DNA of 64,000 bases from Hemileia vastatrix (Eukaryota > Basidiomycota > Pucciniomycetes > Pucciniales > Zaghouaniaceae): positions 22,685,001 to 22,749,000 of the forward strand of contig JASXTE010000005.1 in assembly GCA_030280995.1 (NCBI GenBank), written 5' to 3'. A model generated the notes under the pieces. It did no database searches. It was not told the DNA's origin and worked only from the letters and a program-made list of their open reading frames with translations. Positions 1 through 64,000 of this stretch are shown one piece after another. Position 1 is the stretch's first letter. Each line of letters opens with the position of its first letter. The position numbers and the translations under genes were made by a program.

Positions 1-1
1 A

Positions 2-1452
2 CTGCAACTGGATTTAGGGAACACTGAAGCTAATGTAGCAACAAGGAGTGCGCAAGGCGAGGAAGTGGAGGAGTCAGATGATGGAGATACTTCAAAGGGA
101 AGTCAGGATAGTAGTACTCAACTCAAAGAGGGGGAGTATTTAGAAGACAACGCATCTACAGATGAGGTAGTAGAGTTGTTAAAGTTATATTTGGAAGGTA
201 ATAGTCGACCGGATTTTTGCGATAAAAAGGTTTGGAACAATATTAAAAGGCGTGCTAAAGGCTATTTTATTAAAAATGGGAAGTTATGGAAGAATCAAGC
301 ATTGTCTCCTCAGTTAGTTATTCAAACTAGGGAAGGGAAGGAGAAGATACTCAGGGAGTTACACGAGAATTTAGGACATAGAGGTCAAGATGAGACTCAT
401 TGCAGAGTTAGGGAAAGATTCTGGTGGCCCAACATGAAAAATGAAGTAAGAGATTGGGTTAAATCTTGTCCTGAATGCCAGCGCAGAAGTTACAGAAAGC
501 CAACAGAAAAAGGGAGAGCGACGGGCGAGGATACTGTTTTTGGTAGGGTCAGTTTAGATGCAGTCCATATAAAAGAAGGACACTTTAAATACCTGGTAGT
601 AGCCAGGGATGATCTATCAGGATGGGTTGAAGCAGCGCCGTTGATAAACCTCAAGGCAAGTAATGTGGCCGAGTTTTTGAAGAAAGAATGGATTTATAGG
701 TATGGGGTAATGAAGATGGTAACCATAGATGGTGGCGCTGAATTTGCGGGAGAATTCCAAGAAGTAGTAAAAGGTATTGGTTCAAAGTTACGAGTTGCAA
801 CACCATATTATCCTGAAGCAGAGGGAATGGTAGAATGAGGGCATCAAGTTATAAAAGATGCACTAGTTAAGTTATGTGGAAATAATGGGGCGAATTGGAA
901 GAACTACTTGCCATTAGTTTTGTTTGCGGACAGGATTTCAGTTAAAAGGACAACAGGGTTTTTGCTGTTTGAGCTTATGTTTGGTCAAAGGGCGGTATTA
1001 CCTATTGATCTGAAGGCTGGATCTTTCCTAGGATGTGATTGGGATCAAGTGCGCTCAACCAAAGATTTAATTCTAGCAAGGGTAGCACAACTTGAAAGAA
1101 AAGAGGAGTTTGTGGAGAAAGCGTATGAAAGAATGATGCAGATCTGGGACAAGTCAGTTAAATATTGGGATGAGCGCTTAGCGCATAGGTTAAGAAAGCC
1201 ATTGAAACCAGGAGATTTGGTTTTGGTTTATAATAGAAGTTTATAAAGCCAATGGGGAAGATGTTTTCTGACAGATGGAATGGTCCTTATAGGATAAGAA
1301 AGCAGATAACTGGAGGGTCTTACTTACTGGAGGAATTAGATGGTACTGAGTGGAAGCAGCGTGTGGCCACAGACCAGATCAAAAGATTCTACCCACGGGG
1401 TGTTCCAGTGATACAAGATAGCCTCCGGAATGAGGAAAAACTACCAGAATAA
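2..1452 (+). pseudogene. Ty3/Gypsy pol, integrase part (gypsy-1), decayed
   Basis: The 3' end of a retrotransposon polyprotein; the frame is already open at base 2, so the gene starts upstream of the window. Visible in order: an HHCC zinc-binding domain (HENLGH, then CPEC), an integrase core with D in SLDAVHI, D in TIDGGAEF and E in EGMVE, and a C-terminal DNA-binding part (DRWNGPYRI). It would insert element cDNA into the chromosome. It is broken three times. CGA to TGA at 836-838 falls just after the catalytic Glu. A TAA lies at 1244-1246. A one-base loss near 1250 moves the tail (1252-1452) into another frame. The intact residues are inferred from the related integrase at 53218-54594. The protein ends RNEEKL, matching the RNEDKL end of that copy. 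Confidence 0.9.
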
Positions 1453-2057
1453 TACCTCCGGGAAGAGGATTAAACTAACAAGTTATGTTAAGTTTTGTTT
1501 TTCTAAGAGGACTCACAGGAGGCTTTTGACACAGTTGTGACGGATAGAGGGCACTAACTGGAAGTTAGGCGGACTATGTCAGAACAGGCAACTGGCACAA
1601 GCGCTTAGATGAGGGTGCAGAAGAAAATGAAATCTTATATTTTCATTGTTCGAGGGGACATGACAAAATAGGTAATTGGGTTAAATGAGATGTGTATCAT
1701 GTAAACACAAAAGATGCTGGGGATTTAGCTAATGGGTTAACTAACTAGGAGTGGAATAGCAATTTATAGATGAGGCGCTCTACAGTTCAATTCTTATTTT
1801 ACGTAGTATATCCCTGTATCGCAGTAAAGGCCGTAAATTTTTACAATATGAAGGTTTATTTATGATTTTTTTGGGTTTACAGTCTTTTAAAGAAAGTAGA
1901 GGGAGCAAAGTTAGGCACTCTAAAAGTATGGAAGACAGGTGTAACAAAATAGCGCCATGTCTAAAAAGATTATTTGAAGGCATAGTATGAAAAATATATG
2001 AAGACTATTTACAGGAAGGATGGACAGAGGAGACTCATAAGGAGAAGCGCTAGTGGT
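1453..2057. other. Non-coding stretch between integrase and antisense gene
   Basis: Internal 3' region of gypsy-1. No convincing reading frame on either strand. It holds the convergent 3' ends of the integrase (+) and the antisense zinc-cluster gene (-), with several AGCGCT/GCGC motifs nearby. Confidence 0.4.
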
Positions 2058-2857
2058 CTATTCAGTATCAGGATGAAAGCTAATAGGATATCCTTTCCAG
2101 TCTTCAGGCATGACAAAGTGACGGGGATCGGCAGGGAATCCAAGAATAGTCGTTGATCTGATTTCGTTCATTAGTTGACCTATCATTTCTATATGAGTAT
2201 AGCGAGCTTCAAGTTCAGCGTCAGAAAAAGCTTGTGCGTTATTGTAGGATGGGGAAATAGCGTCATATATAAGACGAAGTCTGGAAAACATTTGCATGGA
2301 ATGGACAAAGGGTAAAGGAATGGGAACCCATCCCAAGGAGATGGATTCATTGAAACCTGACAGGAAGTTAGTAAGCAAGAAGAGAATAAGTATTGTGAAG
2401 GATGCTTACTTGCTAATAAGTTTTGTGGGCGCGCTGATGGAGAAGTAACAGTAACCGCGTCAGGAGCAGCTGTAGGGGATCCTGAGCACATGGAAGCACT
2501 GGAACTCGGAGGGGGAGAAAGTGTAGCGCTAGGCTGTATGGATATTTTGCGCCTGGGAAAACTAGGAAGTGATGGAGACTCATAAGGAACATTATTATTA
2601 TTAGTGGAAATAGTGGGACTAGTGGTGGTAATTATGGGAGCGCTACTAATAGAGCTAGGTGGAAAGCAAATATAACCAGTAGGCTGAATAGTATTCTGGT
2701 TAAGGGAGGTATTGCAAGTTTTGTGGTATCTAAAGCAATTATCACAGGCAGGTCTAAAAGAGGCATAACCCCGAGGTCTAGAAAATGTACAGTTAAAGTT
2801 ACGGTGTTTGCAAAATGAGCAAGCTTGATCTCTGGGAACTGTGCGATATTGAGTCAT
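2058..2857 (-). CDS. Antisense Zn2Cys6-like protein of gypsy-1, two exons
   Basis: Spliced gene opposite in direction to pol. Exon 1 is 2857-2410; the intron is 2409-2357 (53 nt, donor GTAAGC, perfect TACTAAC branch site, acceptor TGTCAG); exon 2 is 2356-2058. The two exons join in phase to give about 248 residues with no stop. The N-terminus carries CSFC...C...CDNC...C with spacing C-x2-C-x6-C-x14-C-x2-C-x6-C, a fungal binuclear zinc cluster with a long central loop. A Ser/Pro/Thr-rich linker follows, then a C-terminal domain (VPIPLPFVHSMQMFSRL...) that matches the C-terminus of the antisense gene of gypsy-2 (51138-52151). Probably nuclear and DNA-binding; the target is unknown. Position and recurrence argue that it belongs to the retroelement. 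Confidence 0.75.
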
Positions 2858-3341
2858 GATGTTAGAATAGATGAAATTCAGGTTATTAGAAGGGCTATTT
2901 ATAGGTTAACAATAGCATTATAAAGAAGTCATCAGTTGCTCCACATCTGACTTGAGCCCTGGATGGTTTCTAAGAAGCTAGCAAGAAGCGTTTCTCATAA
3001 TGAAGAACCCAAGGAAAGATGAATTGTTACAATCAAGGGAAAGGCATGTATTGCGAAGGCTTAAAGATTGAAAGAAAGTGCATATGCAAATGATGCAGGA
3101 GAAGTAATTGCTGTAGAAACAATCTCAAGTTGTTATTTTTGGTTTCATCTTTCATAGGCACTTAGTAGGAGGGTGCGCTGCTTAGAAAAAGGATGATATT
3201 TTGGGGGCAACTCATCTCGCGGTTGTAGAGTTCTCACAGGAAAGTTTAGTGAAAATAATAATAAAAATAAATATATATATATTACATTTTTTTACAAGGC
3301 TATATACATTACAAGGAATAAATACAAAAGAAAATATTTTT
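2858..3341. other. Spacer between the two antisense genes
   Basis: AT-rich spacer. It should contain the promoter of the 2058-2857 gene and the 3' UTR of the 3342-4399 gene. No coding signal was found. Confidence 0.35.
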
Positions 3342-4399
3342 TTAGTGGTATTCTTCTTCATCAAAGATTGGGACGCAGATAGCCCAATCGTTAACAGCTT
3401 CTTGCATGTTTTGTTGCAAGGCAGCTATTAGTTGTTTTCGCTTATTATACTCAGCGCGAGTATAAACCGTAACCTCATCGAGGAATGTTTCGACGGCCCC
3501 AATCATGTTATTCATATGACGCATGGTTGCATCATAATGAGCGCAGGCAATTTTTTCTGCGAATTCCCAGTTTTGAGCCATGGCGGGCTCATTGTCATCT
3601 ACTACCAAAAAGTTATTGGTTGGCCATTCGACCGGAGTGACGGTATTGAAGACCGGCTGAATATCAGACCATTCAGGAGTGGGCGAACGAGGAGTAGGTT
3701 CGGGAGTAGGCGTTGTATCCCAGGTGGGATCTTCTTCCAAGGTAGGAAGGAATGGTGGAGTGATAGGAGGCGGAGGCGTTTCAGCGTAAGGAGTATCTGG
3801 TGCATCCTACATAGTAAAAAAAAAAAAAAAAGGGGGGAAAGAGAGAATGTTAGTATTAGAAAGGGAAGAAGTAAGAAAAAGATACTTACTGTACTTTCCT
3901 CCGAGAAAAGAGATTTAGGGACAGAAGCGACGCTACTAGGAGTAGGCTCACGGTAACCAACCTTGGTTTTTTTGGTACCAGGTGGGGTAACAGGAGCAGG
4001 CGCCGGGCGCTTGATGGTCAATTGACTCATCATATTTGTTGTAGAAGCATTTTGGTCCAGGAGCGCGACAGTGGGTGGCCCGTTGTAACTGCATTTCCTC
4101 TTGCGTTGCTTGCAGTAATCGCATGACTAGGAATAAAAGAAAAATGAAAAGGTTAGAAACAAATGGGAAAGAGAATGAAGAGAACTTACAGTGAAGAAAG
4201 TATTGCCACGGCGAGCTTTTGAAAAATGTCATGGAATTATGCCATTTTCAATGCAACGAGTGCATCTCGTCCCACCCATCAGTGTGGTTATGGGCGTTGT
4301 TGGGGAAGAAGTAGGGGGCTGAGTGCGCACGAACTGTCGAACAGCATCCACGAAGTTGGTGGTATTTTCAGGGTTAGTAGGGGTTCTTCTGGTATTCAT
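3342..4399 (-). pseudogene. Second antisense Zn2Cys6-like gene of gypsy-1, three exons
   Basis: Three exons join in phase: 4399-4190, 4126-3890 and 3806-3342. The introns are 4189-4127 (GTAAGT...CCTAG) and 3889-3807 (GTAAGT, a TACTAAC-type branch, GTAG), for about 303 codons. The first half of a zinc cluster (CTRC) is in exon 1. The second half (CDYCKQRKRKC, a textbook C-x2-C-x6-C) opens exon 2, so the intron lies inside the DNA-binding loop. A Pro/Thr-rich linker (PTPEPTPRSPTPEW) and a helical C-terminus follow. The only defect is a TGA in exon 1 (about 4231-4229), at or next to the expected third Cys. Everything else is open. It is a paralogue in design, not in close sequence, of the gene at 2058-2857. 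Confidence 0.65.
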
Positions 4400-4666
4400 T
4401 GTGAAAGATAAAAATAATAAAGATAATAAGAAAAGAGAAAAGGATAGAACGTGGAGGAAGAAAATTCTGCGAGACGCAGAATATTTATGGGCTCCTGGGG
4501 ACAGTCGCAAGTAGAGGGAGGATGTGGTACGCGCCTCGCAGGAAGCATGATTTTAGACCAATCATCGCGCGTAGTCCAGGAAGAACAAAGGGGAGCTAGC
4601 GCAGCTGGAAATGTTAAAATATAATATGTATTTGCGTGTTTCAAGGAAAAAAGGAAATGGAAGCGC
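4400..4666. other. Upstream region of antisense gene 2
   Basis: About 270 bases with no reading frame of note. Ends in a purine-rich run (gcagaaaaagattgaggg) just before the LTR-like repeat, a possible polypurine tract for a plus-strand element. Confidence 0.35.
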
Positions 4667-5859
4667 AGAAAAAGATTGAGGGTCTGTGTGCTCGGATTTT
4701 GTAGCAAAATGTGCCGCACAATGGAGAATTGTGTGTTATTGATTTAGGACCATAAAGCGCTAAACAATATGGATTTGGGCTTTCCAAAAAAAGTATGTGT
4801 TACGCATTAAGAAGAAAGTCATGGATTAAGGACAACTCAAGTGCATGGTATGCTGTACCCCGGCCAGTTGGGAAACTTACTGAGACAAGTAATAAAGAAG
4901 GCTAACTAGTAAAGTGATCTGTCAGAACTACGAACCTAGTATTAAAGCAAAGAGAGTGGGGACTCAATTGTAAAAACTACCCAAGATTTAAGGCAACTAG
5001 ACGCAGCGTTAGGATAAGTCAAACCTGGAACTAGCGCTGAAACAAAATAAGGTATAGTTAAAAGCGCATATGTGGAGAATCAGTGAAAAAAGTTAATACT
5101 AGTGTTAGTAATTATAGGGTCTGACTTAGGCGCTGTAGTTGTTGCAAGCAGTTTAAGTAGAATACTAATAAATTAGTTATTGTTTTACTAATGTGGTGCT
5201 AGAGTCAGCGCTGGAGATCCATTAGGGAACTGTGTCTTGAGTGCCGGAAGAATATAAAAGGAGGACTATTAGATAGGGACAAGAGGAGAACTGGTCTATC
5301 TATCTATTTAGTTAATAAAAGAAGAAAAATCGCATTAGTTGTCATTTTAAAAAGCAGATCATAAAGAAAATCAATGTAGAGATATACGTGTAGGTATAGT
5401 CATAGTACCCAGTATAAGATATTAGATCATTTGTGATTAATTGTTGAGAGAATATTAAAAGGTATTTTCTGAGTCTTTAGAGTTTGTGCGTCTGTGTGTG
5501 TATTTCCTGTAGTATAGTGAAAGAGCGCAACATAGAGAGAATATATAGATTCAGTGGGATTAACTATTATTAGAGATATTTTATTACTATAATAAGGCAA
5601 TTTCAAAGAGAGCGCTTCAAGAGGGAGTAGCTGTGGATAATAGCGCTTGTTAAGAATAGAAATATCCGGATAGTAGTGCTTTTTTCCTTATCTTTAACTC
5701 ATCTCAACTTATAAACATTCTAGTCAAATATTAGTGTTACACATTATTACACTGTCTTTAAAAAAAAGAGTGACAGGCGCTTCTTTTTATAAATTAAAAA
5801 GGAGAACCAACCCATCTCGCATTGTGTCTACTGCTTAGTACTTTAGAACTGTCTACAGC
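4667..5859 (+). repeat. LTR-like unit 1 (gypsy-1)
   Basis: First of two directly repeated units of about 1.2 kb. Likely LTR limits within the unit are TGTGTGCTC... and ...GTCTACA. It follows a purine-rich tract and contains a TATA box (5253-5260) about mid-unit, as a U3 promoter would. It does not resemble the LTR of gypsy-2. Confidence 0.6.
5253..5260 (+). promoter_or_regulatory. TATA box in LTR-like unit 1
   Basis: TATAAAAG followed by GAGGACT. The same motif sits at the matching place in unit 2, consistent with a retroelement U3 promoter reading rightward. Confidence 0.5.
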
Positions 5860-7041
5860 GGAAAAGGATTAAGGGTCTGTGAGCTCAGATTTTGCAGCAA
5901 GATTTGCCGCACAATAGGGGAATTGTGTGTTATTGATTTACGACCACAAGCGCTAAACAATGTGGATTTGGATTTTCCAATAATTGTGTGTTACGCATTA
6001 AAGAAGGAGTTATGGCTTAAGGACAACTCAAGTGCATAGTATACTGTACCACGGCAAGTTCTATAACTTACTGAGATAAGTAATGAAGAAGGCTAACTAG
6101 TTAAGCGAGCTGTCGGAACTATGAACTTAGTATTAAAAGCAAAGAGAGTGGGGACTCAATCGTAAAACTACCCAAGAGTTAAGGCAACTAGACGCAGTGT
6201 TAGGATAAGTCAAACCTGGAACTAGCGCTGAAAAAAAACAAGGTATAGTTGAAAGCGCATATGTGGAGCATCAGTGAAACAAGTTAATACTAGTGTTAGT
6301 AATTATAGGGTATGATTTAGGCGCAGTAGTTTCTACAAGCGGTGTACGTAGTTTACTAATAGATTAGTTGTTGTTTTACTAATGTGGCGCTAGAATCAGC
6401 GCTGGAGATCCATTGGGGAACTGTGTCTTAAGCGCTGGAAAAATATAAAAGGAGGACTGGTCGATCTATCTAAAGAAGAGGAAGAAAAATAATAAAAATA
6501 ATAAAAATTGTATTAGTTGTTGTTTTAAAAAGCTGATCATAGAAAAATCAATATATAGATATACAAGTAGCTATAGTCATAGTACCCAGTATAAGATATT
6601 AGATCTTTTGTGATTAATTGTTTGAGAGAATATTAAAAGGTATTTCTGAGTCTTTTAGAGTTCGTGCGTCTGTGTGTGTATTTCATATAGTATAGTGAAA
6701 GAGCGCAACATAGAGAGAATATATAGATTCAGTGGGATTAACTATTATTAGAGATATTTTATTACTATAATAAGGCATATTCAAAGAGAGCGCTTCAATA
6801 GGGAGTATCTGTGGATAATAGCGCTTATTAAGAATAGAAATATCCAGATAGTAATACTTATTTTTTTCCTTATCTTTAACTCATCTCAACTTCTAAACTT
6901 TCTAGTCAATTATTAGCGTTTCGCATTACTACACTGTCTTTAAAATAAGAGTGGCAGGCGCTTGTTTTAGAAATTAAAAAGAAGAACCAACCCATCTCGC
7001 ATTGTGTCTACTGCTTATTACTTTAGAGCAGTCTACACCGG
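5860..7041 (+). repeat. LTR-like unit 2 (gypsy-1), tandem copy
   Basis: Second copy of the unit, abutting the first with only an 18-base purine-rich spacer (gcggaaaaggattaaggg). It differs from unit 1 by scattered substitutions and small indels. A tandem LTR pair with no internal domain is what unequal recombination or a 2-LTR product would leave. Confidence 0.6.
6444..6452 (+). promoter_or_regulatory. TATA box in LTR-like unit 2
   Basis: TATAAAAGG followed by AGGACTGG, at the position equivalent to the TATA box of unit 1. Confidence 0.5.
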
Positions 7042-7237
7042 CCAATTTTTAGCCAATTTTTTTGATTGGATTTAATCTCACTAATCCTGGGAAAATTCAA
7101 TAACTCATTTACTTTAGATCAATTGTCATATATTTCCTCCTTTACTGATTTGTGACTCAAATTTTTTCTTTCAGAATTGACACTTCCACCAGATGTTTTT
7201 ACTTTTGGTGGAAAGGAAATGATTGGGATTCATTTTT

Positions 7238-8388
7238 TCAAATGAAAGAACTATTATTATACTTTGTGTACTTTTGATTATCCTGATTCATTAGTAGATT
7301 AGCAGTTTCAATCTCCACTCTATTCAACCTTTGTAACAAATCAAAGACAGTTAGATTTGTTTGTGAAAAAGATAATCTTGTTCTTGATTCATATTTTAAA
7401 TAATTCTCTTTATACAATTTTTCTAACTCACTGAATTTGTTTGAAATTTCACTATGTTTATTACTTAAAAAATCATATTGATGAGTTAGATCCGAGTGTT
7501 CTTTCTCTAATTCCCTGTTTCTTGTTTCCAGATGAGAAATATTCAGTTTTAAGAACAAATTTGTTTCACTAGTGAGTTTTATTGCTTATTCCTCACACTC
7601 AGTTATTCCACTCCACAATGCTGAAACAATTCTATCAACAGTTGAATTTTTATTAAAATATTCAAAATATTCCTTTTCACAATCTTCACTATTTAGTGAA
7701 GCTCTCAACTCACTGATAGGTGATGGAAACTGGGATCTAATTGTATTTTTATCATAAATATTTCCATTGTTATTGAAAAAAGATAAATTAAATGCATTTA
7801 CATCAAAGCACAATTGTCTTAAGTCCCCCTTAATTTTCTGTATGGATTTTACATCAATTAAATTTCCTGAATTGTAATAATCAATATTATGTAAAATATT
7901 AGAAGGTGAATTACTTACCAAGGGATAGTCAAAATCCCTGAATTATGATGCTTTGGTTTTTGTTTGTAGGGGTGATTGGAAGTTGTCTGGTGAGGAGCTG
8001 GATCCTTGTTGCAGTTGTGACTGGCCCATTGTTAGTGAAACCAACCCATCTTCCATTTTTCTACCAAGATCTTTTCTGGGTACTGAACTGATACTCCTGG
8101 AATATGGGGTGGCTGGTTTTTTTGTCCTTCCTGAAATTCTGCCAGTCTTTGATTCAATTGCTGGAATCTCAAACTGCAATTGTTCTGCACCTTCTCCACC
8201 TCCATGATGATGACAGACTTTGATTCCTCCAGCTTCAACACTTGTCTGGCCAAGTGAGACAGTTGATCCAAAAAAGGAGGTGATTTCTTGTTTATAGTTA
8301 CCTTTCTTAGGAAGGCGTCTTTTTCTTCTATGCCTAACTTATCTGGCTGAGGGTAAAAATATCCTTCCATAGTCATGTCCTGGTACAT
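7238..8388 (-). pseudogene. Unrecognised coiled-coil gene relic
   Basis: I do not recognise the family. The 8388-8032 part encodes 118 residues starting MYQDMTMEGYF, with a heptad-rich LARQVLKLEESK segment. The 7943-8179 part is open in another frame over the same DNA. A GTAAGT donor near 7918 and an acceptor ending TTCAG about 60 nt later suggest an intron. Then 7870-7238 is open in one frame except for a single TAA near 7586, and encodes a strongly coiled-coil stretch (LETRNRELEKEHSDL, ISNKFSELEKLYK). The exons do not join cleanly, so this is probably a decayed gene or transposon protein. Confidence 0.4.
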
Positions 8389-10229
8389 TGGTTTTAGCTT
8401 CAGACCTGGTATTAATAGCAGTTTTATCCCTTACATTGCCATGTGGAGCACTAATAATGTCTAAAATAACTCTTTTATATTCCTAAAAAAGGGAAAACAT
8501 GTATGGTAATCAGTAGACAAAAAATATAATTAATGTAAATACTAATAAAAGCACTGGAGCCTACCCTGAATTTATATTTTTATTTATTTAAGTAAAATAT
8601 AATAAGAATTCAGAAAAATCTATTAAAAATAAATATGAAGTTTTAATAGAACTTTAAAATGGTGAGTAACTATTTTACCAATATATAACCAAATACCAAT
8701 TAAATTGAGTGTTATATTGGTGACCAAATACCAAGTGAAATTGGGTTTATATTGGGTACATTTACTACTGCAAATACCCATTTTTTATTTAATAAAAATT
8801 AGTGAAATTATTTCAAGGGTTCTTTTACACAATACCTGAGCTATGATAACCCACTAATGTGCTTCAGACCCAAATATTTAGTTTATATAAGCTAACATAG
8901 TGTAAAAATCATGTTCTAAGTTTATACTAAAATTATAAGTAATAAATTTGGAAAGACCACCAATTTTCAGTATATGCTAGTACTTAAGTATGATTTAATA
9001 GTAAATATTAATGTTCCTGATACTTAATAATAAGTTCTTTTTAGATTAAATCTCAGGGAAATACTAATAAAACTCTTATACTCAATTGTTAACTCACAAT
9101 ATTGGATTGGTGCAGACTATGGTGGAAAATAGGCTAATAAAATATAGTTATTACTAACATAAAGATAATATCAGTTTTAAAGGGCTTTAAAGGATATTTT
9201 TATGTGCTAATAATTTTTTAATATTGTTTATTTGAGGTGTAGTAATTAAAGGATTTCCAATAACCCACCAAATAATCCTTTACTTATACCAAAAATCCAC
9301 TGGAGTGCACAGACCTTTAAACCAGATGATGTCACTGCTATCCCCAGATATTACGGCACTTTGAGGGCTCATCAACTCCCCATGGCTTCCACTTCAAGAA
9401 ATTTTAACACCCAGACATCCAATAAGGGCACTCCATAACAATTAATGATATCATACACCCATACCATAAATAGTGAAAACAGATAAAAGTGGATACCATA
9501 AGAAAACAAGTAAAAAAACTCATCCAAAGAGAATAAAATGAAACAAAAAGTATATAAATGAGCCAAATCAACTTTCCTAGAACCCAATAACATCCTTAAG
9601 CATACATATTAACCTATTAATCATATCCCAATCCATTAATCTGTGAAAATCCATTAATGGAAGCATATTAAGTTTTCCAAACTGGATATATGTGCAGGAA
9701 AAAGGTGTATATGCTTGTGTAGGTGTGGTGAGTCCATTGAATATTTCTATACGACCTAAAATAAGCAGAAAAATAAAGCTTAAAGGCTATTTAAAGGGTT
9801 AACCATGTGTATGGACCTATATATACGTAGTATAACTGCATATTTTACTTAATATGAGATTTATGCATACATATAAGCTTATGTATGTCTATACTTACTT
9901 AATATCATTTAAGATTAGTATATTATGACTACATTAGCACCTTAATAAGTATTATGGGGCTATGAATAAGGTTTTTTAACTAATATAAGTCATATAATAG
10001 TGTAATAAATATATATATAAGCATAATAACCACATATATAAGTATCATAAGCATAATTATAACTTATAAGCTTAATGCAATTAAAGATACCTTATTTTAA
10101 AAATTATAAAGACTCAGTCCTGGGGATACCTAGGCTGAAAGCTAGTCACCAAAATAAAATGAAATTACATAACTTAATAATTAATTAATTAAGATATGTC
10201 AAATTTACTAGTGTTAAAGTAATGAAAAT
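8389..10229. other. AT-rich stretch without genes
   Basis: No supported coding region. Around 8660-8770 there is a short direct repeat built on ACCAAATACCAA and GTTATATTGG. Parts near 10100 resemble 48220-48270 (CCTGGGGATA...AGGCTGAAA), so some of this is shared repeat DNA. Confidence 0.4.
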
Positions 10230-10600
10230 TGTTCTAGCTAAAATGGAGATAAATATAGAAACTAAGGTTAGAGCTTTACACAGGTATAAGCTAGAGGTAC
10301 CCCATAATACAATTTGTGTTTTCATGATTACTGTTTATACAACACAAGGGCCATTGGCCCATTACCTTAGTTTAGTAAAATGAAATATCAGATTTATTTC
10401 TTTAAAATTTATGAAAGAACAATAAATATTTGGTGACTCTATAAATCCCCATACTTTTTTGAAATACCTAAAGTTTTTTATAAATTTATTGCTTTAACCT
10501 TTTTTTAACTTTGTTAATTTGTTGAATTAACATTTGACTTATCAGAAAAGAGAAGCCAAAATGAGTGAAGGGTTAGACATATGAAAATGGTATGAAAAAG
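10230..10600 (-). pseudogene. Fragment of a Tet-like gene, 3' end and flank
   Basis: The flank at 10270-10450 matches the region downstream of the Tet-like genes at 19407 and 45244 (tacaacacaagg... and aatccccatactttt). Reading leftward from about 10590, the frame recovers THFG..F..IS..LIQ.INKVKK, the C-terminus of those genes. The rest of the gene is gone. It shows a further copy of the transposon family was present here before element B inserted. Confidence 0.6.
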
Positions 10601-10733
10601 AAAAAAACAAAACTTGATGAAAGGGCAGGATAATAAGTAAAGAGAAAGGTAGTTGGTGGAACTGGAAGGATAAATGCATGATGTAAGCATTATGAAATGC
10701 ATTCTGAAAAAGATAAAAGAAAAGTTGAGAAAA

Positions 10734-11440
10734 AAAGGCTCAACTTTAAAGGTCAATATCTCAGAAAAAAATGAACCAAACTCAATTCCATTTGTGAGAA
10801 ATGAATAGGCTTCAGAAAAATCTTCTGTAAAAGGAAATTAGATTTGAATTAAATTAACCCTAATTCAGACTTTTATTTTCAAAATTTCACTTAAACTGGA
10901 AAAGTGATGATGAAAATACCAACAATAGGGAGCTAAAAAGCCTTTATAATCATCATATAAAAGTTTTAGAAGCCTTACTCTCTAACTATGTAATATAAAA
11001 ACATGAGGTAAATATAATTGAAATTGGGAAAAAAAGGCTCAACTTTAAAGGTAATTATCTCAGCAACCACTGAACCAAATCCAAAACTGTTTGTGGGAAA
11101 TAAAAGATAGGCTTTAAAAAAAATTTCAGTAAAAAGGAAATACTATTTGAATTAAAATAACCTTAGATTTTACTCTTATTTTTAAAATTTTACAAAAACT
11201 TGAAAAATGATAGAGAAAATGACAATAAGAAGAGTTGAATAAGTCCACTGTTATCCAGATAAGAGTCCTTCATGTATTTAAGTGTAAATTTTTCATAGAA
11301 AGAAAGAGATATAATATAGGCATGAAAAAAGGAGATGAAACTTACCTTTATGGAAAGGTAGGAACAATAAAGTAAGAAACAGTGAAGTTGGAATTGGGGG
11401 GAAATTGAATATGGAGTAAGATTCTACTCTTAAACCTTTA
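10734..11440. repeat. Two copies of a ~290-bp repeat shared with element D
   Basis: Copies begin at about 10734 and 11030 (AAAAAAAGGCTCAACTTTAAAGGT...). The same sequence occurs twice at 45975 and 46150, and the flank at 11240-11400 (CACTGTTATCCAGATAAGAGTC) recurs at 46360. With the Tet fragment to its left, this is a relic of a D-like element. Confidence 0.6.
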
Positions 11441-11595
11441 CTGAAAAGTTACATTCAAGAACATACTATTTCTATGTAACTAGTTTTATCAAAGATTATT
11501 TCACTTTATATTTTAATTCTTAGTTCCTCATATCTTCTCTCTCATGCTCAGACCCAATCATTAAATGGATTTTTGGTGTACATAGTCTTCACATT

Positions 11596-11711
11596 AGGGG
11601 GTATCAAAGTTGACCAATCCGCAATCAGGGATCAGGAATTATTTTTACCACAATCAGACATTATTAATTGCAGATAATTCTTATCCACTAGCCCCAGGGC
11701 TATTGGATAAG
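11596..11711. repeat. Element B left TIR and subterminal palindrome
   Basis: TIR core GGGGGTATCAAAGTTGACC, then CCGCAAT. At 11680-11711 lies a 15-bp-arm palindrome (CTTATCCACTAGCCC and its near-complement), matching the perfect palindrome at 24083-24114 in element A. Such a site near the transposase-side end is a likely binding or structural element. Confidence 0.7.
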
Positions 11712-11972
11712 GAATCCACAATAATGCATTATCCTTCCTCTTATCCCCAATTTCCATTCCTAATTCCTGAACCCAAACTCATCACATTCATGATGGATTT
11801 TTAAGAAAGTCACATGACTTATAATTGCTGATGCCATCCTTAAGTCTTTCCTCACTCTATGCTACTTAATTTTGGTGGTGAACACTTAAAGTTTTTTTCT
11901 ATCTACACTCCCAACTCCACATTTGGTGGTGAATTCCCACTTCCCTCATCACATAAGCCTTCCATCAACAAC

Positions 11973-13250
11973 TATAAAACACCTCTCTAATAGGCAGCTA
12001 TTTCACTCAACTATGAATGCTATTGCTTTGCTTTTAGCTCTTTACTAAAAAACAGACTCTGATTTGAAAGATTCTTTAGACTATATGTCTTTTCTTTCCA
12101 AAAAGTGTTACATAAACCCAAGGGGGCCAAATTTTCATCATTATCCCAGATATGATCTCCGCTCCATTCTCAAAATTCCTCAACTAAACTTCACTCTACT
12201 ATTTCAAACTTCTCCCGACTATTTCTTCAAACTTTATCAAATTATCTCCAAACATCCTATCTATCATAACAATTCTCAAAATAAACAGTGTGATCCTGCT
12301 ATTCAACTTTCTTTTGCACCATGTTTCTTTGGCTTAAATGGAAATGGTGCTTCTGTAAGACATTTGGAAAATCCCTTTACCATAGGATATGGTACCGTGA
12401 TATTATACACCAAGCGCTGTATGATTGACATCCTTTCCCTCAAGTCTCAAACCCTTACTTGGCCAGCTCCACAACAACCACTTAAATCCTCTCAAGTAAT
12501 GCAAGCTGAAGGTTTCCCTGGCTGTGTAGGATTTTTTGATGTAATGGCTATACCTTTGAGTTAAAAGCATGGTCATGATGGCAACCATTATTTTGATCGC
12601 AAAAAAAGGTTTCTTAAAAATGTTCTCCAACTTCACATCACTCATAAACTGACTTTTTATCTTCTTTCTATATACTCTCTTGCCATTCAACTTGTATGTG
12701 ATGTCAATAAAAATTTATTTCTTTTCACAGTGGCTGCCCTGGATTATGTCATGACTCGTCCATCTTCCAATGAGTGAGGATTTCTCAAACTCCCTACTCA
12801 TACTTTGATGAATCTCATTATCTCCTTGCAGACTCAGCATATGCAAGTGGAAAGTACATCATACCTACTTTCTGTGGTGCAACTTTAGAAAGTGACTTCA
12901 AAAACACCTATAATTATCACCTGGAACAATCAAGAGTACAGATTGAACATGCTATTGGTATTTTAAAGGGAAGATTTTATAGTCTCCAGGAGCTCAGAAT
13001 CCAATTTCAAAAAAAAAATTGGATATCAAAACAGCAAATCATTGGATCATGACTTGCTTTATACTTCATAATATCCTAGCTAATTTGAACAATGAGTGGA
13101 GTGATCTTTATGAAGAAGATGATCCTGAACCTGAACCAGCTCTCCCGCCCTTGATTCCCAAAACATTCTTTCCACTGGCATATGCTCTGTCATTATGCCT
13201 ATTACTCTCCAACATTTCTCTTTACCACCCTTTTAAACTATTTTTTCATA
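11973..13250 (+). pseudogene. DDE_Tnp_4 (Harbinger) transposase of element B
   Basis: Homologous along its length to the intact transposase of element A. The start ATG of A is ATA here (11973). A TAA follows at about 12042, and another TAA replaces a Gln codon right after MAIPLS (12562-12564). Frameshifts lie near 12720 and 13010. The intron equivalent to that in A is still visible after the DRKK motif. The second catalytic Asp (LLADSAY) and the Glu (IEHAIGILKG) are still readable at 12774-13020; the first Asp motif reads FFDVMAIPL. The 3' untranslated DNA to 13560 matches that of A and D. Confidence 0.85.
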
Positions 13251-14429
13251 CTCTCCCAACTTTCAACTCCCTTGTTTTTTTCACTTGTGTAATTTTAATG
13301 TTTCATGTTTTATTCACTTGTGTTGGTTATTTATTTTTTTTGCATAACTACAATTTTGAATTTTCTGTCAATTCTCTTTTTGGATGTCTCATTTGTTTCA
13401 TTTCATCAGCTCAACATGAAATCACATATTTTCTGCAATTGCATAATTTTTCACTGTCTCATTTTTTCATTCACCCCTCATATACATTTCCTCCTTGCCT
13501 CAAACATCTCTCAAATATTTCCAATTCTTCTATTTTCTCATTTCATCTCTCCAGGTAAGCCATTTTTTTTACTTGCTAACACCATGCAATATGGGGGGCA
13601 GAATTGCTAGCAAGTACACAACCTTCAACCCTAATTCATATCTAATTGAGCACAAATTGAGGTAGTGATGAAAAAATAAAAAACAAAGGTTGAACCTACT
13701 TTGAGAATACATTGAAAATACTTGAATATTGATTGGAGAAGCAGCTGAAAATTACTACAAAAAATCTTTATATCTGACTTACAGGAAGTTCTCAGGAAAT
13801 ATTGAAATAAGGATATCCCAAAGCCTAACAATGGCTGGAAAATGGTTAAGACTTTAAAAAATCATTTTTTTTGTAGATATTGATAAACAGTAAAAATCTC
13901 GTATGAGCTGAAGTAAAATCTGTTTTAAATAAATATGCACATTTTTTTACCTATCAATATATAGGGCAATCACCTAATATCATTAAAAAAATTTATGGAA
14001 AAATACTTAATGAACAGATATAGTTAATTGAATTTTATCAGTAAAATTTTTAAAAAAATAAATATTTATTCAAATTTTATGACTGCATATAATTAAATAT
14101 CACCAAGCCATAATATATATGTGTAAGGCACATTACTATTCTAAATAAATTAAACATAAATTTGGATGCCGGTATTATCTATGTAATTAATATAGATAAA
14201 TTCTTTTTACAATTAAGTAAAAAAAAAATTAGAAATATTATTTAAAAAAACAACTTAATTATGTCTTCAACATATCAAAATATTAAGGGAAAAATTTTAA
14301 TGATAATAAAACATATGGCCAATGAATAGTGCACTATTTTAGTTTTTTTTTTGTTTCAAGCTGTTAACTGTTCCTTGTCATTTAATATTATATATATGTA
14401 TATATATATATATATTTAAATTAGTTTAA
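13251..14429. other. Transposase 3' flank and AT-rich DNA
   Basis: Up to about 13560 this is the conserved region downstream of the transposase, including CATTTCATCAGCTCAACATG, also present in A and D. Beyond that it is AT-rich with an (AT)n tract near 14390. No gene seen. Confidence 0.4.
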
Positions 14430-15010
14430 CAAATCACCTTCCTTCTCATTTTCTACTCTTTCATAGATCTTATTCTTCTCACCTCTCACATCTCCTTGCT
14501 CCCTTACCCTTTATTATCTTATCCCATGTTGTATCCCCTCTCCATCTCTTGTACTTTTTCCCCTACACCCCTTTGTTATCCTCTCTCAATCAAAACAACT
14601 ATTTTTTCTCCCCTTATCACCCCTTTTACTTAATAGCAAGTGAATGGGGTGAGATAGAAGTTAAGATGGGTGGTGTGGAAGGTGAAAAGGATATATTTTG
14701 TTGAAGAGTGAAAGGGGTGGTATTCAGAGAATCAGGAGTGGAATCAGGAGATAAAGTGGTAGGGTGGGTTAGAGAGGATAGTAAGTGGGGTGGGTGAGAT
14801 GGGAAAATGTTTCAATAAAGAACAATGAGGTGAGACAGGGAGAGATAAAAAAGGGGTTAGCTTTAGTAATAAGGGTAGCAAGAGGAGTTGGGTGGGGTAA
14901 AAATTGACAAGAGAGATGTAGGGAGGTAGAATAAACAAGTTAAAAAGGGTGAAGAGTTTGGAAAACTAGGCTGGGAGAATTGGCAAGTGCAGAAAATTTA
15001 GAGGGATTGT
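14430..15010. repeat. Pyrimidine arm / purine arm switch in element B
   Basis: About 200 bases almost free of G (14430-14635) change abruptly, at about 14640, to about 350 bases almost free of C (14640-15010). The design matches 21240-22040 in element A, although the sequence is diverged. Confidence 0.55.
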
Positions 15011-16802
15011 GAAAAAGATGGGATGTGAGAAAATAGTAGCAAAGAATGTGGAAACAAATCAAAACATTTTCAGAGAAGTGGAGAAGGGATAAAGTGAGGC
15101 AGTAAAAAACTGAAGGTGAATCCTATCTTTTGGCTGAAAGATAGCATTCACCCTGTCAGTTAACACGACATTTTCTCTACTATAAAAAATAATCAGAAAC
15201 TCTTGTGTATGTCTATGTGTACACCTAAGTACATAAAACATATATCATGATTGACTTTTTTTAATAAATACTGATATTTATAGCAGAAAAATAATTAAAA
15301 AATAGAGAGAAACCATGAAAAATTAGTATATATTTATACAAATAATTTCACAAAATTCTTCTAATAATTATAAATGAAATAAAGAAAAAAAAATAAATAA
15401 ATTTTGGAAACAAGTTGTAACAAGAACCAAAAATATATTAACATTTTGAGCTATTATTTTCATGTTATTTATTAGGTAATTTTAATTAGATTTTAGTTTA
15501 ATTTTAAATACTTTTTTTGGAATTCAAAATAGCTGCTACCAGAATTATAGAATTCAAACAAAGGTTTAACATAAAATACATTATTATATTTAAAATTTTA
15601 CCTTTATTTATTTTTCTATAATAGCTATACATACATGCATAGCCACTAGTAATAAATAGAATTTTTGGCAGATTAAAAAAGATATCTGTCACAATATATG
15701 TACTATAGTATATTCTGTAAAAGAAGAATATTTCTTGAGTCCTTTCATTGCTTAAATTATTTCACACCAATGAATATAAACATTTTTTCGAAATTATATA
15801 TCTTAGATTTTATGGAACTTGGATTGAACTTCTAATGACATCCTTTCCTGACTGTAGCTCAAGATGACTTACTCCATGAGATTTTTTTTTTTTTTTTTTT
15901 TTGAATTTTAATATTATATTTTTCAATATATGTACAGTTATATTCTTTTATTGAACAGATTTATGACAAGTAATACAAAATTCTGAAAATAAATGTATTT
16001 TGAGGATTTTTTTAATTAATTTTAAATACAAAAATCTTCAATTTAATTTTATCATATTTGAATGTTCATTTTTTTACATATGGTGTAGAAACAACTGTTC
16101 TAAAATTTTTTTTTTCAACCTAATACATACAAAAAAAAGACATGCAATTTTCTTGTTATGTTTAAAATACTTTAAAAGAAGAATTTTTTGTTTTTAATAA
16201 AAAATATCTAGCACCTTCCAAGTATCACATTCTTTTTTTTAGCTTTTCCTTTCTAAGTTTATACAAAGCCTCAAGTGCCTAATTTGGATAATTTAAAAAT
16301 ATATAAAAAATCATTGATTCAAATTTTAATAGATTTCAAACTTACAAACTTAATATTTCTTTTTAATATTTTCTGTAAAGTTAAAATGAAGTCTTTTGGA
16401 TTGAGATGTCAAGAGAATAAATTCATTAAAGCATAGATTTTTTTATAAGGGAACCCAAAAAATCTACTTAGCTTTATTTTTTCACAAAATAAAAAATTAA
16501 TTTTCTGATGTTGGTTTAATAATTTAATGACACATTATATATATATATATATACAATTGAAATGAGAATTATAATGATAACATGGAATTGATAAATCATT
16601 AATATGTGTTTTTCACTTAAAAATAATGTCTGCACTGTGATTTGTCAATCAAATTGGTCAACACACTTGTTCTGGAAAAACAGATTCTGCACCTGCACTA
16701 TTTTATTTAATTTACTACTCAAGACTAAGAAATTGAAATATTTTTTTTTCTAATTATAATATTTTTGTAATTTCAGATTAATTAAAAATCAATTAGTAAA
16801 AT
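15011..16802. other. AT-rich stretch of element B left of the nested insertion
   Basis: Very AT-rich with homopolymer runs (T near 15880) and an (AT)n tract near 16540. No gene supported. The ATT at 16803-16805 is the target site of element A. Confidence 0.4.
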
Positions 16803-16805
16803 ATT

Positions 16806-16849
16806 AGGGGGTATCAATGTTGACCGATCCGCAATTAAATTAATTGCGG
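16806..16849. repeat. Element A left TIR with subterminal palindrome
   Basis: TIR GGGGGTATCAATGTTGACC followed by a perfect palindrome at 16829-16849 with 10-bp arms (CCGCAATTAA). Elements C and D carry an analogous palindrome on CCGCACTTA just inside their own TIRs. Confidence 0.8.
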
Positions 16850-17156
16850 AAAATAATCTGCATACCCCAATTATCTTCCACAATTATTTTTGCTAATAAT
16901 TGGGTTATTAGACACTTTACGTGTCAATGTTCACCACTTATCCGACATTTATTTACTCAATTTTCCATAACCACATCTTGGACAACTTTCTGGATATCCC
17001 AGCCTTCTACCTTGCTGCGCACTTCCATTCTCATCCCATCCTGTTCATTCTATCCGCTCAGAATTTCTCCCCATTTCATCTATTTGATTCTTCTCCTTTT
17101 CATCTCGCTATCTCATCTGCTTGTTTCTGCTCCTTTTCATCTTCATTTATAATAAC

Positions 17157-18554
17157 ATGCCTCGTCATCCTAGATCTTCTCAAAGGCAGCTATCACCCAG
17201 TTGTTCTTCAATTCCCACTACTTCCTCTTTTCCCCGCTCAGCCAAGAAATCAAAGACTGTTCAATTAAAAAAAGATGATCATCTCATTCTTATCAACTGG
17301 CTGAAAACCAAATCTAACTATGATTCTTGTTTTGGTACTGAGTATGCCACTAAAGTAGGACGGCCCCCCACATCAAAAGTTAATGGCTATCTTCTAATGG
17401 CAAATGAATTACGCAATAAGACCAAGGGAAGGATTGATCTTTTGCCTAAACAGATGTCTGAACGCTTCAAGCATTATTGAGCAAAATACAAGAAGGCAAA
17501 GGCTCTTTCATCTTCCACTGGTTTTGGGGTTACTGACATTGATATAACTAAGGGTATAAAATCCATAGACAATAAACTTGATTCTTTATGTCCTTACTTT
17601 AAAGAGATGGATGCAATTTTTGGAGAGCGAGCCAATGTTAATCCTGTAAACATGTTGGATGGAGAAGATCCTATCTCCGAACATGATGTCGAAGCAAATC
17701 TTTTCCCATCCTCTTCCTCCACTCAAGCCTCCCCTCTTCTAAATTCTACGAATCTAGATAGCTTTGCTATTGATCCTATTGGTGATTTAACCCAACCCAA
17801 TCTAACTCAGGTCTGTTTCTTTTATCTTATCAATTCTATTTTTTTATTTACTTATATTTTTCTTATTTCTTAAAAGGCTGATGAACAAACCCAGGATCCT
17901 CAATCAACTGAGTCTGAAGCTAGTGACAATGATGAGGAGGAAAATGCTACGTTGAACAAAAAGAGAAGGGCTTCAACTAGTCTAAATTTCCTCTCCCAAA
18001 GAAGACGAAAAAGTGATACTTCATCACAAACACCTTTTTCTTCGATGGAACAGTTTTTAGAGAAACGTGATGCTGGTAAGTGATATCATACCTCTTATTA
18101 CTTTACTCTGCTTTTCTTCTACTTTATGTTAATTTTTATTCTCACTCTAGAACAAGTGGAAATTGCTAAAGAGACACTGAGCTTTGAAAAGAAGAAATAC
18201 GAGCTCTCTTTAAGGAGGGATGACAGAGTACAAGATTTGGAAGAGAGGAAGTATGAGCTCTCCTTACGGAAGGATGATCGGATCCAAGATTTGGAGGAGA
18301 AGAAGTTTGAGCTCTCTTTACAGAAGGATGGTAGGGCCCAAGATTTGGAGGAGAAGAAGTTTGAGTTAACTCTTAGTATTGAAAAATCCAAAAATAAGGA
18401 AAAAACACTCGAGCATCAAAACTTAATGGAACAGATGAAGTATAAGCATGATCTCCAAGAAAGTTCTAAAAAGAAAGATTTCTTGATCGAATGAATTAAA
18501 GCAAACAAATCTGTTGAAGAAATAGAATGTTTAATGAAATTTTTTGTTGACTAG
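17157..18554 (+). pseudogene. Myb/SANT-like transposon protein of element A
   Basis: Three exons: 17157-17810, 17877-18075 and 18151-18554, with introns GTCTGT...AAAAG and GTAAGT...CTCTAG that keep phase. The start MPRHPRSSQRQ is shared with copy B. Residues about 40-110 form a basic Myb/SANT-like trihelix domain (HLILINWLKTKSNYDSC, GRPPTSKVNG, then LPKQMSERFK). Next come STGFG and an acidic middle. Exon 3 encodes a coiled coil of three to four 20-21-residue repeats (KYELSL..DDR.QDLEE). In Harbinger elements such a protein binds DNA and partners the transposase. Two TGA codons interrupt it: 17478-17480, where copy B has Gln, and 18492-18494, where B has Cys. It was otherwise complete, so it died recently. 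Confidence 0.8.
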
Positions 18555-18699
18555 TTTCTTTTATTTCTTTCGCACTTCATGTGTTCATATTTATTTGTAC
18601 ATAAATTTTACAATTATTTTCTGTATTTCTTGAAATATCGTATTTTAATGATAAATATTCTTTTTTTAAATAAAATTTTCAAGTCTCCTTTGAAAATTT

Positions 18700-19110
18700 G
18701 ACAATCCCCCACCCCTGGATTTTTTTGAAGTAAGGGGTGGGTATCACAAAAATTCTTTCATGTCATGAATCTTGAAAGTTTTATATGAAAATTTGGTTTT
18801 ACTACCCCCTGCATTTTACCGGTATCCTAAAAATTCTTACATGTCAAGAATTTCACAAGTCTTATAAAAAATTTTGGCACAACCCCCCATGGATTTTATT
18901 GAAGTAAGGGACGGGTATCAAAAAAATATTTACAAGTCAAAAAAATTCTATATCTGTTTAAAAAAATTGGCAATACTCTCCCCTGCATTTTATTGAAGCA
19001 AGGGGTGGGTATCACCAAAATTTTTCTAAGTCATCAATTTCACATGTCAGATTTGAAAATTTGGCAATACCCCCCCCCCCCTGCATTTTATTGAAGTAAG
19101 GGGTGGAAGT
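18700..19110. repeat. Tandem array with TIR-like motif (element A)
   Basis: About five units of 80-95 bp, each with a C-rich run, CATTTTATTGAAGTAAGGGG and (TGGGTATCA)C, then TTGACATGT-like DNA and AAAATTTGGCA. The AAGGGGTGGGTATCA core resembles the TIR (TTAGGGGGTATCAA). The array separates the Myb and Tet genes. Related arrays lie at 28840-29160 (B) and 44760-44945 (D). Confidence 0.75.
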
Positions 19111-19406
19111 CATCTGAATTTAATATAATTACATAAATTATTAAATAAATATCTAATATATATCAATTTACCTAGTTTAATGTAATGACAATCCCTCAAG
19201 CCAAAATGCAGACCAAGTCGAGAAACATAAGTTTGGGACTTTCTACAGGTATAGGAAATAGGAACCCCATGAAAAAAATAAATGTTATCATGATTACCTG
19301 TTATACAACACAAGGTCGATGGCTCATCACATTATTTGAGAAAATTGATATATAAAAAATATTTATTAAAAATTTATGAAAAAATATAAAATTTTCGATG
19401 ACAACT

Positions 19407-20656
19407 CTAATCCCCATACTTTTTGGATCTAGATAAAGTTTTTTTAAATCGAATAACTTTACCTTCTTTCTTTACCTTATTGATTCTTTGTATCAACTTA
19501 TTACTGATTTGAAATGAGCAACCGAAATGAGTGAAATCTTGACAGGATTTCAAACCAGGAGGAGCTTTGGTCGTTTGATAATTATCCTTAGAAGAATTCC
19601 AAATAGTTTCGATGATACCATTTCCCAAACCAAAATCAATGATGCACCGGTGGTCTGGAAAATATAAACCATGTCCTTTGATTTTAGCTGGAGATGGTAT
19701 TGGGTGGCCAGTTATTGGATTGATATATGAGAATATTCCAAAAGTAAGAAAATTGGCATCATTCCTATCGATATGAATCCTATTGTGGAATCCAGAATGA
19801 GTGATAATAACATTAGAAAATAAAAGATATTTGTGGCTGATATCTTCCCATTCAGAGTCACACCAATTCGGTATTCCAACTTTGGTTGCAAGGTCATGAT
19901 TTTTTTCAAATGCCTTATTACAGAGCTTTTTGAGTCGAAGAGCAAGAAAAGAATTAAAGTAGGGTAGAGTGTCCCATAAGCGAAAATCTTCATCTTTTTG
20001 TGCTTTAGTGATATTATTGAGCAATGAATATATACCTATATAATTGAAATAAGTGAAATGATATTAAGAATGGAACAAAAATTATTAGACATACCAAGAG
20101 AATATCCTTTGACAAAACCAGGTCTCCAACCAAAACCAATCATGATACCACCCAACAAATTCTTATTCCTTATAGGTAATCGAACCAAAGCCATTTGATA
20201 AAGAGTTATGATGAGATCGGATAGTTGATTAAAAGCTTCATCTTTTACACCATCGAATGAATGAACTTCCAAAATGAATTGAGGCTTAAAAGCATTGCTG
20301 ATAACTGCAACAACTTGATCATCTCCAAATTCTGTTAGATATTTGATATCTTCTGGTAATTTTTTCGGATATTGATTTTTTTTATCTGCTTTAGTTTTAT
20401 AAAAAAAAATGTTTGGGATATGACGAAAATAACTTTCGCAGAGAGACTTTTTTTTTAAATATCTTTTCTTCTGATGAGACTGATTATCTTTAATTTTTTT
20501 TGATGATTTAGAAGATGATTGTATGGAAGTTGATTTCAAAGAAGATGATAGAGTTGATTTCAAAGAAGATGATAGAGATGATAAAGATGAAGATGATAAA
20601 GAAGATAAAGATGAAGATAAGAGAGAAGTAAGGGGTGAATCAGAAGAAGAAGACAT
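19407..20656 (-). CDS. Tet-like 2OG-Fe(II) dioxygenase of element A
   Basis: Two exons, 20656-20095 and 20035-19407, with an intron 20094-20036 (GTATGT...ATATAG) that joins G|GT in phase, giving 396 residues with no stop. A Ser/Leu-rich low-complexity N-terminus (1-55) and a basic patch precede the conserved part. The C-terminal half has the double-stranded-beta-helix pattern of fungal TET/JBP proteins: an H-x-D metal motif (HID, residues 275-277), GHGLYFPDHRCIIDFG, IETIWNSS, and GCSFQIS. TET/JBP enzymes oxidise 5-methylcytosine or thymine with Fe(II) and 2-oxoglutarate. The expected third ligand, His in the DNHQTT of copy D, is Tyr here (DNYQTT), and the expected 2OG-binding Arg position is His. 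Activity is therefore doubtful. Family assignment rests on the motif pattern; a search is needed. Confidence 0.75.
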
Positions 20657-21239
20657 TTTTTTGATCTGAAAAAAAAATTAATTGTCAATAAAATTTTAAC
20701 TCAAATTTTTTTCAAAAATAATTCCTACCTAATAATAAAAAAAGCTGTTTTTTTATTTTAAAAATAAAATTGAAAAAAAAAACCAAAAAATTAGTAAAAA
20801 ATTTTCCAAAAAAAAAAATTATAAAAAAAAACCTGAGGTTTTATTTTAAAAAACACAATCAAAGCAAAATCCTATTAAAAAAAATTAATAATTAAATTCA
20901 TTCAAAAAAGAAAATTTCAGTAAGAATTAAAACACAAAAAAAAAAATTAAAAATTAAAAGTGAACCTGAAGATTGGTTATTAAAAACCTTCTCACAAGAT
21001 CATGAAAAAAAAAATCAGTAAAATCAAAATAAAAAATTAAAAAAATTATTTAATTAAAATCAAAATCACAAAAATTAATTATAGAAAAAATAAAAATAAA
21101 ATTATAAACCTTTTTTGTTTTGTAAATAAGAGGGACAGTCCTTATCAGCAAAAAAATTTTTTTTTTTTCTATATTACTGCAAAAAAAATAAAAAAAATAA
21201 TCAAAATTAGAAACAAAAATTTGTTAGTATCTTTATTTG
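20657..21239. other. A-rich spacer upstream of the Tet-like gene
   Basis: Very A-rich with runs such as AAAAAAAAA. Should hold the promoter of the Tet-like gene; no motif stands out. Confidence 0.35.
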
Positions 21240-22040
21240 AAAGTTAGTAACCCATCTTTATCTCCCATTAAAGTCCCCTTTTCCCCCTCAAATGCTCTCC
21301 TTGCCTGCCTCAAAATCCCCCTGAAATACCCCCCTTTCCCCCCTCTTTAGGTCCCTCATCACCCTCCTTCCCCCCTCATTAGCTGCCTCAAACCCCCCCC
21401 CATTCCCCCCTCTTTAGCTCCCTCAAACCCCCCCCATTCCCCTCACCTTAGGCGCCTCAAACCCCCCCCATTCCCCTCTCCTTAGGCGCCTCAAACCCCC
21501 CCCCCATTCCCCTCTCCTTAGGCACCTCAAACCCCCCCCATTCCCCTCTCCTTAGGTACCTCAAACCCCCCCTTCCAATCTCCTTACCCCCTCCCAAACC
21601 CTTTCCCAAACACCCACCCCCCCCCCCCCCCCTGTTTATTAACGAACGATCTGTAACGATCGTTCGTTAATAAACTGGGGGGGGGGGGGGGGTAGAGGAG
21701 GATATAATGATTAGGTAGGGGGGGAAGGGGGGGTGTTTGAGGCGCCTAAAGAGAGGGAAAGGGGGGGTTTGATGTGGGTAAAGAGAGGTGAAGGGGGGGG
21801 GGTTTGAGGCGCCAAAAGAGAGGTGAAGGGGGGGGGTTGAGGGACATAAAGAGAGGGGAAGGGGGGAGTATTGAAGCACCTAAAAAGAGGGGAAAGGGGG
21901 TGATGAGGGACCTAAAGAGGGGGGAAAGGGGGGATTTGAGGCAGCTAAAAAGGGGGTAAAAAGGGGGTCAGAGACAGGTAAAGAGAGGGAAAAAGTGGGG
22001 CCTTGAGGATCATAAAGAGAGGTGAAGGAGAGAAAAAAAA
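21240..22040. repeat. Pyrimidine/purine inverted arms around a hairpin (element A)
   Basis: Left arm (21240-21633) is C/T-rich with repeats of CCCCATTCCCCTCTCCTTAG and GGCGCCTCAAACC, ending in a long C run. At the centre is a perfect 18-bp inverted repeat (21634-21651 / 21658-21675, GTTTATTAACGAACGATC) with loop TGTAAC. The right arm (from 21676) is the G/A-rich counterpart, starting with a long G run. It lies between the Tet and transposase genes. The reading frames inside are a by-product of the repeats. Confidence 0.8.
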
Positions 22041-22099
22041 ACAAAAAAATAAAAAGATAAAAAAGAGAAAAAAGCAAAACAAAAATTAGTTTACCCTAG

Positions 22100-22177
22100 A
22101 ACAAAAATAATAGAAGCACTTACAAAAAAAACAAAAAAAGCAAAAAAAAAAAGCAAAAAAAAAGCAAAAAAAAAGCA

Positions 22178-22208
<31 letters not shown>

Positions 22209-22215
22209 AATCATG
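22100..22215. repeat. GCAAAAAAA microsatellite
   Basis: About seven units of GC followed by seven to ten A, then a long A run. In element A, downstream of the transposase gene. Confidence 0.7.
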
Positions 22216-22558
22216 ATTAGCAAATAAAAAACCATGAAAAAAGAAAAAAAATGACCTACCTGGTGAGTTGAGTTGAGAAAATAAATGCAACCAAAATATT
22301 TGAGGGATGTTTGAGGAGAATAGGAAAAGGATATGAGTGATGAATGAAAAAAAAAATCACTGACAAAATATGCGATATAAGAAAATATGTGATTTCATGT
22401 TGAGGAAGTGAAAGAAAACCAATGAGCAATCCAAAAAAAAGATATTCACCGTAAATTCAAAAAAAAAAATGAATATGCAACAAACCAAAATACAAAACCA
22501 AGTGATTAAAGTACACAAAGAGGACATTTGGAAAGTATGAAAACATAAAAATTAAAAA

Positions 22559-23818
22559 TTAAAAGGGTGAAGAGAAATGTTGAAGAGTAATTGGCATTAT
22601 AATGGGGCGTATGCCGGTTGATTGAATGATTTGTGAATCAAGGGAGGGGAGTGCCAGTGGTGGTTCAGGATCCTCTTCTTCATAAAGATCATTCCACTCA
22701 TCCTTTAAATCAGCTAGAATATTGTGGAGTATTACGCAAGTCAAGATCCAATGATTTGCAGTTTTGATCTCCAATTTTTTTTGAAATTGGATTCTGAGCT
22801 CCCGAAGACTAGAAAATCGTCCCTTTAAAATACCTATAGCATGTTCAATTCGTACTCTTGATTGTGCAAGGTGATAATTAAATTTAGTTTTGGGGTCATT
22901 TTCTGAAGTTGCACCACGGAAAGCAGGTATAATGTACTTTCCACTTGCATATGCTGAGTCTGCAAGGAGGTACTGAGATTCATCAAAGTATGATTCAGGG
23001 GATTGAGAAATCCTCATTCTTTGGAAGACGGAAGAGTCATGACATGATCCAGGGCAGCCACTGTGAAAAGCAATAAATTTTTTATTGACATCACATACAA
23101 GTTGAACGGCAATAGAGTATCTAGAAAGAAGATTAAAAGTTAGATTGTGAAAGATGAGAACTTGGAGAAGATTTTGAAGAAACCTTTTTTTGCGATCAAA
23201 ATAATGGTTGCCATCATGAGCAGGCTTTTGACTCAAAGGGATGGTTGTGCCATCAACAAAACCTATACATCCAGGGAAACCTTCAGCTTGCATTACTTGA
23301 GAGGATTCAAGTCGCTGTTCTGGAGTTGGCCAAGCAAGAGTTTGAGACTTGAGGGAAAGGATAGCAATCATACAGCGCTTGGTGTATAATATCACGGTAC
23401 CATATCCTATGTTAAAGAGATTATCCAAACGTCTTACGGCAGCACCATTTCCATTTGAGCCAAAGCGACATAGAGCAACAGCAAGTTGGATGGCAGGATT
23501 ACGCTGTTTGTTATGAGAATTGTTATGGAAGATAGGATGATCGGAGATGAGTTGATAAAGTTTGAAGAAAGAATTGGGAGAAGTTCTAAAAAGTTGTGTG
23601 AAGTTTAAATGAGGAATGTTGAGAATGGAGGCCAGATCATATCGGGGATCATGATAAAGATTTGGCCCCCTGGTGATGATGTAACGCTTTTTGGAAAGAA
23701 AACACATATAAGCTAAAGCATCTTCCAAATCAGAGTCAGATTTATAGTAAAGAACTAAAAGAAAAGTGATAGCATTCATTGTTGAGTGAAGTAGCTTCCT
23801 AGTAGAGAGGTGTTTCAT
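22559..23818 (-). CDS. DDE_Tnp_4 (Harbinger/PIF) transposase of element A
   Basis: Intact. The first ATG in frame is at 23818 (MKHLSTRK); this start aligns with MPSSLSNRDK of copy D, while upstream codons have only TTG. An intron of 63 nt at 23183-23121 (GTTTCT...TTTCTAG) restores DRKKRYSIAVQL; it is a multiple of three without stops, so the unspliced frame is also open. The mature protein is about 398 residues. Catalytic triad: Asp in GFVDGTTIP, Asp in LLADSAYASG, Glu in RVRIEHAIGILKGRF, plus SCHDSSVF. An N-terminal helical region (SSNGNGAAVRRL) serves DNA binding. It would excise and insert elements with GGGGGTATCAA ends; it could also mobilise copy B. Confidence 0.92.
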   Translation of the reverse strand: MKHLSTRKLLHSTMNAITFLLVLYYKSDSDLEDALAYMCFLSKKRYIITRGPNLYHDPRYDLASILNIPHLNFTQLFRTSPNSFFKLYQLISDHPIFHNNSHNKQRNPAIQLAVALCRFGSNGNGAAVRRLDNLFNIGYGTVILYTKRCMIAILSLKSQTLAWPTPEQRLESSQVMQAEGFPGCIGFVDGTTIPLSQKPAHDGNHYFDRKKRFLQNLLQVLIFHNLTFNLLSRYSIAVQLVCDVNKKFIAFHSGCPGSCHDSSVFQRMRISQSPESYFDESQYLLADSAYASGKYIIPAFRGATSENDPKTKFNYHLAQSRVRIEHAIGILKGRFSSLRELRIQFQKKLEIKTANHWILTCVILHNILADLKDEWNDLYEEEDPEPPLALPSLDSQIIQSTGIRPIIMPITLQHFSSPF

Positions 23819-24082
23819 TGTTGCCGGTGGAAGGGTTAAGTGATGAGGGAAGTGGGAATTCACCGCCAAATGTGCAGTTGGGGTGTGTAGATAGAAAAAA
23901 AACTTAAGTGTTCGCCACCAAAATTAAGTAGCATAGAGTGAGGAAATACTTAAGGATGGCATCAGCAATTATAAGTCATGTGACTTTCTTAAAAATCCAT
24001 CATGGATGAGATGAGTTTGGGATCAGGAATTAGGAATGGAAATTGGGGTATAAGAGGCGGGATAATGCATTATCGTGGATTT

Positions 24083-24198
24083 CTTATCCACTAGCCCTGG
24101 GGCTAGTGGATAAGAATCTTCCGCAATTAATAATGTCTGATCCTGGGAAAAAAAATTCCTGATCCCTAATTGTGGATCCCTGAACATTGATACCCCCT
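24083..24198. repeat. Element A right TIR and perfect subterminal palindrome
   Basis: 24083-24114 is a perfect palindrome with 15-bp arms (CTTATCCACTAGCCC, 2-nt centre). The TIR ends CATTGATACCCCCT at 24198, followed by the ATT target copy and then element B sequence. Confidence 0.8.
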
Positions 24199-24201
24199 AT
24201 T

Positions 24202-25639
24202 AACTTGTTTAATGGATATAATTATATATTCATTGCATCTTACTTCACAATAAAATCCCTCACATAATAATCTCTATGAACACAATAATAAGATGATAGA
24301 GAAAAGTCCACTTTAATCTATCATTAAATTCCCTAAAAAATAACAAAAATAAAACTTTAAAAGATAAAAATAAGAATAAGAATTTTTATAATCTGTTTGG
24401 TACGCTCAGGTAAACACTTTTGTTATCCTTAATTATTTAATTCATGCAAAATAAAGTGTTCAGTTTAAATTTTTAAAGGATTTTTTTCATTTATATTATT
24501 ATTACCTTTGAGGTTTCAGATTTTATTCAATCATTTTTTTTCAAAACACAAATTCACTGAGTAGCATTGAATTTTTATGACTCTTTTTAATCCCTGAACC
24601 AAATTAAAATAGGCTTACTGAATATTGGCTGATTGAATGAATAGTGCTTCAGAATTTCAAGTAAGTATTTTACTTCTAAAATATATCTGATACAATTATT
24701 ATGTATTTAAGTACTTATTTTAATCTAAAAAATATAGATATTAATTTTGTCACTCCTTTTATCCTTTTTATGCATTTATAACATTTATAAGGAAGATAAG
24801 ACCCTGATACTAGAAGAATTAACCTTTATTTAAGATACATAATCACATTCTGTTCATTTTTAATTATTTTAGAAAAGGAGAAGTGAAAGTGCCTCATTGA
24901 GTCAATTTTTTTTTTAAAAAAAACATTACTATGTTTTATTTTATGGTTTTGTGTATATAATACAGTATGATAAATTATAATATTTGAGAGGAAGTATTTC
25001 TATTTTTTTTGAAATATAATTCATTTAAATAGAAAATAAATTCATGCACTGGCTAAAAATTCCTGTAAAACATCTAAGAAAACTTCATTTTGTATGGTAT
25101 CATCAATAAGACTGAAGATTTGAATTCTGAAAAAATGGATTATTAATAAAGAATTCACTGGTGTTTTTTAATGTTCTCAGTAATATTTACTAAATTTATT
25201 ACAAATTTTAAAAGTAATTCTCATGAAAGATATAAAGTAATTTTATGTCTTCTTATTCTTCAACCTTCATTCAAAAAGATGATCTAAATACTTTTCATCA
25301 AAAAGTTATTGTTGATTGAGAATATTGTTAGTATTTCCTTATTCTGATTTAAATGAGCTTTGAATACGCTTTCTTAATGCTTTCAATAAAGACTCATCCA
25401 TCCTTGGTCAATATTTCAAGATGAGTTCAAAGTAAATCTCAGTCTGATTTCAGCCTGATTTCAGTCTGAGGTCCATCTGACTTCAAGTTGAGGACTTGCT
25501 AGTAAGTCCCTCCCAAATATTGTGTGGTGTAATAATTTCTTTTTTCTCCTTTTTTCTCCTTTTTTTTTGTCCTTTTTTTTTTTCTTTTTCTTTTTTTTTG
25601 TCCTTTAAGTGCTTTTTTTTTGTTTTCAAGGTTAGACTA
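24202..25639. other. Element B DNA right of the nested insertion
   Basis: AT-rich, no reading frame supported. Near 25435-25500 there are short tandem variants of AGTCTGATTTCAGCCTGA. Continues element B across the element A insertion. Confidence 0.4.
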
Positions 25640-26165
25640 ATTTTTTTTTTCTTTTTTAACCCCTCCATCATCCCCCTTTCCCACATCCTTGTCTGCCTTC
25701 ATACCCCCATTTCTCCCCTTCTTGGTATCCTCAATCCCCCCTTTACCCCTTCCTTAGCCACCTCAAGTTCCCCCCTTTACCCCCTCAATCCTCCACTTCC
25801 TACTAATTGAATCACTATTGATTTGATAAGTTAATGAATGATTGTTCTTGATTGTTCATTAACTTATTGAATCTCTAATGATTCTATTAGTTAGAGAACA
25901 ATTGTTAGAAATCGTTCATTAACTTATTGGATTGATACCGATTTGATAAGTTGGCAGTAGGGGGTTTGAGGCAGGTTTGAGGGGGTGAAGGGGGGGTTTG
26001 AGGCAGGAAAGGAGGGGTTAAAGGGGGGGACTTGAGGTGACCAAGGAGGGGGGAAAGGAGGGGTCAAAGGGGGGATTGAGGAGTTAAAGGGTGGTTTTAG
26101 TTTTATAGGCATCCAAGGAGGGTTTATAGGGGGGGATTTGAGATTTTGGGAGGTTTTGAAGCACT
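25640..26165. repeat. Second pyrimidine/purine inverted arms (element B)
   Basis: C/T-rich arm (25640-25800), a central AT region with several inverted copies of AAGTTAATGAA and TTCATTAACTT (25830-25950), then a G/A-rich arm (GGGGTTTGAGG repeats, 25960-26165). Same order and place, between transposase and Tet gene, as 21240-22040 in A. Confidence 0.7.
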
Positions 26166-26801
26166 TTGGGGGGCATTTTGAAGCAAGAAAAAAAATACTA
26201 ATATCTGCTTTTTAATTTTTTTTAAAGATTTTTTTTTATTTCCCTTAGTTTCTGGACATTTCCCCCTGTTTCCAAAATAAATCAGGTAATTTATTTTTTT
26301 ATTTGTCTTTATTTTTTCAAATAATTATTCTGAAATTTACTGAATTCAATTTTTTTATTTTTTTTATTTTAATAAATTAAATTGAAGGAAATTAAGTGGT
26401 ATTTCCAATAGCAGGTATGTATTTTTTTTTTGTTTTTTTTTGCAATTAAATTTACTGAATTTATTTTTATTTTAGTTTTTTTTGATTTACTCTTTTTTTT
26501 TTTGGTGATTTTGTTTGTTTTTTCAAGAACTTTAGCTGGTATTTCCAAAACCATTCAGGATTTTATTTTGATTTTTATGTTTTTGAAAATTATTTAACAA
26601 ATTTTTTTTCTTTATATATATATATATATATTTAGAAATTTTTTACAAGGATATTACCTGGTATTTCAAACATATTTCAGCTTTTTAACCAAAAAAAAAG
26701 GTTTTCTTTTCAATTATTTTACAGATAATTTTTTATTGTTTGAGGGTTTTTTTATAATTTTAATTTTTTTTGTTTTAATTTTTTTTTTCCAGGAGGTTGC
26801 T

Positions 26802-28110
26802 ATGGAAAATTTAACTTGCTCATCTTCATTATCATAAATTTCTTCTGAATCATCTTTATCCTCACTTTCTTCCTTGTCCTCAAATCAAGAAAGCTCCAAG
26901 GATAACCATCAAATATATTCAAATTCTTCTTCTTTATCTTTACTTTCTTCTATCTCTTCAATGTCCTTCAATTCTATTCCTTCCATCAATAAATCTTTGC
27001 TTTCCTTACCAGAAAAAAAAGCAGAAAATCATGGAACCAGCTAAAGAATCAAGCAATTCAAAGACAAAATTTTATCAAAATAGAAAGTTAATTAGGAAGA
27101 AGATATTTTGTGAAACTTTCTTTGGACATTTGGACAATCTCAAATTTTATAAGACTTCAATATCAAATGTTAAGAAAAAAGATTTTTACAAAAACATTAA
27201 AAACCTTAAAGAAGGCAGTATTAATTTCATTGTTGCAGTTGTCAATGACAGATACAAAACTCAATTAATCTTAGAAGCTCATTCATTTAATTGGAAAAAT
27301 GATGTGTTTTTTTCCAGCTTTCTGATTTAATTTCTACTCTCTATCAAATGGCTTTGGTTTGACAAACCTTTTCAAATAAAAACTGATTTCTGGTGTCATG
27401 AAAGGTTTTGGTTGGAAACCAGGATATGATCAAGGAGTTTTTTTTGGTTTGTAAATATTTTTTTATTATAAGTAATTTTTAATTTTGTAATATATTTCAG
27501 GAATTTATTCTTTATTGAAAAATTTGAAACTGGAGCAAATGGAAGAAGATCTGAAACAATGGAATTCTTTAGGATCATTTAATATTTTCTTGTCAAATTG
27601 ATTTAAAAAGTTATGTATTCAAGCTTTTCAAAAAAACCATAAACTTGCTTTAGAATCTGGTTTACCAAATTGGTCTGATTCTGAATGGGAAGAAGCAATA
27701 AATGCTTATGTTTTTTTTCTAATGTTATCATCACTTATAATTGATTATACAATAATTTTCATCTAGATAAACATGATAAGAATTGTCTAACATTTGGAAT
27801 TTTCTCTTATATTAATCAAGAGACTGGTCTTCCAATTCCATCACCCTCTTCTGATGAGGGACATGGCCTTTATTTTCCTGACCATAAATGTATTATTGAT
27901 TTTGGTGGTGCCAATGGAATAGTTGAGACTATATGGAATTCTTCTCAACATTAGCATCAAAAAACTAAAGCCCCTCCATCTTTAGTTTCTTATCAAGGAT
28001 TTACCCATTTTGGCTGTACATTCCAAATAAATGAAGGTCTTATTAATTGTATTAATAATCAAAAAAAAATTTAGATAAAAAATTTGTTCTAAGTAGATCT
28101 GTCAAGTATG
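26802..28110 (+). pseudogene. Tet-like dioxygenase of element B
   Basis: Same gene as 19407-20656, decayed. ATG at 26802 begins a Ser-rich N-terminus that hits TAA after about 11 codons. 27031-27330 recovers the conserved middle (RKKIFCETFFGHL, TQLILEAHSF). An acceptor ending TTTCAG opens exon 2 at about 27500 (GIYSLL). Exon 2 carries PNWSDSEWEE, an H-x-D motif (FHLDKHD), GHGLYFPDHKCIIDFGG, VETIWNSS and THFGCTFQI, interrupted by stops. One TAG sits directly before the His that would be the third metal ligand (*HQKT). That His is retained here, unlike in A. Confidence 0.8.
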
Positions 28111-28269
28111 GTAACTTAAATATATATAAAAATTTTCTATCATTAAATATTTTCATCCTTTTTTTCTTTTTTTTTTCTTTTATTGAATTTTTTTTATTTT
28201 TTTATTTATTTTTATTTAATTTTTTTAAATTTTCCTTTTTATTTTCCTTGTTTTCAATTTTATTTTTCC

Positions 28270-28830
28270 TTTTAAATTTTTTTTGCATTTGAATTTGGAT
28301 TTTTCTCTTCAAATTATTTTTTAAGTTTATTTCAAGATAGTTTCCTGGTTTTATATGATGGTTTATCTGGCCTTAGGTTGCTCTACTGGCTATTATATAA
28401 AATTGGAAAACTTGATTCGGACTGGTGAAAATAATTTGTTGATGAAATTTTCATTTTCCATTTAAATTTGGATTTGTCTCTTCCAATTATTTTTTAAATT
28501 TATGTCAAGATAGTTTTCTGGCTTTATATGATGGTGCAACTGGCCTTAGGTTGTTCTACTGGCTATTATATAAAATAAGAAAGCTTGATTTAGACTGGTT
28601 AAAATAATTGGTTGATAATTTTCATTTTTACTTTTTTTTCATTTAATTTTGGATTTTTTTCTTCCAATTATTTTTTAAAGTTACGTCAAGATAGTTTTCT
28701 GGTTCTATATGATGGCGAATCTGGCCTTAGCTTGTTCTACTGGATATTATATAAAATTGGAAAACTTGATTCCAACTGGTGAAAATAATTGGTTGATGAA
28801 GTTATTATTTTTAAATTTTTTTCCATTTGA
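28270..28830. repeat. Three tandem ~175-bp repeats (element B)
   Basis: Three copies of a unit containing CAAGATAGTTT(C/T)CTGG and CTGGCCTTAG, followed by TACTGG(C/A)TATTATATAAAAT, at about 28333, 28507 and 28685. Between Tet and Myb genes of element B. Confidence 0.7.
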
Positions 28831-28839
28831 TTTATTTAA

Positions 28840-29160
28840 TTCAATAAATTTCAGGGGGGGTATTGCCAAATTTTCATATCAGACTTTAAAAATAAATTTT
28901 GACTTGAAAATTTGGTGATAACCTTCCCTTAATTCAATAAAATACAGGGGGGGGGGTATTGCCAAATTTTCATATGAGACTTTCAAAAATAAAATTGAAC
29001 TGAAATTTTGGTGATAACCATCCCTTACTTCAATAAAATTCAGGGGCGAGTATTGCCAAAATTTCATATAAGACTTTCAAAATTCTTTACTTGAAAGAAT
29101 TTTGGTGATATCAGACCCTTAGTTCAATCAAAAGCAGTGGTGGGATTGGGAAATTTTCAA
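28840..29160. repeat. Array with TIR-like motif (element B)
   Basis: Three to four units of about 95 bp reading GGTATTGCCAAA..TTTCATAT..GACTTT and TTGGTGATA.CC.TCCCTTA.TTCAATAAA: the inverse orientation of the array at 18700-19110, as expected if B mirrors A. Confidence 0.75.
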
Positions 29161-29362
29161 ATGTGACTTGAAAATTTTTACTAAAAAAGAATTATTAACA
29201 TTAAACATTCTTGAAAATTTTATTTAAAAAAGAATTTATAACATTAAAAAATGAAAATTCAACTAATGATGGATAGAGTAAAAAAAATACAGGAAATTTA
29301 GATGATAAAATTTTATGTACAATTAATTATGAACAGTTGAAGTGTGAGAGAAATAAAACAAA

Positions 29363-30751
29363 CTAGTCATCAAAAAATTTCTTCAAAAGTTCAATTTCCT
29401 CAACAGATTTATTAGCTTTAGCACATTCTATCAAGAAATCTTGCTTTATGAAATTTCCTTCACAATCATGCTTATGTTTCATCTGTTCCATGAGGTTTTG
29501 ATGCTCAAGTGTTTTCTCCTCTTTCTTTGATTTTTCAATACTTAGAGATAACTCAAATTTCTTCTCCTCCAAGTCTTGTGTCCTATCATCCTTCCATAAA
29601 GAGATTTTTTACTTCCTCTCCTTCAAGACTTATTCCCTATCATCCTTCCATAAAAAGAGTTTGAACTTCCTCTCTTCCAAATCATGTACCCTGTCATCCC
29701 TCCTTATAGAGAGCTCATATTTTTGCTTTTCAAACTTTAGAGTCTCTTTAGCAACTTCCACTTGTTCTAGAGTGATAATAAATATTAACAAAAAGTAGAA
29801 GAAAAGCAGAGTAAAGTATTAAGAGGTATGGTATCACTTACCAGCATCATGTTTCTCCAAAAATTCTTCAATAGAAGAAAAAGGGGTTTGAGATGAAGTA
29901 TCACTTTTTCTTCTTCTATGAGAGTGGAAATTTAGACTACTTGAAGCCCTTTGCTTTTTGTTCAAGGTCACATTTTCCTCCACATCATTGTTGCTGGCTT
30001 CTGACTCAGTTGATTGTGGCTCCTGTGTTTGTTCTTCAGCCTTTTTAGAAATAAGAAAATGTAAATAAAAAAGAATTGGTAAGATGAAAAAAAAAACCAT
30101 ACTTGAGTTAGATCAGGTTGGTTTCATCATCATAAGGATCTATTGAAAAGATATCTTGATTTGTGGAAGTTAAATGAGGGGAGGCTTGAGTAGAAGAAGA
30201 AGGAAAAAGATTTCTTTCAGCATCATGTTCTGAGATAGCATCTTCACCATCCAACATGTTTGCAGGATTAACATCAGCTTGCTCTCCAAAAATAGCATCC
30301 ATCTCTATAAAGTAAGGACATAAAGAATCAAGTTTATCATCTATGGATTTGATGCCCTTACTGATATTAAGGTCAGTAATACCAAAACCAGTAGAAGATG
30401 AAAGAGTCTTCACCTTCTTGTATTTGGCTTGATAATACTTGAAGCATTCAGACATCTGTTTAGGTAAAAGATCTATCCTTCCCTTGGTCTTATTCCGCAA
30501 TTCATTGGCCATTAGTTGATGACCATTAACTTTTGATGCAGGGGGCCATCCTACTTTAGTTGCATTTTTGGTACCAAAACAAGAATTATAGTTAGATTTA
30601 GTTTTCAGCCAGTTGATAAGAATGAGATGATCATCTTTTTTAATTGAACGGTCTTTGATTTCTTGGCTGAGCAGGGGAAAGAGGGAGTAGTGCAATTTGA
30701 AGAACAACTGGGGAAAGGCTGCCTTTGAAAAGATCTATGATGACGGGGCAT
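29363..30751 (-). pseudogene. Myb/SANT-like protein of element B
   Basis: Begins MPRHHRSFQRQ at 30751. One base is missing from an A run near 30652, shifting the frame; the Myb/SANT-like domain then continues (NWLKTKSNYNSC, LPKQMSECFKYYQAKYKK) to about 30108. The end of exon 1 is also shifted. Exon 2 lies around 30040-29842, ending at a GTAAGT donor, and exon 3 runs from about 29765. Exon 3 holds the coiled-coil repeats with two stops, then KQDFLIECAKANKSVEEIELLKKFF. It supplies the residues missing at both TGA codons of copy A. Confidence 0.8.
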
Positions 30752-31062
30752 GTTAAGATGATTGAAGATGAAAAGAAGAAAAAACAAGCAGATGAGATAG
30801 CAAGGTGTTCTGAATGGAGGGAATAGACCGGGTGAGATGATAATAGGAGAACGCAGCAAGGTAGAAGGTATATCCAGAGAGTAGTCAAAGATGTGGTTAT
30901 GACAGAAAGTTGTCCAATATGTGGTTATGAAAAATTGAGTAGAAAAATGTTGGATAAGAGGTCAACTTTGACATGTAAAATGTCTAATAACCCAATTATT
31001 AGCAAAAATAATTGTGGAAAATAATTGGGGTATAAGGATTTTTATCTGAAATTAATTTATTT

Positions 31063-31089
31063 GCAGATTGGTCAAATTTGATACCCCCC
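31063..31089. repeat. Element B right TIR
   Basis: TTGCAGATTGGTCAAATTTGATACCCCCC, inverse of the left TIR with a few changes (last base C where A has T), followed by ATT. Confidence 0.8.
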
Positions 31090-31462
31090 ATTGGGGACTA
31101 TATTTCTCAGTGGCTTTGTTACTATATTAGGTAATGTAAACTTGCATTTTTATCATATCTTCATTTCTAATCCCAACATTCACTTCTTAAACTAGCTCAT
31201 ACTTCACCAAGTATACTGGTGCTACTCACTCAAAAGTTTAAAGGACCACTACACTTCTGTATACTTGTTCCATAACCTTGACATTAATCAACCACTATAT
31301 TTTTAGTATCAACCGCTTGAGTTTTCTGAGTTCTATAAATTAATTTTAAAGCCGTTCTGCCAGACTACTCAGGTGAAAATAGTGGTTATAAAGACTTGAA
31401 TTAAGCGATGAAACATACATTATTATAAATACAATTGAAAATACATCTGGTTTACTCACCAC

Positions 31463-31682
31463 GAAAAAACAGCCAGCACCTGCTAACAGGTGCCAAACCC
31501 TCAATCCATTTGTGAATCAGGCATTACTCAGATTTGATACCGCGCGAGCTGGCATGCTCAATGTTCAGTGCACAGTCTTCTCAGAAGAATTACAGCTGAG
31601 CTAAAACTGAATCAAATCAAAGATAGGGATTGGCACCTGCTATCAGGTGCCCATATTTTTTTTCTGGTGACTGTTTTTTTTT
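31463..31682. mobile_element. Small MITE-like inverted-repeat element
   Basis: About 220 bp with inverted ends: GAAAAAACAG...CACCTGCTAACAGGTGCC on the left and the inverse GGCACCTGCTATCAGGTGCC...CTGTTTTTTT on the right. Each arm is itself a CACCTG/CAGGTG palindrome. No coding capacity. Lies in the 3' flank of the CCDC130-like gene. Confidence 0.55.
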
Positions 31683-31969
31683 CCAAAAAAGTGTCGTAAC
31701 TAATATAATACGATGAAACCTATCATTTTGCTCAAGACTTGTAGCATAGGTCGGTCAGAAGTTATATTTACCTCAGCGAATGCCGCATTGGTTAGTAAAT
31801 TGAAAGGGTGACAAACGATACATTGAATACATAACAATTCAAAAGAGTTATGAAAAGTAAAATATAAACAGGTGTTATTTCATGCAAAAACATAGCTTAG
31901 AGACTGATCGCAGAGCATTCGCTAAAATCGTAATCGTTGTAGCTATGTGGGTGATTCAACGTGCAAAGG

Positions 31970-33130
31970 CTAATCACTAGCATATTGATCAACAAAAATG
32001 CTGACTTTAGAATCAGGAGTATTTGCGGGTGGTGTCGGGGCACACTTAGAAGAACTAGCAATTGAACGACGTTTTGAAATCACTTTTAAGCTCGTTGGAG
32101 TCAAGAAGGACGTTGATCGTTTATTCGGAATAATAGGTAAGGAATGAGTGCTGCCATTCGGAGTAGCTAATGGCGATGAGCCTGATGCAGTCAAGGACTG
32201 TGCGAAGGGGTCATTGCGCCTCCGCCTATCAAGAGATAATTGATCTCTCAGCCCCGCCAATTGAAATTGTTTTGTTTTATCTTTTCCTCTATCATTTCTC
32301 TGATCCTTGTTTTTATCTTTATTCCCGCCTTTTAATCTTTTCCAAGCACTGAGGGAGCTTACTTTGACATCAAGCCCAGCCTCAACTTCTAGTCTTCTCT
32401 TTTTCTGCTCTCTTTCTTGGTAGCCATCATGAAGCAACTTGCGAGCCAATTTTTCTTCTTCTTTATGTAGTTTTTCGTCTTTTTCATCAAGTTTAATATG
32501 GTCTGGCAAAGAATATTTGAGACGAAGTGAATCATCTTGTCGTGATTTGGTAATTAGCTCGGCCTTTTCTTTTCTAAATGCTTTTCGAAGTTTTTGACTT
32601 AAGGAAAAAGGATCACTATTTGTTTTTTCGCTATACTCATAGAGCTCTTCTAGTCGGTCACGCTGTGCTACAGCTACTTGTTCGTCCTTGGTTTTTTTCT
32701 CAAGGTCAGCAAAAGGATCAGAGGGCCCAGCCTCTTTCTGGTCCAGAACGATCCCTCCATTATCAGCCTCGTCCCAATCCTCATTTTTTTGACGAGCACC
32801 GCTTTCGACAACATAGCGAGTATTTTTGGGATCTGTTCTTATCTCAAACCAGTTGGCGCACAAATGACACTTGCAACGAAAGCTATAGATAGGGGTTGTG
32901 TAGTACATCCCGACTTTCTTCTTTTCAGCGTTGTACCTAACACCCATGCCAATATGAGCGTCACAACCTTCACACCAAATATTGAATGGAAGCTCAAATC
33001 GAGTGATGAGGATTCCCTTATCAATCTTTCTGGCACGATCGCCCAAGGCATGCTTTCCATGGTAAGCATTAAGGGTATCATGGCGAACAGGATCGAAATC
33101 AGGGGGATAGTATCTATTGAATCCCTGCAT
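31970..33130 (-). CDS. CCDC130/YJU2B (Saf4)-like splicing factor
   Basis: 386 residues, intronless coding region. The N-terminal domain is unmistakable: MQGFNRYYPPDFDP, a zinc-binding pair C53-x2-C56 and C88-x2-C91, GMGVRYNAEKKKVG, TPIYSFRCKCHLC, then EIRTDPKNTRYVV. This is the Yju2/CWC16 family; the CCDC130 branch associates with the catalytic spliceosome in the nucleus. The middle is Lys/Glu-rich helix (KLHKEEEKLARKLL) and the tail is basic and Ser-rich (NKRSTSF, SKRRSIASSS). The start is supported by MQGFN, the usual fungal N-terminus. It is the only clear host gene in the window and is intact despite transposons on both sides. Confidence 0.95.
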   Translation of the reverse strand: MQGFNRYYPPDFDPVRHDTLNAYHGKHALGDRARKIDKGILITRFELPFNIWCEGCDAHIGMGVRYNAEKKKVGMYYTTPIYSFRCKCHLCANWFEIRTDPKNTRYVVESGARQKNEDWDEADNGGIVLDQKEAGPSDPFADLEKKTKDEQVAVAQRDRLEELYEYSEKTNSDPFSLSQKLRKAFRKEKAELITKSRQDDSLRLKYSLPDHIKLDEKDEKLHKEEEKLARKLLHDGYQEREQKKRRLEVEAGLDVKVSSLSAWKRLKGGNKDKNKDQRNDRGKDKTKQFQLAGLRDQLSLDRRRRNDPFAQSLTASGSSPLATPNGSTHSLPIIPNKRSTSFLTPTSLKVISKRRSIASSSKCAPTPPANTPDSKVSIFVDQYASD

Positions 33131-33155
33131 GCTGATTTATGATTTGAACGTTTTT

Positions 33156-33227
33156 CTAACAATGTGAGAATTTATTAATATCTGATAAGAGAAATAGTAT
33201 CGATAGCGATATTAAAAGTGTACTTAC
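33156..33227 (-). other. Candidate 5' UTR intron of the CCDC130-like gene
   Basis: GTAAGTACAC at 33227 and ...ACATTGTTAG ending at 33156, 72 nt, lie 26 nt upstream of the ATG. An alternative acceptor (ATGCAG|GG) would remove the ATG, so the upstream one is preferred. Confidence 0.45.
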
Positions 33228-35500
33228 CCAAGCCAGATGGTGGAAGTTGGAGGTTGGGGGTTGAGAATGAATGACAAGGGGAAAGTTGGGCATAACCAAG
33301 TTGGAAGGCACCCATTTTGCATAGAATAGTTGCATGCATAACAGTCCATGGTATCATGCAGTTCTGACCTGCAAATGAGTTTGAAAAGAAATAAACCTGG
33401 TCTGAATTATAGAGGGGATCAAAATACTCTGATCCTCCATTAAATTAATAAAGGAGATAGAATATATCCACACTTATATTATGCCATTTCTTCTGAAAAT
33501 AAATGGGTTATTTGGTGTTTAGGGTATCAATGTTATTTTTTGGCAGCTTATAAAACACAACCTCATTTTGATATGGACACAGCCTTCAATACAATTTTTT
33601 TTTCATCATCCCTTGCTTCCATGCTGAATGAAGCCAAGTATTTAGCTCTAATACCATACTTACTTTTACTTCACTTTCTTCATCATGCAAGCTTGGTTAA
33701 AAAATGAATGCCTGAAAGGGATTACCTTTCTATTTTTAGACTCATTTGGCCATTTTCACATTAACAAGTCGCCAGAACAATAGTACTAACTTTAAGGATG
33801 ACAAAAAGTAATGGTAGCAAAATGATAGCCCCTGAAGAATGAAATAGAAATAGAAATCTAACCCTAAGCTTTACAGCAGGAAAGTGCAAGGGTAATCTAA
33901 CATTGTCATCAGTGGAGGACAGCCATGATATAACATTACATTTTTCTTCTTTAGTCTATTTAAATCTGTACCTAATAAATCCAAAATGTGATGTGGCTAA
34001 AACATGTTTCATATATGCTCATTTTCATTGTGGTTGAAACTATACACTTCTTTTTAGAATCCACTACAATATTCCAAATGTGGCTGGTAATTGTCAGAAT
34101 ATAAATATCCTATCTTGTATATACTTATTGACCTATCAATACAACTTTAGATTTCTTAATTCATCTAATTCATACTATTCCTATTTCAAACTTAACTTAA
34201 GACTTAAATAAGTCTCTATCACCATTACACATGAGCAAGAAATATGTCTAAATTGATAGAAGAAACACTAAAAATAGATAAGTGGCCCCTTTAATGCCTT
34301 TGGCATGGCAACAAGCACTGTGGATAAAACTGTGTCACATTTACATTTTGGGCGGCAATTTCCCACAAACAAAACAAGACTAGATGTCTTGTAATAAAAA
34401 ATAACAACTTATCCGGCACATGTCATGCATCTTGCTTGTAGGGGGACCTAATGAAATTGTAAGGTGTGTGTGTGATGCACAGTACCCCCCATAAGAAGTC
34501 CTTGCAATTTTTATGGCATAAACTTTTCTGCCAACCACCACCTTGCTCAACTTCTCAATACCTCAAACTCAACATTGCACTTTGTTTTTCAATTTGAAAT
34601 TTCATTCAAGATATTCAAAAAAAAATACTTATTAGAAATGACACAAACTCTTGGCTTCTCATCCACCTTCTACCAATTACCATCAATCCTTTCCAACATC
34701 TTTAAATTCTGCTTCACTCTTAATTTTTGAATATTTTTTTCTTTTAATAGAATCTTGCTCTCTGAAAAATACTAATGTCAAGTCAAAATTGAAATACATG
34801 GAAACTTACTCATACATGAAAAATTAAAGGAAAAGATGATACACAATGTTTTAGATGATCATAATTTGGTTTTCACAATGTTTTTTGCTGCCACACAAAG
34901 GATAAAATGATTTCTGCATTACAAACAGTCTGGGATAACTTGCCAATGTCAATTGTCACTAATCTTGCTTCTTAAATGCCTAAATAAATGGAGGCAGTTA
35001 TTGAAGCAAATGGAGGTCTACTTGCTGTTGATTTTTTTTACCATACGGTGTAGACAATCCTATAGTACTAGCTATAGGCCTTGACCAAGGGAGTTGGAGA
35101 AAAACCATAGAGAAAATCCCCTATCCCTTTAGAAAAATAGAGTGAGATTTACTTGCTAAAGTAAGTTGGTTCCTGTTTTGCTAAAGCCCCTTTTAAACAC
35201 ACTTGACTGCTTGATGAGCCAAGAAAGTAGTCCCCAGATAGACTACCAGACCAAAGAACTGAAATGTAGAACAATGTCCATACCAGAGACAGCAAAGATA
35301 CTTGATGTAGGCTGCAAATCCACACCAGAGACAGCAATAATACTTGCTATAGCTTGCAAGACTATAACAGAGAAAACACTTGCCAAGGTTAAGTTAATTG
35401 AAGAATTCACTTGCAACAAAACACAGCCAATTGTGGCCAGAAAACAGTGAAAACTGAGTGAGGAACAATGATATCACCTCCAGATGGTTGTATGATGATT
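33228..35500. other. Intergenic DNA upstream of the CCDC130-like gene
   Basis: No supported gene. Contains the promoter side of the CCDC130-like gene and, at 35270-35350, two imperfect copies of CCAGAGACAGCAA.AATACTTG. Short frames here have no recognisable domain. Confidence 0.4.
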
Positions 35501-35529
35501 AAGGTTTCCCCAAACTGTCTTATTCACTA

Positions 35530-35700
35530 TTTACACACAGACCACTATCTAAGAGCCCATGCGCACCCACCAATCTGGCGCCTGTACCCACCAAATTGAA
35601 TAAAAAACCCTCCTGAAGCGCTCCCCAACCTTCTAAAACAGAGGCGGGCGGGCCGCCCAACGTCAGAGGTGCCGCCTGAAGCGGCCCGGCCTCCCTGAAG
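35530..35700. other. Isolated GC-rich patch
   Basis: A sharp GC-rich island in AT-rich DNA, with GGGCGGGCCGCCC and a GCCGC-CTGAA-GCGGC stem. No reading frame stands out. Confidence 0.5.
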
Positions 35701-35765
35701 CCAGAAAACCAATAAAAACAACTAATCTACTTAGAAAAATTAGCTACAACTACTAAAACCTTTAA

Positions 35766-36010
35766 AACACGGAATTTCACTATAACAACATTGAGACATG
35801 AAATATAGAGAAAAATTAGCTCTATCCAATGGTACTAAGCCCTTAACCCTAAGACTTAAGGTTATCCCGTAAAGCACGAAAAACAAAATTAAACAGCAAT
35901 CTTTTATATATGAAAAATGAGGAAATGACCCCTTAAAACTCAGAATATGAAAAATGTCTTCAAGACATAAAATATAGAGAAAAACCGGGGCTATCCAATG
36001 ATAATACCCA
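35766..36010. repeat. Imperfect tandem duplication
   Basis: Two copies about 175 bp apart of GACAT.AAATATAGAGAAAAA followed by GCTATCCAATG (35794 and 35969). Purpose unknown. Confidence 0.5.
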
Positions 36011-37488
36011 CATATCCTCAGTCCAAATATTCATGGAATAAATCCAGAAAAACGCCCAATTCTTCAACCAATGTCAATTAAGACATGCACAAACAGCACC
36101 AAACTGCACAACAAAGGCCCCTGCCAATGTTGGAAGACCACAATGGCTTTATTTTATTGTTAGAGTTTACTTGTGAGACTTCTATATTGGCCACTTCAAT
36201 ATTGGTGGTTTTTAAAATTTTGAAATTCAAATAGCAAAGTAAGATAGCTTTACTTTATAATATTTATTAGAAATATGTGAGAGAGTAAGGAAAAAGTGAG
36301 TAAAATAGTGACTATGAGGTGGTGGCTTGTAGAAGAGCATATGTAAAAAAATCACAAAGACTTATCTTGGGGTACAGTACAGTTCCCAGTAATTGCTTTT
36401 GGCAATTTTCATGCATACAGCTAGCTAACTTTTCTTTCTTACAATCACCATTTTCTCAATACCACCCATTTTCCTCCAATTGACACCACCAACTTAAAGA
36501 GAAGCAATTCAATAACTATTGAAATACACTAATAAAGTGTAAGTAATCAACTTAACTATCTGTTTCATCAAATTTTATATAATGAGGAATGCCAAAAATC
36601 TTTCCAAACCTACCCCATGAAGTTGCATATGATGAATCCCCTGAAATTTTAATCAACCTTTTCTTCCTTTTTTCTTGATCAAATTTCCTGATTTTCGTCA
36701 GGATGAGCTCAAGTACAGAGACATGAAATAGCTTGATTATTCAGTTGTCTAGAAAATTTGAATTTTCCTATATGAATACTGTAGTACAAATCCAATAAGT
36801 ATTAAAATATAACTCAATATAAGGGTATCAGTAATTTAAATCTCACTAATTATATATGGGTTACAATCTTATAGTTAGTAGAAAAATAGATGTAATAATT
36901 GAGATACTATTTAAAAACTTTATAAGTACTATTGATATTTATTTTAACTTTATTGGTTATATATTTTGATTGTAATGATAAAGAATGTAGAAAATAGGAC
37001 CAAAGACCCCCTCCTTTTATACCCAACAATTCTCCAATGAACCCCCTTGATTTACCATTCCTATACATGGCTGATGACACCTCATTCTAGCTAGAAAATC
37101 TATCCAACAACCTAAATAATGACCAATAACATAATTAGAATGATATCACTTTCCAAAATCCTGGAGTAATAGGGATAATCCATCAAAATAAAAGAATAAG
37201 TAAAAAAGAGAGTATATATGCATGTAATATCTTAAAATAAAATACTATAAAACAAAAGAATAACACCAAATATTACACAATATTATGGGAGATCAACAGT
37301 ATAAATGATGGGGCTAATTATGACAATATACTGCATGAAATCCCCATCCAAAAATAGCCAGTATTGACTGAGAAACCACTGAGAAACCCAAAAAAGGATG
37401 TGAGATATGGGGCAGCTACATGAAGTCCTTGGCAGGTGCTTACATAGGTAAATCCTTGACTAATTTAAGAAAATAAAAGCGTGGTGAT
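36011..37488. other. AT-rich intergenic DNA left of element C
   Basis: Nothing supported as a gene or a known repeat. Confidence 0.35.
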
Positions 37489-37829
37489 AGGGAGTGTCAT
37501 TTCTGGTAAATCCAGACTTAACTTAATTGCAGATTTCAACCCAAATCAGAATTTACAAACCAGCACTTAAATTTTGCAAATAAGTCACTTATTTCAAAAA
37601 TGGGTGTCAGTTATGACCTCAAATAAGAAATTTTTTTGTGATTTTTTTTTCTAAACCACATGTTGGCCACATCATCCCTGTCACATGTGACACACTGATC
37701 TGCATCCCCTCCTTCATCCTCACTGAGATTTGAAACATTTTATTGCAACATTTTAAATAGGCATGTTTTTTCCCTTGTTTTTTTCAACCTCTTTCTTAAT
37801 CTCTTTTCTTGTAACATACCAGTTTTATA

Positions 37830-39145
37830 ATGCCTCCCCAAAAATACAACACTCAAAAGGTATCTCAAAAAATATTCATCCCAAAAGTCTCTTCGTAATG
37901 CTAGCCCCTCAACTGAGAAACCAAAGTCTGGACAGCTAAAAAAGGAATATTATCTTGTCATCATCAACTTCCTCAAAATAAAATAAAATTATGATTCATG
38001 TTTTGGATGTGAGAAGTACACCTGCATTGGATGTCCTCCTTCATCAAAGGTAAATGGCTTCTTCTTGATGGCAAATGAAGTAAAGAAAAAAACAAAAGGG
38101 AGAATTGACATCACTCCTAAGCAAATGAAGGAGAGGTTCAAAATTTATCAATCAAAATATAAAAAGGCTCATTTTTCTTCCACTTCCACTGGATTTGGTG
38201 TCGATGATGAGGATTTAGAGATTAGCATTACTAATTCTTCCAAAAAGTTCAATGTCAACCCTTTATTTCTACACAATACTAATAAGGATATACCCTCTGG
38301 ATCCAAACCTTCCTATAATCCTCCTGACACACCATTAATTGAAGGAGATCAATCCCCTGAAGCCTCTCACCATTGTTCAGCTGAAGATGATCCTGACTAT
38401 CAAGCAGAACAATTAGCTCGCAGCAGATCTGAGTCCTCAGAGCCACAATTATTTGATGTATGTTTACTTTTTCTTTTTTCTTAAATTCTTCCCTAAATTT
38501 CTCTTTCTTTCTTAATTTTTTCTTTTCTAGTCTCTTCCTACTCCTACTCAAACTCAAATTCCAAAAAATATTATCAATCCCACAAATGAGAATCTTGCTT
38601 TGGAATCTGCTTTAGATGAACTTCCTGAACCCTCTAGCTCAAATTCCAAACTTAAGCGTCAAGCCTCAACATCAATGAACTTGAAACATCTTTTAAAATG
38701 TGGTAATACTTCATCCAGCTCTTTGGCTTCCCTTGATTATTATTTTGGGAAAAAAGATATAAGTAAGAATAAGTCACTATATATCTTATTCAATAACTTA
38801 TTTTTTCATTTCTCTTTTTGTAGCAAAATCCTGTATTGCAAAAAAAGTTCTTGAATTTTAGAAGATGAAGTTTTATCATATGCTAATGAAAGATTAAAGG
38901 GCCTTATATTTGGAGGAAATTTTTTTTTGCTTCAATCTAATTTTGAAAATGCCAGATTTGAGGCAGAGGAGATGAAAAGAGTTCATCTTCACTCAGAGAA
39001 ATAAAAAGACCATGAATTTCAAAGAGAAATGGAAAGTTGTGAATTGAAAAGGCAAGAAAATTAAAAAAAAGAATTTATTACTGAATGTATAAAAATTGAC
39101 CAAACTTATGAGGAAATTAAAAAATTACTTGTTTTTTTTAATTGA
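37830..39145 (+). pseudogene. Myb/SANT-like protein of element C
   Basis: ATG at 37830 (MPPQKYNTQK), broken by a stop and frameshift within 100 bases. The Myb/SANT-like domain is readable from about 37940 (LVIINFLKIK, NYDSCFGC) and cleanly at 38065-38457 (MANEVKKKTKGRIDITPKQMKERFKIYQSKYKK, split here only for length). A GTATGT donor follows at 38458, then TCTAG, an exon starting SLPTPTQTQ, a GTAAGA donor, and a coiled-coil exon with several stops that still ends KEFITECIKID, EEIKKLL. Same exon plan as copies A and B. Confidence 0.75.
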
Positions 39146-39249
39146 TTAATTGTTATTTCAGGTAATGTGACATTTTTTCAAATTTATAGTCATTTTACAA
39201 ATTTTTTTGTACATTTTTTGATTATTTTTATGTCTGAATTGTGATTGAT

Positions 39250-40020
39250 TCACGTGCTGAAAAGATGCAGCTTCTTTTACATCATGTGACTTTATTTCAA
39301 TTTCTGCATTTCAAGTTGTCAGCTAGACCTCATTAATTTCTTTCAAATTTACTGGTGCAATGCAAAAATTTCAAATGAACAGAAAAAGATGCTGCGTCTT
39401 TTCAGCATGTGACCAGTTTTCTCAACACTACATTCTTTTTTTCTTTTTTTTGATTGACCATACAAGACTCTAACTCAAGGTTTATCTGTCTATTCTACCT
39501 CATTTATGTCTTTAAAACTAATTGTTGAAATGCAAAACTTTCAAGTGAGTAGAAAAGAAGCTGTGTCTTTTCAGCACATGACCTGTTGTTTTATAACACT
39601 ACATTCTTTTTTTCTCCTTTTTGATTGACCATAAAAGATGCTAACTCAAGTTTTATCTGTCTATTCTACCTCATTAATTTCTTTCAAATTTACTGGTGCA
39701 ATGCAAAACTTTCAATTGAGCAGAAAAGACACTGTGTATTTTCAGAATGTGATCTGTCTTTTCTCAACACTACATTCTTTTTTACTCCTTTTGATTGACC
39801 ATACAAGATGATAACTAAATTTTTATCTGACTATTCTTGATTATTGAACATGACTTTGGAGAAATCATTGAAAATTATGCAGTGTAAGTTAGTATTACAT
39901 TTCTTTTACTTAGTTTCACCACATTTTACTTTCCTGTAGTCCATCTGACATTTTGAACCAGAGAAATGGAAATAAAGTCATGAAACAGAAAAGAAGCTGT
40001 GTCTTTTCAGCACATGACTT
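39250..40020. repeat. Tandem ~170-180-bp repeats of element C
   Basis: Four to five imperfect units with GAAGCTGTGTCTTTTCAGC, CACTACATTCTTTTT, TTTTTGATTGACCATA and TTTATCTGTCTATTCTACC. The first copy is partly in inverse orientation (GCTGAAAAGATGCAGC). Occupies the place of the TIR-motif array of A. Confidence 0.7.
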
Positions 40021-40289
40021 CAATCAAATTTCAACCATAAAAATAATTTAAAAAAAGCAAGAAAAAGAAGAAAATTTTAAATTAAAAAAAACTACCAAAA
40101 AAACTACATTCTTGACCACTGTGGCTCTTGAAGAATCTTGAGGGCAGTATCGGGCCCAAAAATAGCAACTTTTTCTCCCTCTACTGGAGCCCTACTACTA
40201 CCAGGCCTAGATAAAACCTAATCAATAAAAATAATTTCATGTCAAGAGAGAGAACACAGCATCCTTTTTTTCTTTGAGACATAAAGTTT

Positions 40290-40625
40290 TCAAGCAAGAA
40301 TTTTTTTTGCAAGTTGCTTGCAAACACAACACAGGTTGCTAGAAAACGCAAGCAACTTGTTCCAAGTAGTTGCCCCAGATGAGGTAAGTCTACTGGGGAA
40401 AAAATGTAATTTTTTTGCCGCAGAAGACTTTTCTCTTCTGGGGAAAGCTTAAATGGGGCTAAGAGTTTTTTTATTCCAAAAATAAAAAGTTTCCCCAGAA
40501 GAAGAAATTTTGCTGGGGCCAAAAAAAATAAAAATAAATGAAGCCCCAGCAGAAGCATGTCTTCTGGGACAAAAAAAGCAAAAAAAAAAATTGACTAAAA
40601 AAACTGCTGGGGAAACAAAAAATTT
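40290..40625. repeat. Cluster of CCCCAG/CTGGGG inverted repeats (element C)
   Basis: At least eight alternating CCCCAG and CTGGGG motifs, many extended to CCCCAGAAGAAG or CTTCTGGGG, plus GCAAGTTGCTTGC-type palindromes at 40308-40365. Equivalent in position to the hairpin arms of A, but different in sequence. Confidence 0.65.
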
Positions 40626-41076
40626 TTAAAAATGGGGATTTAAGAAAATCTGAAGGCATAAAAGGTGGGCCTTTTCCAGGAACTCTGAAGAATCTTTTCT
40701 AAAACTCAACTAGGAGAAAATTGTTTTGAATTCCTTTTCAAATTTTTCTTAAAATACTCTGCGTGTTGGTTTAATTATTTTTAGACCTTATGCTATCATA
40801 AAAAGTTGCTGAAATTTTTTTTGTTTTTTTTATTTTCTTTTATTTCATTTTTGTTCTTCTTTTATTTAATTTTTTTTATTTCAGAATTATATTAAATACA
40901 ACCAGGAAAAATTTATATTGATTTTAAGTACAAAATTTTGTAGAGTTACTGAGAATTTTGGTTTAATTAGTTGTAGACCTTATGCCATCATAAAAATTTG
41001 CTGGTTTTTTTTTGGTTTTTTCTTCTCTTTTGTATATAATTGAATTTTTTTTAAATTTCAGAATTATATTATCTAA

Positions 41077-42045
41077 ATGGTTGGACAATGGCACAATGGT
41101 TTACCAAAAAAAGCTTCTCAAATGAAAATGGCTGGTGAAAGTTGGAAGGATGATGTTGGTTCTGACTTTGAAAAGGTTTGGTATAAGGAGTATCCACTTC
41201 TGGAGGGATTTGAAACAAATAAGCCAATACCCTCATCATGTCCGGGATCACACAACACAGGCACCTACCAAATTGCACATGTCTGAGAAAGGCCTTCAGT
41301 TATTCAACCTAAAAATCAAAATATTCATCCTCTTATAGTGAAGTCATTGGTAAACTGGAGGATGCTAAGAAATGCTGCAGGCACATGACACTATTAAGAC
41401 ACCAGATCAAGACCAATGGTGCTCATCTTGAATCAGGGGGAGACGAGAATATGTTTTCTGCTAGAGAATTATTAGGGAGTCAACATGTATTTGATATAAG
41501 TAAGTTAAAAATTTTAAATTTACAAATTAAAAAAGCTGAATCATGCTTCAGGTCTCTACTGAAATTTGAAAATAGATGGTGGGGAAGTGAGGGAGGCACT
41601 TGGATTTATATTCTCATTTTATTCTTATCTATTTAAACTATTAGCAAAGACGTACTATGAGGAATCTTTGAAGCTTGGAGATGAAATAGACCTTCCTTGT
41701 TATGATGGGATGGAGGCTTTGGGGGGAAATCTAACATGGACTTCAGATGGGTTTTTGAATTTTCCCCATAAGGATTTGGACAACAGTGAACTTAGTTTAT
41801 GTGCCTGGTTTCCAAAAACTTTAGATGTAATTTTTGATGAATGCTCATGGGACAGAAATAGGCAAAGGCAGAACAGAGGTCATTTTGTATTTCCTGAATT
41901 GAAATACATGGTTGAGTTTGAAAATTGTGATGGAATATGGGTTGTTATATGGCCAGCTAATATGCTATACCTTCAAACAACACCTGTCAAAGAGTTTGGA
42001 AATTTTTCAAGGCTTGTGTCATCGATACAGATAAGTAAAAAATAA
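41077..42045 (+). pseudogene. Tet-like dioxygenase of element C
   Basis: Frames at 41077-41286, 41385-41636 and 41638-42045 together cover the gene; frameshifts and probably introns separate them. The last part is the recognisable catalytic half: GFLNFPHKDLDNSE with an H-x-D motif (HKD), RGHFVFPELKYMVEF, DGIWVVIWP, QTTP and FSRLVSSIQISKK. The Arg of FSR occupies the presumed 2OG-binding site that is His in copies A, B and D; the presumed third metal ligand before QTT is Leu. The sequence is far from copy A, so the two Tet lineages diverged long ago. Pattern-based assignment. Confidence 0.6.
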
Positions 42046-42315
42046 GCCAATTCTGTTAAAAAGTTTAAAATTTTAAATCCAAATATAGATATGTCAGACT
42101 ATATTTCTATGAAAGAAAAAGAAAAGTTGGAATTTTTGCATGATAACTTTTTTTATCAATTTTAAATGATAATACTAAAAACATGTAACAAGTATATTAT
42201 TATTACCAAAAAGCATGTAAATCATTAAAAAATTATATTTAGTAAATGATTTTTAGAAATTATAATGTGATTAAAAAGTCTAATGAGAAGAAAAAAGCTT
42301 AAGAATAAATCATAG

Positions 42316-43551
42316 CTAATACTCCCAATGTGCTAGTGTGATTGGAAGAATTTTCACCCTTATGCTAGTGGTTTGAGAAGTTGTAGTGTTGGATATAGTT
42401 GGAGGTGTTTCAACTTCTTCATATTCATACAAATCTAGCCATTGATCTTTAAGGTCAGCAAGTAGGTTATGAAGTTTGGTGCAACACAGAATCCAGTTAA
42501 TGAAATCTTTCATTTTGGAACTATTTCTAAGAGGACTTTTTAATTCCCTTAAACTGGAAAAACAACCTTTAAAGATTACAATAGAATGTTCAATACAGAC
42601 TCTTGAATTTTCCAAATGATTTTTGAACTTGGAATTTTGACCGTCTTTTGAAAATGCTCCACAAAATTCAGGAAGTACATATTTTCCATTCACATAAGCT
42701 GAATCAGCCAGAAGATACTGATCTTCATCAAAAAAATCTCAGGCTCTTTTGAGATTTACATTCTTTGAAAGACATAGAAATCATGAAATGATCCAGGATA
42801 GCCAGAAAAGAAAAATATAAATTTTTTGTTGACATCACAAATAAGCTGATGAGAAATCAAATACCTATAGAGAAAATATAGTTGCTTGTGTCAGTATGAG
42901 GAAGAAGGTAAAGATTTAAAAATAAGCTACCTCTTAGTACGGTAAAAGTAATTGTTTCCACCATGAGCAGGTTTCTGACTCAAAAGAATAGTAGTAACAT
43001 GAACAAAGCCAATACATCCTGGGAATTTCTCTGCTTGCATAACCTGAGATGATTCTAGTTGCTCTTCTTTTGTTGGCCAGGGGAGAAGTTGAGATTCCAA
43101 TGAGTTGATAGCAGTGATGCAACGTTTTGCATAAGTGTTAACAGAACCATAGCCTAAATCAAAGACATTTTCCAAAAGTTTCAAGGCAGCTCCATTACCA
43201 TTGGAACTCAAACCTCATAGTGTGATGGCAAATTGAATTGATGGATCACGTGGCTTTTGATAATTATTGTGAAAGACGGGGTGATCCTCAATAAGATAAA
43301 GCAATTTAAGGAAAAATTCCTGAGAAGTGATGAAAAGCTGTCTAAAACTGGTTACGGATAGGTTACTTGGGGGTATGAAGTACTTGAGGCTTTCTAGGAA
43401 GAAGGTAACATTTTGTTGTCATTTTAGATAAAAAAAGAAAATCTTCTTCAAGGTCAGAATTAGACTCACAATTAGAGTACAAGAGCAGATCAAGAGCTAT
43501 GAAAGTCATTGCTTGATGTAGCTTATCATGATTTGCAAGTGAGGAAGGCAT
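42316..43551 (-). pseudogene. DDE_Tnp_4 transposase of element C
   Basis: Begins MPSSLANHDKLHQAM at 43551; a deletion near 43370 causes early termination. 43211-42927 restores SSNGNGAALKLLENVF and MQAEKFPGCIGF. The first catalytic Asp is His here (FVHVTTI). A likely intron follows TKR. The second Asp region has a frameshift. 42693-42316 holds the third acidic residue (VCIEHSIVIFKG) and the C-terminus. Inactive. Confidence 0.85.
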
Positions 43552-44116
43552 GATTCTTATATGGTATAAGAATTTTAATGATGTAAGATGCTTTGAGTTA
43601 TAAAGTATAATGCTTTGGAGTGCTGTGTATGAATGGGACAATTCTGAAATATCAGTGAAATGGAATGTTAAGGTGAATTCAGCACTTCTGGTTGAGAAAG
43701 TGCAGATTTTAGTGAAATAAGTGACTTACTTCACTTTTGAAATCCACCAGTGTTTGGGCTAGTGTGTTTCATAAATCTGCACTTAGATGATTGCGGATTT
43801 GGTCAAATTTAAGTGCAGATTTTACAGAACTGAAACCCCCTAACAGGGGGGGTCAGTTCTGGCAAATCCGCACTTAAATAAGTGTGGATTTCCAAAACAC
43901 ACTAGCCCCAATACTGGTGGATTTCAAAATGAAATAAGTCACTTATTTCACTCAAATCCGCACTTTCTCAACCAAAAGTGCTGATTTCACCATCAAGTCC
44001 CATTTCGCTAATTTGTCAGCATCATCCCATTCATACGCAGCACTCCGCAGCATAACACTTCATAACTCAAAACATCGTACATCACTTACATCTTCATATC
44101 ATATCATATAAGAGTT

Positions 44117-44745
44117 ATGCCTTCCTCACTTTCAAATCGTGATAAATTACATAAAGCAATGACTTTCATGGCTCTTGAACTGCTCTTGGACTCTGATTCC
44201 GATTCTGATCTAGAAGAAGATTTTGATGTTTTATCAAAAATGGCCAGGAAACGTTACCTTCTTCCCAGAAAGCCTCAAGTACTTCATACCCCCAAGTACA
44301 CCATCCAAACACTTCTTAAACTATCTACACCCAGTTTTAGACAGCTGTTCAGGACTTCTCAGGAATGTTTCCTTAAATTTCTTGAGCTTATTCAGGATCA
44401 TTCCATATTTCACAATAATTCTCAAAAAGAACAACGACATCCTTCAATTCAATTGGCCATCACACTATGTTGTTTGGGTTCAAATGGTAATGGAGCCGCT
44501 TTGAAACGTTTAGAAAATGTCTTTGATTTAAGGTATTGTTCAGTTAACACTTATACCAAACAATGTATCACTGCCATCAACTCCTTGTAATCTCAACTTC
44601 TCACCTGGCCAACAAAAGAAGAGCGACTTGAATCATCTCAGGTTATGCAAGCAGAGGGCTTCCCAGGATGTATTGGTTTTGTTGATTGTACTGCTATTCC
44701 TTTGAGCCAGAAACCTGCTCAAGGTTGAAACAATTACTTTCACAT
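44117..44745 (+). pseudogene. Truncated DDE_Tnp_4 transposase of element D
   Basis: ATG at 44117 (MPSSLSNRDKLHKAM). Open to a TAA at 44588-44590 (GAA in copy C), then continues in frame through MQAEGFPGCIGFVDCTAIPLSQKPA. The first catalytic Asp is present. The homology ends at about 44745, where unrelated A-type array sequence begins, so the second Asp and the Glu are missing. Confidence 0.85.
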
Positions 44746-44759
44746 TCTCGTCAAAAATT

Positions 44760-44945
44760 TTCACCAAAATATTTACAAGTCAAAAAAATTCCATATCTGT
44801 TTTAAAAAATTGGCAATACTCTCCCCTGCATTTTATTGAAGCAAGGGGTGGATATCACCAAACTTTTTCTAAGTCATCAATTTCACATGTCAGATTTGAA
44901 AATTTGGCGATACCCCCCCCTGCATTTTATTGAAGTAAGTGGTGG
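44760..44945. repeat. TIR-motif array fragment in element D
   Basis: About two units nearly identical to 18925-19110 of element A (CATTTTATTGAAGCAAGGGG, GATATCACCAAA). Starts at the breakpoint within the transposase gene. Confidence 0.8.
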
Positions 44946-45243
44946 AAGTCATCTAAATTTAATATAATTACATAAATTATTAAATAAATATCTAATATAT
45001 ATCAATTTCACTAGTTTAAAGTATTGACAATCCCTCATCCAAAATGCAGATCAAATCTAGAAACAAAAGTTTTGGACTTTCCACAAGTATAGGCTAGAGG
45101 AACCCCATGAAACAAATAAATGTTATCATGATTACCATTTATACAACACAAGGTCGTGGGCCCATTACTTTAGTTGAGGAAATTGATACATAAAAAATAT
45201 TTATTAAAAATTTACAAAAAATATAAACTTTTTGATGACAACT

Positions 45244-45875
45244 CTAATCCCCATACTTTTTGGATCTAAATAAAGTTTTTTTAAATCGATTAACTTTACC
45301 TTCTTTCATTACCTTATTGATTCTTTGAATCAACTTATGACTGATTTGAAATGAGCAACCAAAATGTGTTAAATCTTGACAGTATTCCAAACCAGGAGGA
45401 GCTTTGGTCGTTTGATGATTATCCTTAGAAGAATTCCAAATAGTTTCGATGATACCATTTCCCAAACCAAAATCAATGATGCACCGGTGGTCTGGAAAAT
45501 ATAAACCATGTCATTTGATTTTAACTGGAGATTGTATTGGTTGGCCAGTAATCAGTTTGATATATGAGAATGTACCAAAAGTAAGAAAATTGGTGTCCTT
45601 GGTATCGGTGTGAATTTTATTGTGAAATCCAGAATGAGTGATAATAACATTAGAAAATAAAAGATATTTGTGGCTGATATCTTCCCATTCGGAGTCGCAC
45701 CAATTTGGTATTCCAACTTTGGTTGCAAGTTCATGATTTTTTTCAAATGCTTTATTACAGTGCTTTTTGAGTCGAAGAGCAAGAAAAGAGTTAAAGGAAG
45801 GTAGAGTGTCCCATAAGCAAAAATCTTCATCTTTTTGAGCTTTAGTGATATTTGTGAGCAACGAATATATGCCTA
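45244..45875 (-). pseudogene. Tet-like dioxygenase, exon 2 only (element D)
   Basis: Very close to exon 2 of the element A gene. An acceptor (TATATAG) lies at about 45876; exon 1 is absent. It has the H-x-D motif (KIHTDTKD), the third His (DNHQTTKAPP) that element A lost, and THFGCSFQIS. A TGA at about 45511-45513 replaces a Gly codon. As the copy with all metal ligands, it shows what element A's gene once had. Confidence 0.8.
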
Positions 45876-45879
45876 TATA

Positions 45880-46830
45880 ATTTAAATGCCTAGATAATAA
45901 TCATATAAGAGTTTCAGAATCCTTATCCTCTAAATATGCAATATAAAAATGTGAAATAAGACAAGTGAAATTTGGAAAAAAGGCTCAACTTCAAAGGTCA
46001 AAATCTCAGAAACCACTGAACCTAATTCAAACCTGTTTGTGGGAAATGAAAGATATGCTTTAGTAGAATCTTCAGTTAAAGGACATGTGATTTAAATAAA
46101 CCTAACCCTAATTTGTTACATAAAAAATGAAATAAAAATTTAAATTGGGAAAAAAAGGCTCAACTTTTACGGTCAATATCTCAGCAACCACTGAATCAAA
46201 TTCAAATCTGTTTGTAAGAAATGAAAGGTAGCCTTCAGGAGAATCTTCAGTTAAAAGAAAATTAGATTTGAATAAACCTAACCCTAATTCCAAGTCTGAT
46301 TTTCAAAATTTTACAAAAACTTGAAAAGTGGTAATGAAGATGAGATCAAAAGGAGTTTTATAAGTTCACTGTTATCCAGATAAGAGTCATACATATATTT
46401 AAGTATGAACTTTTCATAAATGGAATGAGATATCATATAGGCATGAAAAAAAGGAGATGAAACTTACCTTGATTGAAAAGTAGGAAAAATAGAGTGAGAA
46501 AGATTGATGTTGGAATTGTGGGGAAATTGAATATGGAGTAAGTGAAATGCATAAAGAATGTGCAATGTATGTGTTTCAATGAAATGGAGCCAAAAAAAAG
46601 TGAAATAAGGGAAAGGGGGGATAATGAACATGCCAAGGAGGGATGAAGAGTAGGGTGATGGAGCTAAAAAAGAAAGTAAAGAGGGAGAGAAAAAAAAGGT
46701 TAATTATACCATTGAAATCCAAAATAACCACTTACAAAAAAAATTTAGATAAAAAAAATAAAATAAACAGAAAAAAACAAAAAAAATTATAATTAGTAAT
46801 CAAAAAATCAAAAAAAAAGAATAAAGTGAC
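45880..46830. repeat. Repeat block shared with 10734-11560
   Basis: Two ~180-bp copies (45975, 46150) beginning AAAAAAGGCTCAACTT, then CACTGTTATCCAGATAAGAGTC and a GGAGATGAAACTTACCTT stretch. No gene. Confidence 0.6.
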
Positions 46831-47544
46831 TTACCTGGAGAGATGAGATGACAAAATGAATGAAACCAAATTGTTTGAGGGATGTTGGAGGAGAATAGGA
46901 AAAGGATATGAGGGATGAATGAAAAAAAATCACTGAAAAAATATGTGATTTCATGTTGAGCTGGTGAAAGAAAACCAATGAGCCATCCAAAAAAAAAAAA
47001 ATTCACCGTAAATTCCAAAAAAAATGAATATGCAACAAACCAAAATACCAACCCAAGTGAATGAAGTACACAAAGAGGACATTTGGAGAGTACAAAATGG
47101 TATAGGAAAGAAAGGGATGATGTGGCCAACATGTGGTTTTGAAATAAAAAATCACGAAAAAAGTGCTGATTTGAGGTCAGAACTGACACCCATAGAAAAA
47201 AGATTAAGAAGTAGAAGAAATAAGTAAAAAAGAATGTAAACATGCCTGGTCAAAATATTGAAAATGTCAGGAAGGGGTGTGTGCCAAGGATTGATGGGTA
47301 GGTAGTGAGGAAGGTCAGTGTGTCACATGTGACAGGGATGGGGTAAGAAAGGAAGGGATGTTTTGTGGCCAAAATGTGGTTGTGAAAAAAAACGGGAAAA
47401 AAGTGCTGATTTGAGGTCATAACTGACACCCTTTTTTGAAATAAGTGACTTTTTTGCAAAATTTAAGTGCTGATTTGTAAGTTCTGATTTGGTTTGAAAT
47501 CCGCACTTAAGTTAAGTGCGGATTTGCCAGAACTGACACCCCCT

Positions 47545-48417
47545 AATAAATTAAAGGAACCAAGCTTGAGGCTATTAATGAAATTAGTGCATATAATAAG
47601 GTCAATGCACCTATAATTAAATTAGGACACTAAATAAGCGCCTGTTGCCTTTTTTAGTGTGTTTCCCAAAAGTGGGTGTAGAATGTGGGGTAATTATAAT
47701 GTGAAAAATCTAAATTTACTAAAAATGAAGCTATTCACATTGGAAAAATGCAGGAAGTATGTGGCCAGTACACAGAAGCCATTTCTGGCATAAAAAACAC
47801 CAATTTTGAAAAGTGTTATTTTCATGAGTTTGAGTATCCAGATCAATATTTCTAATCAATAAAAATTTATCATCAAAGGTACATTTAATATATTATTGAA
47901 TTTAAAGCACATATATTCAACTTTTAAGTGATGTAAAGTGCATTTCTTGTTTTTCACATAAATCAATGAAAACTAAAGCTTTAACTCTACTTAAAAATTA
48001 TTTAGCCTTATGTTTAAGGTTATTAATATTACCCTAGCATATTATAACCTAGTATTAAGTACATAAAACTTATAAGAGGTGGATATATGCATGTATATAA
48101 GGTGTTATAATTGCATACATTGTATTTTATCATAATATTCACTTATGTATACAACTTGTGTACCTTTATTTATTGTTCCCATGTATAGTCCGTGTATTTA
48201 AAATAATTTAAAAGTAATTTTTACTCTACCCTGGGGATATCCAGGCTGAAAATTTCCCACCCAAAAAAACAATAAAAAAATGATAAGTTCTACATTTTTA
48301 TATTTTTCAGGTATTCAGAAAATTCTGTAGCATTAGAGATTAATTATTTGAAGAAATAAAACATAATAAAATATTATGAGTACTGGTTTTTGAAGTCTTG
48401 GCTAGTTTAACATAATT
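47545..48417. other. AT-rich DNA between element D and the chromodomain retroelement
   Basis: No gene. Short similarity to 10110-10140 around 48225-48255. Confidence 0.35.
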
Positions 48418-48796
48418 TTATTTCTGTTTAACTTTTTTAAGAAGAAATTTTAAGTGTGAAGTTTCTTTTTCAGGTATCCACTTATCAATTTTTTTTCTTG
48501 ATTTTCCCTTATATCCTACTAAATACTCAGTTCCTTTCTCTTCAATAAGGATTCTTCTCTTGAGTATTTCTTCAATCTCTGATTTTTCCACAAGCTCTTC
48601 AGGATTCTTTTTATGATTTCCTCTACTTTTTGGAAATAAGTCAGGATCATTTACATGGTAAGGTTTTAATAATGAGATAGGGAAAACTGGATGTTTCCTA
48701 TCATATGGGGCATATAATATAACTTTCTAAGAATTATTACCAACCATTTTGGTTACTAAAAAAGATCTTACAAAAATATTCTTCAATTTAGCATTA
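48418..48796 (-). pseudogene. C-terminal integrase and chromodomain of a Ty3/Gypsy chromovirus
   Basis: Reads, toward lower coordinates, VRSFLVTKMVGNN, a stop, YDRKHPVFPISLLKPYH, then IEEILKRRILIEEKGTEYL, GYKGKSRKKIDKWIPE, ending at TAA 48418-48420. The last block is a chromodomain, which targets integration to heterochromatin in this lineage. It is the downstream half of the gene at 61248-61928, split by the insertion of gypsy-2. Confidence 0.8.
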
Positions 48797-48800
48797 CCGT

Positions 48801-49906
48801 TATGGTAAGATAAACTCTTACAGTTGCCTTGCTGTAAGCAGAATCCGGAGGAGATATGTGGATTTAGCTGAAAAACCGGTCCTTCCAATAAAAATAACAA
48901 AATGGGAATTCTAAATCACTAAGCTAACCATTCTACATGAATCTGATTGATAAAAATAATGAAACTCTAAAATATTTAACACTTATTGAGATTTAATGAT
49001 TGTGGCTGTTGAGAAAAGAAATACTGATAACAACAATTAAGGTGTACCAGTGAAAGATCTGTAAAGATTGACTTTTATGTTTTTATAAAAATTTGAGTTT
49101 TTATGAGACAGCAATAATTAAGTCCCAGTGATGAAGACCTTTCTAAAGATACCCTGTATGAAGTGTGATTTAAATTGTTAAGTAGTATTTCTAATATGTT
49201 ATATATAAAATATAAAGTTATAAGGGTATTACAAATTTATTTAATTTGTTGAGTAATAAAAAATAAGACTGTGGTGGTTAAAGATTAAGCTGTATGATGT
49301 ATCCCCCCCCTCAATTTCGAGTTTGAGAGGCGCTTAAGTATTCCTAGTCACGTGCCTAAGTTTTCCCCTCCAGAGCTCTCCCAGAGTCAATCCGGAGCCC
49401 GTACGGAGTCCAAACGGAGTCAAAGCAGAGTCCGTCCGGACTCAATTAGAACCTTTAAAACTATAATAAAAAATCTAGAAAAATTACACATAATAGAGCC
49501 ACTTCCCCTTTACATACCAAACTATTTTTCGTAGTCTGCGCAGCTCTAATCACCCTGTGAAAATTCATCAAAGGTAAGTAATTTCTAAAAACGTAAGTAT
49601 TTCTATAAAGCTTTAAAATTCATTTTTAAAAAAATATAAGAAAAATAGTAAAAATTCTGGGAAAATTTCCCAAGGTTCTTGAGTGACTCGACTTGATACT
49701 TATAAATTCTTCAGACCGTAAAAATAAGTTTTCTCCATAAAATAAATTGTTTTCGCGTAGGCATTCGTTCTTGACCAATTTCTTCATATTTAAAACTTAA
49801 ATAAATTAAATAAAACCCTTTTTTAAAAAATAATAGCGCCAATCTTGCACACTGTAATAACTCCATTTACTTATTTAGGTGCCATACTAAACTTTAGGCT
49901 ACCACA
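48801..49906 (-). repeat. 3' LTR of gypsy-2
   Basis: In element direction begins TGTGGTAGCC (49906) and ends CTTACCA(TA) (48801/48803). Contains GGAGTC-rich DNA at 49396-49440 with fewer units than the other LTR. Open frames inside (such as 49352-49534) are by-products. Confidence 0.88.
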
Positions 49907-49921
49907 TGCTCCCTCCAATCG
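49907..49921 (-). other. Polypurine tract of gypsy-2
   Basis: CGATTGGAGGGAGCA immediately upstream of the 3' LTR in element direction; primes plus-strand DNA synthesis. Confidence 0.65.
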
Positions 49922-50570
49922 AGAATGTCCCCATTCTTATAACTTTGCATAAGTGGTTGAGCAATTCCAAAAGAATTATCTATTCTAATAAAATAATTTG
50001 ATAAATTTTTTTTAGCTGGTCTTCTTTTGATTCTTTATAATAAAAACGTTGTTTCTTCTTCTCTGGCTTGATATAACATAAAATAATATAATATAAATCT
50101 TGTGATGATTCCACTACTGAGAGCAAGGTTTGAATCCCTTCAGACTCCCATATACCAGTCTTCCTTCTTGTCACAGCATTGAGAGAGTGGATCTTCCTAT
50201 GAGCCGAATACTCCTGATTCCAACCTCATAGGGCCCCCCACTGAGCCGAATTCTATGATTCCAATCTCGCCATAAGGTCCTCCAAGCTTCACACCAAAAA
50301 AAATGGCCTAACTATGAGGCACTAAAAAAATCATTCCCTAAAATCCAACTACCATCCTAACTTCTGATTCCTTCATCACAATTTTCAAACTTTGCTATAC
50401 AGCAAACCCATAAAATACTTTTGCCAGGCTTCCAATAATAATATTAACTTTTGACCATGTTAAAGAGCCACAAATTTCACCTAATTAACCATTATGCTTT
50501 CCTTAGCATCATCACCACCTAAAATTTTAACCTCCTAAAGCTTATCAGCACCCAATTCCAGAAATGATTG
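49922..50570. other. Non-coding 3' region of gypsy-2
   Basis: No supported gene. A pair of direct repeats (GAGCCGAAT...TGATTCCAA) lies at 50200-50265. Confidence 0.4.
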
Positions 50571-50575
50571 AATAA

Positions 50576-51044
50576 CCAGTTTAGAGTCTTAGTGGACAGT
50601 GATAAATTAAAAGATTGAATTGAGTTATCCAAACAAGATTGACATTCCAGTTTAAAGTCTTGGTGGACCAAACATATAATCGATTGCCAGTTTATGGTCT
50701 TGGTGGACCAAAGATCTTTTAGGTGCATAAATAACTTGATATATTCCTAAGTAAGGCCTAGGCTTGACCAAAGATTGAATAAATTTGATAATCCAGTTTA
50801 ATGTCATAGTGGACCAAACATTTGATTGACAAGTAATCCAGTATAAGGCCATAGTGGACCAATGAATGTTGAATTATCCTGCAGATATTAATTTTCCAGT
50901 TTGAAGTCATAGTGGACTAAACAATGAATGAACTACCAGTTTAAAGTCATGGTGGACCAAACATTTAATCGATAAGAAATCCAGTTTAAGGTCATGGTGG
51001 ACCCAACAGCTTGATAACAGCCCAGTTTAGGGTCTTGGTGGACC
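50576..51044. repeat. Cluster of nine 22-nt CAGTTTA...GTGGACC motifs
   Basis: Consensus CAGTTTA-n3-TC-n-T-n-GTGGACC at about 50576, 50647, 50687, 50793, 50838, 50895, 50935, 50981 and 51021, with irregular spacing. The same motif recurs inside the pol frame of this element (54875, 54931, 56936, 57037) and near its end (53174, 53219), where it encodes L-x-x-E-x-K-L. Confidence 0.75.
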
Positions 51045-51137
51045 TAACAACTTCTCTATCCTTGAACCCAGATTTTGCCACCAGCTTTCTTAATCCTAGT
51101 TTCAAGTTTTCTTCTTCAAAAAATATCTCCTAACAAG

Positions 51138-52151
51138 ATGAAACCTTCTGACTTCATTGCTTCAGCTGATCAATCTTGCAAATATTGTGCTTTCACCCAT
51201 AGGGAATGTATCTTCACTTTCAACTGGCAAAAACACACTTATAACAGGGCCTGTTTATCCTGCTATGAGAAGAAAAGAAAATGTTCTGGCTTGAACTGTG
51301 GTTCTTTCCCCATTACTGCTACTAGCTTTGCTGCCTTCTGCAATCCTCCTCCTTCTTCTTCACCTTCTACTCCACCCCCTATTCCATCAACCTCTAAAGA
51401 TCCCATACCTTTTTCTCCATCAGCCTATTTAAATCTTTCTCCATCACCTAATCCTCTGGGTCCTTCTCTCCAATCTAGAATTTCTGCTACTCCTCCAAGA
51501 ACTCTTGCTTCTCCCAGGGCCATGCTTCAACCTTCTAACAATTCTTCTCCTACTTCCAACATCTTGAAGCACAAAAGGTCCTATAATAGCCAGCAATCTT
51601 CATCTTCTCTTGTTTCATCCAAAAGACCCAGAACATCTACTTTAAACACCAAATCCAACACCAGTCCTCCTCATCTATCAAAAATAAAAAATCCTTTTCA
51701 AATCATAAAAAATCCCACTCCATTACAAAGTAAGCCGTTTATCTATGATCATGATAGTGTTGACACAGGTTAGTTGTCTCTTTTTATTTTCTTAATCTTC
51801 AGGTTTTAATTTGCTGATATTTTAATTTGATAAGCGTCCACCGGTTCTCCAATTTCATATTCAGCTTATGAACTACCAGAACCTAATCCAAGCTTCCCTA
51901 GAGTTCCAATTCACCTAGTGTCTGAAAAGCTTTTTGCCAATTTTAATAACCTTATCTCTTATTTCCAGAAATACCCGCCCTCTGATAGATCAGAATCTTG
52001 GATGAGAGAGCAACTGTTAAGAGACCTTTTCAAAATAGCCAACTGGCTTCAACACTATCGTGACCGTGAAATAAGATTCAAATCCCAGGAAATCAATCAA
52101 GGTCCTTCTAAATTTTCTAATTTCGATTCTTCAAAAAATAACAACCCTTGA
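51138..52151 (+). CDS. Antisense Zn2Cys6-like protein of gypsy-2, two exons
   Basis: Exon 1 is 51138-51768; intron 51769-51864 (GTTAGT...TATTCAG); exon 2 is 51865-52151, in phase, about 305 residues, no stop. The start MKPSDF is chosen because the Met to first-Cys distance matches the gypsy-1 gene. The zinc cluster is C-x2-C-x6-C-x14-C-x2-C-x6-C (CKYC, C, CLSC, C, with a basic KKRK), identical in spacing to the gypsy-1 gene. Then a long Ser/Pro-rich region with basic NLS-like KRPR, and a C-terminal domain (VPIHLVSEKLFANFNNL) homologous to that of gypsy-1. It runs opposite to gag-pol between integrase and 3' LTR. It is open while pol is broken, which suggests slower decay or selection. Confidence 0.78.
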
Positions 52152-53170
52152 TGGTGTTCTTCCTGGTATGTAGCTTTCTTGAATAATGTTTGAAAAATAA
52201 AATATAAACATCTAAACTACCTAAAACTAAAATACCTTTTTTTATTTATTTATTTATTTATTATTTTTATTTATATTTATTTTATTTTATTTTTTATTTT
52301 TTTATTATATTTTTTTTATATTTTTAGTTATTTTATTATTTATTTTTTTATTATTATTATTATTATTTTTTTTTTAAAAAAAAAGATAGTTTTGAAATAA
52401 AAGTTAAAATTTAATTTTTAAATAAAGATAAACGAATGTGAAAAGAAAGATAAAAAAAAGTAATAAAAAATTTTTTTAAAATAAAATTTAAAAAAAAAGA
52501 TGCCCCCTGGCCATTTGATGAGCCATACCCTCGACATCATACCCACATCCAAGTGCAACTTGATGTGGTTACACAATTTTGAGAAATTGAAAAGAAAAGA
52601 AAATAAATGAAAGTTTTTAAAAGATAATTTTTATAATGATGATCACTGGGTGGGCTCCCTCCAATTTATAAAAATGATTAGAGACCACCAGTGAGCATCA
52701 CCTTTACAATAATTCATAATATATATTAAAGAAAATAAATCACAATCTGACATAAAAAAATCAAAAACAAAATAAAATAAAAAAAATCTTGAATCCGGCG
52801 TTGAGAGCGGTGTCTCTTGATTCGTTCCAGTTTATATTCTTAGTGTACTTACTAAAATTAAAAGACAAAGCCAGGATTCAACTAGAAACAGGGAAAATTT
52901 TGGAAACGAACATTATGGGGTAATTGTGTATAGAGCAGCCAGCCCATCAATTACCCCCACACTTGCCAATATTAAATTAAGAAGGTTCCCCTGTGAACAC
53001 TTCTTCCAATAAATTTTAAAATTTTTCCAACACTATCTTCACCCATATTTTAAGAATTTTAAGTTTTTGAAAATTTCAAAGAAGGTCTTCTTGAATTTCG
53101 TTAAGTTTCATCATAGTTTCGTCGCCCATATACAGTGTAACGATAGTAAAGTATTTTGATAAAAAAAAGA
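52152..53170. other. Low-complexity non-coding DNA of gypsy-2
   Basis: A (TTTA)n-rich tract at 52240-52375, then a stem at 52643-52700 (CACTGGGTGG / CCACCAGTG). No gene. Confidence 0.45.
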
Positions 53171-53217
53171 AGATAGTTTATCCTCGTTGCGGAGGTATCC
53201 ATAAAATTTCATAAATG

Positions 53218-54594
53218 TCATAGTTTATCCTCATTGCGGAGGTAGACTTCGGCACTCCTGGTGCCTCTAGGATAGAACCGTTTCACTTGATCGGCCGCTA
53301 CCCTCTTCTTCAATACTACTCCATCCAACTCTTCTAGCACATATGAACCGCCAGAAACTTGCTCCTTGATTTTATAAGGTCCATTCCACCTGTCTGCAAA
53401 CATCTTTCCCCACGGACTTTCCAAACTCCTATTATACACCAGGACCATATCACCTGGATTCAAAGGTTTCCTTAATCGATGTGCCAACCGCTCATCCCAA
53501 TATCTGACTGATTGATTTCGGATCTTCATCATCCGTGAATATGCCTTTTCTAAATATTCTTCTTTCTTTTCTAGCTGCATCATTCTTGCACACAATAATT
53601 CTTCAGTAGTTTTGACCGTGTCCCAGTCAACTCCAAGATATGATTCAGCTTCTAAATCAACCGGTAAAACTGCTTTCTGTCCAAAAACAAGTTCATAAGG
53701 TGAAAATCCAGTCGTCCTTTTGGCAGTGATTCTATCAGCAAATAAAACTAAAGGTAAATAGTGCCTCCACTTTTCGGCACTTGTCCCACACATTTTAACT
53801 AAAGCATCCTTAATAACTTGATGCCCTCTTTCAACCATGCCTTCAGCTTCAGGATAATATGGGGTTGCTACCCTAACCTTTGATCCAACTTTCAATACGG
53901 CCTCTTTAAACTCTGTCCCAAATTCAGGACCTCCATCTACCGTTACCAACTTCATCACCCCATACCTATATACCCAATTATTCAAAAAAAATTCTGCCAC
54001 ATTTTTGGCAGTTAAATTAAAAAGAGGCGCTGCCTCTACCCAACCAGATAAATCATCTCTGGCTACAATTAAATATTTATACCATCCCTCTTTATATGAA
54101 CGGCATCTAAACTAACTCTCCCAAAGAGCGTATATTCACCGGTCCTGCGTCCAGGTTCTTTTGGCCTTAAATAACTTCGTCTTTGACATTCTTCGCATGA
54201 CTGAACCCACTTTTTAACAGCCACCTTCATGCCAGGCCACCAAAATCAATCAGAAATTCTTCTAAACGTTTCTCCAACGCCTCTATGCCCGAGATCTTCA
54301 TGCAGTGATTTCAAAACTAATTCTTTCCCCTTCTGTTGAGTTATAACTACTTGAGGATTTGGATACTTTCTCCTCATTAAACGTCGACCAGATAGGTAAA
54401 ACGTAGATGACTTTCTCTTGATAGCCACCCAATCATCGTCTTCACAATCTTCTGGCCTCTCTAAAGTCAACAAATATTTGACTAAAAAAAATAAAAACCA
54501 GTCTGACCCCAGACTTCATCTTGAAAATCGATTAATATAACATCAATAGGGACTTCTCTATCACCAATATCACCTGCACATGAATGAGCCAACA
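53218..54594 (-). pseudogene. Integrase of gypsy-2, decayed
   Basis: Starts after the RT/RNase H frame stops (TGA at 54596-54598). A frameshift lies in a T run near 54490. The zinc domain (LHEDLGHRG, then CEEC) is cut by a TGA near 54246 that looks like CGA to TGA. A one-base loss near 54090 shifts the frame before the core. 54000-53218 is open: VTVDGGPEF with the second Asp, PYYPEAEGMVERGHQV with the Glu, a KRTTGFSPYELVFGQ motif, DRWNGPYKI, ending RNEDKL. Closest relative in the window is gypsy-1 (2-1452). Confidence 0.88.
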
Positions 54595-54595
54595 A

Positions 54596-57337
54596 TCATT
54601 GACCCCTAAATAAATCTTTAATTGAGCTATGTCGACGTTTTTCTTCTGAACCTTTGGATCCTTCGTAAACCATATTTGAAAATACCTCTTTCTCTTTATC
54701 CACCTTTTTATTTAAATTCTCTAATTCTCCAACATATACACCATTCCTTAATTTACTACTATCCCACTCTACCAATCCATCTTCCTCTACATACACCACA
54801 TCTTCTTCTACCTCCTCTCTGCCGAATTTATCTACACCTTTTCCAACACCTTTATTAACATAAAAACTATTTTCCAGTTTATCCTCTTGGTGGAGGTCAT
54901 CATCACCATAATCTAAACACAATAGTCCTGCCAGTTTAACCTCATGGGGGAGGTATGGAAAGTCTTCAGCTCCTTTAGTGCTGGCTTTGATAATAGGTAT
55001 ATCTTCATCGAACTCTTCTGAGTCTGAATCTTCTTCAGTGGGTGGTCTCCTTGATAAACCATCTGGCATAGTAAAAGTTTTGCCAGGCTTATGAACTAAA
55101 TCAAACGAAAAATGTTGAATAAAAGCTACCCATCTCGTCATGGGTGCTTTCGGTAAACTTGGGGAATTAATCATCTGGATTAACGATTTCGCATCCACTT
55201 GCAACTCAAAATGTTGCCCCCATAAAATATGCTGAAGTTTCTTCAGTATTTTTGCCACACCACATAATTCCAATTTTGGTTGAGAATATCTTGATTCGAC
55301 CTCAGTAAATACTACAGATTCATACCTAACTGGCCTGATGTAACCAGCTTTATCCATCTGAGACAAAACCTCCCCAGCTGCAACCTGACTTGAATCAACT
55401 GCTAAATAAATTCTACCAGCATCTTTTCCATAATCCAACTTGTGTAGGACTAAATCCTTCCCTACAACCTCCTTCAACATCACAAACGCCTTCTCACACT
55501 CTTCATCCCACTCCCAGTCTGCATCCTTTCTTGTTAACCGTCTCAATGGAGCTGCCAATGAAGAAAAGTCCTTAATAAACATTCTAACATATACGCAAAC
55601 GCCTAAAAACCCTCTGAATTTGGTCGTATTCTTGGGTCTTGGCCAGGACTGAATTTTGTTAACTTTCTTCTTGGACATAATCCTACCCTCTCTACATACC
55701 ACATGGCCTAATATTTCTAAGGCTGGAACACAACATGAAAATTTTGAGCCTGAAATAGTTAAACCAGCCTCTTCAATTCGAAACAAGATTCTTTCTAATG
55801 TAATTGCAAACTCCCAAATGAAATTGCGTATCCCGGGATTCTCTTCCAACACCTCGTTATCATAGTCGGTTGTTGGTCCCTTAATTCCTCCATCATCTAT
55901 AAAGATTCCAGCATATTGTGGAATTTCGTCTTGAAGGATCCAAGCCATCTGAGCTTGATAAACTGCAACCGAATTTGTTGCTCCTTGAGGTAATCTTGTT
56001 AACTGTAAACGACCAAGTGGCGTATCGAATGTAGTGAGAGGCCTTGAGTCCGGATGTAACTCTCTCTCATCATATCCACCCATAATATCTCCCAAACCAT
56101 AACACACTCTCCCTGCAAACGCTTCAACAAACTCCTCAGCACTAGGTGGTATCCCAGCATCCTTTATTGTAACCCTATTTAATTCCCTAAGATCATGAAC
56201 AACTCTAAGCTTGCCATTCGGTTTCTTGATACAAAATACCGGACTAGAATAACTTGATGTTGATTGCTCATACAGTCCAGTGCGTATCCGTTCTCTGACA
56301 ACTTCAATATAGGCTTCTTTTAATGCAGCCAGAATAGTAATCGGTTTCTGCTGCCACGGTTCATGACATACCACAGGAATCTTGTAAGGCTCCCCATAGG
56401 AATGCTTCAACACACCCCTCTCCTCTTCTACAAAAGCAATGGCCTTCTCTCGCTTGACCATCACGTCCAACAACAACTTCTTCTCTTCTCCAGACAACCA
56501 ACCATCAGGTCCAAAATTAACAACACCCAGTCTCTCAAAAGTGATTCTTGACGTCTCAGAAAATTCAGGCGGATTCTTTACCAAGGGACTTTCATAAGGA
56601 TCTCTTGATAACCTTGGTCTTCTCAAAGGTGGATTTAATTCAGCAGGTAGCGGTTCATTAATAGGTCAAACTTTATTTGCTACCTTCTTATATTTGGCTG
56701 CGTCCACATCTAAATAAACTTGAGGTAAAACATTTACTTTTGTATCGCCATCACATATTTCATCAAATGAATCTTCTTCATCGCCAGAATCGGAATAAGA
56801 AAAATTAGAAAAATATTTTATTTCATTTTTAAATTTTACCCTTTTCTCCTTTCCCTCGTCTAATTTATAAACATATTTTCCAACACCTTTGCTTCCCTTA
56901 TCCAACAGTAAATCACCCGTAAAGAAAGTTGGCAGTTTAACCTCTTGCTGGAGAACCGGAAATGAATTTTCACAAAAATTATTTTTTTGTGTTTTAATTA
57001 TACTGAGATTTTTAATCGTATTTTGATGTGATTTTTGCAGTTTACCCTCTTGCTGGAGGTCCAAAAACATACCCTTCCAATTTTTATCCAACCTAATTTG
57101 GCCCATTTTGCCTTTTTCACCGTTTTTAAATTTAATAGAAAAACAGGGTAAATCCAATAAACATATAGAAAAGTCCATACCGTATTTGCACTCCAAAGTA
57201 ATATTAACAGAAAATAATTGAGAATCCACTTGAATTATCTCCAAGTGAGCTGACCTATTGCAATCTGGGATCTCATTATGAGGAGAGATTACAACATTAG
57301 AGAAATCAGCCCCTGCTACCCCAAAAAATGAGGGCAT
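54596..57337 (-). pseudogene. Pol of gypsy-2: spacer, reverse transcriptase, RNase H
   Basis: Entered by -1 frameshift from gag. The first 223 residues (57337-56666) form an unrecognised acidic spacer with two LQQE-x-KL motifs. It stops at TGA 56666-56668, then is open in the same frame to 54596; the stop looks like CGA to TGA. The 676-residue part has RT motifs (SSPVFCIKKPNGKLRVVHD, then LPQGATNS, and FIDD at residues 242-245 with the first Asp at 180) and an RNase H (AVDSS, PKLELCG, QVDAKSL). It would copy element RNA into DNA in cytoplasmic particles. Confidence 0.9.
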
Positions 57338-59925
57338 TCATCCCTTTCCAACATACATAATTCACCAGAAGCCATCCGTTTTATATGCCGCTTCTTGGTG
57401 CAAACACAAGACTGGCACAGAGTAGTAATCCCTGGCCGTGTTTCCCAACCTTCATCTCCAGGAGGCGCTAACCACATATGTAACCTCCGCATATCTTCAC
57501 CAGTGATCTCCAAACTAATCCCCATGCCAGCTTGATACCCTATCCTGGCCTCAAAATCCATCAAAAAAGGACCCCCAAGAACAGTTTTGACTGCTCCTCT
57601 GGCCACATAAAAGTGAACCTTACCAACAGATCCACCAATGCCTAACCTGACATGCTCAGCTGTACCCATCAGCTCTGTTGCATGCCCTCCAATACCTCTG
57701 AGGTTTCCCCCAGTCCCACTTTTAATTGGCAAGCCTATACTTGTCGCTTGATCCAATGAAATTAAATTAATTTGAGACCCTGAATTGACCAAGGCCTTTA
57801 CTTCTTTACCGTTAAGAGTTACCACCAGGTAGCCCAGGGGAGCGGAAAAATGCGTATCTACATCTTCCCCAAACTTTTCAGCATTTTTACAAATATATTC
57901 CACCTCCCCAGTGGAAACCCGAAGCCTCGTCAAATGCTTCTTTTGCTTTTCAGCAAGCGCCGGACTAATCGTAAATAACTCCCCCAAAGATAAGGGGATC
58001 TGCAGTTGATTCACCCTATTCAAAACTGCGTCCATCGCATTAGCTTGACCAGAAACTACTGGTTGCTCATACTGGACCTTTGATTTAACAACCTTGGCCC
58101 TGGGTACCTCTTGAGGTCCAACCGAGCCATCTTCACCCCCCATTATAACATCTTCACTTTCTATAACCCTAACTCCGTCACCAGCTTCTTGCACTAATCC
58201 TGATCCATCGCTAGTCCTTCTTACACCCTCCATTGGGATGGGACCGCTAAAACTTGGTCTGGGTAGAGACGCCAACGGTACGTCCTCCTCAGAATCCAAA
58301 TCATCTTCTGGCATAGGCTCACCATTTAAATCAAACTTGCCATAACTAGGGGGCCCCATATCAGCAATCCCCTTCTGCATTTTATATAATTCGTCCTTAG
58401 AGTAAGGGTTCAATTTGTTGACGGCAGTTTGAGCACTAGAATTCTTGTCCTTAGAGTAAGGGTTCACTTTGTTATTGGCCTTGCCAGGATTAGCCCTCAA
58501 TTGGCTCTGAATGCTACTCTTTGCCTTAGTAGCAGCTGCTCTTCTAGCAGCATTAACATCATATTCGCCAGCCATACAGCTACCCTCCACCTGAGCAACC
58601 ATTGCCAGCTCTAAACCACCAAAATAAGTAGAAAATGTGGCTTTACTGACCTCTTTCTCTTTACCCTTGTCAGCCTTTCCACCATTACCATTACCATTTT
58701 TGCCATCCCTGGCATTAACATCTTCATCCTTCACCTCTTCAAATCTGGCTCTCCTTTCAGCCGTTAAACTTCTTCTGACCAAATCAGAAGGAGACTGTCC
58801 ATCACTGGGCTTGATGAACGAACCATCAGGAAATTTATAAAATTTACCATCAAATAAAACTCGCCCAGAATCCATATCCTTATCAAGAGCAAAACAAACT
58901 GTTGCTCTGTGCCCCCTCCTATTACAATAGGAGCACACCTTTGGCTCATCATAGCCACCTCTATATCCATTACCACCATTCCCACCATTTCTCCCATTGC
59001 CTGGGAAGCGGTTACCGTTGTTATTGCCATTATAATTTCGACGTTCATAACCTCTGGACTGATAAGAAGTCGACGTCGACGAAGAAGCGATTGGGGCCTT
59101 GTTGGCCTTCTGAGTCTCTTGAACAAATATTTTTAATTGTTTCGTTAAATCGGCCAGATGATCGACCATCTTATTATCTACATTGCCCTCCACTTTAGCA
59201 GAAGGTAATCCCATTTGTGCCTTCTTGGCCTCCTGGGCTTTGACCATAATATTGCTGTTTTTGGCCAAAACTTCGCTAACCTTGCTAACATATTGAGTGC
59301 AGGACTCTTGATATTTGTCCAATGCTAACAACTTGAGATGGGCCTGAATGTTCTCTTTGATAACCTCCAGAGCCGGCAGTTTCTGCTCACCATTAGGCAG
59401 TTCCTTCATCAAATCTTTTCTTGAAAGATCCTTCAAGACGTCCATTCGAATATCCCTGTTGCATGCTGTCCAAAACAAATCTTTTGCCTGGTTCTCATGC
59501 ACTAACTCATCCACCAATATGAGATATTCCACCACTTCATCAAACTGAACACACAGCTTTTTGAAGTCTGCCATAGAAGAAGCACCGCCTTTTGCTTGCC
59601 AGTCTCCAACAATTTTATTGAGGTCCATCATAGTAAACCTAACACCCCATCTATCAATCATAGCTTTAGAAAGCTTAACCCAATCCTTGTCCTTGAATGC
59701 CTGCATAGAAATAACCTCTTTTTCCACCTCCCTATCAGCAATAAAAAACCTAACTTGCTTCACCATATCCACATGAGAAGCACCATCAACAGCAGCAGCA
59801 GCTTCATACCTGCTAATGAACCATTTAACCTCCTCCTCATCAAACTTTGGGCCATCCCAAGAAACAATCCTAAAAGAGGGAGTAAGAGGGTTAGAAGATC
59901 CAGAAGCAACAGCAGAAGAGGAAAT
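57316..59925 (-). CDS. Gag and protease of gypsy-2
   Basis: Open from the codon after TAA at about 59950 to TAG 57316-57318. The homologous start in gypsy-3 is ATG; here it is ATT (59925-59923), so the start codon is lost unless a later Met (59772, or 59766) is used. Order from Met 59772: retrotransposon Gag domain (1-170), Gly/Asn-rich linker, zinc knuckle C280-x2-C283-x4-H288-x4-C293, Lys/Gly-rich region, then an aspartic protease. The protease reads ALVNSGSQINLIS with Asn663 where Asp is catalytic, and ILGG-like VLGGPFLMDF. The D-to-N change is a CpG-to-TpG transition. Gag forms the particle; the protease should be dead. Confidence 0.85.
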   Translation of the reverse strand: MSSSAVASGSSNPLTPSFRIVSWDGPKFDEEEVKWFISRYEAAAAVDGASHVDMVKQVRFFIADREVEKEVISMQAFKDKDWVKLSKAMIDRWGVRFTMMDLNKIVGDWQAKGGASSMADFKKLCVQFDEVVEYLILVDELVHENQAKDLFWTACNRDIRMDVLKDLSRKDLMKELPNGEQKLPALEVIKENIQAHLKLLALDKYQESCTQYVSKVSEVLAKNSNIMVKAQEAKKAQMGLPSAKVEGNVDNKMVDHLADLTKQLKIFVQETQKANKAPIASSSTSTSYQSRGYERRNYNGNNNGNRFPGNGRNGGNGGNGYRGGYDEPKVCSYCNRRGHRATVCFALDKDMDSGRVLFDGKFYKFPDGSFIKPSDGQSPSDLVRRSLTAERRARFEEVKDEDVNARDGKNGNGNGGKADKGKEKEVSKATFSTYFGGLELAMVAQVEGSCMAGEYDVNAARRAAATKAKSSIQSQLRANPGKANNKVNPYSKDKNSSAQTAVNKLNPYSKDELYKMQKGIADMGPPSYGKFDLNGEPMPEDDLDSEEDVPLASLPRPSFSGPIPMEGVRRTSDGSGLVQEAGDGVRVIESEDVIMGGEDGSVGPQEVPRAKVVKSKVQYEQPVVSGQANAMDAVLNRVNQLQIPLSLGELFTISPALAEKQKKHLTRLRVSTGEVEYICKNAEKFGEDVDTHFSAPLGYLVVTLNGKEVKALVNSGSQINLISLDQATSIGLPIKSGTGGNLRGIGGHATELMGTAEHVRLGIGGSVGKVHFYVARGAVKTVLGGPFLMDFEARIGYQAGMGISLEITGEDMRRLHMWLAPPGDEGWETRPGITTLCQSCVCTKKRHIKRMASGELCMLERDECPHFLG
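57322..57328 (-). other. Slippery heptamer T TTT TTG for -1 frameshift
   Basis: In gag frame the codons are CAT TTT TTG GGG TAG. T-TTT-TTG fits X-XXY-YYZ exactly, two codons before the gag stop, and slipping back one base enters the pol frame (TTT TTT GGG). Confidence 0.75.
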
Positions 59926-60083
59926 CCCAATAAGTAATGAAAAGTGTTAACAATCGATAAAATAACAGGCCTCTTGCAAGCCAATAACAAAAATCCAATT
60001 AGAGTTCCAGAAAATATGCCTCTTGCAGGCTAATAACGTTCTTGATCCAAGTAAGTCTTTAAAGAAAGCTAGAGAAACAATTA

Positions 60084-60100
60084 CCCCATGTTGGGCGCCA
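60084..60100 (-). other. Primer binding site of gypsy-2
   Basis: TGGCGCCCAACATGGGG, a few bases inside the 5' LTR. TGGCGCCCAAC is typical of Ty3/Gypsy primer sites, probably tRNA-Lys. Confidence 0.8.
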
Positions 60101-60102
60101 AC

Positions 60103-61243
60103 TATGGTAAGGTAAACTCTTACAGTCGCCTTGCTGTAAGCAGAATCCGGAGGAGATATGTGGATTTAGCTGAAAACCCCGTCCTTCCAATAAAAATAAC
60201 AAAATGGGAATTCTAAATCACTAAGCTAACCAGTCTACTTGAATCTGATTGATAAAAATAATGAAACTCTAAAATATTTAACGCTTATTGAGATTTAATG
60301 ATTGTGGCTGTTGAGAAAAGAAATACTGATAACAACAATTAAGGTGTACCAGTGAAAGATCTGTAAAGATTGACTTTTATGTTTTTATAATAATTTGAGT
60401 TTTTATGAGACAGCAATAATCAAGTCCCAGTGATGAAGACCTTTCTAAAGATACCCTGTATGAAGTGTGATTTAAATTGTTAAGTAGTATTTCTAATATG
60501 TTATATATAAAATATAAAGTTATAAGGGTATTACAAATTTATTTAATTTGTTGAGTAATAAAAAATAAGACTGTGGTGGTTAAAGATTAATCTGTATGAT
60601 GTATCCCCCCCCCCTCAATTTCGAGTTTGAGAGGCGCTTAAGTATTCCTAGTCACGTGCCTAAGTTTTCCCCTCCAGAGCTCTCCCAGAGTCAATCCGGA
60701 GCCCGTACGGAGTCCGTACGGAGTCGAAGCGGAGTCCGTACGGAGTCCGAACGGAGTCAAAGCGGAGTCCGTCCGGACTCAATTAGAGCCTTTAAAACTA
60801 TAATAAAAAATCTAGAAAAATTACACATAATAGAGCCACTTCCCCTTTACATTCCAAACTATTTTTCGTAGTCTGCGCAGCTCTAATCACCCCGTGAAAA
60901 TTCATCAAATTTAAGTAATTTCTAAAAACATAAGTATTTCTATAAAACTTTAAAATTCATTTTAAAAAAAATATAAGAAAAATAGTAAAAATTCTGGGAA
61001 AATTTCCCAAGGTTCTTGAGTGACTCGACTTGATACTTATAAATTCTTCAGACCGTAAAAATAAGTTTTCTCCGTAAAATAAATTGTTTTCGCGTAGGCA
61101 TTCGCTCTTGACCAATTTCTTCATATTTAAAACTCAAATAAATTAAATAAAACCCTTTTTTAAAAAATAATAGCGCCAATATTTCACACCGTAATAACTC
61201 CATTTACGTATTTAGGTGCCATACTAAACTTTAGGCTACCACA
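60103..61243 (-). repeat. 5' LTR of gypsy-2
   Basis: In element direction TGTGGTAGCC (61243) to CTTACCA(TA). About 35 bp longer than the 3' LTR because of extra GGAGTCCGTAC units at 60700-60760. Presumed promoter of gag-pol. Confidence 0.88.
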
Positions 61244-61247
61244 CCGT

Positions 61248-61928
61248 GTAAGTTAAAATGTAGTGTTGATATAAGGACTTCATCTCCTTTTTTGAATTCA
61301 AATTCTTTATGTTATTTATCCAACCTTTTCTTTTCATATTCAAATTCTTTTTGAATGCATTCCTCTGAATGATTTCTACACATTTGTTGCATATGAATAA
61401 AGGATTTAGTACCAGAGTGTATATCTAACCATGGTAATTTATTTATATAATTTACTGGGGTATTAGGTACATATCCCAGCCAGAGTTCAAATAGTTTTTC
61501 TCTATTACAGAATGAGTTGTGCTATTATAAGTAAATTCAAGGCCAGGAATTAATGTCACCCAGTCATATGTGAATTTCTCATTGTATTTGTATTCTAATC
61601 TAAAGGCACAATATCTTCTGATCATATCTTCCAGAGTCTGTATTGTTCTCTCAGCCAGCCCATCAGTTTGTGGATGGTGTTCTGTAGATAATTTCAATCG
61701 ACAACCTGATACTTCCATCAAAGATGTCCAGAATTCTGAAGTAAATTTTAGGTCTTTGTAAGAGATTATGCCTTTGGGGAGCCCAGAAGTACTCATCATT
61801 TGAGTCCACAATATCTATTCCAAGTATTTTGAAGATACATCTTTATTGATAGGAATAATCTTACACATTTTTTTAGTCTATCCACAATCTCCCAGAAAGA
61901 ATTGAAGCATTCTTTTCCTGAAAAAAGG
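61248..61928 (-). pseudogene. Integrase core of a Ty3/Gypsy chromovirus
   Basis: Reads, from higher coordinates, FWEIVDRLKK, a stop, SGLPKGIISYKDLKFTSEF, LSTEHHPQTDGLAERTIQT and LEFTYNSTTHS: the second Asp (as YKDLKF) and the Glu (GLAERT) region of a sushi/Tf1-like integrase. It continues into 48796-48418 across the gypsy-2 insertion; reading through the empty site keeps frame (NLHGNAKL). The upstream end is cut at 61928 by the insertion of gypsy-3. Confidence 0.82.
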
Positions 61929-63010
61929 TATGGCAGTCTATAACTTAGTATGACACTCAGAAATATTTTTAAATGGATTTAGGATAGATATTTTGGAGAT
62001 TGGAAAGGCCAATCTAATTTTATATAATTTTTTATTTTAAAGAATAGATTCTTATATTGCGCCAATGGGTCAACTATACAGGTCAAGATGAAAACAATTA
62101 TTTAAAGACCAATAAATTCAAGTATAGGTTTAAAAGTGCGAGGAAATTAAATTTAGGAGTCTTGAGAGACTTAAGAAACTCTCTAAAAATTTTTACTATT
62201 TTTCTTATATTCTTAATAATTTTATAAATTATTTCTGATAATTTTATATTTTTTACAGTTTACTTAACTTTGATGATTTTGTATTGGATGAATAGAGATT
62301 TTCAGACTACATAAATTGGTTGGTAATTTAGATGAGAGAAAGCTCTATAATTTGTAATTTTTTTAGATTTATTATTATAGTTTTAAGGTTCTAATTGAGT
62401 CAAGAAGTCCATACAGCTCTTCCAAACTCCAGGACACTTCCAAGGGGGAAGTAGGGCACATGACTTAAATATGCATAAAAATCCTGTAGACTCTAAATTA
62501 GAAGGGAATATAACAGTATACCTAGCTATATAATTTTTTAACTAACAATGTATATTAACAACTACCATCATTATTTAACATAAAATTTCATAATTTTCAA
62601 TACCCTTGTAAAAATAAAATATATATATAACACATTATAAATTTTACTCAAAAACTCTTAAAAATATACTTATAGGGTATCACTAGAAAGGTCTCAAATT
62701 CAGGGACTCATATTTAAAATCTTTTCATTAAAATAAAAGACTTCATAAAAACATAAAAGTCAATCATTTAGATAACTTTTCTGAGTACAACTTTATTGTT
62801 GTATTAATTCATCTACTCTATAAGAACGCCAATTATACATCTCTAAACCATTATTTTCAATTACATAAATGGTCCATTCTTATCAAGTAAAGACCTTAGC
62901 TTAGTCAATTTTGAACTCTTTATTTTACTTAACGGGACAGGATTTTCTTCTGTTTATCCAACTCTCTTGGATTCTACTTACAGCAAAGCAACTGTAAGAG
63001 TCTTTCTACA
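61929..63010 (+). repeat. 5' LTR of gypsy-3, diverged
   Basis: Starts TATGGCAGTCTATAACTTAG, matching the gypsy-2 LTR start TGTGGTAGCCTAAAGTTTAG, and stays alignable (ACTATTTTTCTTATAT, ATTATAGTTTTAA) to ...TGTAAGAGTCTTTCTACA. Just inside lies a decayed primer site ending AACATGGGG (63040). Confidence 0.72.
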
Positions 63011-63146
63011 TTGTTAGCTCTTAACATGGGGTTCAAATTTTCTAGTTTTTTAAAAAAATTACTTGTTATCTGGACTATCTTAGTCTTCAAGAGGCTTACT
63101 TATATGAATTCTTATTTTTATAATAGTTTAATCTTTTATTTTTGGG

Positions 63147-64000
63147 ATGTCTTCTGCTGCTAGATCTAGTGTTTCTAGTGCTTCTGTTTCTGTTATAGAA
63201 TCAGTAAAGATTGTATCTAGGTATGGGCCCAAGTTTAATGGTGAAGAGGTTATATGGTTTTTAAGCTGGTATGAAGCCTCTGCTGCTGTGGATAGGGCTT
63301 CACATTTGTATATGGTGAAGTAGATCAGATTCTTTATTGTGGAAAGAGAGGTGGAAAACAAGGTCATTTCTATGGATGGATATAAAAAGTGTGATTGGTT
63401 AAAGTTGTCAAAAGATATGTTTTATAGATGGGTTTTGTGTATACTATGGTGGACCTCAAGAGTATTGTAAGTGAGAGGCATTCTAAAGGTGGTTTTCTAA
63501 TATGATGTATTTCAAAAAGCTTTTTGAACAGGTTGATGAAGTGGTGGAATATTCAATTCTGATGGAGGAAATAGGCAATGAAAATCATATCAAGGATTTA
63601 TTTTGGTCATCTTTTAGTAGGGATGTTAGGATGAATGTTTTAAAAGAGCTTCCAAGAAAAAGCTTAATGAAGGAATTATCAAATGGGGAACAGAAATTTA
63701 CAGCATATAAGGTTATCAAAGGGAACAACCAGGCATATATGAAAGTTATTGCTCTGGATAAATATCAAAGATTTTTTACTCAGTATGTCAGCAAGTTTAG
63801 TGAAGTTTTGGATGAAAATAATGATATCATGGTCAAAGCTCAAGAGGCCAATAAGGCTCAGATGGGACAGCCTGTTGCTAAGGCTGAAGTGAATGTTGAA
63901 AATAAGATGGTCAATCACTGAGCTGACTTAGCTAAGCAGCTCAAAATATTTTTTCAAGAAGCTCACAGGGCCAATAGGGCCCCTGTTGCCTCAACTTCAT
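63147..64000 (+). pseudogene. Gag of gypsy-3, partial and decayed
   Basis: ATG at 63147 (MSSAARSSVS), then GPKFNGEEVIWFLSWYEAS as in gypsy-2 gag. A TAG follows the LYMVK motif near 63320, and a frameshift precedes 63502. 63502-63921 is open (VDEVVEYSILMEE, IKDLFWSSFSRDVRMNVL) to TGA at 63919-63921, and homology continues to the window edge. It supplies the ATG that gypsy-2 lacks. Confidence 0.85.

What the first reader, a model, noticed from the sequence alone, without database searches (positions are those of the whole stretch)
16806..24198. Harbinger-like transposon carrying a TET/JBP-like dioxygenase as a third gene
Element A has matching TIRs and flanking ATT. Between them lie a Myb/SANT-like gene, an intact DDE_Tnp_4 transposase and a 396-residue spliced gene with the H-x-D and C-terminal pattern of fungal TET/JBP enzymes. 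Harbinger elements are known for transposase plus Myb-like protein. As I recall, fungal TET/JBP genes have been linked to KDZ-type transposons, and I see no KDZ transposase here. A 5mC oxidase built into a cut-and-paste element could let it lift or read cytosine methylation at its own ends or at targets.
Basis: partly seen in the sequence, partly recalled or inferred. Interest (0 to 1): 0.92.

Follow-up and report, generated by a model that had tools for sequence, protein, structure and literature searches.

The report
Harbinger transposon carrying a TET-like enzyme
A cut-and-paste DNA transposon in what looks like a rust fungus really does carry a gene for a TET-like enzyme, the kind that oxidises methylated cytosine, in very many copies; transposons of this sort were described in print in late 2025, so it is a new example and not a new kind.

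Summary
Element A (16806-24198) has matching terminal inverted repeats, flanking ATT, an open DDE_Tnp_4 transposase (E 2.6e-26), a spliced 396-residue Tet-like 2OG-Fe(II) oxygenase (PF20515, E 5.5e-37; H275-x-D277, H357) and a weakly Myb/SANT-like gene broken by a stop in this copy. A lies inside an older inverted copy, B, with the same three genes. In the 747.6-Mb assembly 30-base probes count 3,853 transposases, 4,046 TET exon 2 and 1,681 TET exon 1; on one contig 34 of 51 exact exon-2 hits have the transposase on the expected side within 6 kb, against 0.49 by chance. But Kojima 2025 (PMC12730594) already reports TET-bearing Harbinger elements of rust fungi and proposes escape from methylation silencing: a new member of a known kind. 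Possibly new: copies with nearly identical ends carry a full TET, TET exon 2 only, or no TET; the TETs of A and B diverged far more than their transposases; the duplication reads better as 3 bp than as TA. Enzyme activity is untested.

The parts
16803..16805 (.). left target-site duplication ATT
   Evidence: sequence; same three bases on both sides in 16 of 18 element pairs
16806..16837 (+). left terminal inverted repeat
   Evidence: arm pair I23
17157..18494 (+). ORF1, weakly Myb/SANT-like; exons placed by eye at 17157-17810, 17877-18075, 18151-18494; in-frame stop in exon 1 in this copy
18680..19106 (.). tandem repeats of about 94 nt between ORF1 and TET; similar block in B at 28836-29180
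19407..20656 (-). TET/JBP-like 2OG-Fe(II) oxygenase gene, exon 1 20656-20095, intron 20094-20036, exon 2 20035-19407
21329..22022 (.). C-rich and G-rich minisatellite arrays in inverted orientation around a palindrome
22562..23818 (-). DDE_Tnp_4 transposase, intron 23183-23121
24167..24198 (-). right terminal inverted repeat
   Evidence: arm pair I23
24199..24201 (.). right target-site duplication ATT
11596..31089 (-). older copy B of the same family, interrupted by A; transposase remnant 11910-13146, TET remnant about 27260-28028, ORF1 remnant 29308-30807; flanks ATT/ATT
44761..47092 (+). fragment of a copy with TET exon 2 only, 94% identical to L027

Best explanation
Element A is a young copy of a very abundant PIF/Harbinger-superfamily DNA transposon of a rust-like fungus, carrying a TET/JBP-like (Tet-like 2OG-Fe(II)) dioxygenase as a third gene. 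Shown: gene content, termini, a duplication best read as 3 bp, the same gene order in the older copy B, genome-wide linkage of TET and transposase, an HxD...H triad, and constraint on the TET exon. Inferred: the transposase cuts and pastes the element with ORF1 as DNA-binding partner, and the TET enzyme oxidises 5-methylcytosine on transposon DNA, easing CG-methylation silencing so that the family is expressed and moves. It probably acts in trans on the whole family, since copies without a full TET are common and some are as close to A as the full copies. I put the anatomy at about 0.95 and the anti-silencing role at about 0.6; the figure below is for the whole statement.
For: Profile matches. 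Same three genes in A and B. Transposase and ORF1 in 10 of 10 fetched TIR pairs, TET exon 2 in 8 of 10, exon 1 in 2 of 10. Probe counts 3,853 / 4,046 / 1,681 with reversed controls 0. 34 of 51 exact exon-2 hits and 12 of 14 exact exon-1 hits on contig C2 have the transposase on the expected side. Exon 2 dN/dS 0.29-0.63 in 36 pairs. Minority C-to-T changes 10.9 times more frequent at CpG than elsewhere, as expected of methylated DNA. Kojima proposes the same role for this group, and in wheat stem rust CG methylation is associated with young transposons (PMC8444563, passages).
Against: No activity, expression or methylation data. Of six full-TET copies only A has a TET without stop or frameshift, and none of the six has all three genes open in the parts checked. 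6 of 9 exon-2 copies have an internal stop. Copies without any TET are as close to A as full copies. Singleton CpG changes show no difference between classes, but the counts are 0-7 per copy. The predicted structure was too poor to show the fold.
Confidence: 0.6

Rival explanations
1. The TET gene is now a mostly idle passenger: captured long ago, useful for a time, and being lost, while transposase and ORF1 alone spread the family.
For: Exon 1 is counted 1,681 times against 4,046 for exon 2. Copies with exon 2 only (6 of 10) and without TET (2 of 10) are common among fetched pairs. 6 of 9 exon-2 copies have a stop.
Against: dN/dS of exon 2 is 0.29-0.63 in all 36 pairs, and 0.22 / 2.1 between the TETs of A and B, so TET has been constrained over long times. 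By spacing, the full-length arrangement is the most frequent among recent-looking linked copies on C2 (16 of 34).
Confidence: 0.2
2. The TET gene is a separate mobile element that happened to land inside a Harbinger element.
For: The interior changes abruptly between copy classes, and a second, divergent TET-like ORF lies at 41563-42042.
Against: The same gene sits at the same place and orientation in B and, by probe linkage, in many copies. In A I noticed no second set of matching termini around TET in the inverted-repeat lists, of which only the longest pairs are shown. Kojima likewise found no termini around transferred TET genes.
Confidence: 0.04
3. The enzyme does not erase methylation but makes a different modified base on the element that shields it or marks it for transposase or ORF1.
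For: Related enzymes have other chemistries, and Kojima says that another activity cannot be excluded for this type.
Against: No further modifying enzyme was recognised among the ORFs scanned; no product data.
Confidence: 0.12

Closest known systems
TET+ Harbinger / PHISTA families of Pucciniales (Kojima 2025, PMC12730594)
   Same: Harbinger-type DDE transposase, TET/JBP gene and a third protein between TIRs; Puccinia species and Austropuccinia psidii.
   Different: PHISTA is given a TA duplication and a third protein without Myb/SANT domain; here a 3-bp AWT duplication fits better (16 of 18 pairs) and the third protein is weakly Myb/SANT-like. Sequence relation not tested, supplements not available.
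Nuwa and other Harbinger elements (as described in Kojima 2025)
   Same: 3-bp duplication, transposase plus Myb/SANT-type partner.
   Different: The two-gene elements lack a TET gene; the duplication here is AWT, while the TWA of classical Harbinger is recalled.
KDZ elements with TET/JBP genes
   Same: TET/JBP gene beside a transposase.
   Different: Transposase here is DDE_Tnp_4.
Puccinia striiformis protein PSHT_15981 (P0001)
   Same: Only database hit to the TET protein at E 0.001, 35% identity over 344 columns, shares the HxD and THFGCSFQ motifs.
   Different: Its genomic context is unknown here.

Membership tests
PIF/Harbinger superfamily | DDE_Tnp_4-type transposase | tested here: met
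   PF13359 E 2.6e-26, 92.6 bits against cut-off 24.8
PIF/Harbinger superfamily | terminal inverted repeats | tested here: met
   36-nt arms, 86%; 17,365 core matches in the genome
PIF/Harbinger superfamily | 3-bp target duplication | tested here: met
   AAT or ATT on both sides in 16 of 18 pairs, P 0.0007 if the variable base were independent; the classical TWA consensus (recalled) is not what is seen
PIF/Harbinger superfamily | Myb/SANT-type partner protein | tested here: inconclusive
   PF13837 in 5 of 12 rows, best E 0.0018; 13.3 bits against cut-off 27 in a window copy; model too poor
TET/JBP dioxygenase (PF20515) | profile match above cut-off | tested here: met
   E 5.5e-37, 128.3 bits against 27
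TET/JBP dioxygenase (PF20515) | HxD...H iron-binding triad | tested here: met
   H275, D277, H357, aligned with P0001
TET/JBP dioxygenase (PF20515) | double-stranded beta-helix fold | tested here: inconclusive
   exon-2 model pLDDT 43, no match at E 0.001
TET/JBP dioxygenase (PF20515) | oxidation of 5-methylcytosine | not testable with these tools
   none
PHISTA (Kojima 2025) | TET/JBP gene inside a Harbinger element of a rust fungus | tested here: met
   rust host only inferred
PHISTA (Kojima 2025) | 2-bp TA duplication | tested here: inconclusive
   TA can be read in 17 of 18 pairs, but the 3-bp AWT reading explains the extra match in 16 of 18
PHISTA (Kojima 2025) | third protein without Myb/SANT domain | tested here: inconclusive
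   weak Myb/SANT-like matches
PHISTA (Kojima 2025) | transposase within the PHISTA clade | not tested
   sequences are in supplements that I could not open
KDZ elements | KDZ-type transposase | tested here: not met
   the transposase found is DDE_Tnp_4; the low-complexity ORFs at 16844, 16912 and 22086 were not scanned

The most novel reading that the evidence does not exclude
The TET gene sits in a swappable slot: in one Harbinger family with nearly identical ends and transposase, the interior alternates between a full TET, a 5'-truncated TET, no TET, and (in B) a much older TET lineage, so the family loses and regains methylation-erasing genes in an arms race with silencing. The family also joins a 3-bp duplication and a Myb-like partner, as in Nuwa, to a TET gene, which the published definition of PHISTA does not allow for.
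Probability: 0.35. Interest if true: 0.55.

Novelty: new member of a known kind. Interest (0 to 1): 0.36.

Why it matters
It offers a very high-copy natural experiment: one transposon family in one genome with full-TET, truncated-TET and TET-less copies side by side. Methylation maps over these classes would test whether a transposon-borne TET erases silencing marks, and whether it acts on its own copy or on the family. In the paper listings I saw I found no experimental test of this in rust fungi; Kojima states that the function is not experimentally validated.

Tried and rejected
Structure prediction of TET exon 2 and of the ORF1 piece of B gave low-confidence models, so the fold searches with them are not used. 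Sequence searches against the PDB gave nothing useful for TET, ORF1 or the ORF1 alignment. The database search with the whole TET protein scored only the 7,990 candidates sharing most words, probably drawn by its Ser-rich start, and gave one hit; with residues 70-380 it gave none. NCBIfam added only below-cut-off IS-family matches to the transposase. I first took 44766-45887 (92% to A's TET region) as a TET shared with a different element; one search shows that it is part of a fragment of A's own family, so it is no evidence of exchange. CpG changes per copy class were too few to compare. Stop counts for the 3' transposase exon were made in a wrong frame and are replaced. Genome counts of the class-2 and class-3 interiors were asked for but did not complete, so those classes rest on 10 fetched pairs and on spacings. 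The paper searches with 'TET JBP' do not match the printed form 'TET/JBP' (0 occurrences even in Kojima's paper), so their emptiness on that term means little; two searches were added for that reason.
Full report
What is there. Element A runs from 16806 to 24198. Its ends are inverted repeats (36-nt arms, 86% complementary) beginning AGGGGGTATCAATGTT, and it is flanked by ATT on both sides. From left to right it holds ORF1 (+, 17157-18494, exons placed by eye), a tandem-repeat block, a TET-like gene (-, 20656 to 19407), C-rich and G-rich minisatellite arrays in inverted orientation, and a DDE transposase (-, 23818 to 22562). The TET gene has one 59-nt GT..AG intron, identical in two other copies. 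Its 396-residue product matches PF20515, Tet-like 2OG-Fe(II) oxygenase, with E 5.5e-37; the transposase matches PF13359, DDE_Tnp_4, with E 2.6e-26. The iron-binding triad H275-x-D277 and H357 is present and aligns with a Puccinia striiformis protein, 35% identical, the only database hit at E 0.001; a search with residues 70-380 alone found none.

The third gene. In A it has an in-frame stop in exon 1; I searched its pieces apart and mended nothing. In 13 other copies checked for exon 1, seven have no stop there, so open copies of that exon exist. The exon-1 pieces of A match no Pfam family up to E 0.1; the C-terminal piece gives two matches below their cut-offs. Nine database relatives were found (eight from sources without a name, one from Puccinia sorghi). 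Of the 12 rows of an alignment of relatives and window pieces, 5 match PF13837, Myb/SANT-like DNA-binding domain, best E 0.0018; one window copy alone gave 13.3 bits against a cut-off of 27. Structure prediction did not help.

Nesting. A is inserted into an older, inverted copy of the same family, B (11596-31089, flanks ATT/ATT). B has a transposase remnant at 11910-13146, a TET remnant at about 27260-28028 and an ORF1 remnant at 29308-30807, in the same order and orientation as in A. The three genes between the same ends therefore occur twice in this window.

Genome-wide test. The assembly has 747.6 Mb. The TIR core with up to 1 mismatch has 17,365 matches against 19 for the reversed control. 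Thirty-base probes with up to 3 mismatches count 3,853 transposases, 4,046 TET exon 2 and 1,681 TET exon 1 of A's type, each with 0 for the reversed control. On contig C2 I compared the listed exact matches: 34 of 51 exon-2 hits have a transposase hit on the same strand and expected side within 6 kb; random placement gives 0.49 on average (largest 5 in 1,000); none lie on the wrong side or opposite strand. The other 17 of 51 have no exact transposase hit in the list; inexact ones were not listed, and the list stops at 100 places, near 34.2 Mb of the 36-Mb contig. The 34 spacings fall at about 1.6 kb (7), 2.2 kb (11) and 3.2-3.6 kb (16). Of 14 exact exon-1 hits on C2, 12 have a transposase hit 2.9-3.7 kb downstream. 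A PF20515 search of the genome had 10,849 first-look candidates; 150 were scored and all 150 pass the cut-off. It does not separate this family from other TET lineages.

Structure of the family. From the 100 places listed (C2, first 10.3 Mb) I took by eye the 10 plus/minus pairs 5.5-7.4 kb apart; three shorter ones were also fetched; unpaired, distant and nested ends were not examined. All 10 have transposase and ORF1 hits, 8 have TET exon 2, and 2 have exon 1 as well. With A they fall into three classes. Class 1 (A, L023, L030) is full length. Class 2 (L021, L022, L024, L026, L027, L028) follows A to about 20050, inside the TET intron, then has about 850 bp without a match to TET exon 1, and rejoins A at 22165; L021 also lacks part of the transposase. 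Class 3 (L025, L029) follows A to 18955, has 1.5-1.7 kb of other sequence with no ORF longer than 128 aa, and rejoins at 21773; these interiors were not scanned against Pfam. In the shared ends the copies are 91-99% identical to A; L025 and L029 are 98.6-99.4%. One search added three class-1 copies, chosen because they carry both TET exons.

Selection and decay. Exon 2 has dN/dS of 0.29-0.63 in all 36 pairs of nine copies (A, L021-L024, L026, L027, L030 and the window fragment at 44761-47092; L028 was left out because of gaps); five sites are fixed between full and exon-2-only copies, four of them synonymous. Full-length TET of A, L023 and L030 gives 0.41-0.68 on few changes. Six of the nine exon-2 copies have an internal stop, and one of the stop-free ones (L024) has lost the D of HxD. 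Of the six full-TET copies only A has a TET with neither stop nor frameshift, and none of the six has TET, transposase and ORF1 exon 1 all open. Between A and B, dS is 0.27 for a transposase piece (171 codons) and 0.54 for an ORF1 piece (94 codons) but 2.1 for a TET piece (69 codons, near saturation), with TET dN 0.22; nucleotide identity is 84%, 79% and 68%. The simplest reading is that A and B carry TET genes that parted long before their transposases did, that is, exchange of the TET part. It rests on one pair of elements and on short pieces.

Link to methylation. In the aligned ends of 11 copies, minority C-to-T changes (seen in one or two copies, both strands) hit 91 of 1,278 cytosine observations in CpG and 95 of 14,582 elsewhere, a ratio of 10.9, highest at TCG. 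The direction was judged from the majority base, not an outgroup. CpG observed/expected is 0.37 in A, 0.35 in the whole window, 0.49 in the TET gene and 0.79 in the Saf4/Yju2 gene nearby. This fits mutation of methylated cytosine; Kojima cites TCG hypermutation in Pucciniomycotina. In wheat stem rust CG methylation is strongly associated with young transposons (PMC8444563, passages only). Singleton counts per copy show no difference between TET+ and TET-less copies, but they are 0-7 CpG events each.

Target duplication. Among 18 elements with both ends read (A, B and 13, three), 16 have the same three bases, AAT or ATT, outside A...T termini (B's right terminal base is C); two have AAT on one side and ATT on the other. 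If the variable base were independent on the two sides, 16 or more of 18 has P 0.0007. Of 47 distinct flanks, 46 have A, 45 T and 46 A at positions -4, -2 and -1 before GGGGG, with A or T at -3. A reader who takes GGGGG as the terminus would see a TA duplication in 17 of the 18. Whether the published TA duplications of PHISTA hide the same pattern is a lead, not a result.

Comparison with what is known. Kojima 2025 (PMC12730594; I read parts 1-5 of 7, that is, the main text to the start of the references, and the figure legends; figures and supplements were not available) describes TET/JBP genes in 11 lineages of fungal DNA transposons, among them 15 TET+ Harbinger families ('PHISTA') from five Puccinia species and Austropuccinia psidii, and proposes escape from methylation-based silencing. 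The finding is thus a member of a described kind. I file it as a TET+ Harbinger element and leave PHISTA membership open, since the duplication and third protein do not clearly fit and the tree was not tested. A whole-word search for dioxygenase, Harbinger, transposon and TET found Kojima's paper and one on cancer; JBP, transposase, fungi and Puccinia found it and two others seen only in the listing; 5-hydroxymethylcytosine with Pucciniales found only it. Of PMC12774611 and PMC12210899 I saw passages.

Host. A rust fungus is inferred from the Puccinia hits, the low GC of the window and the large assembly.

Mechanism. Shown: anatomy, past mobility (duplications, copies, nesting), TET linkage, and constraint on TET. 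Inferred: that the enzyme oxidises 5mC on transposon DNA and so counters silencing, in trans for the family. The abundance of copies without a full TET agrees with sharing in trans, and equally with slow loss of a gene no longer needed.

Noticed in passing
21329-22022: C-rich (34-nt unit) and G-rich (33-nt unit) minisatellite arrays in inverted orientation around a palindrome (arms 21616-21651 and 21658-21693), upstream of TET. The palindrome is also in L023, and in L030 with further nested palindromes; B has similar pieces at 25802-26064.
   Followed up: partly
41563-42042: A second, divergent Tet-like ORF (PF20515, E 3.5e-15; 25% identical to A's exon 2) in a nest of other Harbinger-type fragments at 37.4-47.6 kb.
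   Followed up: no
10144-11420: Old fragment resembling an exon-2-only copy (74-82% to L027), so that interior may be old.
   Followed up: no
L031, L032, L033: Short elements (about 0.4-1 kb) with the same TIRs. The 17,365 TIR-core matches against 3,853 transposase-probe matches suggest many short, non-coding relatives.
   Followed up: no
48801-61001: LTR retrotransposon with direct repeats 92-97% identical about 11.3 kb apart and gag/protease, reverse transcriptase and integrase ORFs at 53221-59946 on the minus strand.
   Followed up: no
31973-33136: Host-type Saf4/Yju2 gene (PF04502, E 5.4e-67) beside element B, with CpG observed/expected 0.79 against 0.37 in A.
   Followed up: no
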